Part shown: one piece after another, positions 1-64,000 of the stretch | How positions within the stretch are numbered: position 1 is the first letter of the stretch | How the letters are laid out: each line of letters begins with the position of its first letter | NCBI RefSeq assembly: GCF_000732725.1 | Contig: NZ_JPNB01000001.1 | Span: forward strand, 744,001-808,000 | Length of the DNA stretch: 64,000 nt | Direction of reading: 5' to 3' | Origin: Kineothrix alysoides | GTDB lineage: Bacteria > Bacillota > Clostridia > Lachnospirales > Lachnospiraceae | Position numbers and translations under genes: made by a program | Notes under the pieces: model-generated | The model's input: only the letters and a program-made list of their open reading frames with translations | Databases searched by the model: none | Told to the model about the DNA's origin: nothing

Positions 1-618
1 CTGGATGAGAATATGTTTGAAGAAAGTATGAGCGTTATCCGCAATGCGAAGGGATTCGGGAAGCTTTATTCCAAGTTTGATGAGGAGCTTTTCCGTATTT
101 TCTGTAAGAATTTCGGGATACCTTTAAATAAGACGGTGGGCAGTTTGTCGACAGGAATGAAGGTACGGTTTCAGCTCGCTTTTGCTCTTTCCCATGATGC
201 GGTGCTGTTCATTATGGATGAGCCGGCAGCAGGGCTTGACCCGCTGTTTCGCAAAGAACTTATGAGGTATATGCAGGAAATCGTGGAGGATGGGACGAGA
301 AGTGTTCTGTTTTCCACGCATATTACGGAAGATTTGGAAAAAATGAGCGACTATATTGTGCTCATGAGAGACGGAGCGGTGTTTTTGAGCATGCCGACCG
401 TGGACTTGAAAGAGCGCTATCGTATAGTTTACGGTACGAAAGAGCAGATTGAGACACTTCCTTTTTTCCGTGTTATTTATAAGGAATATGGGGAGTACGG
501 AAGCTATGCTTTTTTAGAAAGTACGGAAGGGGAAGATTATGGAGAATATGAAGTAAAGGAACCTCTTTTGGAGGATATTATGTATTGTCTGGAAAAAGGA
601 GGATATTCCTATGTTTAG
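1..618 (+). CDS. ABC transporter ATP-binding protein, 5'-truncated by the window edge
   Basis: The reading frame is open from base 1, so the N-terminal part with the Walker A motif lies outside the window and about 205 C-terminal residues are visible. Seen are a signature-like motif SLSTGMKVRFQ, a Walker B MDEPAAGLDP and a switch histidine in STHI. The signature reads LSTGM instead of LSGGQ, as is common in the YtrB/YxlF-type ATPases that serve ABC-2 permeases. The stop overlaps the start of the next gene by 8 bases, so the pair is translationally coupled and probably forms one transporter. The substrate is unknown; antimicrobial-peptide or cell-envelope stress roles are known for relatives. 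Confidence 0.9.
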   Translation: MDENMFEESMSVIRNAKGFGKLYSKFDEELFRIFCKNFGIPLNKTVGSLSTGMKVRFQLAFALSHDAVLFIMDEPAAGLDPLFRKELMRYMQEIVEDGTRSVLFSTHITEDLEKMSDYIVLMRDGAVFLSMPTVDLKERYRIVYGTKEQIETLPFFRVIYKEYGEYGSYAFLESTEGEDYGEYEVKEPLLEDIMYCLEKGGYSYV

Positions 619-1366
619 TATTATGATGACGGATATGTGGGTAACGGTAAAAAAGCGGCTGACAACTTGGATGTTATATATGATCATTGGCTTTGGGAGT
701 GTCAGAATTCTGGAAAATATTGTTATGAATCCTCAAATTGCGGAAGCATTATCTGCGGTAAAAGCAGTGCAGATGAAACGCATCTTGATAAGTTTGCTTC
801 TGCTGATTATTCTTTATCAGTTCGCACAAGAAATAACATTGCGGATTTGCCGGGGAATGTTTGTATGCGGGGCAGGGAAAAAGGAAAGGATGAGATATTT
901 AATTGAGCAATTTTTTATAAAGTTATTATTTTCTTTCCTATTTTTGATGGTGGTTCTTTTTATCACAACACGGGATATTTTCATTACCGGTAACGAGGGG
1001 GCAAAAGCCGTACAGATAATCTTATGGTTTTTTACCATATGGAATATAAATCTTAAGGTCGGAATTGGAATAAAGGGAGCGAGAAAACTGGATGAAAAAG
1101 GTTATGCCGTTTATTCTAAGGCTGAGATAGCAGTAAATATATATTGGTTCTGTTTTATCCTTATTCAGAACATTGTGTTCTATACATGTTCCTTACTTAA
1201 TTTTTTCCCGGGAAAGCCATGGACGACAGGTATTCTTGTTATGATGCTCATTTCCAACGGATATTTCGGAGTAAGGTATTTTAAACCAATATTGATGGAA
1301 GCAATGTCTTATGAAAATGTCTACAGGCAGGAACCGGAAAAAGAATATGTGCAGTATGACATTTAA
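611..1366 (+). CDS. ABC-2-like membrane permease subunit
   Basis: This 251-residue protein has about six hydrophobic segments, for example near residues 20-40, 57-75, 108-127, 135-155, 170-195 and 205-225, and no catalytic motif. It starts at an ATG preceded by AAAGGAGG and overlaps the ATPase gene upstream by 8 bases. This arrangement, together with the YtrA-type regulator that follows, indicates the membrane half of an ABC-2-type exporter. The sequence itself is poorly conserved and I infer the function mainly from topology and position. Confidence 0.75.
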   Translation: MFSIMMTDMWVTVKKRLTTWMLYMIIGFGSVRILENIVMNPQIAEALSAVKAVQMKRILISLLLLIILYQFAQEITLRICRGMFVCGAGKKERMRYLIEQFFIKLLFSFLFLMVVLFITTRDIFITGNEGAKAVQIILWFFTIWNINLKVGIGIKGARKLDEKGYAVYSKAEIAVNIYWFCFILIQNIVFYTCSLLNFFPGKPWTTGILVMMLISNGYFGVRYFKPILMEAMSYENVYRQEPEKEYVQYDI

Positions 1367-1410
1367 AATGCAACAGAGGGCCGGCGGACCTTTGGCAGGA
1401 GTGGAAAAAT

Positions 1411-1776
1411 ATGAATATTAGGATAAGAACAGATAATAATTTGCCGATATATGAACAGATTGTAGGCGATATAAAGAAGGCAATTATTAATAGTGAAATT
1501 CTCCCGGGAGATATGCTGCCGTCTATCCGGTCTTTGGCAAGGGGATTAGAGGTCAGTATCATAACGACGAAGAGAGCCTATGAAGAACTGGAAAAAGAGG
1601 GGCTGATTTATTCGGAGACAGGAAAAGGCTTTTATGTAAAAAAGCCGGATACAAAGAAACTGCGGGAAGAGCAGCTGCGGGAAATGGAAGGCAGGCTGGA
1701 GGAGTGGATACAGGAAGGAAAAAAACTGAACCTGACCATGGAAGAGATGCAGGATATGATTAAGGAATTATACTGA
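1411..1776 (+). CDS. GntR-family (YtrA-type) transcriptional regulator
   Basis: The 121-residue protein consists of a winged helix-turn-helix of the GntR family (about residues 8-76, including the GDMLPSIRSLA and GLIYSETGKGFYV segments) and a short helical tail. The absence of a large effector domain is typical of the YtrA subfamily, whose members sit next to and repress ABC-2-type transporter genes. An AGGAG lies 10 bases before the ATG. It stands between two ATPase/permease pairs and probably controls both. Confidence 0.9.
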   Translation: MNIRIRTDNNLPIYEQIVGDIKKAIINSEILPGDMLPSIRSLARGLEVSIITTKRAYEELEKEGLIYSETGKGFYVKKPDTKKLREEQLREMEGRLEEWIQEGKKLNLTMEEMQDMIKELY

Positions 1777-1798
1777 AACAGGAAAGGAAGGGGAGTAA

Positions 1799-2551
1799 AT
1801 GGCAGCGGTTCTGGAGTGTGTGGGAGTGGAAAAACAATATAAGGACTTTGCGTTAAAGCCTGTGAATTTTGTGCTTGAGGCCGGATATCTTACCGGACTC
1901 ATAGGTATCAACGGAGCCGGAAAAACAACGTTGCTCAATATTCTTTCAGGCCTTGACAGGAAATTTAGCGGAGATGTGATAATTGGCGGCATCAGCCTAA
2001 AAAGAAATCCGTCTGCTGTAAAACAGAGAGTGTCTCTGGTGTCCGAGAGGATAACCTTTTTTCTGGATAAAACACCTCTTGAAAACGGGCAGATCCTTGG
2101 AAAATACTTCGATAATTGGAGTATGGAAGAGTTTTATGTATGGATGGACCGGTTGGAAATTCCCAAGGGCAAGCAGATATACCAGTTTTCTAAAGGGATG
2201 AAAATGAAATTTCAGTTATGTTTTGCTATGGCACACCGTACGGAATTCATATTAATGGATGAGCCGACGGCAGGATTTGATCCTGTATTCCGCAGAGATT
2301 TCTTAAGGATTCTTCAGGATATCATGGAAAAAGGAACAGGAATCCTGATGTCTACGCATATTACCGGAGATTTGGATAACATTGCGGATTATATCCTTCT
2401 TCTTGACCATGGTGAGCTGAAGATAAACGATACGAGAGAGGCGCTGGAGGATAAGGTGAAGAGGGAAATAATCCAGGGCTATATGGAAAAGAGACTTCAT
2501 ATCGGAGAACTGCTTAAAAGAAATGGAGACCGAAAAAATGACATATTATAA
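1799..2551 (+). CDS. ABC transporter ATP-binding protein (YtrB-like)
   Basis: A complete 250-residue nucleotide-binding protein. Walker A is GINGAGKTT near residue 36, the signature is FSKGMKMKFQL near residue 128, Walker B is MDEPTAGFDP near 152 and the H-loop is STHI near 184. It is a close paralogue in motif structure of the truncated ATPase at the window start, including the non-canonical signature. It follows the GntR gene by 22 bases and overlaps the next membrane-protein gene region, consistent with one operon. Confidence 0.93.
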   Translation: MAAVLECVGVEKQYKDFALKPVNFVLEAGYLTGLIGINGAGKTTLLNILSGLDRKFSGDVIIGGISLKRNPSAVKQRVSLVSERITFFLDKTPLENGQILGKYFDNWSMEEFYVWMDRLEIPKGKQIYQFSKGMKMKFQLCFAMAHRTEFILMDEPTAGFDPVFRRDFLRILQDIMEKGTGILMSTHITGDLDNIADYILLLDHGELKINDTREALEDKVKREIIQGYMEKRLHIGELLKRNGDRKNDIL

Positions 2552-3062
2552 AGATGAAAAGAAACGTATCGGAGTTACTTATAAGCTGTTGGTTTTTGGT
2601 ATAGTGTTTATAAATTTAGTAAATTTAATGTCTTTCACGGTGTCTTCGAAAATAAATATATATGGAAGTTCGTGGTCTGAGGGAACCGGAGCTATTCCTT
2701 TTTTCAGCAATGATTTGTTAGGCGGCATGGTAATTATTTTCCTGTATATGAATCACAAGCTTTTTTGGATCAATGAACAGGGAGAAAAGGCTTTTCTTCC
2801 GAAAAAATATGAGATTACGCCTCTTACTCTAAAAGAAATATATGGGGCGAAAATAAGAATTATGGTAAATGCTGTGATAGTTTATATGATTTGTTCCGTA
2901 GGATGTTATTATTTTGTATTATTAGGCAATCGCTATCCGGTTATGGATTTTGGAAAAAATATCATTGAAATTGCGGAGGCGGCTTTGGCAGTGGCAGTCT
3001 TTGCACTATTTTTTCTGCTTTATGATTTTATCACATATTTAGGGATTGAAAGGGCGTCATAG
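2538..3062 (+). CDS. Small membrane protein, putative permease partner
   Basis: About 174 residues with hydrophobic segments near residues 13-33, 55-72, 103-125 and 140-165. The ATG at 2538 is chosen because GGAGA stands 8 bases upstream; an in-frame ATG at 2523 lacks a good site. It overlaps the end of the ATPase gene by 14 bases. By position it should be the membrane partner of that ATPase, though at this length it may be only one of several subunits. A hairpin without a T-run follows at 3067-3097. Confidence 0.65.
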   Translation: MTYYKDEKKRIGVTYKLLVFGIVFINLVNLMSFTVSSKINIYGSSWSEGTGAIPFFSNDLLGGMVIIFLYMNHKLFWINEQGEKAFLPKKYEITPLTLKEIYGAKIRIMVNAVIVYMICSVGCYYFVLLGNRYPVMDFGKNIIEIAEAALAVAVFALFFLLYDFITYLGIERAS

Positions 3063-3066
3063 AAAC

Positions 3067-3097
3067 GAAGAACCGGAAAAGAGTGAAACGGTTCTTC
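3067..3097 (+). terminator. Hairpin after the ABC cluster
   Basis: GAAGAACCG at 3067-3075 pairs perfectly with CGGTTCTTC at 3089-3097 across a 13-base loop, five bases after the stop codon. No real T-run follows, so it is either a weak terminator or an mRNA 3' stabiliser. Confidence 0.5.
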
Positions 3098-3145
3098 TAA
3101 AATGAATTTGTTTGTGGTAAAATACGAATGCGCAGCTATGCGCGC

Positions 3146-3208
3146 GGAACAAAAGCTGTGCTGTCGAAGTACTTGGCTGCGAGAGTGTGTGAAGCACATT
3201 TTTGTTCC
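3146..3208. repeat. Palindromic intergenic repeat family A, copy 1
   Basis: A 63-base element ends in inverted arms GGAACAAAAGCTGTGCT and AGCACATTTTTGTTCC. It is preceded at 3131-3144 by a small palindrome of the type GCGCA-GCTA-TGCGC. A near-identical element lies at 29398-29459, with roughly ten differences, and a truncated one at 27729-27771. It encodes no protein and could fold into a long hairpin in RNA. Confidence 0.8.
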
Positions 3209-3268
3209 GGTAAAGCATAAAAAATAAAAAAATCTGTCAATAACTTGACACGATTAGGAGCGATACAA

Positions 3269-3826
3269 ATGGTAAATAGGAAAAAAATTGAAGAGGGTGT
3301 CAGATTGCTTTTGGAAGGGATTGGCGAGGATGTGACGCGGGAAGGAATTGCCGATACACCGGACCGGATAGCGAGGATGTATGAGGAGATATTCGGCGGC
3401 ATGGAAGAGAATGCGGCAGAACATCTGACAAAAACCTTTACAGCAGAAAATAATGAAATGGTAATAGAAAAAGATATTGTATTCTATTCCACTTGCGAGC
3501 ACCATATGATGCCCTTTTATGGAAAGGCACATGTGGCATATATTCCTGACGGAAAAGTGACAGGAATTTCCAAATTGGCACGGACAGTTGAGGTATATGC
3601 AAAACGTCTGCAGATACAGGAGCAGATGACCGCGCAGATAGCGGATGCAATTATGGAATATCTGAACCCTCAGGGGGTAATGGTCATGATAGAGGCGGAG
3701 CATATGTGCATGACGATGCGCGGCGTAAAAAAACCGGGCAGCAAGACAGTAACCTTTGTAACGCGAGGGGCTTTTGAGGAGAATGAAAGATTGCAGAATA
3801 TCTTTTTTCAGATGATAAAACAATAG
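3269..3826 (+). CDS. folE: GTP cyclohydrolase I
   Basis: This 185-residue enzyme would convert GTP to 7,8-dihydroneopterin triphosphate, the first step of folate synthesis. The zinc-site motif [12 protein letters not shown] and the later [13 protein letters not shown] segment contain the conserved Cys-His-Cys ligands. The length fits the short bacterial form. The ATG at 3269 is preferred over an upstream TTG at 3245 because AGGAG lies 8 bases before it and the family usually begins with a sequence like [11 protein letters not shown]. It is the first gene of a folate operon with the HD-domain, folP and folBK genes. Confidence 0.96.
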
Positions 3827-3867
3827 AATGGGATTATGTAAACTGATATAAGAACGAGAGCCTTAAA

Positions 3868-4368
3868 ATGATGGAAAATGAAAGAATAGACAGAATTAAC
3901 AAAATATTGGAACACGATTTCTATAAAGAGAACGTTCGCTTAAATGAGGAAGCGGAAATCGAAAGAGAGTTCTGCCGCCATGATATGGCTCATTTTCTCG
4001 ATGTGGCGAGAATTGCTGAGATATTGAATCTGAGGGAAGGGCAGCAGGTGGAGAAAGACTGGATATATGCTGCTGCGCTGCTTCATGATATAGGAAGACA
4101 TGTTCAATATAAGGATGGGACGCCTCACGAAGAGGCAAGTGCTGCGTTGGCGGCTCCTATCCTCGCAGATTGCGGCTTTGATGATAAAGAAACAAGTGTT
4201 ATTTTAAATGCGATTGAAAGTCATAGAAAGGTACAATCGTCTTCGGAGCCGGGATTGGACGGGTTGCTGTACCGTGCGGACAAGCTGAGCAGAAGTTGCT
4301 TTGCCTGCAAGGCCGAGAAGAAATGTAACTGGAAGAATGATAAGAAAAATATGCGTTTGGTATGGTAA
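3868..4368 (+). CDS. HD-domain phosphohydrolase of the folate cluster
   Basis: The 166-residue protein carries an HD-superfamily metal site: RHDMAHFLDV near residue 38, AALLHDIGRH near 68 and a histidine in SHRK near 113. The C-terminal region contains several cysteines (SCFACKAEKKCNW), a pattern found in HD proteins placed between folE and folP in clostridial folate operons. Its substrate is not established. It might supply the missing dihydroneopterin triphosphate dephosphorylation step, but that is inference from position. The stop lies 15 bases before the preferred folP start. Confidence 0.85.
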   Translation: MMENERIDRINKILEHDFYKENVRLNEEAEIEREFCRHDMAHFLDVARIAEILNLREGQQVEKDWIYAAALLHDIGRHVQYKDGTPHEEASAALAAPILADCGFDDKETSVILNAIESHRKVQSSSEPGLDGLLYRADKLSRSCFACKAEKKCNWKNDKKNMRLVW

Positions 4369-4382
4369 AGGGAGGGCAAAAG

Positions 4383-5225
4383 ATGGAAGACAAAATAAAA
4401 GGCTTTAGAAAATTCAGAATAGGAAACAGGGATTTTGAAGTAAATAAACATACCTATGTAATGGGAATCCTTAACGTAACGCCGGATTCCTTTTCTGATG
4501 GCGGAAAATTTAATGAAATCGATAAAGCCTTAAAGCATGTGGAGGAAATGATTTCGGAGGGGGCGGATATCATAGATATCGGCGGCGAATCGACCAGGCC
4601 CGGTCATATACAGCTTTCCGATGAAGAAGAAATTGAACGGGCAGTCCCGGTAGTGGAAGCGGTAAAGAGCCGATTCGATATTCCGGTATCGTTAGACACC
4701 TATAAAAGCAAAGTCGCGTTTGCCGGGATAAAAGCGGGAGCTGATCTGATCAATGATATATGGGGACTGAAATATGATAAGGATATGGCGAAAGTAATAG
4801 CAGAGAGCGGACTTCCCTGCTGTCTGATGCACAACCGGAAAGAACCGGATTATAACGACTATATGCAGGATGTAGCTGCCGATTTGGCAGAGACGATTCA
4901 CATTGCCAATAAAGCCGGTATTGCTGACGAGAAAATCATTCTCGATCCGGGAGTGGGCTTCGGCAAAACCTACGAGAATAATCTGGAGATTATTCATTGT
5001 CTGGAAGAATTAAAAGTATTTGATTATCCGATACTTCTTGGAACGAGCAGAAAGTCGGTAATAGGGCTGACTTTGAATCTCCCGGCGGACCAAAGAGTGG
5101 AAGGAACACTTGTTACTACGGTATTTGCGGTTATCAAAGGCTGTACCTTTGTCAGGGTACATGATATCAAAGAGAATGTAAGAGCTATCCGTATGGCAGA
5201 AGCGATCCTTCACAGCGGTATTTAG
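4383..5225 (+). CDS. folP: Dihydropteroate synthase
   Basis: The 280-residue TIM-barrel enzyme condenses 6-hydroxymethyl-dihydropterin pyrophosphate with p-aminobenzoate. Both family signatures are present: MGILNVTPDSFSDGG near residue 23 and DIIDIGGESTRPG near residue 60. LDPGVGFGKT and the C-terminal RVHD are also intact. The ATG at 4383 has AAGGGAGGG six bases upstream; the in-frame ATG at 4362 overlaps the HD gene and has no such site. Confidence 0.97.
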   Translation: MEDKIKGFRKFRIGNRDFEVNKHTYVMGILNVTPDSFSDGGKFNEIDKALKHVEEMISEGADIIDIGGESTRPGHIQLSDEEEIERAVPVVEAVKSRFDIPVSLDTYKSKVAFAGIKAGADLINDIWGLKYDKDMAKVIAESGLPCCLMHNRKEPDYNDYMQDVAADLAETIHIANKAGIADEKIILDPGVGFGKTYENNLEIIHCLEELKVFDYPILLGTSRKSVIGLTLNLPADQRVEGTLVTTVFAVIKGCTFVRVHDIKENVRAIRMAEAILHSGI

Positions 5226-5266
5226 AAAGAAGAGGAGATAGTTTTGAAAGGAGCATGGGAATAATA

Positions 5267-6097
5267 ATGGAAAATAAATATTCGGATGAAATTAAAATAG
5301 AAAATCTCGAAGTATTTGCCCATCACGGGGTATATCCGGAAGAGACGCAAAATGGACAGAACTTTTACATAAATGCAGCCTTATATATAGAAACGAGAAA
5401 AGCGGGTCAGAAGGATGACTTGTTGCTATCGGTAAATTATGGCGAAGTATGCCATTTTATGAACGATTACATGAAAAGTCATACATATAAACTGATAGAA
5501 TCCGTGGCGGAAAATATGGCACAAGAGGTCCTTCTTTCCTTTCCGCTCATAAGAGAAATAAAATTGGAGGTCCGCAAACCGTATGCTCCCGTAGGCTTAC
5601 CTTTCGAATCCGTATCGGTAAAGATCAGAAGAGGATGGCATACCATTTACCTTGCCTTGGGTTCCAGCATGGGAAAGAGGGAAGAATATATAGAAGGTGC
5701 AATAGCGTCCATGAGAGAGGAACCCAAAATCCGTGTGAAAAGAGTATCGGATATAATCCGGACAGCGCCCTACGGAGGAACCGCAAAGGAAGAATTCTTA
5801 AACGGAGCACTGGAAGCGGAGACCTTATTTACGCCTGAAGAGTTGCTTGATTACCTTCATACTTTAGAAGAAAATGCGGGAAGGGAGAGAACGGTCCATT
5901 GGGGAGACCGTACTTTAGATTTGGATATTATCTTTTATGATGATATTGTTATGTCAACCGATAAGATTACCATACCGCATAAAGATATGCAGAATCGTGA
6001 TTTCGTTCTTGTTCCGCTGGCTCAGATAGATCCTTATATCTGGCATCCCTTGCGGCATAAGACCGTAAGTGCTCTGTTAAAGGAGCTGCAAAAATAA
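5267..6097 (+). CDS. folBK: Bifunctional dihydroneopterin aldolase / HPPK (FolB-FolK fusion)
   Basis: Residues 1 to about 120 form the FolB aldolase domain (IENLEVFAHHGVYPEE, and the conserved KPYAPVGLPFE). Residues from about 124 to the end form the pyrophosphokinase FolK (YLALGSSMGKREEYI, then HWGDRTLDLDIIFYDD with the Asp pair that binds Mg-ATP). Together they turn dihydroneopterin into the pyrophosphate used by FolP. The ATG at 5267 is chosen because AAAGGAG ends too close to the ATG at 5255. The gene ends 11 bases from the convergent DUF5050 gene. Confidence 0.95.
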   Translation: MENKYSDEIKIENLEVFAHHGVYPEETQNGQNFYINAALYIETRKAGQKDDLLLSVNYGEVCHFMNDYMKSHTYKLIESVAENMAQEVLLSFPLIREIKLEVRKPYAPVGLPFESVSVKIRRGWHTIYLALGSSMGKREEYIEGAIASMREEPKIRVKRVSDIIRTAPYGGTAKEEFLNGALEAETLFTPEELLDYLHTLEENAGRERTVHWGDRTLDLDIIFYDDIVMSTDKITIPHKDMQNRDFVLVPLAQIDPYIWHPLRHKTVSALLKELQK

Positions 6098-6108
6098 AAG
6101 CAATTGTC

Positions 6109-7146
6109 CTAGTCGTTTTCAGACAGTGCGGCTTCCATGGCGCTGTCGAAGGTAGTCACGTTGATACCTCCGGCAGTAGGAGTCTTATAAACCGGAACCT
6201 CGGAGCCGAAGGCAGAAAAATATACATAGTTAGAAGTGATATTAATATTTTTATAAACGCCCTCTGCGACGATTTCCACGTTGCTCCCGTCCGTCTGCAT
6301 CCGTTTCAGTGCAGGTTCGCTCCGGGAGCTTTTTTGGTAATAGATGATGCCGTCATATATGTTGAAAAAGTCGATGCGGTCCTCGGTCAGAACCTCCTCG
6401 GTCTTTGCCGAAAGGGAGTAACGGCAAAGTCTGTAATCGTGGGAAACATCCATATAATAAACGTAGCCTTCTTCATGGACGGGATTCCATACATTACCGT
6501 CCCAGACAACGGAAATGGAATCATTCTCCGTATTTAATGCATACAAATAATGATTGACCTTTGTTCCGTTAAAATAAATGAGACCCTCTTCACAACATGC
6601 AGGATTGATGTTATAATCTGCAATTCTGACATCCTCCGATTTATCTATTTTTATCTTATAAAGCTCGGTGCCGTTTTTATTATTGTTGTCGAAGCTCTGA
6701 TAATATAGGTAATTTCCGCAAAGTTGTAATGTAATGGCGTAATTACGTTTCAGGCATTGGGTGTCCTGTCCATTAAGCTTGCTTCTATAAATGCCGTGAA
6801 AGTGCATGTAGCTAAGCTTCTCGTCCTCCGCCACGCTATCCATATAATAATAAAGATAATGTGAATCTGCGTTGATGGAAGTAGCCTTTGACGGGGTGAG
6901 CCTCTTTAGCCGTGTTTCTTCCGGCGTCATGGAATACAGACGTCCTTCATCGTAAGGATTGGAGAAATAAACAACTCCATCCGCCTCGCAAAAAAGGCCC
7001 CCGTTATTCAAATTGCCCGCGGTATTGCCGGTCACGCTGCCTTCGTTGAATTCCACTCTCTGGGATAGGAGTGTAAAGCCAAGGACGGTCAGGAAGATAA
7101 AGCATATGGCTGCTACAGCTATCATAGTTCCTCTCTTCGATTTCAT
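6109..7146 (-). CDS. DUF5050 membrane-anchored beta-propeller-like protein
   Basis: The 345-residue product has one N-terminal hydrophobic segment (residues 8-28, after KSKRG) that should act as an uncleaved anchor or signal. A long extracellular part follows, made of repeated blades with patterns such as GVVYFSNPYDEGRLYSM, LYYYMD, NYLYYQS and GIIYYQK. Such regularly spaced Y-rich repeats are characteristic of DUF5050 proteins of clostridia, predicted to form a propeller. Function is unknown. It is convergent with folBK and divergent from pheA. Confidence 0.85.
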   Translation of the reverse strand: MKSKRGTMIAVAAICFIFLTVLGFTLLSQRVEFNEGSVTGNTAGNLNNGGLFCEADGVVYFSNPYDEGRLYSMTPEETRLKRLTPSKATSINADSHYLYYYMDSVAEDEKLSYMHFHGIYRSKLNGQDTQCLKRNYAITLQLCGNYLYYQSFDNNNKNGTELYKIKIDKSEDVRIADYNINPACCEEGLIYFNGTKVNHYLYALNTENDSISVVWDGNVWNPVHEEGYVYYMDVSHDYRLCRYSLSAKTEEVLTEDRIDFFNIYDGIIYYQKSSRSEPALKRMQTDGSNVEIVAEGVYKNINITSNYVYFSAFGSEVPVYKTPTAGGINVTTFDSAMEAALSEND

Positions 7147-7358
7147 AAGTGTTTATAATACTCCTTTCGGGATTTTTCTCACGTTTCGCAATTATTTACT
7201 GAAATTATAGCCGTTAATTTACTTGCTATCAAGTAGGATTTGTTATAAGATAAAATTTGATAAATTATGAGTAATTCCGTAGGCTCAAATGAGCGTAAAC
7301 TGCGGTAAAGCATAAGTAAAATGTAGGTAAAAAGTAAGATATGAAAGGAACCGGCAGT

Positions 7359-8486
7359 ATGGATTTGACGAAATTAAGAGAACAAATAGACGCTATTGAT
7401 GGACAAATCGTAGAGCTGTATGAACAGAGAATGGAGATATCCAGACAAGTAGCGGAATATAAAATCGAGACGGGCAAAAAAGTTTTCGATAAGGAACGCG
7501 AGGCGCAGAAGATTCGCAGCGTGAAGTCCATGACTCACAATGAATTCAACAGTCATGGGGTCGAGGAGCTGTTCGAGCAGATTATGTCCATGAGCCGCAA
7601 GCTGCAATACCAGATGCTGACGGAAAAAGGAAGCATAGGAAGGCTGCCGTTTATCGGGATGGACCGTTTGAGTCTGGAAGATGCGAGAGTGGTATTCCCC
7701 GGTGCTGAAGGAGCCTATACGCAGGCGGCTATGAAGCAGTATTTCGGAAAAGACGTCAATAATTTCCATGTAGAAACTTTTAGAGATGCCATGATAGCCA
7801 TCGATGAAGGCAGCGCGGACTATGCAGTGCTTCCCATCGAGAATTCCACCGCAGGTATCGTAAGTGAGATTTACGATATGCTTGTGGAATTCGAGAACTA
7901 TATCGTAGGCGAACAGATTATAAAGATCGAGCACTGCCTGATGGCAGCTCCGGGAACGAAGCTTGAAGACATTAAGACCGTTTATTCCCATCCGCAGTCA
8001 CTGATGCAAAGCTCCAAATATCTTCAGGAGCATGCGGCCTGGAAGCAGATCAGCATGAACAATAACGCCTTTGCGGCGAAAAAGGTGTCTGAAGATAAGG
8101 ATAACACACAGGCGGCTATCGCCAGTGCTTATGCTGCGGAGACATATGGACTTGAGATATTGGAAAAGGGAATCAACCACTCCAGCACGAATTCAACCCG
8201 TTTTATTATCGTGACCAATCAGAAAATATTCTTAAAAGACGCCAAGAAGGTAAGCATTTGTTTCGAGGTGCCTCACGAAAGCGGCTCCCTCTATCATATG
8301 CTGTCACATTTCATTTATAATAATCTCAACATGAATAAAATAGAAAGCCGTCCCACCCCCGACCGTAATTGGGAATACAGGTTTTTTATCGATTTTGACG
8401 GCAACCTTGCGGACAGCGCGGTGAAGAATGCTTTAAGGGGCCTTAGGGATGAGGCGAGAAATATGAAAATTTTAGGAAACTATTAG
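7359..8486 (+). CDS. pheA: Chorismate mutase / prephenate dehydratase (P-protein)
   Basis: A 375-residue fusion for phenylalanine synthesis. Residues 1-85 are an AroQ-type chorismate mutase (LREQIDAIDGQIVELYEQR). Residues about 105-285 are prephenate dehydratase (FPGAEGAYTQAA, LPIENSTAG, and STNSTRFIIV with the catalytic Thr-Arg-Phe). The end is an ACT regulatory domain with the phenylalanine-binding motif ESRP. The ATG at 7359 lies 9 bases after AAAGGA; an ATG at 7341 begins inside the ribosome-binding region. The DUF815 gene follows closely. Confidence 0.96.
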   Translation: MDLTKLREQIDAIDGQIVELYEQRMEISRQVAEYKIETGKKVFDKEREAQKIRSVKSMTHNEFNSHGVEELFEQIMSMSRKLQYQMLTEKGSIGRLPFIGMDRLSLEDARVVFPGAEGAYTQAAMKQYFGKDVNNFHVETFRDAMIAIDEGSADYAVLPIENSTAGIVSEIYDMLVEFENYIVGEQIIKIEHCLMAAPGTKLEDIKTVYSHPQSLMQSSKYLQEHAAWKQISMNNNAFAAKKVSEDKDNTQAAIASAYAAETYGLEILEKGINHSSTNSTRFIIVTNQKIFLKDAKKVSICFEVPHESGSLYHMLSHFIYNNLNMNKIESRPTPDRNWEYRFFIDFDGNLADSAVKNALRGLRDEARNMKILGNY

Positions 8487-8499
8487 AGGTAGGATGACA

Positions 8500-9801
8500 A
8501 TGCGGGAAAACGAACTGATTGTATACAAAGGCTTCGGTGATGAAGCCCTGCTTTATGATATGGCATGGCTGATGAGCCATTATAACGATGATTTTTTCAA
8601 TATAGAGGACAAAAGGTCTCTTTTGTATGACTGTATGCACCGTCTCATCGACTTGGCGGGGCATCATGGATTTTATGGAAATCTATGGCATTGCTATCTG
8701 ACCAACCTTCTTGTGAACAACGAAAACAGCTACAGCAAGGCATGTGAAATAAGAGGAGAGGTAGGAGGAACCATTAATCAGGCTGCTCTCCATGACATCG
8801 TGATATTTAAGGAGTTTTATGACTTCGACTTTTCCGGTATGATGGAGCTTCTGGGAGTGGAGGCCTTTTCTCTCATTCTTTCTTACGACGGCTGCGAGCA
8901 GGAAAGCAAGGTATATAACGAACGAATTTGCAAAAGTATCTGCACTCTTGCGGTGAAATTCACACAGAACGATTCTCCAGAGGAAATGAAGGCAACCCTT
9001 ACGGAATTCTATAAGGAATATGGAGTAGGAAAGTTCGGTTTACATAAATCATTCCGCGTATTTCATGACGAGGACGGGGTCTCTATCGTTCCGATATTGA
9101 ACATCGCCCATGTATATTTGGACGATTTGATCGGCTATGAGCTTCCCAAGCAGAAGCTGATAGAGAATACGGAGGCCTTCGTGGAAGGAAGAAAGGCCAA
9201 TAACTGCCTGTTGTTCGGCGATGCAGGCACCGGTAAATCCTCCAGCATTAAGGCGATTGCCAACGAATATTACGACAGAGGGCTACGCGTTATTGAGGTG
9301 TATAAGCATCAGTTTCAGGATTTGAACGATGTGATCGCTCGGATTAAAAATCGCAATTATAAGTTCATTATTTACATGGATGATCTAAGCTTCGAAGAAT
9401 TTGAAATCGAATACAAATACCTGAAAGCGGTAATAGAAGGCGGACTGGAGAAGAAACCCGATAATGTGCTCATATACGCCACCTCCAACAGAAGGCATTT
9501 GATAAAGGAGACCTTTGCTGATAAGGAGGGGCGCAGGGATCAGCTCCACGCCAGCGATACGGTTCAGGAAAAGCTGTCTCTCGTTTACCGGTTCGGAGTG
9601 ACGATTTTCTTCTGCTCGCCGGATAAAAAAGAATTTCAGGAAATTGTAAGGCGGCTGGCGAGTCGTTATAAAATTACGATGCCGGAAGAGGAGCTTTTAT
9701 TGGAAGCGAACAAATGGGAGCTTTCCCACGGCGGGCTTTCAGGACGTACTGCCCAGCAGTTTATCGACTACCTGCTCGGGAAGCGTGAAAAGAAATTTTA
9801 A
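8500..9801 (+). CDS. DUF815 family P-loop ATPase
   Basis: The protein of about 433 residues has a DUF815 architecture. The N-terminal helical region begins with YKGFGDEALLYDMAWLM, followed by an AAA-type ATPase domain with Walker A FGDAGTGKSSS (about residue 242) and a Walker B-like IIYMDDLSFEEFE. The family is widespread in clostridia and proteobacteria with no firmly assigned role. ATGs at 8494 and 8500 are both possible; the second leaves a better 6-base distance to AGAGGTAGG. It follows pheA by only a few bases. Confidence 0.88.
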   Translation: MRENELIVYKGFGDEALLYDMAWLMSHYNDDFFNIEDKRSLLYDCMHRLIDLAGHHGFYGNLWHCYLTNLLVNNENSYSKACEIRGEVGGTINQAALHDIVIFKEFYDFDFSGMMELLGVEAFSLILSYDGCEQESKVYNERICKSICTLAVKFTQNDSPEEMKATLTEFYKEYGVGKFGLHKSFRVFHDEDGVSIVPILNIAHVYLDDLIGYELPKQKLIENTEAFVEGRKANNCLLFGDAGTGKSSSIKAIANEYYDRGLRVIEVYKHQFQDLNDVIARIKNRNYKFIIYMDDLSFEEFEIEYKYLKAVIEGGLEKKPDNVLIYATSNRRHLIKETFADKEGRRDQLHASDTVQEKLSLVYRFGVTIFFCSPDKKEFQEIVRRLASRYKITMPEEELLLEANKWELSHGGLSGRTAQQFIDYLLGKREKKF

Positions 9802-9860
9802 GCCGGCACAGTATTTCTATGTTACATGCCAAAAGATAAAAAGGGAGGATGGCTTTCGAT

Positions 9861-11399
9861 ATGAAAACATTTGCGGCAATAGACGTAGGTTCCTTTGAGT
9901 TATCCATGAAAATATTTGAAATATCGGCAAAAGACGGAATGAAAGAGGTCGATCATATCAGACATCGTATCGATTTAGGAACGGGGACATATGCCGTAGG
10001 AAAAATGGCGAACGATAAAGTGGATGAATTGTGCCATTATCTGAATGAATATACGAAAATCATGAAATCCTACAAAGTGTCGGAGTATAAGGCATATGGT
10101 ACCAGCGCGATAAGGGAGTCGGAAAATGCGATTATCGTTCTCGACCAGATCCGTCAGCGGACAGGCATCGATATTGAGGTGCTGAGCAATTCGGAGCAGC
10201 GCTTTTTGGATTATAAATCCATCGCCTTTATGGGAGAGGATTTCAACAAGTTCATTGAAAAGGGAACGGTCATCGCGGACATCGGAGGCGGCAGCATCCA
10301 GATTTCCCTTTTCGATAAGGACGCGCTTGTGGCGACTCAGAATCTTCGTCTGGGCGTGCTTCGCCTAAGGGATTATATGAACCAGTTAGGGGCAGGAAGA
10401 GGACAGTACGAGGCGCTGATAGAGGAACTTGTAAACGCTCAGCTTTCAGTCTTTAAAAAGCTGTATTTAAAGGAGCGCGAAATCAATAACATCATTATCG
10501 TGGACGATTATATTTCCACGTTAGTACAAAAAAGGCTCTTTTCGGAAAGAGTGAGCGGATACGTGAATGCGAAGAATTTCGAGCAATTTCTCGAGGTATT
10601 CCGGGAAAAAACGGTGCAGGAGCTGACAAAGCTCTTCGATATGCCGGAGGAGAATATTACACTGCTTTATATTTCCAGTATTTTACTGAAAAGAATGATA
10701 GAGGTAATGAATGCGGAGCTGCTCTGGGCTCCCGGAGTGACGTTGTGCGACGGTATCGCTTATGAATATGCGCAGAACAATAAAATCGTCCTGCCGGAGC
10801 ACGATTTTGAACAGGACATCATCGCCTGCGCGCGAAATATCAGCAAGAGATATATGGGAAGCAGAAAACGGGGAGAAACCCTGGAAAAAATAGCGCTCAC
10901 CGTATTCGACAGCATGAAGAAGGTGCATGGACTTGAAAAGAGAGACCGGTTGCTGCTTAGAATTGCTACGCTTTTGCATGATTGCGGAAAATATATAAGT
11001 ATGGTGAACCTGGGAGAGTGTTCCTACAGCATCATCATGGCGACGGAAATTATAGGCCTTTCCCATGAGGAACGGGAAATTGTGGCAAATGTGGTGAAAT
11101 ATAATCATTCGGAGTTCGTATATTATACGGAAATGGGGAAAGAATCAGAGCTTAGCAGAGAGATCTACTTAAAAATGGCCAAGCTGACCGCCATACTCCG
11201 GGTAGCCAATGGTTTAGACCGAAGCCATAAGCAGAAGTTTAAGGACGTTAAGGCGGTTCTCAAGGACGACGTACTGACGATTACGGTGGACACCAACGAT
11301 GATATCACGCTGGAGAAAGGAATGTTCAGCGGCGGAGCTGAGTTTTTCGAGGAGGTATACAGCGTCAGACCGATGATCAAGCAAAGAAGAAGCTTATAA
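9861..11399 (+). CDS. ppx: Ppx/GppA-type phosphatase with C-terminal HD domain
   Basis: This 512-residue protein joins an exopolyphosphatase/pppGpp phosphatase fold with an HD domain. The first part includes AAIDVGSFELSMKIF, YGTSAIRES and IADIGGGSIQISLF, the actin-like phosphate-binding loops. The HD domain is shown by ATLLHDCGKYI near residue 370 and YNHSEF. This layout is known for clostridial Ppx relatives that cleave terminal phosphate from polyphosphate. Its position directly upstream of ppk1 supports a polyphosphate role. A GGGAGG lies 12 bases before the ATG at 9861; the ATG at 9849 abuts that site. Confidence 0.9.
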   Translation: MKTFAAIDVGSFELSMKIFEISAKDGMKEVDHIRHRIDLGTGTYAVGKMANDKVDELCHYLNEYTKIMKSYKVSEYKAYGTSAIRESENAIIVLDQIRQRTGIDIEVLSNSEQRFLDYKSIAFMGEDFNKFIEKGTVIADIGGGSIQISLFDKDALVATQNLRLGVLRLRDYMNQLGAGRGQYEALIEELVNAQLSVFKKLYLKEREINNIIIVDDYISTLVQKRLFSERVSGYVNAKNFEQFLEVFREKTVQELTKLFDMPEENITLLYISSILLKRMIEVMNAELLWAPGVTLCDGIAYEYAQNNKIVLPEHDFEQDIIACARNISKRYMGSRKRGETLEKIALTVFDSMKKVHGLEKRDRLLLRIATLLHDCGKYISMVNLGECSYSIIMATEIIGLSHEEREIVANVVKYNHSEFVYYTEMGKESELSREIYLKMAKLTAILRVANGLDRSHKQKFKDVKAVLKDDVLTITVDTNDDITLEKGMFSGGAEFFEEVYSVRPMIKQRRSL

Positions 11400-11421
11400 G
11401 AATAAACAAGCGGAGGAATTT

Positions 11422-13566
11422 ATGAACGGCAGGGAAAGTGAAAAGAAAAAGGCTGCGGATTATAATAACTACATGAACCGGGAAATGAGTTGGATACTTT
11501 TTAATAAACGAGTGCTCAGCGAAGCCAGAGACAAGCAGAATCCACTTTTTGAGAGGCTGAAATTTTTGAGCATTACGGCCTCTAATTTGGACGAATTTTT
11601 TATGGTACGGGTCGCTTCTTTAAAGGATATGGTAAATGCGGGTTATACCAAGCCCGACCTTTCGGGAATGACGCCGGCAGAGCAGCTTCAAAGGCTGAAC
11701 GAGGCTACCCATGAGCTGGTAAACCTTCAATATTCTACATATAAGCGTTCGCTGGTGCCCCTCCTATTGCAAAATGGTCTTCGCATTATAGAGCATCATG
11801 AAGACATGACGGTAAAGGAGGCGGAATATGCGGATAAGTATTTTATGGAAAACGTATATCCGGTTCTTACCCCTATGGCGGTGGATTCTTCCAGACCCTT
11901 TCCTTTGATTCGCAATAAGTCCTTGAATCTTGGAGCCCTGGTAAGAAAAAAAGATGGGGAAGAGGAGTTGGAATTCGCTACGGTTCAGGTGCCTAGCGTG
12001 CTTCCCAGGATTGTGCCCCTGAAAGTAGAGGATGAAAAGGAAAAAACGGTGATTCTCTTAGAAGAAATCATCGAAAGAAATATAGAAAGGCTGTTTTTGA
12101 ATTATAATATCGTCTGCGTTTACCCTTTTCGCATCATGCGAAATGCTGATTTGAGCATAGAGGAGGATGAGGCGGAGGATTTACTGAAGGAAATAGAGAA
12201 GCAGCTTAAAAAAAGGCAGTGGGGACAAGCCATTCGTCTGGAAGTGGAAAGCGGCATCGACAAGCGCCTCCTGCGTTTGATCGGCAATGAACTTTCCATT
12301 ATGGAGGAAGACATTTACCAGATAGATGGTCCTTTGGATTTAACGTTTCTTATGAAGATGTATGGTCTTGATGGTTTCGACCATCTGAAGGAGTCCGGTT
12401 ATGAGCAGCCCCAACCGGTGCCGGAGCTTCCGGCGGAGTGTGACATTTTTGAAAAGATACGGGAAGGCGATATTCTGTTGCATCATCCGTATCAGACATT
12501 TGCTCCGGTAGTGAATTTTATAAGGCAGGCGGCGAGGGACCCTGAGGTGCTTGCCATTAAGCAGACGCTTTACCGTGTCAGCGGCAATTCGCCGATTATT
12601 GCGGCGTTAGCCCAGGCGGCGGAGAATGGAAAGCAGGTGTCTGTGCTGGTAGAACTGAAAGCGCGTTTTGACGAGGAAAATAACATTGTCTGGGCGAAGA
12701 TGCTGGAAAAAGCGGGGTGTCATGTCATCTATGGTCTCGTTGGCTTGAAAACCCACAGCAAGATAACCCTTGTGGTAAGGCAGGAAGAGGACGGCATCCA
12801 AAGGTATGTACATCTTGGAACGGGCAATTACAACGATGCTACGGCAAAGCTCTATACGGATATCGGCATGTTCACCTGCAGTGAGGAAATCGGACAGGAT
12901 GCTACCGCTGTATTCAATATGCTGTCAGGCTACTCGGAGCCGCGCACCTGGAAAAAGCTGTCGTTAGCGCCCCTTTGGCTGAAGGACAGATTTCTGTATC
13001 TCATAAGCAGAGAAGCGAAATATGCGAGAGAGGGACGGCCTGCCCGCATTATTGCAAAGATGAATTCCTTGTGCGATAAGGATATTATAGAGGCTCTGTA
13101 TGAGGCTAATGCAGCGGGAGTGCAGATAGAACTCATTATCCGCGGCATTTGCAGCCTTAAGGTTGGAATTCCGGGGGTAAGCGACCATATTAGCGTGCGC
13201 TCCATCATAGGAAATTTCTTGGAACACAGCAGGATATTTTACTTTGAAAACGGCGGCAATAAAGAGATTTATTGCGGCAGTGCGGATTGGATGCCCCGCA
13301 ATCTGGAACGCAGGGTGGAGATTCTTTTTCCCGTGGAGCGTCATGAACTGAAGGAGAAATTAGTGCATATTCTGGAGGGCGAGCTTATGGACACGGTAAA
13401 AGCGCATATATTACAACCCGACGGAAGTTATGAAAAGGTAGATAAAAGAGGAAAGGCGATTTATAATTCCCAGAAGGAATTCGCCCTGGAGGCTCTTGCC
13501 CGGGCGCAGGAAGAAAAAACAGCGGCGGACGACCGCGTATTTATACCGGAGACTCACCATGAATAA
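11422..13566 (+). CDS. ppk1: Polyphosphate kinase 1
   Basis: The 714-residue enzyme, of normal family length, makes polyphosphate from ATP. It starts with NREMSWILFNKRVLSEA, the N-terminal motif of the family. The autophosphorylated histidine is expected in GLKTHSKITLVV and a second catalytic histidine in FLEHSRIFYF. The phospholipase-D-like C-terminal domains look complete. GGAGG stands 7 bases before the start. It is preceded by the Ppx-like gene and its stop overlaps maf by 8 bases, which suggests one transcript. Confidence 0.97.
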   Translation: MNGRESEKKKAADYNNYMNREMSWILFNKRVLSEARDKQNPLFERLKFLSITASNLDEFFMVRVASLKDMVNAGYTKPDLSGMTPAEQLQRLNEATHELVNLQYSTYKRSLVPLLLQNGLRIIEHHEDMTVKEAEYADKYFMENVYPVLTPMAVDSSRPFPLIRNKSLNLGALVRKKDGEEELEFATVQVPSVLPRIVPLKVEDEKEKTVILLEEIIERNIERLFLNYNIVCVYPFRIMRNADLSIEEDEAEDLLKEIEKQLKKRQWGQAIRLEVESGIDKRLLRLIGNELSIMEEDIYQIDGPLDLTFLMKMYGLDGFDHLKESGYEQPQPVPELPAECDIFEKIREGDILLHHPYQTFAPVVNFIRQAARDPEVLAIKQTLYRVSGNSPIIAALAQAAENGKQVSVLVELKARFDEENNIVWAKMLEKAGCHVIYGLVGLKTHSKITLVVRQEEDGIQRYVHLGTGNYNDATAKLYTDIGMFTCSEEIGQDATAVFNMLSGYSEPRTWKKLSLAPLWLKDRFLYLISREAKYAREGRPARIIAKMNSLCDKDIIEALYEANAAGVQIELIIRGICSLKVGIPGVSDHISVRSIIGNFLEHSRIFYFENGGNKEIYCGSADWMPRNLERRVEILFPVERHELKEKLVHILEGELMDTVKAHILQPDGSYEKVDKRGKAIYNSQKEFALEALARAQEEKTAADDRVFIPETHHE

Positions 13567-14149
13567 AATAATATTAGCATCGGCATCGCCGAGAAGAAAA
13601 GAGCTGTTAAAGCAAATCGGCATGGAATATGAAGTGATTCCGAGCGAAAGGGAAGAAAAAACGACGAAGAGCCTGCCCTGTGAAATTGTTCAGGAGTTGT
13701 CTTATCAGAAGGCAGAGGAGGTATGCAGCCTGCTTACAAAACGGGGCGAGGCAGGATTCGCGGTTATTGGAGCAGATACGGTGGTATCCTTTATGGATAC
13801 AGTAATGGGAAAGCCAAAGAGCAGGGAAGAAGCTTGTGAAATGCTCGGCAGACTTCAGGGTAACGTACATCAGGTGTATACCGGTGTGACTATTTGCGTC
13901 AAGGAAAAAGATGAGCCGGCCGTATTTCATACCTTTTATGAGAAGACGGATGTCTCCATGTATGCAATGAATTCAGAAGAGATTGGCTCCTACGTGGAAA
14001 GCGGTGAGCCCATGGATAAGGCGGGCTCCTATGCGATTCAGGGAGGATGCGCAGCATATATCCAAAGTATCTGCGGAGACTATAACAACGTAGTGGGACT
14101 GCCCATAGGCAGGCTTTATCAAGAGATGAAAACAAGAAATTTATTGTAA
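13559..14149 (+). CDS. maf: Maf family nucleotide pyrophosphatase
   Basis: A 196-residue Maf protein, starting at the ATG that overlaps the end of ppk1. Motifs include ILASASPRRKELLKQIG at the N-terminus, the catalytic-site ADTVVSF with its aspartate, and GKPKSREEACEMLGRLQG followed by VHQVYTGV. Maf proteins hydrolyse non-canonical or ordinary nucleoside triphosphates to monophosphates and affect septum formation in Bacillus. Confidence 0.95.
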   Translation: MNKIILASASPRRKELLKQIGMEYEVIPSEREEKTTKSLPCEIVQELSYQKAEEVCSLLTKRGEAGFAVIGADTVVSFMDTVMGKPKSREEACEMLGRLQGNVHQVYTGVTICVKEKDEPAVFHTFYEKTDVSMYAMNSEEIGSYVESGEPMDKAGSYAIQGGCAAYIQSICGDYNNVVGLPIGRLYQEMKTRNLL

Positions 14150-14164
14150 AGGTAAGGTTTAACA

Positions 14165-14965
14165 ATGATAAAATTAATTGCGTCGGATATTGATGGAACT
14201 TTAATCAAAGACTCCACACCGGATTTATATCCCGAAATAGTGAGGACTATAAAGGCTTTGATTGGGCAGGGAATCATTTTTTGTGCAGCAAGCGGCAGGC
14301 AATATCAGAGCATCAAGAATGTATTTCGTTCCATCGATGAAGATATTGTATTTATCGCTGAAAATGGCGCACAGATCCGTTATCAGGGAAAGGATATCAG
14401 CATAACGCCCATGAACAGGCAATATGCGGAGGAAATCATAAAACAGCTGAGGGAATATGACAGAAGCTGTGACATCATCGTATCCACGCCAAATGGTTCT
14501 TTGTTGGAAAGCAGGAATAAAGAGTTCATAGATTTGATAACCTATGGATATCGTAATGAGTTTACGCTTGTTCGAGACGTTCTCGAGGAGGATGCCCAGA
14601 TTATTAAAGTCTCTATTTATCAGAAGGAGAGCATCAGGGAACTGGGGGAAGGCGTGTTGATTCCCCGCTGGCAGGATAAAGTGAAAGCTTGTATGGCGGG
14701 AGATGAGTGGGTAGATTTCATGGATGCCTCGGTGGACAAGGGGCATGCTCTGGCCTTTGTTCAAGAATACTTTCAGATAAAAAAGGAAGAAACAATGGCC
14801 TTTGGTGATAATCATAACGACATCGGAATGATGCGGGCGGCGGGAGAAAGCTACGCGGTGGAGACTGCCAGAACAGAGGTGAAAAAGGCGGCAAAATACA
14901 TCTGTCCTTCTTATTTGGAAAAAGGTGTATATCATGTGGTAAAAGGCTTGATAAATGAGCAATGA
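14165..14965 (+). CDS. Cof-type HAD phosphatase
   Basis: The 266-residue protein is a class IIB HAD hydrolase. The nucleophile motif is ASDIDGTLIK at residue 6, motif II is AASGRQ near 39, and the C-terminal FGDNHNDIGMM gives the acidic metal ligands. Such enzymes dephosphorylate sugar phosphates, FMN or pyridoxal phosphate and the substrate cannot be read from sequence. It follows maf by 15 bases in the same direction. Confidence 0.92.
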   Translation: MIKLIASDIDGTLIKDSTPDLYPEIVRTIKALIGQGIIFCAASGRQYQSIKNVFRSIDEDIVFIAENGAQIRYQGKDISITPMNRQYAEEIIKQLREYDRSCDIIVSTPNGSLLESRNKEFIDLITYGYRNEFTLVRDVLEEDAQIIKVSIYQKESIRELGEGVLIPRWQDKVKACMAGDEWVDFMDASVDKGHALAFVQEYFQIKKEETMAFGDNHNDIGMMRAAGESYAVETARTEVKKAAKYICPSYLEKGVYHVVKGLINEQ

Positions 14966-15048
14966 CAGTATATAGTAATGGTAATAAATAATATGTTGTG
15001 TCTGCGACCAGAAGATTGCAGGCCGTGAAGAAAGGAATGATTATTTAG

Positions 15049-15312
15049 ATGCATGAATATGATGATGCTGTACTAGCATGCTTTCTAAAGAGGCAAAAGC
15101 AGTTATTTCCCGAGAATGTAGCGGAGACTCCCGAAGAAGCGGAAGCGTTTCTGGAGGATTGTATGGCGGTAGTAGTAAATTCCGTGCAGGAGGTATGGGA
15201 ATATTTTGACGAAGAAGGTGTCGATATGGAAGGCGCAGATGAAGAGGAAATCCTGAGTGCGCAGGAAGTGTTTGATATCGGAGACGGAAGATATTTGATT
15301 GTGGAGGGGTAA
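15049..15312 (+). CDS. Small acidic conserved hypothetical protein
   Basis: An 87-residue, very acidic, mostly helical protein with no signal peptide or membrane segment. Motifs such as RQKQLFPENVAETPEEAEAF and AQEVFDIGDGRYLIVEG are not ones I can tie to a function. It has AAAGGA 12 bases before the ATG. Its stop codon is embedded in a strong terminator, which supports it being a genuine monocistronic or last gene. Confidence 0.7.
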   Translation: MHEYDDAVLACFLKRQKQLFPENVAETPEEAEAFLEDCMAVVVNSVQEVWEYFDEEGVDMEGADEEEILSAQEVFDIGDGRYLIVEG

Positions 15313-15329
15313 TACCCCTCCATTTTTTT
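15302..15329 (+). terminator. Rho-independent terminator overlapping a stop codon
   Basis: TGGAGGGGT (15302-15310) pairs with ACCCCTCCA (15314-15322) across a 3-base loop, followed by seven T residues. The TAA stop of the small acidic protein gene lies in the stem and loop. Confidence 0.93.
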
Positions 15330-15392
15330 CTATTAGGGTTAGGGGGTGTGACTTCAAGGTTGTGAGGCACACTTTGGGTTTACGTAAGGTAG

Positions 15393-17108
15393 TTAAGGTA
15401 GGTAGGACAAGAGGATGGGGGCTAGTCCGTCTTGATTATTGTCGGTGGCTGTGATGATATCGGCTGCTTTTTTTACGTCTTCTTTTGCATTCAGCATGGC
15501 GATGCCTACGCCGGCAGCCTGGATCATGGAAATGTCGTTGGATGCATCTCCGGCTGCGAGGGTGTTTTCTATGGGGATGTCCAGCAGCTCGCATAGCTTT
15601 GCGACTGCGACCTCCTTACCGGAGGAAGCAGGAAAGATTTCCAGGTATTTGTCATTAGAGTAAAGAAGATTCAGCTCTCCTTCCGTAAAAGGAAGTAACG
15701 ACTGACGGAAACGTTCCAGCTTTTCTTTATCGTGAATCTCGATAGCGAGGCATTTGCACGGCTCTTTATCGAGGGGGGACATAATGTCCTCGCTGATGAT
15801 AACGGGAGTGTGGATGGATCTTTGATATACATGCAGTTCGTCGTTGTCCGCAGGGCTGATGATATGGGTGTCCGTGTAGGTCTGGCAGTGGATTCCCTGC
15901 TCCTTCGCCGTCTTTGCCACCAGAGTGACCTGCTCCATGGAAAGACTGATGCGGGAAACTATTTTCTGCGTTTCACAATCGTAGATTTCTCCTCCGTTAC
16001 ATCCGATGAGATACATGCCGGAAAAGGAAAGGCCGAGAGATTCCTTTACCTCTTTTACGCTGTCAATGGCCCTGCCGGAAGAAAGAGCCAGCTTGTTGCC
16101 GGCAGCAGTCCATTTGTTCAGAGCCTCCAGCGTAGCAGGAGTTATTTTTTTCTCCTTTGTCAGTAAAGTACCGTCTAAATCCACAAAAAATATCTTCGGT
16201 TTGTTATTGTCCATTTTGTCTGTTTTGTTCATTTGATCTGTCAATTCGTACTCCATTCTTTTTTTCTTCTTTAGGTTAATCAGTATCTCTTCAGGAATCA
16301 CCAGCTTTCCGTATCCCGTAGCCAGCTCCAGAGAAGGCTTGGTGGAGCCGTGGAAGTCGGAGCCGCCGCTGATGCATAAATCGTACTTATCGGCGAGCTT
16401 TCGTATCTTCCATTCCTCGGAATGGCTATAGGTGCTGTAAACGGCTTCAATGCCCATGAGTCCTGCTGCTTTCAGCTTGCGGGTCAAAGTGTCCAGTCTG
16501 GTGTCACTCATGTGGTAAAGGATGGGGTGGGCCAGAATGGGGATGCCGTCCGCTTGTAAAATAAATTGTACGGCCTGCTTTGGTGTTATTTTTTCTCTGG
16601 GGACAAAATATTTGGTACGGTCACCTACATAACGGTCAAAGGCTTCGTTCATGCTTTTTACATAACCGTGCTCCAATAAATATTTTGCGTAATGTCCTCT
16701 GGTAATGACTGAACCGGGAAAAGCCTCCAGCAGTTTTTCGTAGGAAATATCGATGCCTGCACCATTGAGGTTTTCACACATTTTTTGGTTTCGGGAAAGG
16801 CGTGAATCTATGAAGGACTTGATTTGTTCCTTGAAAGATGGGGATTCATAATCGATATACAGTCCCAGAATGTGAATATCCTTTCCCTCGTATTCGGTAG
16901 ACAGCTCGATACCGGGAATAACCTCCAAAGAGTTTTCTTTTGGCAGCTTTTTTGCCTCCGCCATCGCTTCCGCGAGGCCGTCCGTAGTATCGTGGTCGGT
17001 CAGGGCAAAGGCGGACAGGCCTTTATTGACAGCGAGATGCACGAGCTCGGCGGGAGAGAAGCTCCCGTCCGATTTATTGGAATGTACGTGTAAATCTACG
17101 ATATTCAT
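15393..17108 (-). CDS. PHP phosphoesterase fused to a Cof-type HAD phosphatase
   Basis: The 571-residue protein has two catalytic halves. Residues 1 to about 285 form a PHP domain of the nucleoside 3',5'-bisphosphate/RNase AM type (DLHVHSNKSDGSF, ALTDHDTTDG, GIELSTEY, GGSDFHGS). After a lysine-rich linker, residues about 300-571 form a class IIB HAD phosphatase (FFVDLDGTLL and AAGDASNDISMI). The start at 17108 has AAGGAG seven bases upstream, whereas the longer frame begins without one. Both metal sites look intact. The fusion suggests consecutive dephosphorylation of related substrates, which is inference. Confidence 0.88.
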   Translation of the reverse strand: MNIVDLHVHSNKSDGSFSPAELVHLAVNKGLSAFALTDHDTTDGLAEAMAEAKKLPKENSLEVIPGIELSTEYEGKDIHILGLYIDYESPSFKEQIKSFIDSRLSRNQKMCENLNGAGIDISYEKLLEAFPGSVITRGHYAKYLLEHGYVKSMNEAFDRYVGDRTKYFVPREKITPKQAVQFILQADGIPILAHPILYHMSDTRLDTLTRKLKAAGLMGIEAVYSTYSHSEEWKIRKLADKYDLCISGGSDFHGSTKPSLELATGYGKLVIPEEILINLKKKKRMEYELTDQMNKTDKMDNNKPKIFFVDLDGTLLTKEKKITPATLEALNKWTAAGNKLALSSGRAIDSVKEVKESLGLSFSGMYLIGCNGGEIYDCETQKIVSRISLSMEQVTLVAKTAKEQGIHCQTYTDTHIISPADNDELHVYQRSIHTPVIISEDIMSPLDKEPCKCLAIEIHDKEKLERFRQSLLPFTEGELNLLYSNDKYLEIFPASSGKEVAVAKLCELLDIPIENTLAAGDASNDISMIQAAGVGIAMLNAKEDVKKAADIITATDNNQDGLAPILLSYLP

Positions 17109-17229
17109 GAAAAATCTCCTTATAGTTATGAGGGAAAACAACGAAAAACTGCTTCGCGAATTACCCTTATGTCAAAACAAAGGAGCTGAATTTCCAGCCC
17201 CTTTTCCAAACCGAAAATAAATTCCGGCT

Positions 17230-18867
17230 TTAATTATCATCCTCTTCGTTCTTATTCGTATATACGGTACGCTTTCTCGCCATTTCATCGCTGGCAAGAT
17301 ATTCGTCGTAGGTAGTGATTTTGTCGATGAGCTGTCCGCCCGGAAGGATTTCCATAATGCGGTTAGCCGTGGTCTGTACGAATTGGTGGTCGTGGCAGGC
17401 GAACAATTCCACACCCGGGAATTTAATAAGTCCGTTGTTGAGTGCAGTGATGGATTCCATGTCCAAATGGTTGGTAGGTTCATCTAAAATGAGGCAGTTA
17501 GATCCGCTGATCATCATTTTGGAGAGAAGGCACCTTACCTTTTCACCTCCGGAAAGAATCTTCACTTTCTTTACGCCGTCGTCTCCGGCAAAGAGCATAC
17601 GGCCTAAAAAGCCGCGCACATAGGTTACGTCTTTTACAGGAGAGTAGCCGGTCAGCCAGTCTACAATGGTGTAATCGTTGTCGAATTCCTTCGTGCTGTC
17701 TTTGGGAAAGTACGCCTGAGAGGTGGTGACGCCCCAACGGTAAGAACCTTCATCTGGCTCCAGCTCCCCGGTAAGAATCTGGAACAACGTCGTCTTCGCA
17801 AGCTCATTGCTGCCCACAAATGCTATTTTATCGTTATGTCCTACGATAAAGGAAATGTTGTCGAGTATTTTTTCACCGTCGATGGTCTTGGAAAGTCCCT
17901 CTACCATCAGTACTTCGTTGCCGATTTCGCGGTCGGGGCGGAAGTCTACATAAGGATATTTTCTGCTGGAGGGCTTGATGTCATCCAGCTCAATTTTTTC
18001 CAGGGCGCGCTTTCTGCTGGTAGCCTGTTTGGATTTTGAAGCGTTTGCGGAGAAACGGGAGATAAAGTCCTGAAGCTCTTTGATTTTCTCTTCCTTTTTC
18101 TTATTGGCTTCCTTCATCTGCTTGACGAGGAGCTGGCTGGATTCGTACCAGAAATCGTAGTTGCCGGCATAGAGCTGAATCTTGCCGTAGTCGATGTCTG
18201 CTGTATGTGTACATACCTTATTCAGGAAATAGCGGTCATGGGATACGACGATAACCGTATTTTCAAAGTCGATCAGGAAGTCCTCTAACCATGCGATAGC
18301 ATCCAGATCCAAATGGTTGGTAGGCTCGTCGAGAAGGAGGATGTCCGGACTGCCGAACAGAGCTTTTGCAAGAAGTATCTTTACTTTTTCACTTCCGTTC
18401 AGGCTTCCCATAACGGAGTAGTGAAGGCTCGTATCGATACCGAGACCGTTTAAGAGCATAGCGGCACTTGATTCAGCCTCCCAGCCGTCCATCTCGGCGA
18501 ATTCCGCTTCCAGCTCGCTGGCGCGGATACCGTCTTCATCGGAAAAATCTTCCTTTGCATAAATAGCGTCTTTTTCTTTCATAATCTGATAGAGACGCTC
18601 GTTACCCATGATGACAACATCCATAACGGTATATTCGTCATATTTGAAATGGTCCTGCTCCAGCACCGACAATCTCTGGCCGGGAGTGATGGCGATATCC
18701 CCGTTAGTAGTGTCCAGTTTGCCGGATAATATTTTGAGGAAGGTGGATTTGCCGGAGCCGTTGGCTCCTATCAATCCGTAACAGTTTCCTTCGGTAAACT
18801 TAATATTAACGTCTTCAAATAACGCCTTTTTTCCAATCCGTAACGTTACGTTGTTTGCACTTATCAT
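17230..18867 (-). CDS. ABC-F family ATPase (YbiT/YkpA type)
   Basis: A 545-residue soluble protein with two nucleotide-binding domains and no membrane segment, hence an ABC-F translation factor. Domain 1 has GANGSGKSTFLK and LLDEPTNHLDLDAIAW. Domain 2 has a non-standard Walker A, GSNELAKTTLF, with LSGGEKVRCLLSKMM and LDEPTNHLDMESI. The altered second P-loop is, as I recall, a trait of the YbiT/YkpA subgroup rather than a defect. The linker (about residues 250-300) is lysine- and glutamate-rich. It is likely ribosome-associated, and antibiotic resistance need not be involved. Confidence 0.93.
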   Translation of the reverse strand: MISANNVTLRIGKKALFEDVNIKFTEGNCYGLIGANGSGKSTFLKILSGKLDTTNGDIAITPGQRLSVLEQDHFKYDEYTVMDVVIMGNERLYQIMKEKDAIYAKEDFSDEDGIRASELEAEFAEMDGWEAESSAAMLLNGLGIDTSLHYSVMGSLNGSEKVKILLAKALFGSPDILLLDEPTNHLDLDAIAWLEDFLIDFENTVIVVSHDRYFLNKVCTHTADIDYGKIQLYAGNYDFWYESSQLLVKQMKEANKKKEEKIKELQDFISRFSANASKSKQATSRKRALEKIELDDIKPSSRKYPYVDFRPDREIGNEVLMVEGLSKTIDGEKILDNISFIVGHNDKIAFVGSNELAKTTLFQILTGELEPDEGSYRWGVTTSQAYFPKDSTKEFDNDYTIVDWLTGYSPVKDVTYVRGFLGRMLFAGDDGVKKVKILSGGEKVRCLLSKMMISGSNCLILDEPTNHLDMESITALNNGLIKFPGVELFACHDHQFVQTTANRIMEILPGGQLIDKITTYDEYLASDEMARKRTVYTNKNEEDDN

Positions 18868-18902
18868 TGTTATAAGCCTTTCTGAAAATTAATTTTATCA
18901 AT

Positions 18903-18994
18903 AGAGATGATTTCTGCTTCGCAGAGCGTATTAACATGCAAAATATTTGTATTGCAGAAATCATGCGTTGCTGAGAACAGAGTGAACAATAACG
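18903..18994. repeat. Structured intergenic repeat family B, copy 1
   Basis: The element begins AGAGATGATTTCTGCTTCGC and contains the inverted pair ATGATTTCTGC / GCAGAAATCATGCG, ending in GAGTGAACAATAACG. The same order of blocks occurs at 33138-33213. This copy carries about 15 extra bases in the central loop. The 301-base gap 18868-19168 that holds it has no other convincing feature. Confidence 0.8.
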
Positions 18995-19168
18995 ATTATC
19001 TCATCCTTTCTTATTGTACAGAAAATCAAAGATTTTGCAAGGGTTTCTTAGGATTGCGGTATATTTCCGGCGTATTTCACATAAATTTGACATGGATTTA
19101 TGGATAACTGCATGTTATGATAGGAATAGCATGTAGAAAGGCATAGAAAGAGGGAGGAATTTCACATC

Positions 19169-20479
19169 ATGAAATTAAATTATAGGAGAACGGTTCTGAT
19201 CGGACTGGCGTTTCTGTCCATATCCGGATTCTGGCAGATATACGACAGCATTATTCCGCTGATGCTCCAGAATACATTTCATCTGGGTGAGACATTGACG
19301 GGTACACTGATGGCTATGGATAACGTGCTGGCCATCTTTTTACTGCCGCTGTTCGGACTGCTTTCCGACAAGGCGGATACGAGAATAGGAAAAAGGATGC
19401 CGTTCATCGTGGGCGGAACCTTGCTGGCGGTAACCTTTCTTATGGTACTTCCTGCGGCGGACAACGAAGAAAACCTGATCTTATTTCTTGTGATTATGTT
19501 TGCGTTGTTGCTTTCCATGGGATTGTATCGTTCTCCTGCGATAGCGCTTATGCCGGATTTGACGCCGAATCGTTTGCGGAGCAAGGCGAATGCGATCATC
19601 AATCTGATGGGGGCTGTAGGCGGTGTCTATGCGCTGCTTATGATAAAGTTTCTGGTAGGCTCCGGTAAACGCCCGGATTATTTCCCACTGTTTGCCAGTG
19701 TAGGCGGACTCATGCTCGTCGCGGTCGCCATACTGTTTCTCACCGTTAGGGAGAAGAAGGTTGCGGCTTTGGTGGAAGCGGAGGTAAAGGCTTATGAGGC
19801 CGCAAGCGGAGAGATTATCGATGCGGCGGTGAAGGAGTCGGAAGAGGATGTTGTGAAGGAAGCTATGCCCAGAGATGTCAAGCGAAGCATGATTTTTCTG
19901 CTGGCTTCGATTTTTCTATGGTTTGCAGCCTATAATGCGGTGACCACCGCGTTTTCCAGATACACGGGAGTGGTGTGGAACATGGAAGGAGGCGGCTTTG
20001 CGGACTGTCTGATGGTAGCGACGGTGGCGGCCATACTCAGCTACATTCCCATCGGCAGCATTGCAAGCAGGATAGGACGTAAGAAGACGATAATGGGGGG
20101 CATCGTTCTGATGAGTGCCTGCTATTTCGCAGCGATATTCGCGGGCTCCTATCATTCTGCGATCAATATAGCCTTTGCCCTTATCGGTATAGGCTGGGCG
20201 GCCATCAATGTGAACTCCTATCCTATGATCGTTGAGATGAGTAAGGGGAGTGACATCGGCAAGTTCACGGGAACCTACTATACCTTTTCTATGGCTGCGC
20301 AAATATTTACTCCGATTCTGTCAGGCTTCTTATTGGAGCGCATATCTTATAGGACGTTGTTTCCATATGCGTTTTTATTTTCTGTGGCGGCCCTTCTTAC
20401 GATGACGCAGGTGCGCCATGGAGATTCCAAGCCGGAGAAAAAGAAGGCGGCATTGGAGAACTTCGATTTAGACGATTAA
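19169..20479 (+). CDS. MFS transporter, SLC45/GPH-like
   Basis: This 436-residue integral membrane protein has about twelve hydrophobic segments with a charged cytoplasmic loop near residues 195-235. The motif LFGLLSDKADTRIGKRMPFIVGG between helices 2 and 3 resembles the loop of the SLC45/sucrose and glycoside-pentoside-hexuronide cation symporters. The substrate is probably a sugar or glycoside. The gene has GGGAGG before the ATG and is followed after 27 bases by a GDPD gene, perhaps in the same transcript. Confidence 0.85.
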   Translation: MKLNYRRTVLIGLAFLSISGFWQIYDSIIPLMLQNTFHLGETLTGTLMAMDNVLAIFLLPLFGLLSDKADTRIGKRMPFIVGGTLLAVTFLMVLPAADNEENLILFLVIMFALLLSMGLYRSPAIALMPDLTPNRLRSKANAIINLMGAVGGVYALLMIKFLVGSGKRPDYFPLFASVGGLMLVAVAILFLTVREKKVAALVEAEVKAYEAASGEIIDAAVKESEEDVVKEAMPRDVKRSMIFLLASIFLWFAAYNAVTTAFSRYTGVVWNMEGGGFADCLMVATVAAILSYIPIGSIASRIGRKKTIMGGIVLMSACYFAAIFAGSYHSAINIAFALIGIGWAAINVNSYPMIVEMSKGSDIGKFTGTYYTFSMAAQIFTPILSGFLLERISYRTLFPYAFLFSVAALLTMTQVRHGDSKPEKKKAALENFDLDD

Positions 20480-20506
20480 ATTTTAAATGATACGAAGGAC
20501 AGAAAA

Positions 20507-21322
20507 ATGACAGTGATAATCAGCATTATAATAATTTTAGCAGTACTATATTTATTGGCTATTATGCCTCGCATGGTGCATAAGCCTGATAAGACTCCTT
20601 TTATGGGAGTCTTATACGCGCATAGAGGGCTGCATGATAACGAAGGAGATGCCCCTGAAAATTCATTGAAGGCATTAAAAAAGGCGATAGACAGAGGCTT
20701 TGGGGTAGAACTTGACGTGCAGCTTACCAAAGATAGGATACCTGTCGTATTTCATGATTTCACGCTTAAGAGAGTATGCGGTGCGGAGGGGAAGGTTTCG
20801 GATTATACGTACGAAGAGCTTTTGCAGTTCCATCTTTGTCGTTCTGAGGAGAAGATACCGAGGTTTGAAGATTTTCTGAAGCTGGCGGGCGGAAAAGTTC
20901 CGTTGATCGTGGAACTTAAAATTGAATGGACAGATATTTCTGTCTGCGAGCTGGCGGACGGACTGCTGAAGGAATATAAAGGTGCCTATTGCATAGAATC
21001 CTTTAATCCTCTTGGGCTTATCTGGTATAGGAAGCACCGTAAGGAGGTTATGCGGGGACAGCTTTCGGATGTATTTAAGAAGGAAGAAGGGCTGAAGGGG
21101 CCGCTGTACTTTTCTTTGGAGCATTTACTGCTAAACTGTGTAACGAAACCGGACTTTATTGCATATAATCATAAATACCATAGAATGCCGTCCAGACAGA
21201 TATGCAGAAGGCTGTACAGGAATCTTGCGGTGGCTTGGACAATAAAGACACAGCAACAGCTCGATATGAGAAAGAAAGACTTCGATTTATTTATTTTCGA
21301 TAGCTTTGTTCCTAAAAAATAA
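20507..21322 (+). CDS. Glycerophosphodiester phosphodiesterase, membrane-anchored
   Basis: The 271-residue protein starts with a hydrophobic helix (residues 3-22) and continues with a GDPD TIM barrel. Catalytic and metal residues are visible in AHRGLHDN, ENSL, VELDVQLTKD and VVFHDF. It would release glycerol-3-phosphate from glycerophosphodiesters, presumably at the membrane. GAAGGA lies 8 bases before the ATG. The next gene starts 7 bases after the stop. Confidence 0.92.
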   Translation: MTVIISIIIILAVLYLLAIMPRMVHKPDKTPFMGVLYAHRGLHDNEGDAPENSLKALKKAIDRGFGVELDVQLTKDRIPVVFHDFTLKRVCGAEGKVSDYTYEELLQFHLCRSEEKIPRFEDFLKLAGGKVPLIVELKIEWTDISVCELADGLLKEYKGAYCIESFNPLGLIWYRKHRKEVMRGQLSDVFKKEEGLKGPLYFSLEHLLLNCVTKPDFIAYNHKYHRMPSRQICRRLYRNLAVAWTIKTQQQLDMRKKDFDLFIFDSFVPKK

Positions 21323-21329
21323 GGATGAA

Positions 21330-22121
21330 ATGAAAGAGGATGCAAAGTTTCCGGATGTTGGGCGGAGGAGAAAAAATGGCGGCGCGAGGGAAGAGGTAAA
21401 AGATGACGCCGGAGAGGGAAAAGAAGAGGCAGAGGAGGGGAATGACGCGGGAAAGCAGACAATAAATATTACCTTTGAAGAGAAAACAGAGGAATATACC
21501 GCGAAAGATAAGACGCTACTCCTTACGATCAAGGAGACCATACCTACGGTGGATATTGCCGGAAACAAAGAGGCTTCACAGGCGATCAACGAGTATATCA
21601 GAAGCTTTAATTTGCATGGAATGTCCGTAGAGGATGCAAAGAAATGGGCGGAGGAAGATTATATAACGAGAGGCAAGGACAACTGGTACGGTTATGGTAT
21701 GGAAACGGTCTTTTCCTTAAACAGGGCCGATGAAACGGTTATCAGCTTTCTGGTGAGTGCCTCATCCTATATGGGAGGAGCTCATCCCAATACGCTGGAG
21801 GCAGCGCTGAACTTCGATCCTAAGACGGGAAAACGGCTGACGCTTGCCGATGTAACTACGGATGAAAAGACGGCGGTTAAGGAAATCGTGAATGCTATTC
21901 TCCAACAGACGAAGCAGGAGAAATATTCCGGTATGTTTTTTGAAGGATATGAAAGCAGTGTTGGAGATTTGTTAACGGAGGATACTTGGTATCTGGGAAA
22001 AGACGGTTTTCATATCATTGGGAATGAGTATATTATTTCGCCTCATGCGGCGGGGATTTTGAATTTTATGATTCCTTATGCGGAGGCCGGCTTTCTGAAG
22101 GAGAAGTACAGAGTCTCTTGA
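21330..22121 (+). CDS. DUF4163/DUF3298 (RsiV-like) domain protein lacking a visible signal peptide
   Basis: The 263-residue protein has a highly charged N-terminus (Lys, Glu, Asp-rich through about residue 45), a DUF4163-like stretch and a DUF3298 domain with SSYMGGAHPNTLEAALNFD and GKRLTLADV. Relatives such as RsiV or PdaC are secreted or membrane-anchored. Here I see no hydrophobic N-terminal segment in any nearby frame. The start at 21330 follows AAGG by five bases; upstream in-frame codons overlap the GDPD gene. The missing secretion signal may mean loss of function or a cytoplasmic variant. Confidence 0.78.
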   Translation: MKEDAKFPDVGRRRKNGGAREEVKDDAGEGKEEAEEGNDAGKQTINITFEEKTEEYTAKDKTLLLTIKETIPTVDIAGNKEASQAINEYIRSFNLHGMSVEDAKKWAEEDYITRGKDNWYGYGMETVFSLNRADETVISFLVSASSYMGGAHPNTLEAALNFDPKTGKRLTLADVTTDEKTAVKEIVNAILQQTKQEKYSGMFFEGYESSVGDLLTEDTWYLGKDGFHIIGNEYIISPHAAGILNFMIPYAEAGFLKEKYRVS

Positions 22122-22234
22122 AATGGGGAGTCATTAAGCTGTGAGAAATTTTCTTCGGCAGTTTTGGGTTCTGTTAGAGGATTGCAAAAGATTATGGAGA
22201 ATGATTCAATATACGTAATGGATAGGGGGATTGG

Positions 22235-23293
22235 ATGGAGCGAAGTACAGATATTAGAAACAGGGCTTTTCATTATATTAGTATAATGACGTTTTTTCTT
22301 TCAATCATGTGTGTGGTTGGGAATGCGATAACGAAGTATCCGATGAGCGCTAATTATAAATGGTTTTATTTGCTGCTTGTTTCGGCTTTGTCTATTTTAG
22401 GGAGTAAGAGTGTTTATGAGTCTTATTTGCAATTATTTCTCAGTCTGAATATTATTCTGGTAATTCTGCCTATTGGGTGGCTGAACGGCGGGAGAGGGAA
22501 CAGCAGTGCTACTGCGTATTTGTTCCTGATTATGATAGGTATTATTCTTCTTTATGAGAACAGGCTTAGAAAGATACTCTTGGTTATTTTGGGACTGACG
22601 GTAGCGGTTTTGTTTTATATTGAGTATCGGTTTCCTGAGATATTGAAGATTTACGATTATGATATGCTGTTTAAGGATAGGCTTATACAGATTCCGATAA
22701 CTTTGGTTGGGGGTTTTCTTATCCTTACCCTATATTCCGATACATATATTAGGGAGAGGGAGAAGCTCAATGAGTATAGTATACAGCTTCGGGAAGCGAA
22801 TGAGAAACTGGAGTATCTGGCGAGCAAGGATGTTCTTACCAATATTAGCAATAGGCGTATTTTCGATATAAAGCTGGAAGGGATTATAGACACCAGAGAG
22901 CATTTCTCAAAAGAAATCTATATCGTGCTGTTCGATGTGGACTTGTTCAAGGAAATAAATGATAGTTACGGGCACAGCACAGGGGATAGGGTGTTAAGCG
23001 AGATTGCCAAGGGCCTAAATCCGCTGTTGAATAAAGAATCCCTGCTTTCCAGGTGGGGAGGAGATGAATTTTCCATCATTTATTATGGCTCTGAGGAAGG
23101 TGTGCTCAGTACGATCGATAAACTGAATAAAATATTGAAGAGAATAAGGCTGGGAAATGATAAGGAAGTAACGGTAAGCATAGGAATAACCAAGATGCAG
23201 GAAACAGATACTATGAGCAAGGTGTTCAAAAGAGTGGATAAAGGACTGTATAAATCGAAATCAGAGGGTAGGAACAGGTATTCTATCATATAG
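22235..23293 (+). CDS. Membrane diguanylate cyclase (GGDEF)
   Basis: The 352-residue protein has about six N-terminal hydrophobic helices (residues 12-165), a short coiled linker (REKLNEYSIQLREANEKLEYL) and a C-terminal GGDEF domain. The active loop is intact as RWGGDEFSIIY, with DVDLFKEINDSYGHSTGD before it, so synthesis of cyclic di-GMP is expected. No RxxD inhibitory site is seen five residues before GGDEF. The signal sensed by the membrane part is unknown. A 113-base gap upstream holds no gene. Confidence 0.93.
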   Translation: MERSTDIRNRAFHYISIMTFFLSIMCVVGNAITKYPMSANYKWFYLLLVSALSILGSKSVYESYLQLFLSLNIILVILPIGWLNGGRGNSSATAYLFLIMIGIILLYENRLRKILLVILGLTVAVLFYIEYRFPEILKIYDYDMLFKDRLIQIPITLVGGFLILTLYSDTYIREREKLNEYSIQLREANEKLEYLASKDVLTNISNRRIFDIKLEGIIDTREHFSKEIYIVLFDVDLFKEINDSYGHSTGDRVLSEIAKGLNPLLNKESLLSRWGGDEFSIIYYGSEEGVLSTIDKLNKILKRIRLGNDKEVTVSIGITKMQETDTMSKVFKRVDKGLYKSKSEGRNRYSII

Positions 23294-23300
23294 TTGTTGC

Positions 23301-24182
23301 TTATTGCTTTTGGAAGGCCTTGGGAGAAATTCCATAGGTCTTTTTAAAGATTCTGCAGAAATATCCTACATTATCGAAGCCGGTGCTCAAAGCGACGGCG
23401 GTAACCGTGCTCTTAGTCGTTGACAGCGCTTCTCTCGCCCGATTTAAACGGTATTCGATCAAGTAATTGACGGGAGTCGTCTGTACGCCGAAATGGAAAC
23501 AGCGAAGTGCCTCACTTTTGCTTATATTGGCAGAAGAGGCAATATCTTCGAGGGATATCTTTCTGGAATATTCTTCGGATATGAATTGCAGCATTATTTG
23601 TAAACGGGGCTGTATGAAAATATTTCCTTCTGAGCTTTTCTGGGACAAAGAGCTTTGTATCTGGACAAATAATCCGGACCACATGGAACAGATAAGTGTT
23701 TGTAAGGTCAGCTCCCTCATCAGCGCATTTGCCTGCGCTTCTTCATAAATACGGCGCAGTGTATTCAAAATATCCGCCTGCCATGCAACATCGGACTTTA
23801 ATAAGACGTAAGAGCAGCTGGAGGATATGACGGGATATACATATTTCTTATATATGAGCGATGAACCGGGAGCGATGAACTCGGGGTTGAACAAAATATT
23901 AGGCATGTGTCCGGTGGCGGGTGATTCGAAACGATGGATAATTCCGCTGTTTATAAACATACCGTCGCCGGCATGGATGCGGATACGCTCATTTCCGATC
24001 AGGCAGTCAATAGGGCCCTGTTCTACAAAAAATATCTCAATTTCGTTGTGCCAGTGCCACTCCACATATTGCTTATTGAATTTCTTAATATCGTCAAAGT
24101 AATATTCGAATTGAAAGTCTGCGCTTCCATGAGTTCTCGTTTCCCGTAAGGTATCGTCCGTGATGATTTCTGTGACCTGCAT
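23301..24182 (-). CDS. AraC-family regulator with N-terminal cupin domain
   Basis: The 293-residue protein has an N-terminal cupin ligand-binding region (WHWHNEIEIFFVEQG, GDGMFINSGIIHRF) and two C-terminal helix-turn-helix motifs (SLEDIASSANISKSEALRCF and VTAVALSTGFDNVGYFCRIFKKTYGISPKAF). The start at 24182 is preferred because GGGAG lies 8 bases upstream and a good promoter lies between it and the more distal in-frame start at 24344. It is divergent from an MFS transporter gene, its likely target. Cupin-type AraC proteins usually respond to sugars. Confidence 0.92.
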   Translation of the reverse strand: MQVTEIITDDTLRETRTHGSADFQFEYYFDDIKKFNKQYVEWHWHNEIEIFFVEQGPIDCLIGNERIRIHAGDGMFINSGIIHRFESPATGHMPNILFNPEFIAPGSSLIYKKYVYPVISSSCSYVLLKSDVAWQADILNTLRRIYEEAQANALMRELTLQTLICSMWSGLFVQIQSSLSQKSSEGNIFIQPRLQIMLQFISEEYSRKISLEDIASSANISKSEALRCFHFGVQTTPVNYLIEYRLNRAREALSTTKSTVTAVALSTGFDNVGYFCRIFKKTYGISPKAFQKQ

Positions 24183-24257
24183 AACGTATGCTCCCTTTTC
24201 TTTTGAGGTTTCTTTTGCATCTTTTAAGACATCTTTTATATTGTTTGGAGATATTGT

Positions 24258-24286
24258 ATCATAAATTGAAGAAATAATGCAAACAA
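24258..24286 (-). promoter_or_regulatory. Predicted sigma-A promoter of the AraC-type gene
   Basis: Read on the minus strand, TTGTTT (bases 24286-24281) and TATGAT (24263-24258) are separated by 17 bases. It lies 75 bases upstream of the chosen start and downstream of the longer alternative start. Confidence 0.55.
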
Positions 24287-24365
24287 TGAAGATGAAGGCT
24301 GTGATATAATGCAAAAACGTGTGACGGACATGAGATAAAACCAAGAGAGAACGAGGACCGGCTTT

Positions 24366-25547
24366 ATGAAAAACGGCTATAAGAAAACGATTAACGCCTG
24401 CTTCATCGCATATGTAGTGCAGGCGATTGTAAATAATTTTGTTCCGCTGCTATTTCTGACCTTTCAAAACAGCTACGAAATACCCCTTGCAAAAATCACC
24501 ATGCTCATCACCATCAATTTCGGAATCCAGCTTCTGGTGGACATGCTATCCGTGGGATTTGTGGATAAAATCGGCTATCGGGCATCTATGTTACTCGCCC
24601 ATATCTTTGTGGCTGTCGGTTTGGTGTCCCTTACTGTATTGCCGGGGTTATTTTCGGATCCGTTTGTCGGGCTGCTCATGGCAGTAATTATTTATGCGAT
24701 AGGCGGCGGAATTCTTGAAGTGCTTGTAAGTCCGGTGATGGAGGCCTGCCCCACGGATAATAAAGAAAAGGCTATGAGTTTGCTGCATTCCTTCTATTGC
24801 TGGGGGCATGTGGGAGTAGTTTTGATTTCCACCATATTCTTCCGGGCGTTCGGCATTTCTAACTGGAAGCTGTTAGCGTTGGTATGGGCGATTATTCCGA
24901 TTATAAATGCTGTGATATTTGCGAAGGCTCCTATCGCCTCACTCATTGAGGAAGGTGAAACAGGGCTGACGATAAAAGAGCTGTTTTCCAAGAAAATATT
25001 CTGGGTTCTTATGCTTATGATGGTATGCGCAGGAGCCAGTGAGCAGGCGGTTAGTCAGTGGGCATCCACTTTTGCGGAAAACGGTTTGGGAGTGAGCAAG
25101 ACGGTGGGAGATTTGGCGGGGCCGATGTCTTTTGCCGCGATGATGGGTATATCGAGAGTATTTTATGGAAAATACGGTGAAAAGATTAATCTGGATCGTT
25201 TTATGAGTTACAGCGTTCTGTTGTGTGCGGCCTCCTATTTGTGCATATCGCTCATACCCGTTCCGGCGCTGGGACTGGTAGGCTGTGCCCTGTGCGGACT
25301 TTCGGTGGGAATTCTCTGGCCGGGTACGTTCAGCAAAGCGGCAGCGGCCATACGGGGCGGCGGCACGGCGATGTTCGCGATGCTGGCGCTGGCAGGCGAT
25401 TTGGGCTGTTCAGGCGGTCCTACGGTGGTAGGAATGGTTTCCAGCTATTTCGGTGACAATTTGAAAATCGGCATTTTGGCAGCGATTGTATTCCCTATTC
25501 TGTTACTTTTTGGAATTGCGTGGAGCAGGAAATTGAAAGAAGCATAA
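24366..25547 (+). CDS. MFS transporter
   Basis: This 393-residue protein has about twelve transmembrane helices and belongs to the major facilitator superfamily, resembling FucP/sugar-type transporters in clostridia. The first helices (NACFIAYVVQAIVNNFVPLLFLTF) and the VGFVDKIGYR loop between helices 2 and 3 are visible. It is transcribed divergently from the cupin-AraC regulator across 183 bases, which suggests regulation by that protein and possibly a sugar substrate. A TATAAT at 24305-24310 may be its -10 box, but no good -35 is seen. Confidence 0.88.
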   Translation: MKNGYKKTINACFIAYVVQAIVNNFVPLLFLTFQNSYEIPLAKITMLITINFGIQLLVDMLSVGFVDKIGYRASMLLAHIFVAVGLVSLTVLPGLFSDPFVGLLMAVIIYAIGGGILEVLVSPVMEACPTDNKEKAMSLLHSFYCWGHVGVVLISTIFFRAFGISNWKLLALVWAIIPIINAVIFAKAPIASLIEEGETGLTIKELFSKKIFWVLMLMMVCAGASEQAVSQWASTFAENGLGVSKTVGDLAGPMSFAAMMGISRVFYGKYGEKINLDRFMSYSVLLCAASYLCISLIPVPALGLVGCALCGLSVGILWPGTFSKAAAAIRGGGTAMFAMLALAGDLGCSGGPTVVGMVSSYFGDNLKIGILAAIVFPILLLFGIAWSRKLKEA

Positions 25548-25567
25548 AACAAGCATAAAATAAGCGT

Positions 25568-25595
25568 TTGCTTTTCTTTTATCATTTGGTATAAT
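25568..25595 (+). promoter_or_regulatory. Predicted promoter of the LacI-type gene
   Basis: TTGCTT (25568-25573) and TATAAT (25590-25595) are 16 bases apart, about 70 bases before the regulator start. No copy of the long palindromic operator found at 27790 occurs here. Confidence 0.55.
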
Positions 25596-25666
25596 TATGT
25601 CATTTCAAAATACAGAATTTAATTTATATCTTTTAACTAATTAGCGGTGTGAGGTAAGGAATAGCG

Positions 25667-26680
25667 ATGATCACAATCAAAGAAATGGCTCAAATGCTCG
25701 ATATCAGTACTACTACCGTATCAAATGTAATACATGGAAAAACGGGGGAAGTTTCTTCTGCTACGATAGAAAAGGTAAGGCGGCTGATAGAAGAATATGA
25801 TTATGTTCCGAATATTAATGCCAGAAATCTCGCGAGAAACGAATCGGGAATTATTGGACTGGCAATGAAGACGAATCGGGATAAATATGAAAATTTCATT
25901 AAAGATCCGTTTGCAGGAGAACTGACAGGAGCTGTTGAGAGCTGTGTCAGGGCAAAGGGATATTTTATTATGCTGTATATATCAGATGATATTTCCGAGA
26001 TAATAAATTCAGTTGCCAGTTGGAATGTGGATGGGCTGATATTGTTCGGGATTGCCAAAGAGGATGGGATACTGCTGAAAAAGAGAGTTAAAAAACCTAT
26101 GGTTTTTGTGGACTGTTATATCGAAGATTCCATATTTGAATATGTAAATGTGGGGATTGAAGACAGAAAAGGATGCTATGAAATTACAAAGCATTTAATT
26201 TCCAAAGGCCATAAAAAAATTGCATATCTTGCGGATAACTGTGAGGGCGGTGACTATGAACGTTTTAAAGGCTTTAAGGATGCGATAACGGAGGCCGGAA
26301 TTTCCTACGATGAAGAGGATTTTATTATGCTTCGGCCAAACGGTGCGGATTTATCTTTGCTTCTGGCTGATGTGCACCGTAGGGTCAAGTCTTATACCGC
26401 TTTTGTATGTGCGTCCGATTATTACGCGGTACACATAATAAATTATCTGAAAGATCATGGAGTCAGTATACCTGAGGACATATCTATCGTTGGATTTGAC
26501 GACAATGAGTACAGCAGAATGGTAAGGCCGGCATTAACGACAGTTCATCAGGATATTTCCCAAAAAGGTGGCATTGCCGTAGAAAAGCTGTTTCAAATGA
26601 TCCATGAAGAGGATTATGGAGAAAATTATACGCGGCTTCCGGTATATGTAGTGGAACGGGATTCTGTAAAAGAGGTTTGA
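25667..26680 (+). CDS. LacI-family transcriptional regulator
   Basis: The 337-residue protein has the N-terminal LacI helix-turn-helix and hinge (TIKEMAQMLDISTTTVSNVI and IEEYDYVPNINARNLARNESG) and a periplasmic-binding-like effector domain (FVCASDYYAVHI, EDISIVGFDDNEYSRMVRPALTTV). It lies upstream of the alpha/beta hydrolase and the binding-protein/permease/GH13 operon. The two perfect palindromes at 27790 and 27945 are the obvious candidate operators. An alpha-glucoside or its metabolite is the likely inducer, by inference. Confidence 0.95.
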   Translation: MITIKEMAQMLDISTTTVSNVIHGKTGEVSSATIEKVRRLIEEYDYVPNINARNLARNESGIIGLAMKTNRDKYENFIKDPFAGELTGAVESCVRAKGYFIMLYISDDISEIINSVASWNVDGLILFGIAKEDGILLKKRVKKPMVFVDCYIEDSIFEYVNVGIEDRKGCYEITKHLISKGHKKIAYLADNCEGGDYERFKGFKDAITEAGISYDEEDFIMLRPNGADLSLLLADVHRRVKSYTAFVCASDYYAVHIINYLKDHGVSIPEDISIVGFDDNEYSRMVRPALTTVHQDISQKGGIAVEKLFQMIHEEDYGENYTRLPVYVVERDSVKEV

Positions 26681-26746
26681 TAATTAATTGATAAAGAATA
26701 CACATATTATTGAAGCCATTTTGTTTGCTCCAGGGAGGAGAGGCAC

Positions 26747-27532
26747 ATGAACTTTCATGAATTTGGAAATAAGGACTATCCGCATATTATGTTAATTCAT
26801 GGAGGCGGGAACGCATGGTGGAACTATTTACGGCAAGCACGAGCTCTGTCCGACCGCTACCATGTGATTCTCCCCACGCTGGACGGACATGGGGAGGAGT
26901 ATGCCACTAACTATATTTCTACTGAGGATACGGCAGATAAGTTGATGGTATATATAGAAGAAAAATGTGACGGCCGGCTTTTTGCCTTGTGCGGTGTATC
27001 GCTTGGCGGGCAAATTGTAATGGAACTTTTATCCCGAAAGCCTGATCTGACTCAAAAGGCAATTATAGACGGGAGTATCTGCTATCCCAACCCCGTCATG
27101 GCGCGTTTATGTATTGCCGCGATCCGTTCTTGCGGAGGGCTTCTATTCAGTAAGAAAGCCTGCAGCTTTCAACTTGCCGTTATGCCTAAGATGGTGCCGG
27201 AAAAGATGTTATACCCGGAGGAAATCAAAACATATTATATGCAGGATATGCCAATGATCAGAAAAGAAACCCTCTATACCGTGTACCGTACCTATATGAT
27301 GCAATACATGCTCAAGGATAGCGTCAGAGAAAGTACCGCGCAGGTAATGTACTGGTATGGCGAAAAGGAAATGAAGTGCGTCAAAAAATCCGCGCGGATG
27401 TTCAAGTCATATATGCCATCTTGTGAAATTTATGAAGCCAAAGGTTATAACCATGGCTATTTGGCTCTTTATTTACCGGACGAATGGCTTGAGATTGCCG
27501 AAGCGTTCTTTCGGCGGAAAGCTCTTGATTGA
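26747..27532 (+). CDS. Alpha/beta hydrolase
   Basis: A 261-residue serine-hydrolase-fold protein. The oxyanion region is LIHGGGNAWWNY, the nucleophile elbow is CGVSLGGQ with serine near residue 87, and the late histidine is in GYNHGYLALY. No signal peptide is seen. The substrate is not predictable. The gene follows the LacI gene by 66 bases and is followed by a strong terminator, so these two form a unit separate from the transporter operon. Confidence 0.9.
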   Translation: MNFHEFGNKDYPHIMLIHGGGNAWWNYLRQARALSDRYHVILPTLDGHGEEYATNYISTEDTADKLMVYIEEKCDGRLFALCGVSLGGQIVMELLSRKPDLTQKAIIDGSICYPNPVMARLCIAAIRSCGGLLFSKKACSFQLAVMPKMVPEKMLYPEEIKTYYMQDMPMIRKETLYTVYRTYMMQYMLKDSVRESTAQVMYWYGEKEMKCVKKSARMFKSYMPSCEIYEAKGYNHGYLALYLPDEWLEIAEAFFRRKALD

Positions 27533-27578
27533 TGAACTAAATATATTTGTTATCGATGAGACAGAAGCTAAGATGCAG

Positions 27579-27625
27579 AGCTGATAACTTGTGAGAATTT
27601 ATGATCACAGTTATCGGCTTTTTTT
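27579..27625 (+). terminator. Rho-independent terminator after the hydrolase gene
   Basis: AGCTGATAACT (27579-27589) pairs with AGTTATCGGCT (27609-27619) with one G-T pair across a 19-base loop, followed by a run of seven T residues from 27619. Confidence 0.88.
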
Positions 27626-27728
27626 GTTATCGGGGGAAAGCCCTTGTTATAGTGAAGAGTGGAGGTGTTGTCTTTCCCATGATATAAACATGGGTGAAAG
27701 CACCTGAGTTGTCTTTTGAAGAAAAGAT

Positions 27729-27771
27729 GTGCAGCTATACACGGAATAAAAGTTGTGCTGCCGAAGCACAT
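27729..27771. repeat. Palindromic intergenic repeat family A, truncated copy 2
   Basis: The stretch starts GTGCAGCTATACAC and continues GGAATAAAAGTTGTGCTGC then CGAAGCACATTACT. It aligns with the left part of the copy at 3131-3208. The right inverted arm is missing, so this copy is decayed. Confidence 0.65.
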
Positions 27772-27789
27772 TACTAGTTATTTTACACC

Positions 27790-27813
27790 GTCAACTTATG
27801 CGCATAAGTTGAC
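27790..27813. promoter_or_regulatory. Distal LacI-type operator (perfect 24-bp palindrome)
   Basis: The half-site GTCAACTTATGC is followed directly by its exact inverse complement, centred between 27801 and 27802. LacI-family operators are even palindromes with a central CG or GC of this kind. A second copy of the core lies 151 bases downstream. The spacing would allow DNA looping by a dimer-of-dimers repressor. Confidence 0.85.
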
Positions 27814-27901
27814 ACATTTATAAAAAATAAACTAAAATTCAAAAAAATGTGAAATATATATATTATATTTAAAAATAAACCGAAAAAATATGGAAAAATG
27901 C

Positions 27902-27930
27902 TTGCGAAAAACCATGTTAGATGGTAATAT
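27902..27930 (+). promoter_or_regulatory. Predicted promoter of the sugar ABC-GH13 operon
   Basis: TTGCGA (27902-27907) and TAATAT (27925-27930) are separated by 17 bases. Transcription would start around 27937, directly before the proximal operator. The sequence upstream (27830-27900) is very A+T-rich. Confidence 0.6.
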
Positions 27931-27944
27931 ACATATTACAAACA

Positions 27945-27960
27945 ACTTATGCGCATAAGT
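27945..27960. promoter_or_regulatory. Proximal LacI-type operator
   Basis: The 16-base perfect palindrome ACTTATGCGCATAAGT repeats the core of the distal operator. It lies just downstream of the predicted start point, a classic position for repression, and 62 bases before the binding-protein start. Confidence 0.85.
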
Positions 27961-28021
27961 AACAAATGTTTGGTGCGAAAAATGGAAGTTAGTGTAATAA
28001 TAGACAAGGGAAGGGAAAAAT

Positions 28022-29356
28022 ATGAAAAGTAAATTGTTAGTTATGATATTGGCGGGAACGATGGCATTCACAACATTGACAGGATGCGGAAGTGGTACAC
28101 AGACAGCGGGAGAGTCTTCCGCAGGCGCGGAAGTACAGACAAACAAGGCGGAGGCTGGAACAGAGGAGGTGTCAGCTTCAGGCGAGGCAATAAGAATCGT
28201 AAATGGAAAGATTGAGATTGATGAGCCGTTAAAAGCCTTTGCAAAAGCATATCAGGAGAAAACGGGTCAGGAAGTGGTCATTGAATCGTTAGGAGGAGGC
28301 GTCGATATCAATGGAACCTTGAAAGGATATTTGGCAGCAGGAAATATGCCTGATATCTTTGTGTTCGGCGGCGAAGGAGATTATCAGACATGGAAAGAGT
28401 ATATGACAGACTTAAGCGGTGAAGAGTGGGCATCACAGACTGATTTCGGTTTTAAGTCGGAGGATGGAAAGGTTGTTGGATTTCCATATGCGGTAGAAGG
28501 ATACGGAATTACATATAATAAAAATGTCTTGGAAGCAGCAGGAATCGATCCGGCTTCCTTAGTAACTTATGATGCTTATAAAAATGCATTTGAAACGATA
28601 GACAGTAAAAAAGAGGAACTGGGATTGACTGCAGTATGTTCGGTTGCCGCAGAATCCGGACAGATGTATTGGTCCACGGGAAATCATCTTTTTGGATATT
28701 ATTTGTCAGCCGGTTTGGAAAGAGGAGATGACAAGTATATTGATATGCTGAAAGAAGGAAGCATCGATAATGACAGATTAGGACAATTTGCGGACTTTAT
28801 AGGAATGCTTTTTGACTATTCGGATCAGAGCACTCTTGTATCAGGAACCTATGATGATCAACTTGCATTGTGGGCACAAGGCAAAACTGCTTTTATCACT
28901 CAGGGAAACTGGATCGATCCGTCGCTTCCGGATTATAATGTTGAATTTGATTGCGGTATAGCACCTTTGGCATTTTCCAAGGAAGAAATATCAGGAGTGC
29001 TTGCGGATTGTCCTTCGTGGTGGTCTGTATATAACAACGGGAAAAACACAGATGCTTGTAAAGCTTTTTTGAATGAACTGGCGACATCAGAAGAAGGACA
29101 AAAATGTCTTGTGATTGACTGCGGCATGATTTCACCTTATGAAACTTGTACGGTAACTCCTACAACGCCGCTTGCAGTCAGCTTAAAAACATATGTGGAT
29201 GCCGGCAACACCTATTCATGGGGCTGGACCAAGATGCCGGAGGGAATCGCAATGAACTCCACAGGGGCAGTTTTTGAATTATATGCAAAGGATGAAATTG
29301 ATAAAGATACTTTTGTAGCGATGATGGGAACTGCAATCGCAGATTATGTGAAATAA
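28022..29356 (+). CDS. Sugar ABC transporter substrate-binding lipoprotein
   Basis: The 444-residue protein has a lipoprotein signal peptide with lipobox LTGCG (Cys about residue 21), then a Ser/Thr/Glu-rich linker and an extracellular solute-binding family 1 fold (EPLKAFAKAYQEKTGQEVVIE, NMPDIFVFGGEGDYQ). It would present an oligosaccharide to the two permeases downstream. The GH13 enzyme in the same operon points to an alpha-glucoside. The start follows GGGAAGGG. A GC-rich hairpin and a repeat element separate it from the first permease gene. Confidence 0.95.
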   Translation: MKSKLLVMILAGTMAFTTLTGCGSGTQTAGESSAGAEVQTNKAEAGTEEVSASGEAIRIVNGKIEIDEPLKAFAKAYQEKTGQEVVIESLGGGVDINGTLKGYLAAGNMPDIFVFGGEGDYQTWKEYMTDLSGEEWASQTDFGFKSEDGKVVGFPYAVEGYGITYNKNVLEAAGIDPASLVTYDAYKNAFETIDSKKEELGLTAVCSVAAESGQMYWSTGNHLFGYYLSAGLERGDDKYIDMLKEGSIDNDRLGQFADFIGMLFDYSDQSTLVSGTYDDQLALWAQGKTAFITQGNWIDPSLPDYNVEFDCGIAPLAFSKEEISGVLADCPSWWSVYNNGKNTDACKAFLNELATSEEGQKCLVIDCGMISPYETCTVTPTTPLAVSLKTYVDAGNTYSWGWTKMPEGIAMNSTGAVFELYAKDEIDKDTFVAMMGTAIADYVK

Positions 29357-29364
29357 AATGGAAT

Positions 29365-29390
29365 AGGGCGGCTTTAAGGCCGCCTTATTT
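29365..29390 (+). terminator. Intercistronic hairpin (attenuator or mRNA stabiliser)
   Basis: GGCGGC (29367-29372) pairs with GCCGCC (29379-29384), extended by A/G-T/T pairs, followed only by TTATTT. It lies 8 bases after the binding-protein stop. The weak T-run suggests partial termination that lowers permease expression relative to the binding protein. Confidence 0.65.
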
Positions 29391-29397
29391 AGCAATA

Positions 29398-29459
29398 GGA
29401 ACAAAAGCTGTGCTGCCAAAGTATTTGGTCACGAGGGTATGCGAAGCACACTTTTGTTC
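29398..29459. repeat. Palindromic intergenic repeat family A, copy 3
   Basis: The 62-base element has arms GGAACAAAAGCTGTGCT and AGCACACTTTTGTTC that can pair almost fully. It matches copy 1 at 3146-3208 with roughly ten differences. It occupies the gap between binding-protein and permease genes. Confidence 0.82.
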
Positions 29460-29500
29460 TTTATATATGTTTTCGAGGAAGAAATGAAGGAGAATGATAC

Positions 29501-30541
29501 ATGGAGCAAAATGTAAGAAGAGTGATATCCATTTTATTTGTACTGTTCGGAGTGTTCAGTGTTATCTATGCTTTATATCTGGATATTTTCGATAAAGATG
29601 CCGGCGGCAGAGGAATATTATTGATAGGCGGAATCTTTATAATAATTTTGGGAACGTATTTATTGCCAAGCAAAAAACATACGACAATTATCAATGTTTT
29701 ATTTTTATTGCCCTTGCTGGCGGCTTTTGCAATTACAGTAATCATCCCTTTTATTTGCGGGATATTTTATTCTTTCACAAACTGGAATGGAATCAAATTC
29801 ACGGAATTTGTCGGATTGGCAAATTATATAGAAATGTTCAGTTCTCCGGACTATCTATATTCTTTGCTGATTACATTCATTTTTACCATACTAAATATGC
29901 TTTCAGTAAATTTGGCAGCTTTCGCGTTAGCGCTTTTATGCACATCAAAGGTGAGAGGAAGAAACTTTTACAGAGCGGCGTTTTTTCTTCCGAATCTAAT
30001 TGGCGGAATCGTTCTGGGATATGTATGGCAATTTATTTTTAATAAGGTATTTACTTCGTTCATCGCAGGCAGCCTTTCCATGCTTACAGACCCCAATCTG
30101 GCGCTTGCGGCTATATTAATAGTCAGTACATGGCAATATGCAGGTTATATTATGATGATTTATGTCACAGGTCTGCAGGGAGTTCCCAAGGATATTATAG
30201 AGGCTTCGGGTGTGGATGGAGCGAGCGGTTTCAAGTCTTTAATAAAGATAAAGGTACCAATGATAGCCAATACGTTTACTGTCTGTATTTTCCTGACATT
30301 GGTAAATTCCTTTAAGCAATTTGATTTGAACTTTGCGATTACCAACGGTGCGCCGAGCAGGATACTGGGAATGAAAGCGATTGCTTCAACAGAATTCCTT
30401 GCTTTGAATATCTATAATACGGCCATTGCAAAAAATCAATATGCACAAGGGCAAACAAAAGCAGTTGTATTTTTTATCATATTGGCAATTGTATCATTGA
30501 CCCAAGTGTCGATTGGTAAAAAGAAGGAGGTGGAACTGTGA
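29501..30541 (+). CDS. Sugar ABC transporter permease (MalF/UgpA type)
   Basis: The 346-residue membrane protein has two extra N-terminal helices (residues 8-30 and 37-57) and a six-helix permease core (FLLPLLAAFAITVIIPFICGIFYSF onward). The cytoplasmic EAA loop that contacts the ATPase reads IIEASGVDGASGFKSLIKIKVP. It overlaps the next permease start by one to four bases. No ATPase gene is present in the operon, so a shared MsmX/MalK-type ATPase encoded elsewhere is expected. Confidence 0.93.
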   Translation: MEQNVRRVISILFVLFGVFSVIYALYLDIFDKDAGGRGILLIGGIFIIILGTYLLPSKKHTTIINVLFLLPLLAAFAITVIIPFICGIFYSFTNWNGIKFTEFVGLANYIEMFSSPDYLYSLLITFIFTILNMLSVNLAAFALALLCTSKVRGRNFYRAAFFLPNLIGGIVLGYVWQFIFNKVFTSFIAGSLSMLTDPNLALAAILIVSTWQYAGYIMMIYVTGLQGVPKDIIEASGVDGASGFKSLIKIKVPMIANTFTVCIFLTLVNSFKQFDLNFAITNGAPSRILGMKAIASTEFLALNIYNTAIAKNQYAQGQTKAVVFFIILAIVSLTQVSIGKKKEVEL

Positions 30542-31398
30542 TGAATAGCAAAAGAATAAACAGATATATTGCAGAATTGGCATCTATGGTATTGGCACTC
30601 ATAGTTTTATCTCCGTTCGTTTTAGTAATATTCAATTCCGCCAAAAAGAGCGCTGATATTGTTATCAGCCCTGTAGCGCCTCCGTTAAATTGGGGGCAGA
30701 TGCTGATTAATATGCAAAATGTTATTAACAATCAGAATTTCAGTTATTGGAAATCTTTTGCGAGCTCACTATTTATTACGGTTGTTACCCTCGTTTTACT
30801 GACCGTTTTTTCCTGTATGGCGGCATGGGTGCTTGTACGTAATAAAACGAAGTGGTCCGGGATTATTTTCATGATTTTTGTCGCTGCGATGGTCATTCCC
30901 TTCCAGGTCGTTATGCTCCCCCTTTTATCAACGTTTAGGGAGATTTCTTCTTTTACGGGAATTAAGCTGTTAAGCAGCTATGTTGGAATTATTTTCGCTT
31001 ATTTAGGGTTTGGCGGATCGATGTCGGTATTTATTCTTCACGGGTTCATTAAGGGGATTCCGAAGGAGCTGGAAGAAGCTGCGTGGATAGATGGGTGCAG
31101 TCCGGAGGGTACTTTTTTCAGAGTTGTATTCCCTCTTTTAAAACCGGTACAGATGACGATATTGATATTGAATGGAATCTGGATATGGAACGATTACCTG
31201 TTGCCGTCGCTGATGCTTGGGTTGAACGGCAGGATCAAGACTTTGCCGGTTGCGGTAAGCAGCTTTGTGGGCTCTTATGTAAAGCAATGGGATTTGATTC
31301 TGACGGCCGCATTTTTGGCGATGATACCAATTATCATTTTGTTTTTATTTGCACAGAGGCAAATTATTCAAGGTATGGTTGAAGGTGCAATAAAATAA
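30541..31398 (+). CDS. Sugar ABC transporter permease (MalG/UgpE type)
   Basis: A permease of about 285 residues with six helices and the EAA loop ELEEAAWIDGCSPEGTFFRVVFPLL, followed by the usual GIWIWNDYLLPSLML. AGGAGG ends at 30530; a GTG at 30538 (7-base spacing) or the ATG at 30541 (10-base spacing) could start it, and I use the ATG. It pairs with the preceding permease and precedes the GH13 gene by 20 bases. Confidence 0.93.
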   Translation: MNSKRINRYIAELASMVLALIVLSPFVLVIFNSAKKSADIVISPVAPPLNWGQMLINMQNVINNQNFSYWKSFASSLFITVVTLVLLTVFSCMAAWVLVRNKTKWSGIIFMIFVAAMVIPFQVVMLPLLSTFREISSFTGIKLLSSYVGIIFAYLGFGGSMSVFILHGFIKGIPKELEEAAWIDGCSPEGTFFRVVFPLLKPVQMTILILNGIWIWNDYLLPSLMLGLNGRIKTLPVAVSSFVGSYVKQWDLILTAAFLAMIPIIILFLFAQRQIIQGMVEGAIK

Positions 31399-31418
31399 TA
31401 GAGAAAAGGAAAAAAGAT

Positions 31419-33098
31419 ATGGAAAAGAAATGGTGGAAAGAAGCAGTTGTATATCAAATTTATCCGAGAAGTTTTATGGATAGCAATGGGGACGGAGTTG
31501 GAGATTTAGCCGGAATAACTGAGAAGCTGGATTATTTGAAGTTATTGGGAATTGATGTTATCTGGCTTTCGCCGATTTATAAATCTCCCAACGATGATAA
31601 TGGTTATGATATCAGCGATTATAGGGGTATTATGGAAGAGTTCGGCAGCATGGAGGACTTTGACAGGCTGCTGTCGGAGGCTCATAACAGAGATATCAGG
31701 ATTATTATGGACTTAGTTGTAAATCACACCTCAGACGAGCATCAGTGGTTTGTGGAAAGTAAGAAGAGCAAGGACAATCCGTATAGAGATTATTACATAT
31801 GGAGGGAAGGGAAAGCAGAAGGGTTAAGACCCAATAACTGGGGGGCCTGTTTCGGTGGCCCGGCATGGGAATATGACGAAGAGACCAGGATGTATTACCT
31901 TCATTTATTCTCTCCTAAGCAGCCGGATTTGAACTGGGAAAATCAAAAGGTCAGGGATGAAGTGTTCGAAATGATGGATTGGTGGTGCCAAAAGGGGATC
32001 GATGGATTCCGGATGGATGTCATCAGTATGATTTCCAAGGATCAAAGCTTTCCGGATGGAAAACTGAACGGAGGTGTATATGGCGATTTTGGACCTTATG
32101 CAATTCATGGTCCGAAGGTTCATGATTACTTAAAAGAGATGAATGAAAGAGTGCTTTCCAAGTATGATTTAATGACGGTAGGAGAGACTGCCGGAGTCAC
32201 GGTGGAAGAGGCCAAAAAATATGCAGGAGAGAATGAAAAGGAATTAAACATGGTTTTTCATTTTGAACATGTGGAAGGCGATGGAGAAATCGGAAAGTGG
32301 ACAGATAAGAAACAGGAGCTGTTGCCTATCAAAAAAATCTTTTCTAAGTGGCAGACTGCGCTTGCAGATTGTGCTTGGAATAGTTTGTATTGGGATAATC
32401 ATGACCAGCCGAGAGCTGTTTCCAGATTTGGAAACGATAGCAGCCAGTATAGAGAATTATCGGCGAAAATGCTCGCGACATGTTTGCATATGATGAAAGG
32501 AACTCCTTATATTTATCAGGGAGAGGAGTTGGGAATGACGAATTTTCCTTTTCAGGAGATGTCCCAGTTCAGAGATATCGAGAGTATAAATTCGTATAAA
32601 GAGCTGGTGGACGGAGGCGTGGTAGGCCATGATAAAATGATGAGTTATTTAAGATGCAAGAGCAGGGACAATGCCAGAACTCCAATGCAGTGGAACCGAA
32701 ATATTCATGCCGGATTTACGACGGGAACTCCTTGGATAGAGGTAAATCCCAACTATGACCAGATCAATGCAGAGAATGAAGTTGCAAATAGCAATTCAGT
32801 ATTTCATTATTATAAAAAATTGATAGAGCTTAGAAAAGAGTACGATATTATCGTGTATGGAAGCTTTGAGCTCATTATGGACGATGATCCGGAAATCTTT
32901 GCGTATATAAGAAGGCTGGGAAATAAAAAGTTGCTTACATTATGCAATTTTTCAGATGAGGAGCTGGAAGTTCGCATTCCGGAAGAATTTTGTGGTGAAA
33001 AGGCAGAGCTCTTGATACATAATTATTGTACTTCGAAGGGAGAGTGCGAAAATAAGCTCCTTCCATATGAAGCACTCGTGTTACTGTTCACACAGTAG
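31419..33098 (+). CDS. malL: GH13 oligo-1,6-glucosidase / alpha-glucosidase
   Basis: The 559-residue cytoplasmic enzyme is a GH13_31-type alpha-glucosidase. The barrel starts WWKEAVVYQIYPRSFMDSNG; conserved regions are DLVVNHTSDEH, GFRMDVISMISK (nucleophile Asp), TVGETAGV (acid-base Glu) and WDNHDQPR (third Asp). Valine right after the nucleophile is associated with alpha-1,6 activity (isomaltose, isomaltulose), whereas maltases tend to have Ala or Thr there. The gene closes the LacI-controlled transporter operon, so it would cleave the imported oligosaccharide. Confidence 0.93.
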   Translation: MEKKWWKEAVVYQIYPRSFMDSNGDGVGDLAGITEKLDYLKLLGIDVIWLSPIYKSPNDDNGYDISDYRGIMEEFGSMEDFDRLLSEAHNRDIRIIMDLVVNHTSDEHQWFVESKKSKDNPYRDYYIWREGKAEGLRPNNWGACFGGPAWEYDEETRMYYLHLFSPKQPDLNWENQKVRDEVFEMMDWWCQKGIDGFRMDVISMISKDQSFPDGKLNGGVYGDFGPYAIHGPKVHDYLKEMNERVLSKYDLMTVGETAGVTVEEAKKYAGENEKELNMVFHFEHVEGDGEIGKWTDKKQELLPIKKIFSKWQTALADCAWNSLYWDNHDQPRAVSRFGNDSSQYRELSAKMLATCLHMMKGTPYIYQGEELGMTNFPFQEMSQFRDIESINSYKELVDGGVVGHDKMMSYLRCKSRDNARTPMQWNRNIHAGFTTGTPWIEVNPNYDQINAENEVANSNSVFHYYKKLIELRKEYDIIVYGSFELIMDDDPEIFAYIRRLGNKKLLTLCNFSDEELEVRIPEEFCGEKAELLIHNYCTSKGECENKLLPYEALVLLFTQ

Positions 33099-33119
33099 CT
33101 TAACACTTGCTGTTAAGCT
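33097..33119 (+). terminator. Perfect hairpin overlapping the GH13 stop codon
   Basis: AGCTTAACA (33097-33105) pairs perfectly with TGTTAAGCT (33111-33119) over a 5-base loop. There is no T-run; the next bases begin repeat family B. It may be a 3' end stabiliser or part of that repeat. Confidence 0.5.
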
Positions 33120-33213
33120 GCGTAAGAACGTGATGCAAGAGATGATTTCTGCTTCGCGGAGCGAATTGAAATGCAGAAATCATGCGTTACTGTGGACGGA
33201 GTGAACAGTAACG
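33120..33213. repeat. Structured intergenic repeat family B, copy 2
   Basis: The leader GTAAGAACGTGATGCAAGAG is followed by the core also found at 18903-18994. Two stems can form: ATGATTTCTGC (33141-33151) with GCAGAAATCAT (33173-33183), and CGTTACTGT with ACAGTAACG at the right end. The leader alone recurs at 39882-39904. Confidence 0.8.
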
Positions 33214-33313
33214 TACTCGTATATTATTTATACAAATAAATTGGCTTGCGTTCTTATGGCAGTAACTGTTATGATATAGCTATGAACAGATGAGAAGCTG
33301 GAGGGGAACGACA

Positions 33314-34501
33314 ATGTCCGACAACAAAAAATATACGATTAAATATGCGGCTGTCCAAGGATTTTATTGGGCAGCTTTTTGCTCTTTATTAGGATTTACT
33401 GTGATTTTTCTATTGGATAGGGGGTACACCAATTCAGAAATAGGAATTATTATTGCCTTATCCAACGTGGCGGCTGTGTTTTTGCAGCCAATGATCGCGA
33501 GTCTTGCGGATAAATATGAAAGAATAACACTGAAAGGAATCATATGGGTAGGGGCGGCGACTATCATATTGACGTCGGGAGGGCTCACTATTATTGGCGG
33601 GGCGTCCTTTCTGGTGTCCGCCTTTATTACGCTTTCGCTCGTTGGCGTCATGGTAATCCAGCCCTTTGTAAATACTATGTCCGTGCAGCTGGAGGAAAGA
33701 GGAATCTTTATAAATTTCGGGGTGTGCAGGGCTTGCGGCTCTTTTTGCTATGCAACGGTATCCACTGTGATGGGAGTTTTGCTGAAATATAATCCTACCG
33801 CCTTGATTCCTTTTTCGGCAGCGATTCTTACGCTGGGTCTGTTTGGCAGCGTGGGTATTCTGGCAGGACGCAAAGGAGAATGGAAAGCGGGCAAATTAAA
33901 TAAGAAAAAAGATACGCAGGAAAAGAAAGCGCAGGGATTGGCGTCCTTTCTGGTATCCCATAAGAAATTCTTTGTTTTCCTGATTGGAGTTACATTTATT
34001 TTTTATTATCATGTACTTAGCTGTAATTTCTTATTTCAGATTATTGAGAATGTAGGCGGTGACAGCGCAAATATGGGAGTGGCGAGCTCTATTTCCGCGG
34101 TGGTGGAGCTTCCGGCCATGATATTTTTCATAAAACTGGTACAGAAGGTAAACTGCAAGACCCTGCTTCGGATTTCCGGCATCTTTTTCGCTGTGAAAAG
34201 TATCCTGTTTTTTCTTGCGGGGTCAGTCGGCATGATTTATGTGGCTCAGTTATTTCAAGCGGGGGGCTATGCGCTGTTCATTCCGGCCTCCGTTTATTAC
34301 GTGAGCAAGCTGCTCGACAGGGCGGATATGGTGAAGGGACAATCTCTCGTGACGACAGCAATTACACTCGGCGGAGTGTTTGCCAGCGTGGTTGGAGGAA
34401 AGATGCTGGATGATTATGGTGCGGGAATGACGCTTTTTGTGGGAGCCGTGGTAGCGGTAATCGGAGTAGTCAGCATGAGTGTATCGGTGGAGGAAGTCTA
34501 A
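33314..34501 (+). CDS. MFS transporter (MFS_1-like, oligosaccharide symporter type)
   Basis: This 395-residue protein has about twelve hydrophobic helices, starting with AAVQGFYWAAFCSLLGFTVIFLLDRGYTNSEIGI, a pattern shared with LacY-like and related MFS_1-like transporters. The loop SLADKYERI fits motif A. A charged cytoplasmic segment lies near residues 190-205. The ATG at 33314 follows GGAGGGG; the longer frame begins before that site. No neighbour indicates the substrate, though it lies next to the alpha-glucoside operon. Confidence 0.87.
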   Translation: MSDNKKYTIKYAAVQGFYWAAFCSLLGFTVIFLLDRGYTNSEIGIIIALSNVAAVFLQPMIASLADKYERITLKGIIWVGAATIILTSGGLTIIGGASFLVSAFITLSLVGVMVIQPFVNTMSVQLEERGIFINFGVCRACGSFCYATVSTVMGVLLKYNPTALIPFSAAILTLGLFGSVGILAGRKGEWKAGKLNKKKDTQEKKAQGLASFLVSHKKFFVFLIGVTFIFYYHVLSCNFLFQIIENVGGDSANMGVASSISAVVELPAMIFFIKLVQKVNCKTLLRISGIFFAVKSILFFLAGSVGMIYVAQLFQAGGYALFIPASVYYVSKLLDRADMVKGQSLVTTAITLGGVFASVVGGKMLDDYGAGMTLFVGAVVAVIGVVSMSVSVEEV

Positions 34502-34616
34502 GGTTTTTGGCTGAGAGAGTTTTCAAAGGAATGTTAATAATTTATCGATATGAACCGATATACATACATATAGAAACAAATGGGAGTGGATTATACAGCG
34601 CGTATAGGGGGATGAA

Positions 34617-35561
34617 ATGAAAGCGACGGGATTAGACGGAACCACACGCTTGGGCATCGGTGTGGAAAATGGCAGGAATAGCAAGGATGAGAAGAAAAAG
34701 GAGCAGGGAAATAAAAGCGTTATTTTTGCAGGAGATATAGAAGGCATGATGTCTGACAGGGTGGAAAGCAGGCGGACTCAGGCGAGAAAACAGGCGACGA
34801 AGATTATCATGGATCAGTTCGAAAGCGACGAGAAAGTGAGCGAAAGCTTAAATGAGATCCGAGGTAAGATCGCAGAGATGAATGAGCAGAGAAATGAACT
34901 TAACCAGCGCAAAAACAACGCGTTGAAGCGGCAGGACAAGCTAAAGGAAACTTACGGCATCGAGGACGAAAGTCAGGAACAGCAGGATCTGGAGCTGCTT
35001 CGTAAGGCTCGCACTGCGTATAGAAATAAAGATTTGGGAAATTTGAGCGAAGAGGAGCTTGAGCAGGTTGCCAATATGGACGCGTTGACGGAATATCAAA
35101 GAAAATCGCTGGCATTAGATGATGTGACAGAAAACTGCGATTCTCTGATAGATATTATGGATAAGGCAATCGCGGGCTGCGTCAGCGCGCTTACTGATGC
35201 CAAATTGTCTGTACTGGAGCAAAAAGGTATGGTCGATGCGATGAAGGGGGCAGATAGTATCATTAAAGCGGCTTCCGATGCGATTGTCGGCATGATTATG
35301 GAACAGTCCAAAGAGCATATCGACGAAGAGATGGATGAGTTGGCAGAGGCCGCCGGGGAAGCGGCGAAGAAGAAGGATGAACAGAAAGAAAAGCTGGAAG
35401 AAATAAAGAGCGAGAAGCAGGAGCAGGAAGAGTTCATAGAGAAGATGAACACCAACGTGGCGAATCGGGATGAATTACAGCGGAAGCTGGATAAGATTAT
35501 GAAAGATATGGAGCTTTTGGAAGAGGACTTGAAAGGGCTCGTTGTGAACGGACAGCTATAG
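34617..35561 (+). CDS. Coiled-coil hypothetical protein
   Basis: The 314-residue protein is hydrophilic and largely helical, with long heptad-like stretches near residues 70-110 (LNEIRGKIAEMNEQRNELNQ) and 235-310 (KKKDEQKEKLEEIKSEKQEQ and onward). It has no signal peptide, although a short alanine- and isoleucine-rich segment near 215-232 is mildly hydrophobic. I do not recognise the family. It is followed four bases later by another helical protein and then a degenerate GGDEF protein, all closely spaced, so the three probably work together. Confidence 0.75.
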   Translation: MKATGLDGTTRLGIGVENGRNSKDEKKKEQGNKSVIFAGDIEGMMSDRVESRRTQARKQATKIIMDQFESDEKVSESLNEIRGKIAEMNEQRNELNQRKNNALKRQDKLKETYGIEDESQEQQDLELLRKARTAYRNKDLGNLSEEELEQVANMDALTEYQRKSLALDDVTENCDSLIDIMDKAIAGCVSALTDAKLSVLEQKGMVDAMKGADSIIKAASDAIVGMIMEQSKEHIDEEMDELAEAAGEAAKKKDEQKEKLEEIKSEKQEQEEFIEKMNTNVANRDELQRKLDKIMKDMELLEEDLKGLVVNGQL

Positions 35562-35589
35562 ACGGTTGAAAGGAGGAGGTAGTATATCG

Positions 35590-36168
35590 ATGTTAATGAG
35601 CATAAATTTAGATAACGCCAAAAGGATGATCGAACAGACGCTTCCGGCAGATATACAGGATGCAAAGGCAGCTTTCGGGCAGCAGGTTCTGAACTATGTC
35701 TATTGTGCAGAAGCGGGAGAAAGCGAAGAGGATAAAGCGAAATATGAGGCAAGAATATATGCGAAGCTTCGGGCGGGGAAGGAACTGACCTCTGCGGAGC
35801 TGAACTATCTGGCGAAGAATAATCCGATTTTGTATGCCAAGGCGCTGCGGGCACATCTTATGCGAAAAGCGCTGGAGAACAGGCTTCAGTCTTGCCGCTC
35901 CAAGCAGGAGGCGGAGACGGTTTATCAGGCGGCAGTAAGCAGCTTAAGCGATAAAGATCCGGATAAAGAGATGATAGTTGCCGCGCTCACGGATGCTTAT
36001 AAGGAATTCAAGAAAAGTGATGAATACAAAAGGCTTCCGGAAAAGACAGAAGGAGAAGGCGGCAGTAAAGCGGTACAAGGAGAGGTCCGCTATGTTTTCA
36101 GTGTGGACGGATATCAGGAAACTTATAAAACGGACGCTGCGGATATATCTTTTTCTGCAGCCAGGTAG
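35590..36168 (+). CDS. Helical hypothetical protein
   Basis: This protein of about 192 residues is soluble and mostly helical, with no recognised domain. Visible segments include NLDNAKRMIEQTLPADIQDA, AKYEARIYAKLRAGKELTSAELNYLAKNNP and LRAHLMRKALENRLQSCRSK. The ATG at 35590 follows AGGAGGAGG by 10 bases. It lies between the coiled-coil gene and the degenerate GGDEF gene. Function unknown. Confidence 0.75.
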   Translation: MLMSINLDNAKRMIEQTLPADIQDAKAAFGQQVLNYVYCAEAGESEEDKAKYEARIYAKLRAGKELTSAELNYLAKNNPILYAKALRAHLMRKALENRLQSCRSKQEAETVYQAAVSSLSDKDPDKEMIVAALTDAYKEFKKSDEYKRLPEKTEGEGGSKAVQGEVRYVFSVDGYQETYKTDAADISFSAAR

Positions 36169-36202
36169 AACGAGACCTTAGGCAAAGGGAGGCGCATATA
36201 CC

Positions 36203-37132
36203 ATGGAGTATGATACAGTTTCTTTTGAAAAGAGAATAAAAGAAAACATTAAGAAGTATACGGTTCAAAGTTTATTTACTATGGATTCTCTTACGGAATA
36301 TTTCGGTACGATTGCTAAAGAATATGGAGTAGAGGTGCTGCTGACAGACCGGCATGGTGAGAATGCTCTGGAGATAGGAGATTTTTCAAGATTTACTCCC
36401 GATGTTATAAATGCTCCCGGTATAGAACTGCAAATCTGCGGATATACGGTAGGATATTGGTATGTCAGGTATGATAAAGTTGCTAAGGAGAGACAGGCGA
36501 ACGCAGCGAAACTGTTGGATACAGCGTTTTCCCTTTTAACCGGACTGGGGACTGAAACCTATATGGGCAGAGAAGCTCGTTCCTACATAGAGAGGCTGGA
36601 TAAGAAGCCTGAGAAAGAACGCTATCAGGGCGGATGCAGCATGAAGGAGGACGTTCTGACGGGAGTGTGCAGCAAGGCATATATGGAGAGCAGAATGAAT
36701 GTGCTGGATCGTTCGGAGGTCGTGCCGGTTGCCATTGCACTTATAAATATCAATGACTGGAAGTTTGTATACGATAAATTCGGAGTGGAAAAGAGCGACA
36801 GCCTTATACAGCTTGTGGCTTCTATCGTCATGAATGAAGCGAAGGCAGAGTACATTATCGGAAGGATCGAGGGTGATGTCTTTCTCGTGCTGATTCCTAT
36901 GGCAGAGGAAAACGAGGCGGAAGATTATTGCCGGCGGGTTCAGAGGGCATGCTTGGCTTATGAGGGCGATACTGTGCTGGCACCGTCCGTTGCGGTGGGA
37001 GTCGTTAATAAGACGAATGTGGAGGAACATATTCAGGATATGATTTCCGACGCGGAATATGAAATGCTTCAGAACAAGATGGAAATTAAGAGTTCGGCGG
37101 GATATCGGGAGAGATTGGAAAGAGGATTATAG
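36203..37132 (+). CDS. Degenerate GGDEF-domain protein
   Basis: The 309-residue cytoplasmic protein has an unrecognised N-terminal region (residues 1-135) and a C-terminal GGDEF-like domain starting at DVLTGVCSKAYMESRMNVL. The usual DxDxFK segment reads ININDWKFVYDKFG, and the active loop reads GRIEGDVFLVLIP, where GGDEF is replaced by EGDVF. Diguanylate cyclase activity is therefore unlikely, and a nucleotide-sensing or structural role is more plausible. GGGAGG lies 10 bases before the ATG. It is the third gene of the 34617-37132 set. Confidence 0.82.
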   Translation: MEYDTVSFEKRIKENIKKYTVQSLFTMDSLTEYFGTIAKEYGVEVLLTDRHGENALEIGDFSRFTPDVINAPGIELQICGYTVGYWYVRYDKVAKERQANAAKLLDTAFSLLTGLGTETYMGREARSYIERLDKKPEKERYQGGCSMKEDVLTGVCSKAYMESRMNVLDRSEVVPVAIALININDWKFVYDKFGVEKSDSLIQLVASIVMNEAKAEYIIGRIEGDVFLVLIPMAEENEAEDYCRRVQRACLAYEGDTVLAPSVAVGVVNKTNVEEHIQDMISDAEYEMLQNKMEIKSSAGYRERLERGL

Positions 37133-37561
37133 ACGGTCGTGAGGGAAGCGGCGGGGATGGAAATGTCCCTGCTTTTCTCTGCAAAAGTTTTGTGAAGTGA
37201 AGGAAAGGAGACATACAGTAGAATGACAGTCAAAGGAGAGTGCCGGGGAAAAGCCGAAGGCAGGAAGTATATGATGGTATGTTGAAATATAAGAATCAAA
37301 ATGGGAAGACTATGACTTAGGGTATAAATATGACTTTATGATGGCATAATTTGGTTGGAGACTGCATTGGAAAAGGGAAGGTTGAAAGGAAAGAGCTTTT
37401 AACTATTGATTTTGGGCCTGCAATAGCGGACAAGGGGGAAAAATTAAATTATAAAATAATTATAAAATAGTTAATATATGTAAAAAGTGAGAAAACGAGA
37501 GATAATAAGAGAAAAAGCGAGAGAAACGAAAGTATAGAGCGTTTGGGTTCTGTGATTACAG
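37133..37561. other. Intergenic region upstream of groESL
   Basis: No convincing gene or RNA was found in this 430-base stretch. Its last 120 bases are very A+T-rich, with TAAAATTATAAAATAATTAT-like runs that could act as an UP element for the groE promoter. Confidence 0.5.
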
Positions 37562-37590
37562 TTGCAAATATGTGCATATAAATCTAATAT
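37562..37590 (+). promoter_or_regulatory. Predicted groESL promoter
   Basis: TTGCAA (37562-37567) and TAATAT (37585-37590) are 17 bases apart, just upstream of the CIRCE element. Transcription would begin at or just before CIRCE, as usual for HrcA-controlled operons. Confidence 0.65.
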
Positions 37591-37602
37591 ATGGATTAGT
37601 GA

Positions 37603-37629
37603 TTAGCACTCGATAGTTGGGAGTGCTAG
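37603..37629. promoter_or_regulatory. CIRCE element (HrcA operator)
   Basis: TTAGCACTC, nine spacer bases and GAGTGCTAG match the CIRCE consensus except for the last base (G in place of A). It lies 47 bases before groES. Binding of HrcA, encoded outside this window, should give heat-inducible expression. Confidence 0.97.
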
Positions 37630-37675
37630 TAATTCATAAAATACAGAATGAAATTTGATATAAGGAGGCTTTAAA

Positions 37676-37960
37676 ATGAAATTAGTACCATTGGGTGACA
37701 GAGTAATATTGAAACAATTGATTGCAGAAGAAACAACCAAATCGGGTATTGTTCTTCCCGGACAGAATAAGGAGAAGCCGCAGCAGGCGGAAGTAGTTGC
37801 GGTGGGTCCCGGTGGGATGATCGATGGCAAGGAAGTTAAGATGGAAGTAAAGGTCGGCGATAATGTTATTTATTCCAAATATGCGGGAACAGATGTCAAG
37901 ATCGAAGAGGAAGAATTTATCATTGTAAAGCAGAGTGATATTTTAGCAGTTATCCAGTAA
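37676..37960 (+). CDS. groES: Co-chaperonin GroES
   Basis: The 94-residue protein is a standard-length GroES. It begins KLVPLGDRVILKQLIAEE, with the mobile-loop sequence TTKSGIVLPGQNKEKPQQAEV and the C-terminal EFIIVKQSDILAVIQ. It caps the GroEL ring during folding. AAGGAGG precedes the ATG by 8 bases, and groEL follows 36 bases after the stop. Confidence 0.98.
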   Translation: MKLVPLGDRVILKQLIAEETTKSGIVLPGQNKEKPQQAEVVAVGPGGMIDGKEVKMEVKVGDNVIYSKYAGTDVKIEEEEFIIVKQSDILAVIQ

Positions 37961-39616
<1,656 letters not shown>

Positions 39617-39695
39617 TTTAGTCTGTAGAAACCGACATCAATATATAGTAAAATCAGGAAAAGTGCACGATGTAGCATTAGCTGATTTTAAGTAT

Positions 39696-39726
39696 GAGGC
39701 TGCAATACCCAAAGGGTTGCAGCCTC
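39696..39726 (+). terminator. Probable groESL terminator
   Basis: GAGGCTGCAA (39696-39705) pairs perfectly with TTGCAGCCTC (39717-39726). The loop contains CCC and GGG that can extend the stem. The downstream T content is modest (AGTCTATT), so termination efficiency is uncertain. Confidence 0.7.
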
Positions 39727-39881
39727 AGTCTATTAAACAAAAATTGACGTAAAATGTTTATTATTCAGCCGTCCCGGTATTATTCGATAGTCATACTCCG
39801 ATTTTTTTGATATAATCGGTACATATTTTTAAATGGCAGGAAGGCGAAATGGGAATAATAATAAAGAAGAGGCGGAAAGTA

Positions 39882-39904
39882 CGTAAGAACGTGATTCAAG
39901 AGAT
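39882..39904. repeat. Partial copy of repeat family B leader
   Basis: ACGTAAGAACGTGATTCAAG continues into AGATG and matches the leader of the repeat at 33120-33142 with one mismatch. The remainder of the element is absent. Confidence 0.55.
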
Positions 39905-40069
39905 GTGGACTTAGAAGCAGTGCATATCGATTGACTTAATAAAAAATTAATAATATAATGAGATTCGACAGAAAAACGGGACGCTGAAAGGAATGGGTGA
40001 AGAGTGAAAAATAAATTTTCACTTCCCCGGATTTGTATGCGTGCCAAAGCACGCGGATAGGAGGCAAAT

Positions 40070-40441
40070 ATGAAATTTACATTTGCGCATAATAATTTTA
40101 ACGTAATCGATTTGGAAAAGTCCGTAAATTTTTATAAAGAAGCATTAGGGCTTGAGGAGATAAGAAGAAAGAAGGCGTCTGACGGCAGTTTTGAGCTTGT
40201 TTTTATGGGTGATGGGACTACGGGACACCAGTTGGAGCTGACATGGCTTCGCGATTGGGAAAAGGATAACTATAATTTGGGAGATAATGAATTTCATCTT
40301 GCCTTCGTAACGGACGATATAGATGACGCTCATAAAAAACATGACGAAATGGGATGCATCTGCTTCGAAAATAAGGCGATGGGAATTTATTTCATCAACG
40401 ACCCGGACAATTACTGGATCGAGATTGTTCCGGCGAAATAA
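40070..40441 (+). CDS. VOC-family protein (lactoylglutathione lyase-like)
   Basis: The 123-residue protein has two beta-alpha-beta-beta-beta modules of the vicinal oxygen chelate fold. Likely metal ligands are His-7 (FAHNNFNV), Glu in HQLELTW, His in NEFHLAFV and Glu near the end in YWIEIVP, the four-ligand set of glyoxalase I. It may detoxify methylglyoxal with a small thiol or act on another substrate. GGAGG precedes the start by 9 bases. The next gene, apt, follows after 50 bases. Confidence 0.88.
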   Translation: MKFTFAHNNFNVIDLEKSVNFYKEALGLEEIRRKKASDGSFELVFMGDGTTGHQLELTWLRDWEKDNYNLGDNEFHLAFVTDDIDDAHKKHDEMGCICFENKAMGIYFINDPDNYWIEIVPAK

Positions 40442-40491
40442 AACGGATATAAAAATTTTAAATAACGAAAGCGGAAATGGAGACGTAAACG

Positions 40492-41016
40492 ATGAAACAA
40501 TTGGAAGAATATGTACGGAGTATCCCGGATTTTCCGGAGGAAGGCATTATTTTCAGAGATGTGACGAGTGTTCTGCAAGATGCGGACGGACTGCAGCTTG
40601 CGGTAGATACCATGCAGGATAAGGTAAAGGATTTGGAATTTGACGTGGTAGTAGGACCGGAATCGAGAGGATTTATTTTCGGAACACCCATCGCATATAA
40701 TTTGAAAAAGCCGTTTGTGTTGATTCGGAAAAAGGGAAAGCTTCCTTGTGAAACGGTGTCTATCGATTACGAATTGGAGTATGGAACCGCAACGATAGAG
40801 ATGCACAAGGATTCTATTAAACCGGGGCAGAAAATTCTGATTGTGGATGACTTGATCGCCACGGGCGGAACGACTGAGGCTATGATACGTCTCATCGAGT
40901 CATTAGGTGGGGAAGTGGTAGGAATCGTCGTTATGATCGAGCTGGCAGGATTAAAGGGCCGGGAAAGATTAAAGGATTACAGATTGGAATCCGCGATTTG
41001 TTACGAGGGAAAATAG
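40492..41016 (+). CDS. apt: Adenine phosphoribosyltransferase
   Basis: This 174-residue enzyme converts adenine and PRPP to AMP. It shows YVRSIPDFPEEGIIFRDVTS at the N-terminus, GPESRGFIFGTPIAY and the PRPP loop ILIVDDLIATGGTTEA. Length is normal. It is immediately upstream of the RSH gene, a gene order frequent in Firmicutes. Confidence 0.97.
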   Translation: MKQLEEYVRSIPDFPEEGIIFRDVTSVLQDADGLQLAVDTMQDKVKDLEFDVVVGPESRGFIFGTPIAYNLKKPFVLIRKKGKLPCETVSIDYELEYGTATIEMHKDSIKPGQKILIVDDLIATGGTTEAMIRLIESLGGEVVGIVVMIELAGLKGRERLKDYRLESAICYEGK

Positions 41017-41082
41017 GGGCTGTTTTTAAAGGTATTGGGTGAAATTGGATATAATTCAATAAGAATATGGCCGGTGATGAAT

Positions 41083-43407
41083 ATGACAGAAGAAAAGAAA
41101 CAGATGACAACCGATATGAGCGAGATGGTCTTCGATGACGGAAGGATTGAAGCCATTCAGGAATTCCAAAGTCCTGAGCAGTTGTTCCAGGACCTTATTT
41201 TCCGTGTGCGCAAATATCACCCTTCAGATGATATATCGTTGATTGAGAAAGCTTACAAGGTAGCCTATGATGCCCACAAGGATCAGGTCAGAAAGTCAGG
41301 CGAGCCATATATCATTCACCCTTTATGCGTAGCGATTATATTGGCGGATCTGGAGCTGGATAAAGAGACCATTGCCGCAGGGCTGATGCACGATGTGGTA
41401 GAAGATACCATTATGACGGAAGAGGAAATAGAGCGGGAGTTCGGCTCGGACGTAGTACTTTTGGTGGACGGCGTTACGAAGCTGCAGCAATTGCAGCTTA
41501 CGGGAGATAACGAAGGAAAGACGCCGGATAAGCTGGAGATTCAGGCGGAAAACCTCCGAAAGATGTTCCTCGCCATGGCGAAGGACATTAGAGTCATTTT
41601 GATCAAGCTTGCGGATAGGCTGCACAATATGCGTACTCTGAATCATATGCCTCCTGAGAAGCAGCAGCGAATCGCAAGAGAAACACTGGATATTTATGCG
41701 CCTATTGCGCAGAGACTCGGTATTTCCAAGATAAAGGTGGAGCTGGATGATTTATCTTTGAAATATCTGGAGCCGGAAGTTTATTACGATTTAGTTGATA
41801 AGATAGCTATCCGGAGAAGTGAGAGGGAAGCGTATATTCAGGGCATTGTAAATGAAGTTGAGCAACATATAGAAAATACCGATATCAAGGCGCAGGTTGA
41901 CGGCCGTATCAAACATTTTTTCAGCATTTACAAGAAAATGAAGAATCAGGATAAGACTATCGATCAAATTTACGATTTGTTCGCAGTCAGGATTATCGTG
42001 GACACAGTCAAGGATTGTTATGCGGCTCTCGGCGTTATCCACGAGATGTATAAGCCGATTCCGGGGCGCTTCAAGGACTATATCGCTATGCCCAAGGCCA
42101 ATATGTACCAGTCTCTTCATACGACGCTGATCGGTGCCAATGGGCAGCCCTTCGAGATTCAGATACGTACCTATGAAATGCACAAGGCGGCGGAGTTTGG
42201 TATTGCCGCCCATTGGAAATATAAAGAGTCCTCCGACGGAAAGAAAGTGGAGGAGAGAGAAGAAGAAAAGCTCGTATGGCTCAGACAGATTCTCGAGTGG
42301 CAGAGGGATATGTCCGACAATATGGAGTTTATGAATCTGCTCAAGAGCGATTTGGACCTGTTCTCGGACAGTGTTTATTGCTTTACGCCTACAGGAGATG
42401 TCAAAAATCTTCCGGCTGGTTCTACGCCTATCGATTTTGCCTACAGCATTCACAGCGCGGTAGGAAACAAGATGATCGGTGCGAGAGTGAACGGCAAGCT
42501 GGTCACCATAGATTATGAAATTAAAAACGGTGACCGGATTGAGATTCTTACCTCCCAGAACTCTAAGGGTCCCAGCCGCGACTGGTTGAACGTCGTTAAG
42601 AGTACGCAGGCGAAGAGTAAGATCAATCAATGGTTCAAGAACGAACTTAAGGAAGATAATATCGTAAAAGGCAAGGAGCTTTTGGCTGCCTACTGCAAGG
42701 CAAAAGCGATTAATACCATAGACATTATGAAGCCGGAATATATGAATGCTATTATGAAAAAGTATGGCTTCAAGGATTGGGATTCCGTCTATGCGGCAGT
42801 AGGGCACGGTGGTTTGAAGGAAGGCCAGATCATCAACAAGATGCAGGAGCTTTATGACAAGGCGCATAAAAAGGCGCTGACGGATGAAGAAGTGCTTGCT
42901 TCCGTTGCCGAAGGTAATTACCAGAAAAAAACGCAGGCCAAATCGGGGAGCGGTATTGTAGTAAAAGGGATTCACGACGTGGCGGTGCGTTTTTCCAAAT
43001 GCTGTAGTCCGGTTCCGGGAGATGAAATCGTTGGTTTCGTTACTCGTGGAAGAGGTGTGTCTATTCACCGGACCGATTGCGTCAATGTCATCAATATGCC
43101 GGAGATGGAACGTGTGCGGCTCATTGATGCGGAGTGGCAGCAGTCCACAGAGGAGATTACCGGCGAGAAATATTTTTCGGAAATCAGGATATTCGCCAAT
43201 AACAGAAGCGGTCTGATTGCGGATATATCCCGTGCGCTTACGGAGAAGAACGTGGATATTTTATCTATGAATACGAGAACGAACAAGCAGGGTCTGGCGA
43301 CCTTGTCTACCTCCTTCGAAATAGGAAGCAGGGAAGAGCTTAACCGCATCATCGATAAAATAAGAAGCGTGGAAAGTGTTATCGACATCGAAAGGACTAC
43401 CGGCTGA
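41083..43407 (+). CDS. relA: Bifunctional (p)ppGpp synthetase/hydrolase (RSH)
   Basis: The product of about 774 residues has the full long-RSH layout. The HD hydrolase domain contains GLMHDVVEDT; the synthetase domain contains RFKDYIAMPKANMYQSLHTT; then come TGS (VYCFTPTGDVKNLPAGSTPID), a zinc-finger region (FSKCCSPVPGDEIVG) and a C-terminal ACT domain (EIRIFANNRSGLIADISRALTEK). Both catalytic halves appear intact, so it should make and degrade the alarmone. The start is uncertain: ATGs at 41077 and 41083 lie near a weak GGTGA, and a TTG at 41035 is upstream. Confidence 0.95.
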   Translation: MTEEKKQMTTDMSEMVFDDGRIEAIQEFQSPEQLFQDLIFRVRKYHPSDDISLIEKAYKVAYDAHKDQVRKSGEPYIIHPLCVAIILADLELDKETIAAGLMHDVVEDTIMTEEEIEREFGSDVVLLVDGVTKLQQLQLTGDNEGKTPDKLEIQAENLRKMFLAMAKDIRVILIKLADRLHNMRTLNHMPPEKQQRIARETLDIYAPIAQRLGISKIKVELDDLSLKYLEPEVYYDLVDKIAIRRSEREAYIQGIVNEVEQHIENTDIKAQVDGRIKHFFSIYKKMKNQDKTIDQIYDLFAVRIIVDTVKDCYAALGVIHEMYKPIPGRFKDYIAMPKANMYQSLHTTLIGANGQPFEIQIRTYEMHKAAEFGIAAHWKYKESSDGKKVEEREEEKLVWLRQILEWQRDMSDNMEFMNLLKSDLDLFSDSVYCFTPTGDVKNLPAGSTPIDFAYSIHSAVGNKMIGARVNGKLVTIDYEIKNGDRIEILTSQNSKGPSRDWLNVVKSTQAKSKINQWFKNELKEDNIVKGKELLAAYCKAKAINTIDIMKPEYMNAIMKKYGFKDWDSVYAAVGHGGLKEGQIINKMQELYDKAHKKALTDEEVLASVAEGNYQKKTQAKSGSGIVVKGIHDVAVRFSKCCSPVPGDEIVGFVTRGRGVSIHRTDCVNVINMPEMERVRLIDAEWQQSTEEITGEKYFSEIRIFANNRSGLIADISRALTEKNVDILSMNTRTNKQGLATLSTSFEIGSREELNRIIDKIRSVESVIDIERTTG

Positions 43408-43433
43408 CCCGCGAGAGGAGAAGGATTAACGGA

Positions 43434-44066
43434 ATGGCGAATTTGAAAATAGGACGTATGGTGCTCGGCATCTGTCAGACTAATTGTTATTTTGTATACA
43501 GGGAGGGATGCGTCGATGTGATATTCATCGATCCTGCGGATTCGGGAGATTATATTTATGAATCCTTGAAGGAAAAAGGCTTTCAGGTAAAGGGAATCCT
43601 CTTGACACATGGACATTTTGACCACATCTGGGGAAGCGAAAGGCTGCGGGAATTAAGTGGGGCGAAAATATATGCCTATAAGGAAGAAAAGGCTCTGTGT
43701 GAGGACTCTGTAAAGAACGTATCCGAACAGGCGGGGCGGGCTTATACGGTAGTGCCGGACGAATATTTGGAGGATGGAGCACGGATAACTATAGCCGGAA
43801 TGACCTGCCGTCTTATCGCAACTCCCGGGCACACGATAGGAGGCTGCTGTTATTATTTCGAGGAGGACAGAATGCTTATAAGCGGCGATACGCTCTTCCA
43901 GGAATCGGTAGGGAGAACGGATCTGCCTACGGGAAGTATGAGCACGCTTACAAGGTCTATTAAAGAAAGGCTGTACGTGCTGCCCGATGAGGTTAAAGTA
44001 TACCCGGGGCATGGGGAACCTACGGAAATTGGATGGGAGAAGAAATATAATGCTTTTTGCCAATGA
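43434..44066 (+). CDS. Metallo-beta-lactamase-fold hydrolase (glyoxalase II-like)
   Basis: The 210-residue protein contains the binuclear zinc motif LLTHGHFDHIWG, the later histidine in ATPGHTIGGCCYY, the bridging aspartate in ISGDTLF and the C-terminal VYPGHGEPT. This is the small GloB-like YcbL group. It lies 26 bases after the RSH gene; apt, RSH and this gene are a common clostridial string. A terminator follows at 44094. Confidence 0.93.
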   Translation: MANLKIGRMVLGICQTNCYFVYREGCVDVIFIDPADSGDYIYESLKEKGFQVKGILLTHGHFDHIWGSERLRELSGAKIYAYKEEKALCEDSVKNVSEQAGRAYTVVPDEYLEDGARITIAGMTCRLIATPGHTIGGCCYYFEEDRMLISGDTLFQESVGRTDLPTGSMSTLTRSIKERLYVLPDEVKVYPGHGEPTEIGWEKKYNAFCQ

Positions 44067-44093
44067 AAGAAATCGATAGAATAAGAAATGTTG

Positions 44094-44134
44094 AAAAAGC
44101 TTGGAACGTTTAGGAAAATGTTCCGGGCTTTTTT
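44094..44134 (+). terminator. Rho-independent terminator after the MBL gene
   Basis: AAAAAGCTTGGAAC (44094-44107) pairs with GTTCCGGGCTTTTT (44120-44133), with internal wobble, and the stem runs into a T-rich tail. Confidence 0.88.
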
Positions 44135-44148
44135 ATATTATTTTGATA

Positions 44149-44178
44149 TTGACAATAGTGTGTGATATACACTATAAT
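44149..44178 (+). promoter_or_regulatory. PadR promoter with embedded operator
   Basis: TTGACA (44149-44154) and TATAAT (44173-44178) are 18 bases apart. An inverted repeat ATAGTGT (44155-44161), seven bases, ACACTAT (44169-44175) fills the spacer. This is the expected layout for autorepression by PadR, whose sites often contain ATGT/ACAT-like or GTGT/ACAC half-sites. Confidence 0.75.
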
Positions 44179-44201
44179 ATGATACACAGGAGGAGAAAGT
44201 A

Positions 44202-44546
44202 ATGGGAGAACTGAATGAAATATTATCATCGCTGATTTTGGAGCTTAGAAGGGGTACAATAGTGCTCAGTGTCATTAGTCAGCTGAATGAGCCGCAGTAC
44301 GGCTATACCCTCGTCAAAAGTATGGAAGAAAAAGGCGTAAGCATAGACACGAACACTTTATATCCGCTGCTGAGAAGATTGGAAAAGCAGGAGCTCCTTG
44401 TAAGTGAATGGGAGACTGACGGAAGTAAGCCGAGGAAATATTATAAGAGAACTGAGTTAGGCGATGTGGTATATGAGAGGCTAACAGCGCAGTGGAGGGA
44501 AATGACGGAGAGCATGAACCGTTTATTGGAGCAGGAAACCATTTAG
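44202..44546 (+). CDS. PadR-family transcriptional regulator
   Basis: The 114-residue protein is a winged helix regulator of the PadR type (LELRRGTIVLSVISQLNEPQYGYTLVKSMEEKGVSIDTNTLYPLLRRLEKQELLVSEW), with a short helical C-terminus for dimerisation. AGGAGG lies before the start. It is followed by a HAAS-domain membrane protein, the usual partner in this regulatory pair, and probably represses its own promoter through the inverted repeat at 44155-44175. Confidence 0.94.
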   Translation: MGELNEILSSLILELRRGTIVLSVISQLNEPQYGYTLVKSMEEKGVSIDTNTLYPLLRRLEKQELLVSEWETDGSKPRKYYKRTELGDVVYERLTAQWREMTESMNRLLEQETI

Positions 44547-44589
44547 GAGCAGGAGACGAAATAAATCCGAGGGAAAGGATGATAGGAAT

Positions 44590-45684
44590 ATGATGAAAGA
44601 AAAGTTATCTAATGAATTGACGGAAAAGTATTTATACGATGTAGTGCGGCGCCTGCCGGAGAAGCAAAGGAAGGATATCGAGCAGGAGCTTAGAACGTTA
44701 ATCGAGGATATGATAGAGGAACGGGAAGGCAGCGGAGAAGTAAGTCGCGAGGAATGTGAAAGAGCGGTACTTACAGAACTCGGCGATCCGGCAAAGATGG
44801 CAAGAAGCTATCGCGGAGACAAAGAAGGGCTGATCAGCGGGGAATATTACGACAGATATTGCTACATTTTAAAAATCGTCCTTCTATGTGCCGGCGCGGC
44901 AATTCTTTTTTCGGATATTATCTCTGCGGTTGTCCACGTAGTGAATAACGAAACATTCGATGCTATCTCTGCGATAGGTTACGAAGTAAATGAGCAGCTA
45001 TTGAGCGGTAGTATGTGGTGGGAGGTATTCGATATAGGAATCACGCTTCCGTCTGCTCTTTTACAAATATTTGGCGTTATAACGCTGATTTTTGCCCTTA
45101 TGCAAAGATATCATGTGAAGCTCGATTTGTCTGAGGAAGAGTGGTCCGTGGAAAAGCTCCCTCAGATTCCGTATAAAAAGGCAATGATAAGCAGGGGCGA
45201 GAGTGCGGTAGGAATCGTCTTCGGAGTGCTGGTAATTATCCTATTCGCTTATAGGCCACAGCTTATGGGAGCATGGATAAGACAAGGAGATGAGATGGTA
45301 TCGATTCCGATTTTCAATTTATCTATATGGGGGAAGGTGCTTCCGTTTTTTATTATCAGTGTTATGGCAGGCATCATCAGCGACTTTGTGAAGCTCGTGG
45401 CAGGGCGGTATAACTATAGAGTGATGGTGACGACTATTGTGATGGATATTGTAGGCTTTATTATGACATTTATATTCATGAAGGTACTGCCTATATGGAA
45501 CAAAGATTTTATGCAGGCATTGCAGCGGGAAACCGGAATTGCCTTTTCCTCAAAGGGAGATTTGCTGACTTATTATAATACAGATATCTTTATTAACGGA
45601 ATTGTAATAGTAATTCTCTTTTTCTTTCTGCTGGACATAGCAACTACGGTTTATTATACTGTAAGATATGGAAATAAGGATTGA
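44590..45684 (+). CDS. HAAS/DUF1700-like domain membrane protein
   Basis: The 364-residue protein starts with a HAAS-type cytoplasmic helical domain (YLYDVVRRLPEKQRKDIEQELRTLIEDM and ELGDPAKMARSYRG). About six hydrophobic helices follow from residue 95 onward. Such proteins are typically encoded beside PadR regulators and may act as membrane sensors or effectors. ATGs at 44590 and 44593 are both possible. Function beyond this is unknown. Confidence 0.85.
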   Translation: MMKEKLSNELTEKYLYDVVRRLPEKQRKDIEQELRTLIEDMIEEREGSGEVSREECERAVLTELGDPAKMARSYRGDKEGLISGEYYDRYCYILKIVLLCAGAAILFSDIISAVVHVVNNETFDAISAIGYEVNEQLLSGSMWWEVFDIGITLPSALLQIFGVITLIFALMQRYHVKLDLSEEEWSVEKLPQIPYKKAMISRGESAVGIVFGVLVIILFAYRPQLMGAWIRQGDEMVSIPIFNLSIWGKVLPFFIISVMAGIISDFVKLVAGRYNYRVMVTTIVMDIVGFIMTFIFMKVLPIWNKDFMQALQRETGIAFSSKGDLLTYYNTDIFINGIVIVILFFFLLDIATTVYYTVRYGNKD

Positions 45685-45766
45685 GTTATAATTTTATTCA
45701 GATAGATAGCTTTCTCTGGATGTGATAAATTTAATCCGGCAATAACATGGAATGTCAGGAGAGGGT

Positions 45767-46129
45767 ATGATGTCATCAAAAATACAGATTTCTTGCGAAA
45801 TGGAGATTACATTAAAAGTAATAGGCGGTAAATGGAAGCCTTTGATTCTTCATTATCTTATGGAGGAAGGTCCGAAGCGATATAATGAAATTCTTCGTTT
45901 TTTGCTGGATGCTCATAAAAAAACGCTCACAACGCAATTGAGAGAATTAGAAGAGGCGGGAGTGATCCAAAGGAAAGTATACCCAACGACACCGGTGCAG
46001 GTTGAGTATGCGATCACGAAACACGGGGAAACGCTATACCCTATTTTGGAAGCCATGTGCGACTGGGGCAGTAGCAATATCGGAGATAAATATGAATTGA
46101 CACATGCTCAATGTGGATGTGATAAATGA
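45767..46129 (+). CDS. HxlR-family regulator with a conserved N-terminal cysteine
   Basis: The protein of about 120 residues is a winged helix HxlR regulator: EITLKVIGGKWKPLILHYLMEEGPKRYNEI and TLTTQLRELEEAGVIQRKVYPTTPVQVEY. The cysteine in QISCEMEITL corresponds to the position used for redox or electrophile sensing in HypR/YodB-like members. Another CxC lies at the C-terminus. AGGAG stands 5-8 bases before ATGs at 45767 and 45770. It precedes an alcohol dehydrogenase gene that it may control. Confidence 0.92.
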   Translation: MMSSKIQISCEMEITLKVIGGKWKPLILHYLMEEGPKRYNEILRFLLDAHKKTLTTQLRELEEAGVIQRKVYPTTPVQVEYAITKHGETLYPILEAMCDWGSSNIGDKYELTHAQCGCDK

Positions 46130-46173
46130 TATAAGGGAACCTCAAGGTGCCCTGGGGGGAAAAATGTGCCTTC

Positions 46174-46202
46174 TTGTATTATCTGATTAAGAGTCCTATA
46201 CT
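46174..46202 (+). promoter_or_regulatory. Predicted promoter of the alcohol dehydrogenase gene
   Basis: TTGTAT (46174-46179) and TATACT (46197-46202) are separated by 17 bases, 30 bases before the dehydrogenase start. A separate promoter implies regulation independent of the HxlR gene, possibly by its product. Confidence 0.65.
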
Positions 46203-46232
46203 GTAAGCAAATAATAGAAAGAAGGGTTTTTT

Positions 46233-47408
46233 ATGGATAATTTTACTTTTTATGCTCCAACATACTTTGCATTTGGGAAAGAAACAGAGAATGAAGCAGG
46301 CAAGTATGTGAAGCGCTTCGGAGGAAGCAGGGTACTGATTCATTATGGAGGAGGTTCTGTGATTCGCTCCGGACTGTTAGATAGGGTGAAACGGTCACTG
46401 GAGGCGGAACAATTGGCATATGTCGAGTTGGGAGGAGTGAAGCCGAACCCCAGAAGTGGATTGGTTTATAAAGGAATTGACCTTTGCAGAAAAGAAAACA
46501 TTGATTTTATTTTGGCTGTAGGCGGAGGCAGTGCCATCGATTCAGCCAAGGCAATCGCAGCGGGTGCGTTGTATAGTGGGGATTTCTGGGACTATTATGA
46601 AGGTAAAGCAGTAGAGGAGGCTCTGGCTATTGGCACGATCATAACGATATCCGCAGCAGGAAGCGAAGGTTCAGCAGACTCTGTCGTTACGAAAGAGGAA
46701 GGAATGTTTAAACGGGCAACGACTGGAGAGGCACTGCGCCCTAAGTTTACAATTATGAACCCTTCATTGACTCAGACGCTTCCCGCTTATCAGACTGCAT
46801 GTGGGATTACCGATATTATTGCTCATTTATATGAACGTTATTTGACCAATACGAAAGAAGTTGAAGTGACTGACCGGATGATAGAGGCTTTGATGCTGAC
46901 AATGATTCATGAAGGGCCCAAAGTGATGGAAGATCCGGATAATTATGAAGCAAGAGCAAATATTATGTGGGCAGGAATGATGGCTCATAATAATTCTTGT
47001 GGAGTGGGGCGTACACAGGATTGGACCAGCCATGACATAGAGCACGAGTTATCCGCGCTGTATGACTGTGCGCATGGAGCAGGTCTTGCGGTGGTTATGC
47101 CTGCTGTATTTAGCTATAATATGAAACATAATGTCATGCGTTTTGCACAAGCAGCGGTTCGCGTCTGGGGATGCCAGATGGATTTTGAGCAACCGGAAAA
47201 AACCGCTCTGGCCGGAATTGAAGCATTGCGCCAATTTCTGATTTCTATCGGAATGCCAAAGAACTTTCATGAACTTGGAGCCAAAAAAGAGGATATTGAA
47301 AAATTGGCACATACAGCTTGTTATGGGGATGTAAATACAGGAACTTTAGGCGGATTTGTAACACTGAATCAAAAAGATGTGGAAAATATTTATAGGCTTA
47401 TGGTTTAA
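46233..47408 (+). CDS. Iron-containing alcohol dehydrogenase (BdhA/YqhD type)
   Basis: The 391-residue enzyme belongs to the group III alcohol dehydrogenases. The nucleotide-binding GGGSAIDSAKAIA is near residue 97. Metal ligands are in CGITDIIAHLYE (Asp and His) and in SHDIEHELSALYDCAHGAGLAVV (two His). It likely reduces aldehydes with NAD(P)H. With the upstream HxlR regulator and the UPF0303 protein after it, an aldehyde or electrophile stress function is plausible by inference. Confidence 0.94.
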   Translation: MDNFTFYAPTYFAFGKETENEAGKYVKRFGGSRVLIHYGGGSVIRSGLLDRVKRSLEAEQLAYVELGGVKPNPRSGLVYKGIDLCRKENIDFILAVGGGSAIDSAKAIAAGALYSGDFWDYYEGKAVEEALAIGTIITISAAGSEGSADSVVTKEEGMFKRATTGEALRPKFTIMNPSLTQTLPAYQTACGITDIIAHLYERYLTNTKEVEVTDRMIEALMLTMIHEGPKVMEDPDNYEARANIMWAGMMAHNNSCGVGRTQDWTSHDIEHELSALYDCAHGAGLAVVMPAVFSYNMKHNVMRFAQAAVRVWGCQMDFEQPEKTALAGIEALRQFLISIGMPKNFHELGAKKEDIEKLAHTACYGDVNTGTLGGFVTLNQKDVENIYRLMV

Positions 47409-47419
47409 AGGAGATGGTT

Positions 47420-47932
47420 ATGGAAGAGGGAAAATACATCAAGATAAAAGAAAATATTGAAAAACAAGAAAAAATACTGCGGTTTGATCATTTTTCAAAT
47501 AGTGATGCCTGGGAATTAGGAAAATTTTTCGTTGAGAGAATTGCTCAAAAGCAGATTGATTTAGCTGTTGCAATTCGAAGGTTAAACGGCAATATTATTT
47601 TTCAGTATGCGACAGAAAATACAAATCTGAATAATCAGAATTGGATGCAGAGAAAATTCAACACAGTTCTTCTCATGAATTGCAGCTCATTAAATGTATG
47701 GGCAACATCTTATATAATGGAGGAGCAAGTGGAAACACATGGGTTAAGTACAAAAGACTATGCCTTTTGCGGAGGAGGTTTTCCAATCCGGCTAAAATCG
47801 GGTGAAATAGTGGCTGTACTTACTGTCTCGAATTTACCGCATGAACAAGACCATCAATTTATCGTGGAAGCTATAAGTGAATGGTTGGCGGTTGAGAACG
47901 TTCCTTCTTTTGAAGAAAGTGTATTTTCATAA
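47420..47932 (+). CDS. UPF0303 / haem-degrading-domain (GlcG-like) protein
   Basis: The 170-residue protein has the UPF0303 pattern, with AWELGKFFVERIAQKQIDLAVAI, NWMQRKFNTVLLMN and YAFCGGGFPIRLKSGEIVAVLTVSNLPHEQDH. Members are small dimers of unclear function. The ATG at 47420 is six bases after AAAGGAG; the ATG at 47414 abuts the site. It is 11 bases after the dehydrogenase stop, hence the same transcript. Confidence 0.88.
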   Translation: MEEGKYIKIKENIEKQEKILRFDHFSNSDAWELGKFFVERIAQKQIDLAVAIRRLNGNIIFQYATENTNLNNQNWMQRKFNTVLLMNCSSLNVWATSYIMEEQVETHGLSTKDYAFCGGGFPIRLKSGEIVAVLTVSNLPHEQDHQFIVEAISEWLAVENVPSFEESVFS

Positions 47933-48045
47933 TTCGTAAAAGCGATTTTGAGATTAGAAAAAATCAAATTTACCAGTTAAAAAGCAAATAGCCGAAACTG
48001 TCAATATAAAGGTATTGTCAGATTTCGTTATAGGCAGGATAGAAT

Positions 48046-48103
48046 AGGACTAAGTCTTTCACTTCATGAAAATGAAGTGAAGATTTGGTCCTATTTTAAT
48101 TTT
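48046..48103 (+). terminator. Strong, probably bidirectional terminator
   Basis: AGGACTAAGTCTTTCACTTC (48046-48065) and its imperfect inverse ending GATTTGGTCCT (48082-48092) form a long stem with the core TTCACTTCAT-GAAA-ATGAAGTGAA. A T-rich tail ATTTTAATTTTAT follows. It ends the HxlR-ADH-UPF0303 group and stands 28 bases before the IS30 target site. Confidence 0.92.
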
Positions 48104-48119
48104 ATCCGATAATAAAATG

Positions 48120-48133
48120 GAAGCGGAAGAAAT
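48120..48133. repeat. Left 14-bp target site duplication of the IS30 element
   Basis: GAAGCGGAAGAAAT occurs here and again at 49902-49915, exactly flanking the insertion sequence. Bases on either outer side differ between the two copies, so the duplication is 14 bp. Confidence 0.88.
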
Positions 48134-48156
48134 CCTCAATTGTAAATCGAGATGCA
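48134..48156 (+). repeat. Left terminal inverted repeat of the IS30 element
   Basis: The sequence contains AATTGTAAATCGAGATGC, matching the inverse of 49879-49900 at 17 of 21 aligned bases. The shared blocks are AATTGTAA and CGAGATGC. Confidence 0.8.
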
Positions 48157-48230
48157 ACCCATCTCAATTCAACTAAGAATTAATTAAGTAAAATATTATT
48201 TATACACCAGGAGGTTGCATCCTGGCTTAC

Positions 48231-48260
48231 AAAAGATTGGCTAATAACCAGTCTTTTTGT
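48231..48260 (+). terminator. Terminator inside the IS30 element, upstream of the transposase
   Basis: AAAAGATTGG (48231-48240) pairs with CCAGTCTTTT (48248-48257), with one G-T pair, followed by T residues. It would shield the transposase gene from transcription entering from outside, a feature known in several insertion sequences. Confidence 0.75.
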
Positions 48261-48318
48261 TTGCACTTTTATTTTGTTACATATATCCTATGATAGTTGG
48301 CGGCAGATTGGAGGATAT

Positions 48319-49614
48319 ATGTCTAAATTTTTTACATATGAAGAAAGACTTGATCTGCAAAAGTTTCTAAAGGAAAGTCTTTCATTTAAAGAAATAAGCC
48401 GCAGATTGGATAAGAATCCAACAACCATATCACGTGAGGTACGTAAGTATAGTTCTGAAATTGCCACTGGTTATCCCGGCTATCCATTCAACTTGTGTAA
48501 AAACAGATTTAACTGTCGTAAGAAAGGCCTGTGTGGTAAGGACTGCACTCGTAAATCCGCACAGTATTGTAAACTATGTCAGTCCTGCAATCCGAATTGT
48601 GATGAGTATGTTGAGGAAGTCTGTACTGCCAGATTTAGAGTTCCGTATGTCTGCAATGGTTGTGACACCATAAGAAAATGTACATTGCTAAAAAATATAT
48701 ATGATGCAGAACACGCTCATATTAAATCCCATGAAACGATTACCCAGTCACGAAGCGGGCTATGCGTATCAGAGGAAGAAATCAGCAGGTTGAATAAAAT
48801 CATCTCACCATTAATTCAGAATGGACAGTCTGTAAATCAGGTTTACATCAATCATGAAGATGAGCTTATGTGTAGTGAAAAAACAATCTATAACTACATT
48901 GATGCATGTATGTTTGATGTAAGAAATATTGATCTTCCAAGAAAAGTTAAGTTTCGTGAAAGATATAAAAAGCCTGAGTTCAAAGTTGATAAAGGATGCC
49001 GTATTGGTCGTAATTATGAAGCCTTTACTGCGTATATGGAGAAGAATCCAGATACACCTGTTGTACAAATGGATTCTGTTATTGGTAGCAAAGGTGGTAA
49101 ATGCCTTCTTACGATTCATTTTGTTGAATGTAGTTTAATGCTTGCATTTGTTAGAGATGCTAATACTTCCAAATCTGTAACTGATATTTTTAATGGTTTG
49201 GATATACTTTTAGGAAAAGAAGAATTCAGTCAACTTTTTCAAGTAATCCTAACAGACAATGGAAGTGAGTTCTCTAATCCAAAGGCAATTGAGTATCGTG
49301 AAACAACACCATTATGGCGAACCAAAGTATATTATTGTGATGCTGGAAGTCCCTATCAAAAAGGTTCCTGCGAAGTAAACCATGAATTAATAAGAAGAGT
49401 CCTTTCAAAAGGAACAGGCTTTGATCAGCTTACACAGGAAGAAGTGAATTTAATGATGAATCACATTAATTCTTACAAAAGAAAAAAGCTGAATAATCGT
49501 AGCCCATACGAAACATTCAGCTTTTATCATGGAGAAGAGGTTTTGGAAAAACTTGGATGCAAACCGGTAGCAGCCGGAGACATCATGTTAAAACCTGCAC
49601 TTCTCAAAAAATAA
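48319..49614 (+). CDS. IS30-family transposase
   Basis: The 431-residue protein has an N-terminal helix-turn-helix (FTYEERLDLQKFL and FKEISRRLDKNPTTISREVRKY), a cysteine-rich segment (residues 60-122, about 14 cysteines) and a DDE catalytic core. The proposed triad is Asp252 (VVQMDSVIG), Asp313 (ILTDNGSEF) and Glu352 (YQKGSCEVNHELIRR). GGAGG stands five bases before the ATG at 48319. The inverse sequences GTTGGCGGCA (48296-48305) and TGCCGCCAAC (49624-49633) flank the gene. No frameshift is seen. Confidence 0.95.
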   Translation: MSKFFTYEERLDLQKFLKESLSFKEISRRLDKNPTTISREVRKYSSEIATGYPGYPFNLCKNRFNCRKKGLCGKDCTRKSAQYCKLCQSCNPNCDEYVEEVCTARFRVPYVCNGCDTIRKCTLLKNIYDAEHAHIKSHETITQSRSGLCVSEEEISRLNKIISPLIQNGQSVNQVYINHEDELMCSEKTIYNYIDACMFDVRNIDLPRKVKFRERYKKPEFKVDKGCRIGRNYEAFTAYMEKNPDTPVVQMDSVIGSKGGKCLLTIHFVECSLMLAFVRDANTSKSVTDIFNGLDILLGKEEFSQLFQVILTDNGSEFSNPKAIEYRETTPLWRTKVYYCDAGSPYQKGSCEVNHELIRRVLSKGTGFDQLTQEEVNLMMNHINSYKRKKLNNRSPYETFSFYHGEEVLEKLGCKPVAAGDIMLKPALLKK

Positions 49615-49766
49615 TTATTAACGTGCCGCCAACCAATCATCTGACTAAGGAATGAAGGGGTGGATTCTCCGATTACAAAAAAATCGAGAGGGAGTCGACC
49701 TCCCTTTGGCATGCCTGTAATTATCATAATACAGCAGAAAAAGCTGAAAATCAAACTGCATTTGGA

Positions 49767-49896
49767 TTACAAATATGGCTTCTCAATTACAAAACTCTAT
49801 ATTTCACTTACAAAAGTGGCTTTTCGTTTACAAAACTTTACTTCTCAAATACAAAAACTGCGTTTTGAATTACAAAGTGGCATCTCGCCTTACAAT
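49767..49896. repeat. Seven TTACAAA units phased at 20-21 bp in the IS right end
   Basis: TTACAAA or a one-base variant starts at 49767, 49787, 49808, 49828, 49849 (ATACAAA), 49870 and 49890 (TTACAAT). Steps are 20, 21, 20, 21, 21 and 20 bases, that is two helical turns. Many units are flanked by GGCTTCTC-like sequence, and the last unit is part of the terminal inverted repeat. An isolated unit is at 49673. They are likely transposase-binding sites on one DNA face. Confidence 0.85.
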
Positions 49897-49901
49897 TCAC
49901 T

Positions 49902-49915
49902 GAAGCGGAAGAAAT
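49902..49915. repeat. Right 14-bp target site duplication of the IS30 element
   Basis: Identical to the 14 bases at 48120-48133. IS30 members usually make 2-3 bp duplications, so this is unusually long, though IS1630-type relatives make long ones. Confidence 0.88.
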
Positions 49916-50383
49916 GAAGGTTTAATGAAGGAAATAATTGTGTATTTTTGCCATACTTTGTATACTTTTTAATCTAATATTGAAAAAAATTCCATATAAA
50001 TTTAATATTATTTATTGGAAAAAGTAAATGTATTTAAGTATGGCATTGCGGTGCGAATATGTTTTACGTGAAAGAGGAACATTTAACAATCTTAATTTTC
50101 AATTTTGAATTACAGGGGGATTGCCTCATGGAGTAACTGGCTTACTGTGAAAAATCATTGTATACCTATTGTGAAATGAAATGATAGGAAGAAATATCAA
50201 CTGGTTTTTTGCAAATCTGATAGATAACGAGGATAGTCAAAACGCTGGATTGGCAATAGAAGGCGGAGGAGAAGCAAAGCAAAATGAGAGCCTATTATTA
50301 ATGAACAAACAGATAGAAGAAATGTGTAGATTTAGCTTGGGATAATTATAGAAAGGTTTATGCAAAGGGAGAAAGGTCACGAT
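49916..50383. other. Intergenic region between the IS30 element and the ABC exporter genes
   Basis: This A+T-rich stretch of about 470 bases holds one small open frame (50181-50345) and no terminator or promoter I can call with confidence. It probably contains the promoter of the exporter pair. Confidence 0.4.
50181..50345 (+). CDS. Small open reading frame upstream of the ABC exporter (doubtful)
   Basis: A 54-codon frame starts with ATG and encodes a peptide beginning IGRNINWFFANLIDNEDSQN, then a Gly-rich segment LAIEGGGEAKQNES, ending QIEEMCRFSLG. No good ribosome binding site is seen and the sequence is not recognised. It could be a peptide substrate of the following exporter, the C-terminal remnant of a regulator, or chance. 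Confidence 0.25.
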   Translation: MIGRNINWFFANLIDNEDSQNAGLAIEGGGEAKQNESLLLMNKQIEEMCRFSLG

Positions 50384-52297
50384 ATGAGAGCGCGCAGGAA
50401 AATAGAAAAAGGGCAAGGCAGATATTCAGTATGGGAGAATTTGCGGTATGTGATTGCAGGAATTGTGAAATGGCAGCCGTTAGTCATACCTTGTACAATC
50501 ATTCATGCATTGACACAAGGATTGAGTGTCTATGTATGGCTGTATGCTATAAAATGCATTATTGAGATATTCGAACAATCAGTGAAAGCGGGGGCAGAAG
50601 TACAAAAAGTACTATGTCTGGTGGCTATTGCAGCAACCACTGAGCTTGTGATGCTGGTCGCTTCTAACCTTTGCGACAAACAGGCAGAGGGAAGGATGCA
50701 TGACGTGGAATACCATTTTGCTCTTTTTTGGACCACGAAGGTATGGACAATGCCCTTTTGCATGCATGAAGACCCGGAAGTACAGAAAAATATTTTTAAG
50801 GCCAGAAGGGCTATCAACAGCAACGGCAATGGTGTTGCGGGACTGCATTACTGGTCAAACCAATTGCTGCCCAATTTGGTTCGGGCAGTTATGGCACTGG
50901 TCCTTTTAGCGATGATCAATCCGTTTATCGTCATTTTGATATTAAGCTTGACTTTCCTCCGATTTGCTCTTATTAACAAGGCTTCCATTTTTGAAAAAGA
51001 AGAGTGCGAAAATAAGGTGGCCAAAGAACAGATGGCGAGCTGGACATACAGAGAAGAGACGGCGGATTTCGCATACGGGAAGGATATCCGTCTTTTTCAA
51101 ATGCAAAAACCGTTATATCAACTGCTCCGAAAAGAGAGCAGCTTTTTAAATCAAAAGCATATACTGGCGCAAAATAAATATGCGAGATACTATGTCATAG
51201 GAGATATCCTTGGATTTTTAGAGGAGGGGATTACTTATGGTTTTCTCATTTACAAAGTTCTTTTCGGCGGATTAACGGTAGCTGATTTTACCTTGTATCT
51301 GGGAAGTGTACATAACGCATCGACTGCCTTGAATGAGATATTTACCAAATTCATCATCATATGCAGCGAAAGCCGCCATGTGAATGATTACCGCGATTTT
51401 TTGGAGAGCAATATCGAACAAGACAGCGAGAATATAAAAAGCAGTTTCCAAAAAGATTATCTTGCCTGTGAAGACGCCTTTAAAGAAACGAATGCGGACT
51501 TCAAATGGGAAAAGGATGCTGATTATGAATTTGTTTTTGATCATGTTTCTTTTCAATATCCCGGGGCGGATAGTTATGCGCTGAAGGATTTATCCATTTG
51601 TTTAAAATCCGGAGAAAAGCTGGCGATTGTGGGGCTGAACGGAGCTGGGAAGTCCACCTTTGTCAAGCTCCTGTGCAGATTATATGAGCCTACACAAGGG
51701 CACATTTATTTAAACGGCATAGATATTTCGGAATATGATTTAAACGATTATTGGGAGTTACTTTCACCGGTCTTTCAGGAAGATGAAAGCTTTGCGTTTC
51801 CCATCGCCCAGAATGTATCCATGCAAACTGCCCGTACACAAAACCGCGATAAGATCGCAGAATCCCTGCATGATGCAGATCTGGCAGGTAAGCTTCGGGA
51901 ATTGCCGTTTGGCATAGATACTTATTTGTATAAAAATCTGAGTGATGACGGAATCGATCTTTCCGGCGGGCAGAAGCAGAAGCTGATGCTGGCGAGGGCT
52001 TTATATAAAGCGGCACCGGTTATCGTACTGGACGAACCGACGGCCGCACTGGATGCGATTGCAGAAAGCAAGTCATATGAGAACTTCAATCATATGGCCG
52101 GCGGAAGAACTACCGTCTATATTTCTCATAGGTTATCGAGTACTAAGTTTTGCGACCGGATTGCCATGTTCGAAGCGGGCGGGCTGATAGAATACGGAAC
52201 CCACGAAGAACTGATGCAAAAGGGCGGAAAGTACGCCGGACTTTTTGCAGTGCAGGCGCAGTATTATGCGGATGAGGAGGAAACCTGTTATGCTTAA
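50384..52297 (+). CDS. ABC exporter half-transporter 1 (permease-ATPase fusion)
   Basis: The 637-residue protein has an N-terminal six-helix membrane domain (about residues 20-320) and a C-terminal ATPase domain. Walker A is GLNGAGKSTFVK, the signature is DLSGGQKQKLMLARAL, and Walker B is IVLDEPTAALD with the catalytic Glu. The H-loop is ISHRLSS. The ATG at 50384 lies 7 bases after GAAAGG; an ATG at 50360 is less likely. It overlaps the next gene by 8 bases, so the two probably form a heterodimeric exporter. The substrate is unknown. Confidence 0.93.
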   Translation: MRARRKIEKGQGRYSVWENLRYVIAGIVKWQPLVIPCTIIHALTQGLSVYVWLYAIKCIIEIFEQSVKAGAEVQKVLCLVAIAATTELVMLVASNLCDKQAEGRMHDVEYHFALFWTTKVWTMPFCMHEDPEVQKNIFKARRAINSNGNGVAGLHYWSNQLLPNLVRAVMALVLLAMINPFIVILILSLTFLRFALINKASIFEKEECENKVAKEQMASWTYREETADFAYGKDIRLFQMQKPLYQLLRKESSFLNQKHILAQNKYARYYVIGDILGFLEEGITYGFLIYKVLFGGLTVADFTLYLGSVHNASTALNEIFTKFIIICSESRHVNDYRDFLESNIEQDSENIKSSFQKDYLACEDAFKETNADFKWEKDADYEFVFDHVSFQYPGADSYALKDLSICLKSGEKLAIVGLNGAGKSTFVKLLCRLYEPTQGHIYLNGIDISEYDLNDYWELLSPVFQEDESFAFPIAQNVSMQTARTQNRDKIAESLHDADLAGKLRELPFGIDTYLYKNLSDDGIDLSGGQKQKLMLARALYKAAPVIVLDEPTAALDAIAESKSYENFNHMAGGRTTVYISHRLSSTKFCDRIAMFEAGGLIEYGTHEELMQKGGKYAGLFAVQAQYYADEEETCYA

Positions 52298-54059
52298 GAC
52301 ATTAAAATATTTTTACGGCACGGCATGGCGTGAAAGACCTTTCTACCTGCTATTTCTTCTCGCCAGTATCCTGTTGAATGCGGGACAGCCGTTTATTAAT
52401 CTGATCCTGTCAAAATATTTGTTAGAGGAACTGGTGGGCGACAGAAACACGGAAATATTGCTATGGATTGTAGCGGGTATCGTAATAGGAAATCTTCTCT
52501 TCCTAAGTCTGATCCATGTGGCACGAACCAATCTCGCAAAATATGACGATTGGTTTGAACGCTATTTTTATGACAGGCTCAGCCTCAAGTCCATGACGAT
52601 GGATTATCCTCTTACGGAGAATCCGGAAACACTGAATCAAAGGAGAAAAGCGGATGAGGGAATGGCATGGTATTCCGGCGGAATGAAGGGGCTTAGCGAA
52701 AGTATTCAGTTACTTTTCTCCTATGCACTCATCCTGGCAGGTGTTGTTTCCATTGTAGCGGTGATGAGTCCGGTACTTCTTATCGTCGCGTCATTTGCGG
52801 TAATAGGCGGGACCTTTACGGTATGGCAGACCGGCAAGATTCAAAAAATCGAGTTTGAAAAATTTCCAAAGGTAAACAGAGCTTTCGGTTATGCGACAAG
52901 GAATATCTTGGAAGTTAAATTTGCAAAAAGTATCCGCCTATATCACGGAGCACCAATGATGCGCGAGCAGTTTGTAAATACCACAAAGAAATGTTCCGAT
53001 ATTTTTTATTATACGGCAAACAGCATCGGAAGATGGAACTGTGTGGGAAGCTTTGTCAATTTTTTAAAAGGCCTATGTATTTACGGATATTTAAGCTATA
53101 AGCTCCTTACCGGCACTATCGGTATCGGAGATTTCACCTTGTTAGCCGGTGCTTCCAATAGCTTGAAGGATAGTTTACAGGGACTGCTGAATCAGCTTCA
53201 GGAAGTACATAGAAAATTAAACTTTATGCGTGAATATGTAAAATTTATAGATACGGAGGATACGCATAGGTTAGGAACGCAGACGATTTCGGAGAAAACG
53301 CTTCCTGTCATTGAATTTCGCAATGTTTCTTTCCGGTATCCATCCATGCAAGGATATGTACTGAAGGATATTAATATTACAATTTCCCAAGGGCAGCATT
53401 TGTCCGTAGTTGGCCTGAACGGGGCGGGGAAAACGACCTTTATCAAGCTCCTGTGCCGCTTATATGATGTGGATGAGGGAGAGATCCTGCTAAACGGTGT
53501 GAACATTAAAAACTTTGACTACGATGCATACATAAAAGAGCTTGCCGTCGTTTTTCAGGATTTTAAAATGTTCGCCTTATCCATACGGGAAAATATAAAA
53601 CTCGGAGATTGGGAAAAAGAAGTACGGGAACAGGATATGGAAAATATTTGTGTGTTGAGCGGACTTGCACAAAAAGTAGAAGCTCTTCCCAAAGGTATGG
53701 ATACGCAGATATATAAATATTTCGATAAGGAAGGCATCGAGCCTTCGGGCGGAGAAATGCAAAAACTGGCTATTGCAAGGGCACTTTACAAGGATGCTCC
53801 GATCGTTATTCTGGATGAGCCTACCGCAGCGCTGGACCCGGTTGCAGAATATGATATTTACAGACAATTCGATACATTAATAGGAGGTAAGACAGCGATT
53901 TATATTTCGCACAGACTGTCCTCCTGCAAATTCTGTGATAAGATAGCCGTATTTGCGGATAATACGATCAAGGAATATGGAACACATGAAGAGTTAGCGA
54001 AAATGCCTGATGGAATTTATGCAGAAATGTTTAAGGCGCAGGCGCGGTATTATGCATAA
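52290..54059 (+). CDS. ABC exporter half-transporter 2 (permease-ATPase fusion)
   Basis: The 589-residue protein has the same layout as its neighbour: membrane helices from about residue 15 to 300, then an ATPase with GLNGAGKTTFIK, the signature EPSGGEMQKLAIARAL and VILDEPTAALD. Both partners carry the catalytic Glu after Walker B, so there is no obvious degenerate site. AGGAGG precedes the ATG at 52290 by 9 bases. Drug, peptide or lipid export are all possible. Confidence 0.93.
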   Translation: MLKTLKYFYGTAWRERPFYLLFLLASILLNAGQPFINLILSKYLLEELVGDRNTEILLWIVAGIVIGNLLFLSLIHVARTNLAKYDDWFERYFYDRLSLKSMTMDYPLTENPETLNQRRKADEGMAWYSGGMKGLSESIQLLFSYALILAGVVSIVAVMSPVLLIVASFAVIGGTFTVWQTGKIQKIEFEKFPKVNRAFGYATRNILEVKFAKSIRLYHGAPMMREQFVNTTKKCSDIFYYTANSIGRWNCVGSFVNFLKGLCIYGYLSYKLLTGTIGIGDFTLLAGASNSLKDSLQGLLNQLQEVHRKLNFMREYVKFIDTEDTHRLGTQTISEKTLPVIEFRNVSFRYPSMQGYVLKDINITISQGQHLSVVGLNGAGKTTFIKLLCRLYDVDEGEILLNGVNIKNFDYDAYIKELAVVFQDFKMFALSIRENIKLGDWEKEVREQDMENICVLSGLAQKVEALPKGMDTQIYKYFDKEGIEPSGGEMQKLAIARALYKDAPIVILDEPTAALDPVAEYDIYRQFDTLIGGKTAIYISHRLSSCKFCDKIAVFADNTIKEYGTHEELAKMPDGIYAEMFKAQARYYA

Positions 54060-54210
54060 AACGTAGTTTGAAAGTATCCTTAGATGGCATGAAAACTATG
54101 CATGTTTGACCTCGGGTTAGCTAATCTGAAGCATCGGGGGAAACGTGCCGTACGTGCTGTCTTAAGACAATAAAATCTCTGGCTGGCCTAAATCGGCATA
54201 ATATAGTACG

Positions 54211-54240
54211 GCGATATCTCCTTTGATATCGCTGTTTTGC
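54211..54240 (+). terminator. Short hairpin with T-rich tail
   Basis: GCGATATC (54211-54218) pairs with GATATCGC (54225-54232) across TCCTTT, followed by TGTTTTGC. It may terminate the ABC exporter transcript. Confidence 0.6.
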
Positions 54241-54242
54241 TA

Positions 54243-54432
54243 TGTTTTCCCTTGAATACGTCTCGTTTGTGTAATACTGCCGAACTGTTCACCATAAATG
54301 GTAACAACAATGGTTGCTGTAATTGTTAAAACATCTATTCTGTCGATACCGTATGCTTTGCATATTCTCGTAATGCTGTCTTCCGCACGGTTAACGTCCG
54401 CTCTGCTGTTTTGTGCAATATAACTAATTTCC
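54243..54432 (-). pseudogene. Remnant of a ThrE-like threonine/serine exporter gene
   Basis: Read on the minus strand, an open stretch of about 60 codons bounded by stops encodes IAQNSRADVNRAEDSITRIC, KAYGIDRIDVLTITATIVVT and SITQTRRIQG. This pattern resembles the N-terminal domain of ThrE/DUF1212 exporters, which have a GAEVNRVEDTI-like motif. There is no start codon, no membrane domain and no downstream continuation, so it is a relic. Its presence beside the IS30 and ABC genes suggests past rearrangement. Confidence 0.6.
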
Positions 54433-54537
54433 TTTTAAATTATTTAGATAATAGATACATTGCTTTTTGATAGAAAATAAATTAAGATATATTTACAATA
54501 TATTAAAAAACGTATATTCATATGAAAGAGATAATAG

Positions 54538-55464
54538 GTGAGTGATTTGATACATAAAGCGCTGATGCAAAAAGGTGGTATCGTAGCACAACAACTTGCT
54601 CAGGAATTTATCGGTATGGAAATAGGACAGCGTGTTCCTACCATAGAAGATTTTATAAATAAGTATAATGTTCCGCGAGGTACTGTTCAACAGGCTTTAT
54701 TAAAATTAAAAGAGTTTGGTGCCATTGAGTTGGAAGCAAAAGGTCATTTGGGAAGCTTTTTGATCGACATGGATTATACTAAATTGATGGAAATCTGCAG
54801 CTTGGAAAATTTAGTGGGGGTCATGCCGCTTCCATATTCAAAAAGATATGAAGGACTGGCTACAGGAATATATACAACACTGAACCAATATAACGTAGTA
54901 TCGGTGAACCTGGCTTTCATGGGAGGGTCCGACAGACGGATACAAGCTTTGCTTGACGGCAGATATGACTTTGCAGTAATGAGTTTGGCTACGGCAAAGC
55001 ATTATGTAAATGATGGCTATAATATTGAAATAGTTTATAATTTAGGTATGCATACATATGTAAACGCCCATACTTTGATCATGAGAAAAGATTTTAATAC
55101 AGTTCCGAAAAGAATAGGCGTGGACAGAACTTCTTTCGACCAGTTGAGTATGACTACAAAATATTTTAAAAATATGTCAATTGAAATTGTTCCGCTCCAA
55201 TATTCACGTATCATTGAAAATATCAAAAAGAAAAATATTGATGCGGCAATCTGGAGTTTGGAAGAAAAGATTATAAGTGATGATGAGTTGCAATATAAAA
55301 TCATCAATGACGAGGAACAAAAAGGAGATAATACGAAGGCGACGATCATTATTAAAAAAGAAGATGTTACCGTATGTAATTTTTTTAAACGATTTTTTGA
55401 TATAGAAAAAGTACAGCAAATACAAAATGATGTTCTGATGAATGTTATTCTACCTAACTATTGA
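54538..55464 (+). CDS. yhfZ: YhfZ-family transcriptional regulator
   Basis: The 308-residue protein starts at a GTG 7 bases after AAAGAG. It has an N-terminal winged helix (residues 10-75, RVPTIEDFINKYNVPRGTVQQALLKLKEFGAIELEAKGHLGSFL). A substrate-binding-like domain follows (VGVMPLPYSKRYEGLATGIY, GVDRTSFDQLSM). The segments around MPLPYSKRYEGLATG match what I recall of E. coli YhfZ. It is the first gene of a yhf-type cluster and is probably its regulator. A hairpin overlaps its stop. Confidence 0.9.
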   Translation: MSDLIHKALMQKGGIVAQQLAQEFIGMEIGQRVPTIEDFINKYNVPRGTVQQALLKLKEFGAIELEAKGHLGSFLIDMDYTKLMEICSLENLVGVMPLPYSKRYEGLATGIYTTLNQYNVVSVNLAFMGGSDRRIQALLDGRYDFAVMSLATAKHYVNDGYNIEIVYNLGMHTYVNAHTLIMRKDFNTVPKRIGVDRTSFDQLSMTTKYFKNMSIEIVPLQYSRIIENIKKKNIDAAIWSLEEKIISDDELQYKIINDEEQKGDNTKATIIIKKEDVTVCNFFKRFFDIEKVQQIQNDVLMNVILPNY

Positions 55465-55476
55465 TATAGTTAGGTA
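55451..55476 (+). terminator. Perfect 11-bp hairpin overlapping the yhfZ stop
   Basis: TACCTAACTAT (55451-55461), loop TGAT and ATAGTTAGGTA (55466-55476) form a perfect stem. The TGA stop codon begins the loop. The following sequence is A+T-rich but not a clean T-run. Confidence 0.6.
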
Positions 55477-55486
55477 ATTATTTCAA

Positions 55487-55514
55487 ACCAATATACAAAA
55501 AAGAGTATATTGGT
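55487..55514. promoter_or_regulatory. Inverted repeat upstream of yhfY
   Basis: ACCAATATAC (55487-55496), an 8-base purine loop and GTATATTGGT (55505-55514) form a perfect inverted repeat ending 20 bases before the yhfY start. It could be an operator for YhfZ or an RNA hairpin. Confidence 0.5.
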
Positions 55515-55533
55515 AATAAGAAAGGTTAATATC

Positions 55534-55887
55534 ATGGATATTATGGAAAGAATAAATATAATGAAAGATTATGACTTGATAGATCAAATTATTTATAATG
55601 ATTTGGCCGCAATCATAGATGTATTTAAAGAATCCGGTATTTTACTGAATGAAGAAAATGCAGGAATAATGATTACCCATATAGCTTCAGCATTTATACG
55701 CAATAAAACAAAAGAAAAAATAGAATCGCTCGATAGGGAAATTATCAAAGATATGCAAAATGATCCAATGTTTGACGAAGCATGCAGAATTTTTTGTATG
55801 ATAAAATCAAGAATCCAAAATCACTTTAATGAAATAGAAAGAGAATTTGCACTGGTTCATATTTGTACTGTTTTAAATAATATGTAG
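55534..55887 (+). CDS. yhfY: PRD-like domain protein (YhfY)
   Basis: The 117-residue protein is entirely helical, with EENAGIMITHIASAFIRNKTKE around residue 40, which resembles the histidine-containing PRD fold. The C-terminal half contains FALVHICTVLNNM, another PRD-like histidine segment. In E. coli the equivalent gene yhfY also encodes a single PRD domain next to yhfZ. The start at ATG 55534 has AAGAAAGG 8 bases upstream. A regulatory role is likely; no partner kinase or PTS protein is in the window. Confidence 0.82.
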   Translation: MDIMERINIMKDYDLIDQIIYNDLAAIIDVFKESGILLNEENAGIMITHIASAFIRNKTKEKIESLDREIIKDMQNDPMFDEACRIFCMIKSRIQNHFNEIEREFALVHICTVLNNM

Positions 55888-55907
55888 TAAAGGAGTATGT
55901 CTGTAAA

Positions 55908-56264
55908 ATGAAAATTGCAATTGGCGGAATGAAAAAGAATGAAATGGAAAATGAGGTAAAAAAAGCAGCACCGGAAATTGATACCATAATAACCACAGAC
56001 ATTATGGCCGTACAAATGTTAAAAAACGGCAGTGTCGATTATTATTTCGGAGCTTGTGAAAGCGGAGGAGGAGCTGCTATTGCCATACTTATAGGTATGC
56101 TCGGTTATTCGAAGTGCTGTACCGTAGCAAAGAACGGACAAACGGCAAAAAAAGAAGATATAGAAAAATTTATCGCAGAGGGCAAAGTGGCGTTCGGTAT
56201 GGCACATAATACGATTGAAAATACAATACCGATACTGATAGATGCATTAAAGCAGAAAACCTAG
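55908..56264 (+). CDS. yhfU: DUF2620 family protein (YhfU)
   Basis: The 118-residue protein has the DUF2620 pattern: KIAIGGMKKNEMENEVKKAA, SVDYYFGACESGGGAAIAIL and AKNGQTAKKEDIEKFIAEGKVAFGMAHNTIENTIPIL. These segments match E. coli YhfU as I recall it. Its glycine-rich stretch suggests ligand or nucleotide binding, but no function is known. It precedes yhfT closely, as in E. coli, so the pair may act together, perhaps as a transporter with an accessory subunit. Confidence 0.92.
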   Translation: MKIAIGGMKKNEMENEVKKAAPEIDTIITTDIMAVQMLKNGSVDYYFGACESGGGAAIAILIGMLGYSKCCTVAKNGQTAKKEDIEKFIAEGKVAFGMAHNTIENTIPILIDALKQKT

Positions 56265-56304
56265 GGTATGTAAGCATATCTGTATGACTCATTGGGAGGC
56301 AAAA

Positions 56305-57561
56305 ATGAATTTTTTTGAAATATCTATGGTAATGATCCTTTGTGGGGTTACGGCGTTGATTTCTCATATGGGAATGGCTGTATTTCAGGATGGTCTGCGG
56401 CCTATCGTTCCTGAATGTACAGAGGGCAGAATGAAACGAAAGGAACTAAAATCTATTGCATTTGGATTAAGCGTGGGATTCATTGGTTCCGTCGGCTTGG
56501 TACATACTCTCGCTACAGGTCTTTTAAATCCCTGGCTGCTATTTTTAGCCACTGATATATTGGGTATAATGGCACGCAGGAAGTGGACAGCTTTTTTGTA
56601 TGGCGGCATATGGGGGGCAGTATGTTCTATAGGCATCGTGTTGTTATTTGAAACTATTTCATCTTTACCTGTAGATATCATTGGTTCCTTAGATGTTTTA
56701 TCGAAACTTTCTTTTATAGGATTCAGCCTATTTCCGATAGTGGCGGTATATGGACAGCATGGTGCAAGGAAAGGAATGTTCAGTACAGCGGTCATAGGAA
56801 TGGCAGGCTTGCTGTCGAAAATTGCCTTAAACATAGATCCATTGATCATTATAACGGTAACAGGAATTTGTTTACTATATATATATTCCTTTACTAAAGA
56901 TATAAAAGAAAAGACAAATAGAAATATACAATATTATGATGAATTTACGGATAACTATAAAAAGTTAAAAAAAAATGCAGTCTGGTTAATGCTATGTGGC
57001 GGTATTATTTCTGCAGTTGCGGGCATGGGAATATTTGGGGGATCCGAAGTTTCTATTTATATCCTTGCACAGCAGGATAAAACAGCCCGTATATTTGCAT
57101 CGACAGCGGAATTAATACGAAGTCTCGGTTTTATACCCCTTATCACTACAGCGGCTGTCACTACGGGAGTATACGGTGTGGCCGGATTTACACTCTGCTA
57201 TAGCATAGGATATTTAATTCCACATCCGGCAGCGGCAGGTGTGGCAGGAGCGCTGGTGATCTTATTGGAATTGCTGTCGTTAAAAGGCATTGACCGATTT
57301 TTTACAAAATTTCCTTCTGTCCGGGAAACATCGGATCATATACGCAGCTCTATGATGACAGTCATGGAATTCACATTATTGATCGGATCCATGATGGCTG
57401 TATTTAAAATGGGCGGGTATTTAGGATTTATACTTGGTGCAGGATTTTATTTTATAAATGAAGCTACCGGGAAAAAAGTTATGAAGATTGCAATAGGTCC
57501 CCTGTCGGTAATTGCTGCCGGTATAGTTCTGAATATACTTAAATTTACACAATTGATATAA
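56305..57561 (+). CDS. yhfT: YhfT-family polytopic membrane protein
   Basis: The 418-residue protein has about ten to twelve hydrophobic helices with conserved segments VFQDGLRPIVPECTEG, SIAFGLSVGFIGSVG, IFGGSEVSIYILA and SIGYLIPHPAAAGVAG. These agree with E. coli YhfT. The fold suggests a transporter but the substrate has not been identified. GGGAGG stands five bases before the ATG at 56305; the longer frame starting at 56284 has no site. It is followed after 14 bases by php. Confidence 0.93.
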   Translation: MNFFEISMVMILCGVTALISHMGMAVFQDGLRPIVPECTEGRMKRKELKSIAFGLSVGFIGSVGLVHTLATGLLNPWLLFLATDILGIMARRKWTAFLYGGIWGAVCSIGIVLLFETISSLPVDIIGSLDVLSKLSFIGFSLFPIVAVYGQHGARKGMFSTAVIGMAGLLSKIALNIDPLIIITVTGICLLYIYSFTKDIKEKTNRNIQYYDEFTDNYKKLKKNAVWLMLCGGIISAVAGMGIFGGSEVSIYILAQQDKTARIFASTAELIRSLGFIPLITTAAVTTGVYGVAGFTLCYSIGYLIPHPAAAGVAGALVILLELLSLKGIDRFFTKFPSVRETSDHIRSSMMTVMEFTLLIGSMMAVFKMGGYLGFILGAGFYFINEATGKKVMKIAIGPLSVIAAGIVLNILKFTQLI

Positions 57562-57575
57562 AAGTAGGTGATGTT

Positions 57576-58490
57576 ATGATACAAACGGTTTTAGGAGATA
57601 TTTTGCCCGGAGAATTGGGTGTTACAATGTGCCACGAACATATATCAATGGATCTAAGCCATGTAAGACAAGACAAGGATTCTGTTTTTAGGGACAGAGA
57701 GTTAATTTTGGCAGAGTTAACAAAGCTTAAAGATTTTGGCGGCAAGTCTGTTGTTGAAGTGACAAGTGCCGATATGGGCAGAAAAATTGATGATCTGGTG
57801 TATTATTCCACGCAGCTTGGAATCAATATTATAGCGTCTACCGGTGCATATTTAAAACCCTATCATAATGAGTGGATTTTAAATAGCCCTATAGATGAAA
57901 TAGCGCGGTATTTTATAAAGGAAATAACGACGGGTGTTGAAGATACAAATATAAAAGCGGGTATTATAGCCGAAATTGCAACCAGCGGTGAAGTAATATA
58001 TGAAAGTGAAAAAAAAGTATTTTATGCTGCGGGCCTGGCAAGTGCAGCTACAGGCTGTGCGGTCAGTACCCATTGTGATATGGGAGCCAACGGGATAAGC
58101 CAGATCGATATGTTGATAAAGGCAGAAGCTGATCCAAAGAAAATAATACTTGGCCATATAGATTTAGCGGAGGATATAGAATATCAGGTGGAACTATTGG
58201 AACGTGGTGTAAATATAGCTTACGATACCATTGGTAAAGTCACTTATTTACCTGATACAATACGCGCCCGGAATCTGGTAAAACTTATTGATCAGGGCTA
58301 TGAGGACCGGCTGCTTTTATCGCAAGACGTCAGCAGAATTTCCTATATGACAGCATATGGCGGAAAAGGATATACGGCGGTGCTTGGCTGCTTTGTGGAC
58401 ATGCTGGAAGAGATGGGGGTATCACAGGAGAGATTGTGCAAGCTGCTGATAGAGAATCCCGCAAGAATACTAAATATAGAAAAGGAATGA
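57576..58490 (+). CDS. php: Phosphotriesterase homology protein
   Basis: The 304-residue amidohydrolase-superfamily protein belongs to the phosphotriesterase-related family. Metal ligands are visible in MCHEHISMD (HxH), IIAEIATSGE (bridging Glu where phosphotriesterase has a carbamylated Lys), VSTHCDMG (His), ILGHIDL (His) and LLSQDVSR (Asp). E. coli Php has the same bridging Glu, as I recall. Its natural substrate is unknown; hydrolysis of a lactone or phosphoester is plausible. It sits between yhfT and yhfX, which differs from the E. coli order. Confidence 0.94.
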   Translation: MIQTVLGDILPGELGVTMCHEHISMDLSHVRQDKDSVFRDRELILAELTKLKDFGGKSVVEVTSADMGRKIDDLVYYSTQLGINIIASTGAYLKPYHNEWILNSPIDEIARYFIKEITTGVEDTNIKAGIIAEIATSGEVIYESEKKVFYAAGLASAATGCAVSTHCDMGANGISQIDMLIKAEADPKKIILGHIDLAEDIEYQVELLERGVNIAYDTIGKVTYLPDTIRARNLVKLIDQGYEDRLLLSQDVSRISYMTAYGGKGYTAVLGCFVDMLEEMGVSQERLCKLLIENPARILNIEKE

Positions 58491-58494
58491 AAAG

Positions 58495-59673
58495 ATGTTT
58501 TTAGATGACCTGGAGTTAAGAAATCCCAAATTAATAGAATATTCCTTTAAGATGCATCAAAGCGGCAAGATAAATCCCAATACATACATACTCGATCTAG
58601 ATACTATTCTCAATAACAGCAAGGAATTGATTACAGAGGCTAAAAAATATGATATAGAGCCTTATTTTATGTCAAAACAACTTGGGAGAAATCCTTTGGT
58701 TTGTAAAAAACTTATGGGCCTGGGGTTTAAAGGTGCGGTGGTAGTAGATTTTCAAGAAGCTAAAATAATGATTGATAATAATATACCGATTGCACATATC
58801 GGGAATCTAGTACAAATTCCCGACGGGATGCTTAAAAAAGTAATAAGTTACGGTGTAGGGATGATTACCATATTCTCATTGGAAAAGGCTCGCAAAATAG
58901 ATGAAATAGCAAGGCAGCTAGGCATCACTCAAAATATATGCTTAAAATTTTATAATAAAAAGGATTTTCTGTATGATGGACAAAAATCCGGATTTTTGCT
59001 GGAGGATCTGGAATATGTCTTAGCAGAAATACTGAAATTAAAAAATTTGAAGATAGACAGCTTGACTGCATTTCCCTGTTATTTATATGAGCAGAAATCG
59101 GATAAGGTTTTACCTACGGCTAATCTTAAAACAATGCAGTCAGCTCAAAAAAGAATACATAAACTATTCAATTTTGAGCCCAGGTTAAATGTTCCATCCT
59201 GTAATCAGGCCAATCTTATGTATCAGGTTTCGCTGCAGGGAGGCAGCAGCGTGGAACCCGGCAGTTCATTGATGGGAATGACTCCTGATAATGTAAATCA
59301 TACATCCAGAGAAATAGCAGCCATGGTTTACGTGACTGAAGTTTCCCATAATTTTCAGGAGCATGCATTTTGCTATGGAGGAGGAAGCTATTTCAGAGGA
59401 AAAATTGATAAAGCATTGGTAGGAACAGATAAAGATGCTTCAAGGAAAATCAGTGTAATAAAGCCCGCCCCCCAAAATATCGATTACCATATAGAACTAT
59501 CCGAACAAAGTGAAGTTGGTAAAACGGTGCTAATGGCATTTAGAACACAAGTATTTGTTACTCGCAGTGAAGTTGCTGTTATATCGGGATTACAGCAGGA
59601 TAAGCCGAAGATAGAAGGATTTTATACCTCCGGCGGTCAGTTTATATCGGAGAAATCATGGGCAGATTTATAA
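58495..59673 (+). CDS. yhfX: PLP-dependent alanine racemase-like protein YhfX
   Basis: The 392-residue protein has an alanine racemase-type N-terminal barrel. The likely PLP lysine is in PYFMSKQLGRNPLV; other conserved segments are YILDLDTILNNSKEL, AHIGNLVQIP and YVTEVSHNFQEHAFCYGGG. The N-terminus MFLDDLELRNPKLIEY resembles that of E. coli YhfX. A racemase or decarboxylase reaction on an amino acid-like substrate is possible. It starts 4 bases after php and overlaps yhfW by 16 bases, so the genes are co-translated. Confidence 0.93.
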   Translation: MFLDDLELRNPKLIEYSFKMHQSGKINPNTYILDLDTILNNSKELITEAKKYDIEPYFMSKQLGRNPLVCKKLMGLGFKGAVVVDFQEAKIMIDNNIPIAHIGNLVQIPDGMLKKVISYGVGMITIFSLEKARKIDEIARQLGITQNICLKFYNKKDFLYDGQKSGFLLEDLEYVLAEILKLKNLKIDSLTAFPCYLYEQKSDKVLPTANLKTMQSAQKRIHKLFNFEPRLNVPSCNQANLMYQVSLQGGSSVEPGSSLMGMTPDNVNHTSREIAAMVYVTEVSHNFQEHAFCYGGGSYFRGKIDKALVGTDKDASRKISVIKPAPQNIDYHIELSEQSEVGKTVLMAFRTQVFVTRSEVAVISGLQQDKPKIEGFYTSGGQFISEKSWADL

Positions 59674-60857
59674 TAATAGTTTTGGATGGTTTTGGAATAG
59701 GTCAGACAGACGATGTTTTAGAAGTAAGACCAAGTGATAACGGCGCCAACACACTAAAAAGTATTTTGAGTAAATTTCCTGATTTAAAGCTAAGGAATCT
59801 CGAAAAGTTGGGACTGATGAATGCATACGGAGAATCCTCCGAATGTATGCATATGCAAAAAGATGTTACTTATGGTAAAGCCTCTTTAATGCATTATGGA
59901 GCGGATACATTTTTCGGACATCAGGAAATTATGGGAACTTTGCCTCAAAAACCTTTTGCTGAGCCATTCGGGAATAAAATAAACATAATAAAAGATAAGT
60001 TGATCCACAGCGGCTATATGGTTGAAACAATCCGTGTGAATAAACAGTCTTATCTGATGATCAACGATTGTGTTACTGCGGCTGATAATATGGAGTGCGA
60101 TTCAGGACAGGCGTTTAATGTAACAGCCAGTTTGGATTATATATCTTTTGATGAAGTGGTAAAAATCGGTAAATTAGTAAGAAGCATTGCTACGGTTCCA
60201 AGAGTGATCGCTTTCGGCGGCAGGGATATCACAAAGCGGCAGCTAATGGAGAGTGCAGTTGAAAAAGGCTGTTTCGTAGGAATAGACGCGCCTAAGAGCG
60301 GCGTTTACGATAATGATTACCATTGTATCCATCTTGGTTATGGCGTGGATCCGAAGCTCCAGATCCAAACTATTTTATCCGATGCACATATACCGGTATT
60401 TATGGTAGGAAAAGCTGCAGATGTTATTCAAAATAAAAAGGGCACATCGATTTCGCTTGTACCTACCGACCAAGTATTAGAACAAACATTAAATATAGTA
60501 AAGCAGAACAAAAATATGTTTGTATGCGCCAATGTTCAGGAGACAGACTTAAGCGGTCATTCACAAGATGTACAAAGGTACAAAGAAGTACTTTTAATGG
60601 CTGATAAAGGGATTGGTGAAATAAGGAATAATTTGGAAAAAGAAGATGTTATGATCGTTATGGCTGATCACGGAAATGACCCTCTGATAGGACATTCAAA
60701 GCATACAAGGGAAAAAGTACCGCTGCTCATATATTCTCCCAACAAAACAGGCTTTATTGGTGAAAGAAAATCGCTGTCAGATGTAGCGGCAACGGCGGCA
60801 AAGTATTTTAAGGTTCCAAGCCCTCAAAACGGTAAAGCAATTTTAGATATTTTTTAA
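59658..60857 (+). CDS. yhfW: Phosphopentomutase-like protein YhfW
   Basis: The 399-residue protein belongs to the alkaline phosphatase/phosphopentomutase superfamily. The metal-binding start is IIIVLDGFGIGQTDDV, the catalytic Thr is likely in GADTFFGHQEIMG, and later ligands are in NVQETDLSGHSQD and VMADHGNDPLIGHSKHTRE. It matches E. coli YhfW. It could transfer a phosphate within a sugar phosphate. It overlaps yhfX by 16 bases and is followed by the GH20-like gene after 82 bases. Confidence 0.94.
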   Translation: MGRFIIIVLDGFGIGQTDDVLEVRPSDNGANTLKSILSKFPDLKLRNLEKLGLMNAYGESSECMHMQKDVTYGKASLMHYGADTFFGHQEIMGTLPQKPFAEPFGNKINIIKDKLIHSGYMVETIRVNKQSYLMINDCVTAADNMECDSGQAFNVTASLDYISFDEVVKIGKLVRSIATVPRVIAFGGRDITKRQLMESAVEKGCFVGIDAPKSGVYDNDYHCIHLGYGVDPKLQIQTILSDAHIPVFMVGKAADVIQNKKGTSISLVPTDQVLEQTLNIVKQNKNMFVCANVQETDLSGHSQDVQRYKEVLLMADKGIGEIRNNLEKEDVMIVMADHGNDPLIGHSKHTREKVPLLIYSPNKTGFIGERKSLSDVAATAAKYFKVPSPQNGKAILDIF

Positions 60858-60939
60858 AAGCAGTAGTGTGAAAATGTATTTTTAACATACAGATTTGTGC
60901 CCGCAGTTCAAACTTTGCAGGCGATGAGAAAGGATTTTT

Positions 60940-62793
60940 ATGAGTAATATTAATTTATTGAATTATATAACTAAATATGAAGCGGCAGCAGGTTACTTCG
61001 ATTATAAACAAATTTCCATGCCTCAATATACTGAATTTAATATATTAAATCTAATAAAAATCATTTTTCCGGAGGGTATAGAAGAAAGTAATGCTCATAC
61101 CGTTGATTTTGAGCAAACAGATCATATTGTTCCTCAGGGATATCGGCTGAGTATCAAGCCAAAAAGTATAAAGGTGACTTATAATACTCTTTCCGGTGCA
61201 GCTTATTCACTGATTACATTAAAGCATCTTGCAATGCAGGCAGAAAATAAGATTCCCTGCGGTGAATATATTGATGAGCCGACGTTCCCGGTTCGGGGTG
61301 TCCTTTATGATATCAGCCGCGATAAGGTACCTAAGTTAGAAACATTGTTAAGGCTGACAGATATCATATTCGAACTGAAATACAACCAGCTTCAGCTATA
61401 TGTGGAAGGACTTACTTTTGAATATGAATGTTTTAAGAACTATCTGACAGAGCAGGGCTATCTGACAAAACAGGAAATTCTGACTTTACAGGAATATTGT
61501 AAGCAAAGATTTATTGATTTGGTACCGAATCAAAATACACTAGGTCATATGGCACCGTGGCTTGCAATAGATGATTTTTCTCCACTTAGCAAAAATCCCG
61601 AGGGCGAACTTGCTTTTGGCGTATTGCAGCCGTCGGCAACGTTAGATCCAGGGAAGCCGGAAAGCAGACAATTTATAAAAGCCATAACGGAAGAGATGTT
61701 AAGTGTATTTAACAGTGATAATTATAATGTAAATCTGGATGAAGCATTCGGTATCCAAACAGGGGAGGAATACAGCAACTGGGTTGCTTACATGGAATCA
61801 CTTTGTAAGATTTATGACAAAAATATGCTTATGTGGAGCGATATGTTAAACACATATCCGGAAATCAAATCAGTGCTCCCCCGTAATGCAGTATTACTTG
61901 ACTGGGGATATGAAGCTGATTATCCGTTTGATATGGAATGTAAAATACTTGCAAAAGAAGGATATAAATTTTATGTATGTCCGGGGACTTCCGCTTGGCG
62001 TTCGATTTCAGGCAGGACAGATAATATGATCAAAAATACGGACAATGCAATTGTATCTGCCATCCGGTACGGTGCCGAGGGAATCATCGCTGCCGAGTGG
62101 GGAGATTGTGGACACTGGCAGACATATCCGATCGCGATTACAGGTATTGCCTATATAGGCCTTTGTGCGTGGAGCGGCAAGCCTCTTAACAGATCTGTTT
62201 TAACCGGCTACCTGAACGATCAGGTTTATGGCGACGAGTCAAAGCAAATAGGAGACCTATTGTATGATCTGGGCAACCTTTACCTCGATGACGAACTTAT
62301 GCTGTTAAACGGAACCTTTGCTTATCATTATTATTGTATGGGGATTGCGTCGAAGGAGCAAAAACAAAGTTATATAAAAGCCTTGCTCGATTGGATGATA
62401 CCTTATGCGGAACGCTTTGAGCAAGAAGGTGAAAAAGAAATAGTGAAATACTTAAAAGCTCCGTTAAAGGAGAATTACAGTAAACAGCTTCAATTTATTG
62501 AAAATCAAAAATCAAAAATACAAAAGCTTCACTTAAATTGTGGGGATAAGAAAACAATAATTTTCGAATTGTATTTAACCGCCGCTATGCTTGAATTCTC
62601 TCTTGCAATAGCGATATATATCGAAAATCCGGATAAATCTATGTTAATGGAGATGAAGCCGGCTTTGGAGGAGATCATAGTAAAATTCAGAAAAAACTGG
62701 TTTGAACGCAACAAGAGCGGCGGACTGGAAAAAAGCATGCAGAATTTATTTGAAATAAAAAATCAGATTGAGAATGCTTTAAGTAGTTTATGA
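60940..62793 (+). CDS. Cytoplasmic GH20-like beta-N-acetylhexosaminidase
   Basis: The 617-residue protein has an N-terminal GH20b-like domain (residues 1-112, QGYRLSIKPKSIKVTY) and a GH20 TIM barrel starting at FPVRGVLYDISRDKVPKLETL. The catalytic Asp-Glu pair is at about residues 267-268 in NVNLDEAFG. Other family features are LYVEGLTFE and VPNQNTLGHM. There is no signal peptide, so the substrate must be imported. AAAGG precedes the ATG. Its position between yhfW and a sugar-binding protein ties it to the yhf cluster; amino-sugar specificity is inferred. Confidence 0.85.
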   Translation: MSNINLLNYITKYEAAAGYFDYKQISMPQYTEFNILNLIKIIFPEGIEESNAHTVDFEQTDHIVPQGYRLSIKPKSIKVTYNTLSGAAYSLITLKHLAMQAENKIPCGEYIDEPTFPVRGVLYDISRDKVPKLETLLRLTDIIFELKYNQLQLYVEGLTFEYECFKNYLTEQGYLTKQEILTLQEYCKQRFIDLVPNQNTLGHMAPWLAIDDFSPLSKNPEGELAFGVLQPSATLDPGKPESRQFIKAITEEMLSVFNSDNYNVNLDEAFGIQTGEEYSNWVAYMESLCKIYDKNMLMWSDMLNTYPEIKSVLPRNAVLLDWGYEADYPFDMECKILAKEGYKFYVCPGTSAWRSISGRTDNMIKNTDNAIVSAIRYGAEGIIAAEWGDCGHWQTYPIAITGIAYIGLCAWSGKPLNRSVLTGYLNDQVYGDESKQIGDLLYDLGNLYLDDELMLLNGTFAYHYYCMGIASKEQKQSYIKALLDWMIPYAERFEQEGEKEIVKYLKAPLKENYSKQLQFIENQKSKIQKLHLNCGDKKTIIFELYLTAAMLEFSLAIAIYIENPDKSMLMEMKPALEEIIVKFRKNWFERNKSGGLEKSMQNLFEIKNQIENALSSL

Positions 62794-62801
62794 CCCTGTT
62801 A

Positions 62802-62819
62802 ATATTGCAATAGCAATAT
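62802..62819 (+). promoter_or_regulatory. Small hairpin between GH20-like and binding-protein genes
   Basis: ATATTGC and GCAATAT pair across AATA, 25 bases before the binding-protein start. It may be an operator or an intercistronic RNA stem. Confidence 0.4.
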
Positions 62820-62844
62820 AAATAAAAAATCATAGGAGGTTATC

Positions 62845-64000
62845 ATGAAGAATTCAAAAAGTTTTATGGCTGTCATTTTATGTATGCTCATAGTCTTATC
62901 AGGCTGCGGAGCCCAAAATGGCACAGCGGCACCGGTAAACGATGTAGAGAGCAGCACACAGGAGGAAAGTGCAAAAAAGGAAATCACACTTAAAACAGTA
63001 AGTATGTTTGGTGCAACAGACCCCGCATTGGAAGTTTATAACCAAACAGTGGAACAATTTAAAAAGGATAATTCAAATATTAAAATAGTTGATGAATCTT
63101 CAGCATCTAATGAAGAGTGGAAGTCAAGAATAAAAGCCGACTTTGCAGTGGGTAATGAGCCGGATGTTATTTTATACTTTACGGATGCAAACAGCTATGA
63201 GTTAATAGAAAAAGGCAGTTTTGTGGATATCGAAACGATACGTAAAGACTATCCGGATTTTGTAGACCATATTTTCCCTCATACTTTTACAAACGCACCG
63301 GACGGAAAGCAATATGCCGTTCCCACACGCGGTTTCTATGAAGCATTGTTCTGCAACAAAGATCTTTTTGATCAATATAATCTGGAACTGCCGACAAGCT
63401 GGGATAAGCTTTTGACAGCGGTAGAAACATTTAATCAGAATGGTATCGTTCCTTTTGCAGTGAGCTTTTCCGATGTACCGCATTATATGATAGAGCATTT
63501 GGTCTTGGCCGCAGGCGGAATCGATGACCATAAGGCAGTACCGGCTTCACCGGATGAAATACCTGATAGCTGGATCACGGGTATGGAGCAGCTTAGGGTT
63601 CTGAATGATATGGGTGCATTTCCTGTAGACGTGAATGCTACTACTTATCCGTTGGTAGGAGAGATGTTTTATGGAAAACAGGCTGCTATGACAATTGACG
63701 GTTCCTGGTTCATGGGCGGTATTGAGGATAAGGAAAATGTTGTTGTTATGCCCTTCCCCTCAATGGTTAAGGAAAACAGTGAAGAAATAATAGCAGGGTT
63801 TACGAGCGGATGGTATATAACGAAAAAAGCATGGGATGACCCGGATAAACGCCAAGCATGTGTAGATTTCGTCGAAATGGTTTCTTCTCCTGAATTTTTG
63901 GCTAAGATCACTACAGTTGCACCATGTGAAATCCCTGTACCGTCAGATATGACCGTACTTGACCAGTCCGGATTCGATACTTTTGTAAATGCAGGAGAAA
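62845..64000 (+). CDS. Sugar ABC transporter binding lipoprotein, 3'-truncated by window end
   Basis: The frame is open from the ATG at 62845 (AGGAGG 8 bases upstream) to the end of the window, about 385 codons. The lipoprotein signal ends in the lipobox LSGCG with the cysteine near residue 22. The rest is a family 1 extracellular solute-binding fold (NQTVEQFKKDNSNIKIVDE, FAVGNEPDVILYFTDAN, AMTIDGSWFMGGIED). It is probably the first gene of a transporter whose permeases lie outside the window. A 7-bp hairpin (62802-62819) lies between it and the GH20-like gene. Confidence 0.93.
   Translation, partial: MKNSKSFMAVILCMLIVLSGCGAQNGTAAPVNDVESSTQEESAKKEITLKTVSMFGATDPALEVYNQTVEQFKKDNSNIKIVDESSASNEEWKSRIKADFAVGNEPDVILYFTDANSYELIEKGSFVDIETIRKDYPDFVDHIFPHTFTNAPDGKQYAVPTRGFYEALFCNKDLFDQYNLELPTSWDKLLTAVETFNQNGIVPFAVSFSDVPHYMIEHLVLAAGGIDDHKAVPASPDEIPDSWITGMEQLRVLNDMGAFPVDVNATTYPLVGEMFYGKQAAMTIDGSWFMGGIEDKENVVVMPFPSMVKENSEEIIAGFTSGWYITKKAWDDPDKRQACVDFVEMVSSPEFLAKITTVAPCEIPVPSDMTVLDQSGFDTFVNAGE

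Follow-up and report, generated by a model that had tools for sequence, protein, structure and literature searches.

A yhf operon of Kineothrix alysoides with added glycosidase and importer genes: comparison with other yhf operons suggests that the orphan yhf pathway may break down amino-sugar-containing compounds

The yhf operon of Escherichia coli K-12 (yhfZYXW-php-yhfUTS) is an orphan. That is, structures have been solved for three of its proteins, i.e., Php (1bf6, 4lef), YhfX (4kbx), and YhfS (4j8l), while a literature search, as covering titles and the openings of abstracts, returned no functional account of yhf. Another described set of genes, that of the EF_0829-EF_0840 type, is made up of an SFCGS protein, DUF4310/4311/4312 proteins, a SelA-like PLP enzyme, a KDGP aldolase, a PRD protein, and an amidohydrolase.

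The window, i.e., the whole 64,000-nucleotide stretch that was analysed, from the gut-type bacterium Kineothrix alysoides, shares seven of eight gene types with the E. coli K-12 operon. It differs in lacking yhfS, in having U-T ahead of php, and in having a GH20-family gene along with CUT1-type importer genes appended. In addition, the window Php falls below its equivalog cutoff and the window YhfX is changed at four conserved positions. The features, including those of the DNA just downstream, are these:

54208-54235, + strand: terminator-like hairpin (consensus scan) separating the yhf operon from ABC exporter genes (named by eye) that lie upstream
54538-55464, + strand: yhfZ, GntR/HTH_41 regulator plus YhfZ C-terminal domain (NF041241 339.7 bits, cutoff 260; YhfZ_C 4e-64)
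about 55534-55887, + strand: yhfY, yhfY-like single PRD domain (Pfam PRD 20.3 bits, slightly below the cutoff of 23)
55908-56264, + strand: yhfU, DUF2620 (1.3e-39), predicted RpiB/LacAB-like fold
56284-57561, + strand: yhfT (1.6e-120), polytopic membrane protein, putative transporter
57576-58490, + strand: php/yhfV, phosphotriesterase-family metallohydrolase (PTE 8.2e-66)
58495-59673, + strand: yhfX, fold-III PLP enzyme (YhfX-like_C 4.7e-36)
59658-60857, + strand: yhfW, phosphopentomutase-type mutase (PRK12383 3.7e-158)
60858-60939, + strand: yhfW-GH20 gap of 82 bp, with neither a terminator-like site nor a stable fold (z 0.11)
60940-62793, + strand: GH20-family gene (PF00728 8.5e-13, 48.8 bits versus a cutoff of 22.3)
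62845-64140, + strand: CUT1-type, sugar-binding solute-binding lipoprotein (SBP), cut by the window end at 64000
64210-65097 and 65081-65923, beyond the window: two BPD_transp_1 permeases, seen in the downstream DNA

Comparison was made with 100 other yhf loci, consisting of L016-L026 (11), L042-L050 (9), and L081-L160 (80), and leaving out L027 (a sub-threshold YhfT match) and L041 (the E. coli K-12 reference). As L142, L147, and L159 repeat L047, L043, and L023, respectively, and L155/L156 overlap L146/L136, the distinct places number about 95. Since L081-L160 are the best 80 of 364 YhfT places, they lean towards close YhfT relatives, rich in Enterobacterales; some of the locus stretches also end at contig ends.

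Coordinates and family profiles confirm what a preliminary description of this DNA had noted, i.e., seven yhf genes beside a GH20-like gene and one for a sugar-binding lipoprotein. The yhfZ, yhfT, yhfU, yhfX, and php homologues form one unit, the order is Z-Y-U-T-php-X-W, and all frames are intact. That order had been described as differing from E. coli in two ways, of which U-T before php stands; yhfX before yhfW is not a difference, since yhfX precedes yhfW in E. coli too (Z-Y-X-W-php-U-T-S). Nor is the window order unique, being found also in L081 and L113. The reported lack of yhfS is borne out over the window and 18 kb more, as well as genome-wide in one protein search. Such absence is common, however, with yhfS missing from 39 of the 100 other loci within the stretch covered, and yhfS thus is no strict defining feature of yhf operons. 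Looking downstream for permeases and yhfS, as had been suggested, revealed the two ABC permeases just past the window and no yhfS; an intergenic stretch then leads to housekeeping genes (HemW/HemZ-like, hisS, and aspS, named by eye).

The yhf-GH20-SBP-permease block probably is a single, co-transcribed unit. Intergenic gaps are small throughout, and the last permease gene has a strong hairpin behind it, from about 65926 (-27.8 kcal/mol, z -6.66). The terminator consensus scan found 7 sites in total versus a shuffled mean of 6.6, i.e., close to chance. Both the yhf and the GH20-importer segments lie within the same insertion of ~20 kb, running from window position 46233 to about 66 kb, which is absent from the same locus in all six of the congeners compared (six fetched of 15).

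The GH20-family protein has an Asp-Glu pair, D267-E268, which aligns with that of known GH20 enzymes, and no signal peptide was seen by eye. Its profile matches nothing in the 100 other yhf loci, such that the GH20-yhf link comes from one genome, and a CUT1 ABC set is present in only one of them (L120, Ugp-like by inference). Co-occurrence in other genomes was the preliminary description's own test of a conserved connection of GH20 and ABC genes with yhf, and these counts fail it. Related GH20 genes also adjoin other CUT1 permeases in modules of the same gene types, with no yhf genes in the stretch seen. These include a paralogue in the K. alysoides genome, the two modules being L171 (GH20 33% identity) and L174 (28%). 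Relatives of the GH20 gene were found in 34 of 200 genomes of the family, all except the window's own at no more than 37% identity, and within the genus in 10 of 16 genomes (that of the window included), with the best congener at 34%.

What does recur behind yhf genes is nagB, for glucosamine-6-phosphate deaminase. It is found right behind yhfW or yhfX in six of the 100 loci (L020, L044, L046, L144, L148, and L153), on the same strand, overlapping or at most 60 bp from the preceding yhf gene, and at 291-411 bits (cutoff 236.9). At least four lineages are represented. Two of the six, those of L044 and L144, were counted from coordinates, the adjacency rule having put both outside of the block, i.e., given an overlapping frame retained in the table for L044 and a 345-bp gap to yhfU for L144. 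Left out are L049, with nagB ~4.5 kb from yhfW and on the other strand, and L103, with a weak match (5e-11). K. alysoides has its own nagB (276 bits), outside of the yhf operon. Over whole genomes, nagB exceeded the cutoff in 20 of 20 yhf genomes tested versus 4 of 14 control genomes, a co-occurrence that by itself proves nothing. The function first proposed for the locus is supported in part: the GH20/ABC link is not conserved, and the amino-sugar substrate class gains support from nagB in other yhf operons.

Other sugar-related neighbours of yhf operons, counted in favour of an amino-sugar substrate, are a lactose/cellobiose-family PTS, which is accompanied by a porin in Vibrio and by a CBM5/12 protein in Photobacterium, and a sulfatase plus maturase in V. 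comitans. Glycerate kinase groups with glycerophosphodiesterase and a Ugp-like importer, and phosphatases, ethanolamine ammonia-lyase, and a pyruvate-formate-lyase-like enzyme are further neighbours with no amino-sugar tie. Such unrelated neighbours are numerous and nagB is in-operon in just six of 100 loci, both being points against an amino-sugar substrate. In E. coli, frl genes adjoin yhf and were set aside as a clue: of two E. coli loci, L134 and L137, only L134 has the extra frames. These sit between yhfS and a 457-aa frame (cysG by size), their frl identity coming from the E. coli reference locus.

Turning to the proteins, YhfW can be aligned over its full length with 3m8w, a phosphopentomutase in the PDB. 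The Thr nucleophile and two-metal ligands are present, with D10, T84, D297, H301, D337, H338, and H349 all kept; the catalytic roles of these residues are presumed. The mutase-type step that had been anticipated is supported by this conservation. Though key positions are shared with phosphopentomutase DeoB, YhfW reaches 147 bits versus a DeoB equivalog cutoff of 341. Php has the HxH, bridging acid, two His, and Asp of phosphotriesterase-family enzymes, i.e., H20, H22, E133, H166, H194, and D251, each in 86 of 86 aligned sequences and presumably with those metal-site roles. It scores 222 bits against the E. coli-type equivalog PRK09875, below the cutoff of 486, and a genome-contig scan with a single Php protein as query found no relative. 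YhfY His49 is found in all 64 aligned YhfY.

In YhfX, Lys61 is kept in 94 of 94 aligned sequences. The window protein nevertheless departs, as H104N, G189S, H257S, and T262M, from residues that 92 or more of the 94 share. None of these substitutions is in any other of the 94, the only other departures at those positions being H257N (L081) and G189C (L082). As two nearly invariant histidines are missing, the chemistry of the window YhfX may, judging from these residues, be altered.

The predicted fold of YhfU resembles that of RpiB, a sugar-phosphate isomerase, with weak support from sequence. The AlphaFold model of YhfU (pLDDT 95.8) has RpiB as all of its top four Foldseek matches (probability 1.00, TM 0.62-0.71), the best E being 2.8e-3 and none reaching 0.001. 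With the RpiB/LacAB family YhfU shares, besides this predicted fold, a Cys loop, Cys-x-[ST]-G-x-G, in which position two is N, E, Q, or H versus Gly in Cys-Gly-Thr-Gly-x-Gly. Within it C50, G53, and G55 are invariant in 33 aligned sequences and present in at least 97% of 99. Identity, however, is ~14%, and the N-terminal Asp-His pair of RpiB, which we take to be important there, is absent from the YhfU alignment. An hhalign comparison brings the YhfU Cys loop into register with those of EF_0830 and RpiB, with weak scores (for RpiB, P 0.021, probability 2.3%; for EF_0830, P 0.0014, probability 17.6%). A search of PDB sequences with the YhfU profile gave nothing significant, the named RpiB-type chains, at E 0.25-0.6, ranking below two fumarases. 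The weak YhfU-RpiB sequence support, the four changed YhfX positions, and the absent yhfS also count among the points against the overall interpretation.

The likeness to the EF_0829-EF_0840 type extends to other parts, i.e., both have a small PRD protein, a small Cys-loop protein, a membrane protein, a PLP enzyme, and a metal hydrolase, and a PtsI gene accompanies both L243, which is of that type, and the yhf operon of L085. The differences are that YhfT has no detectable relation to DUF4310/4311 and that the yhf phosphomutase replaces the aldolase. The window operon has no KDGP aldolase, SelA-like enzyme, or DUF4310-4312 protein, and TIGR03577 has no match in the genome. YhfT gave no match of note among PDB folds by Foldseek (TM no more than 0.20 for all 50 matches listed of 523). 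YhfT as a DUF4311 plus DUF4310 fusion is unsupported (P 0.38 and 0.07), and YhfT-YhfU as a PTS IIC-IIB pair was rejected, YhfU best matching RpiB and no EIIC being among the 50 YhfT matches listed.

How, then, might this combination be read? The window could hold two neighbouring, functionally unrelated modules, a yhf operon with a generic GH20-CUT1 glycan module behind it, linked at most by read-through co-transcription. The counts of zero and one in other yhf loci, the yhf-free modules, that of this genome's own paralogue included, and the low-identity GH20 relatives across family and genus all favour such separateness. The GH20 segment, on the other hand, has no regulator of its own, nothing terminator-like divides it from yhfW whereas a strong hairpin lies behind the permeases, the two parts share one insertion, and nagB in other yhf operons points independently to amino sugars. 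We rate unrelated modules as a real possibility, if well short of a probable one. A different suggestion is repurposing or decay of the yhf operon in the window, with loss of the canonical reaction, consistent with the missing yhfS and the four YhfX substitutions that none of the other aligned sequences has. Against this, no frame is broken, Php retains its metal ligands, YhfW its catalytic residues, YhfU its Cys, and YhfX its Lys, and yhfS is commonly absent elsewhere; decay or repurposing seems to us unlikely.

Improbable as well is that the yhf core acts on a phosphate-containing amino-acid conjugate, i.e., a phosphomono- or phosphodiester, of which an amino sugar is one of several possible groups, with variable neighbours removing or salvaging the attached group per niche. 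PAP2-type or class-B acid phosphatases are encoded directly behind yhfT in L101, L114, L124, and L133, and a 2-phosphosulpholactate-type phosphatase lies behind nagB in L153. L120 has a glycerophosphodiesterase (GDPD) and a Ugp-like importer before yhfZ, L045 has a 5'-nucleotidase/PfkB after yhfW, an amidase-signature gene is present in 15 of the 100 loci, and two PLP enzymes are present in most. These neighbours except for the amidase nonetheless are lineage-specific, at one to three loci each, versus the at least four lineages of nagB.

The reading that we prefer, with confidence just under even, is of a horizontally acquired, modified 11-gene, probably co-transcribed yhf operon that would import and degrade a hexosamine-containing conjugate. 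As we infer it, the CUT1 importer, i.e., SBP and two permeases with an ATPase presumably shared with other importers, would take up a glycoside, from which the putatively cytoplasmic GH20 enzyme would cleave off a terminal N-acetylhexosamine. YhfT might import, or instead export, the core yhf compound. Php, as an intact binuclear-metal hydrolase, would cleave an amide, ester, or phosphoester bond, with YhfX carrying out PLP chemistry on what may be an amino-acid-like part. YhfW then would shift phosphate within the released sugar, e.g., from hexosamine-1-phosphate to 6-phosphate, and RpiB-like YhfU may isomerise a sugar phosphate. NagB, whose gene lies elsewhere in the K. alysoides genome and is part of the yhf operon in some other bacteria, would deaminate hexosamine-6-phosphate, while YhfZ and the PRD protein YhfY would serve as regulators of the unit.

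A more specific and rather doubtful version is that yhf acts on an amino-sugar conjugate with an amino-acid, perhaps a phosphodiester, linkage and releases hexosamine phosphate from it. YhfW then would be a DeoB-fold phosphohexosaminomutase, YhfU (DUF2620) a new RpiB-like isomerase branch, and NagB the exit. The window lineage would have lost yhfS, remodelled YhfX, and added a GH20-CUT1 front end feeding the same pathway from a glycan.

The recurrence of nagB in unrelated bacteria, the RpiB-like prediction for DUF2620, and the intact YhfW residues together supply this orphan operon with a concrete, testable substrate class. The first enzyme to assay would be YhfW or YhfU, with hexosamine and pentose phosphates. 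As a natural version that has a glycosidase, an importer, and an altered YhfX, the window operon would help to separate the core reaction from substrate feeding. Comparison with other yhf operons suggests that the yhf pathway may be one for the breakdown of amino-sugar-containing compounds.

All nine reading frames named in the preliminary description, i.e., yhfZ, yhfY, yhfU, yhfT, php, yhfX, and yhfW along with genes for a GH20-family enzyme and a sugar-binding lipoprotein, are real and intact, as judged from the frames themselves and from profile searches of the window. In the DNA beyond the window, where the binding-protein gene ends at 64140, are two further genes, both for CUT1-type ABC permeases (an ABC ATPase gene is absent from the block):

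64210-65097, ABC permease 1, beyond the window in downstream DNA
65081-65923, ABC permease 2, overlapping permease 1

The gaps separating these genes are 82 bp (yhfW to GH20), 51 bp (GH20 to binding protein), and 69 bp (binding protein to permease 1), the first of which displayed neither a terminator-like site upon scanning nor a stable fold (z 0.11). Directly 3' of the last permease is a 13-bp hairpin (-27.8 kcal/mol, z -6.66). A terminator-like site, of a kind about equally frequent in shuffled sequence, also separates yhfZ from the upstream ABC exporters. The operon is real, and a single 11-gene unit, probably co-transcribed, would be the simplest reading. Spanning the yhfZ stop codon, 5' of yhfY, is a perfect 11-bp inverted repeat with a 4-base loop (window 55451-55476), which could be an operator or attenuator.

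The block is followed by a radical-SAM gene, hemW-like by eye, that was matched in 16/16 genus genomes, several matches being partial and one (G801; 35% identity, 3.6e-30) probably representing a paralogue. DNA upstream of this gene was taken from six of 15 congeners. In all six, the hemW-like gene is preceded by homologues of window 43434-45684, separated from it by at most three unrelated frames, and no match to window 46233-65923 was found at the locus. The yhf-GH20-ABC block thus lies within an insertion of approximately 20 kb, which one or several events may have produced; the window itself spans 744001-808000 on contig 1 of a 4.68-Mb genome. Other cargo includes an iron alcohol dehydrogenase, an HbpS-like protein, two ABC exporters (by eye), and a 446-aa protein bearing HTH_38, a domain known from IS30 transposases.

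The co-occurrence in other genomes on which the preliminary description made its yhf-GH20 link depend is not seen: profiles built from the window GH20 plus 12 relatives matched 0/100 other yhf loci. CUT1 permeases were found in one of these 100 (L120, Vibrio tubiashii), there with a glycerate kinase and a glycerophosphodiesterase, which would make that importer Ugp-like. Given these counts, the yhf-GH20-ABC combination is unique so far, and the GH20 coupling is, as far as seen, private to the window's lineage. GH20 relatives are present in 34/200 family and 10/16 genus genomes (source genome counted in both), at no more than 37% identity throughout, the window's own excepted, and some are found near CUT1 permeases without yhf genes (L171, L176, and L174, the latter the source genome's own paralogue). 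Adjoining the window GH20's nearest congener homologues is a 503-aa protein (L180 963-2474, DUF4127; L181 7283-8794, of the same length, with the DUF4127 scan covering L180 alone).

The 100 comparison loci come from two surveys, with YhfT over cutoff in 12/398 phylum genomes and 8/397 family genomes (source genome counted each time), plus two plasmid records and the best 80 of 364 places in named genomes. Contiguous blocks contain YhfU and YhfT (the bait) in all 100, Php and YhfX in 94 each, YhfZ in 92, YhfY in 89, YhfW in 87, and YhfS in 60. No yhfS-like frame was found in the window plus 18 kb, nor any match in the whole source genome using one 367-aa YhfS query from the same family, run without a positive control. 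Absence of yhfS is common among yhf loci: an HMM detects YhfS in 61/100 others, and among the 39 without it are loci of Vibrio and Yersinia as well as five from Bacillota (L081, L082, L085, L089, L113). Seven Yersinia loci (L084, L086, L087, L088, L090, L099, L100) read Z-Y-X-php-U-T, with neither yhfW nor yhfS, and yhfX, php, yhfU, and yhfT are therefore able to stand without those two genes. In Photobacterium a second, minimal copy, Z-php-U-T, adjoins the full operon (L155 and L156, on the contigs of L146 and L136, respectively). A short, divergent amidase-signature gene, over its Pfam cutoff in one of three tested, is found inside the block in 15/100 loci, all of the window's phylum or Fusobacteriota (L017-L024, L042, L044-L046, L050, L083, L159); it is missing from the E. 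coli K-12 operon and from the window.

Among the encoded proteins, YhfW can be aligned over its whole length with PDB phosphopentomutase 3m8w (8e-27), retaining the catalytic residues D10, T84, D297, H301, D337, H338, and H349. Php conserves six metal-ligand positions in 86/86 sequences. The window YhfX retains Lys61 but is alone in having N104 in place of H, S189 in place of G, S257 in place of H, and M262 in place of T, the replaced residue being present, at each position, in at least 92 of the 94 aligned sequences (its own included). The sequence nearest to it among these, from L081 (50% identity), belongs to a locus likewise without yhfS and carries N at 257. For the YhfT model (30 sequences, pLDDT 87), all 50 PDB matches listed had a TM of 0.20 or less. 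The YhfU model (33 sequences, pLDDT 95.8) gave, in Foldseek, ribose-5-phosphate isomerase B (RpiB) as its top four matches (E 2.8e-3 to 4.9e-3, probability 1.00, TM 0.62-0.71) and a fifth at rank 9, with none at E 0.001 or better and non-RpiB matches among the 50 listed reaching a TM of at most about 0.54. Its conserved C50-x-[ST]-G-x-G loop superposes on the RpiB CGTGxG loop, but the N-terminal Asp-His pair of RpiB is missing. Sequence support for this relation is weak: hhalign gave P 0.021 (probability 2.3%) for YhfU-RpiB, 0.0014 (17.6%) for YhfU-EF_0830 (SFCGS family), and 0.0021 (13.5%) for EF_0830-RpiB, each of the three alignments placing the Cys loops in register, and a YhfU profile found RpiB-type PDB chains non-significantly (E 0.25-0.6), after two fumarases.

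The EF_0830 protein is over cutoff in 3/250 family genomes. One such locus (L242) encodes, by Pfam, a KDGP aldolase, a SelA-like enzyme, DUF4310, DUF4311, an SFCGS protein, and an amidohydrolase, with similar frames, by eye, in L241 and L243. The L243 operon also has its own PtsI (12942-14561; Pfam) and an HPr-like frame (by eye). The yhf operon is assembled from similar kinds of part, a likeness which agrees with, rather than proves, an amino-sugar or amino-sugar-acid substrate.

Neighbours vary. Of the sugar-related ones, a lactose/cellobiose-family PTS with DUF7916 is near yhf in V. halioticoli, V. ezurae, and two Photobacterium, alongside a porin (by Pfam on V. ezurae) or a CBM5/12 protein (by Pfam on P. 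frigidiphilum). A 731-771-aa Photobacterium protein 3' of yhfW (L146 13825-16140, L136 13944-16139), in P. frigidiphilum with CBM5/12-type domains as the sole ones recognised, is possibly a glycosidase of unknown type. Also sugar-related are a sulfatase with its maturase (V. comitans), a PtsI frame that overlaps yhfW at the 3' end (L085), and GH32 with EIIBC (near L107). Not amino-sugar-specific are a PAP2 phosphatase 3' of yhfT (three loci), a class-B acid phosphatase (two), a 2-phosphosulpholactate-type phosphatase 3' of nagB (L153), a tyrosine-phosphatase-like gene 3' of php (L082), the GDPD of L120, ethanolamine ammonia-lyase, KDPG aldolase, and two PfkB kinases upstream of L081, and a pyruvate-formate-lyase-like enzyme 3' of L113.

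Six loci have, immediately 3' of yhfW or yhfX and in the same orientation, a gene for glucosamine-6-phosphate deaminase (nagB) that exceeds the 236.9-bit cutoff of the NagB equivalog:

L020, 307 bits, overlaps yhfW
L044, 291 bits, 1 bp 3' of yhfW
L046, 293 bits, 60 bp 3' of yhfW
L144, Vibrio comitans, 411 bits, overlaps yhfW
L148, Pullulanibacillus, 310 bits, 35 bp 3' of yhfX
L153, Thalassobacillus, 294 bits, 18 bp 3' of yhfX

As L044/L046 and L148/L153 are related pairs, these represent at least four lineages. By hand estimate (25 nagB over cutoff in 20 yhf genomes of about 3000 genes each), chance would supply approximately 0.04 such neighbours in 100 loci. Among non-core genes within contiguous blocks only the amidase is commoner; flanking genes common to up to 24 enterobacterial loci reflect conserved synteny outside of the block, except at L149, whose block took them in under the gap rule. 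In the genome of L044 the operon copy is the sole nagB over cutoff, and the source genome has one elsewhere (276 bits). An amino-sugar substrate class for the yhf system, as first suggested from the GH20 gene and binding protein, is a reasonable, testable hypothesis, mainly via nagB.
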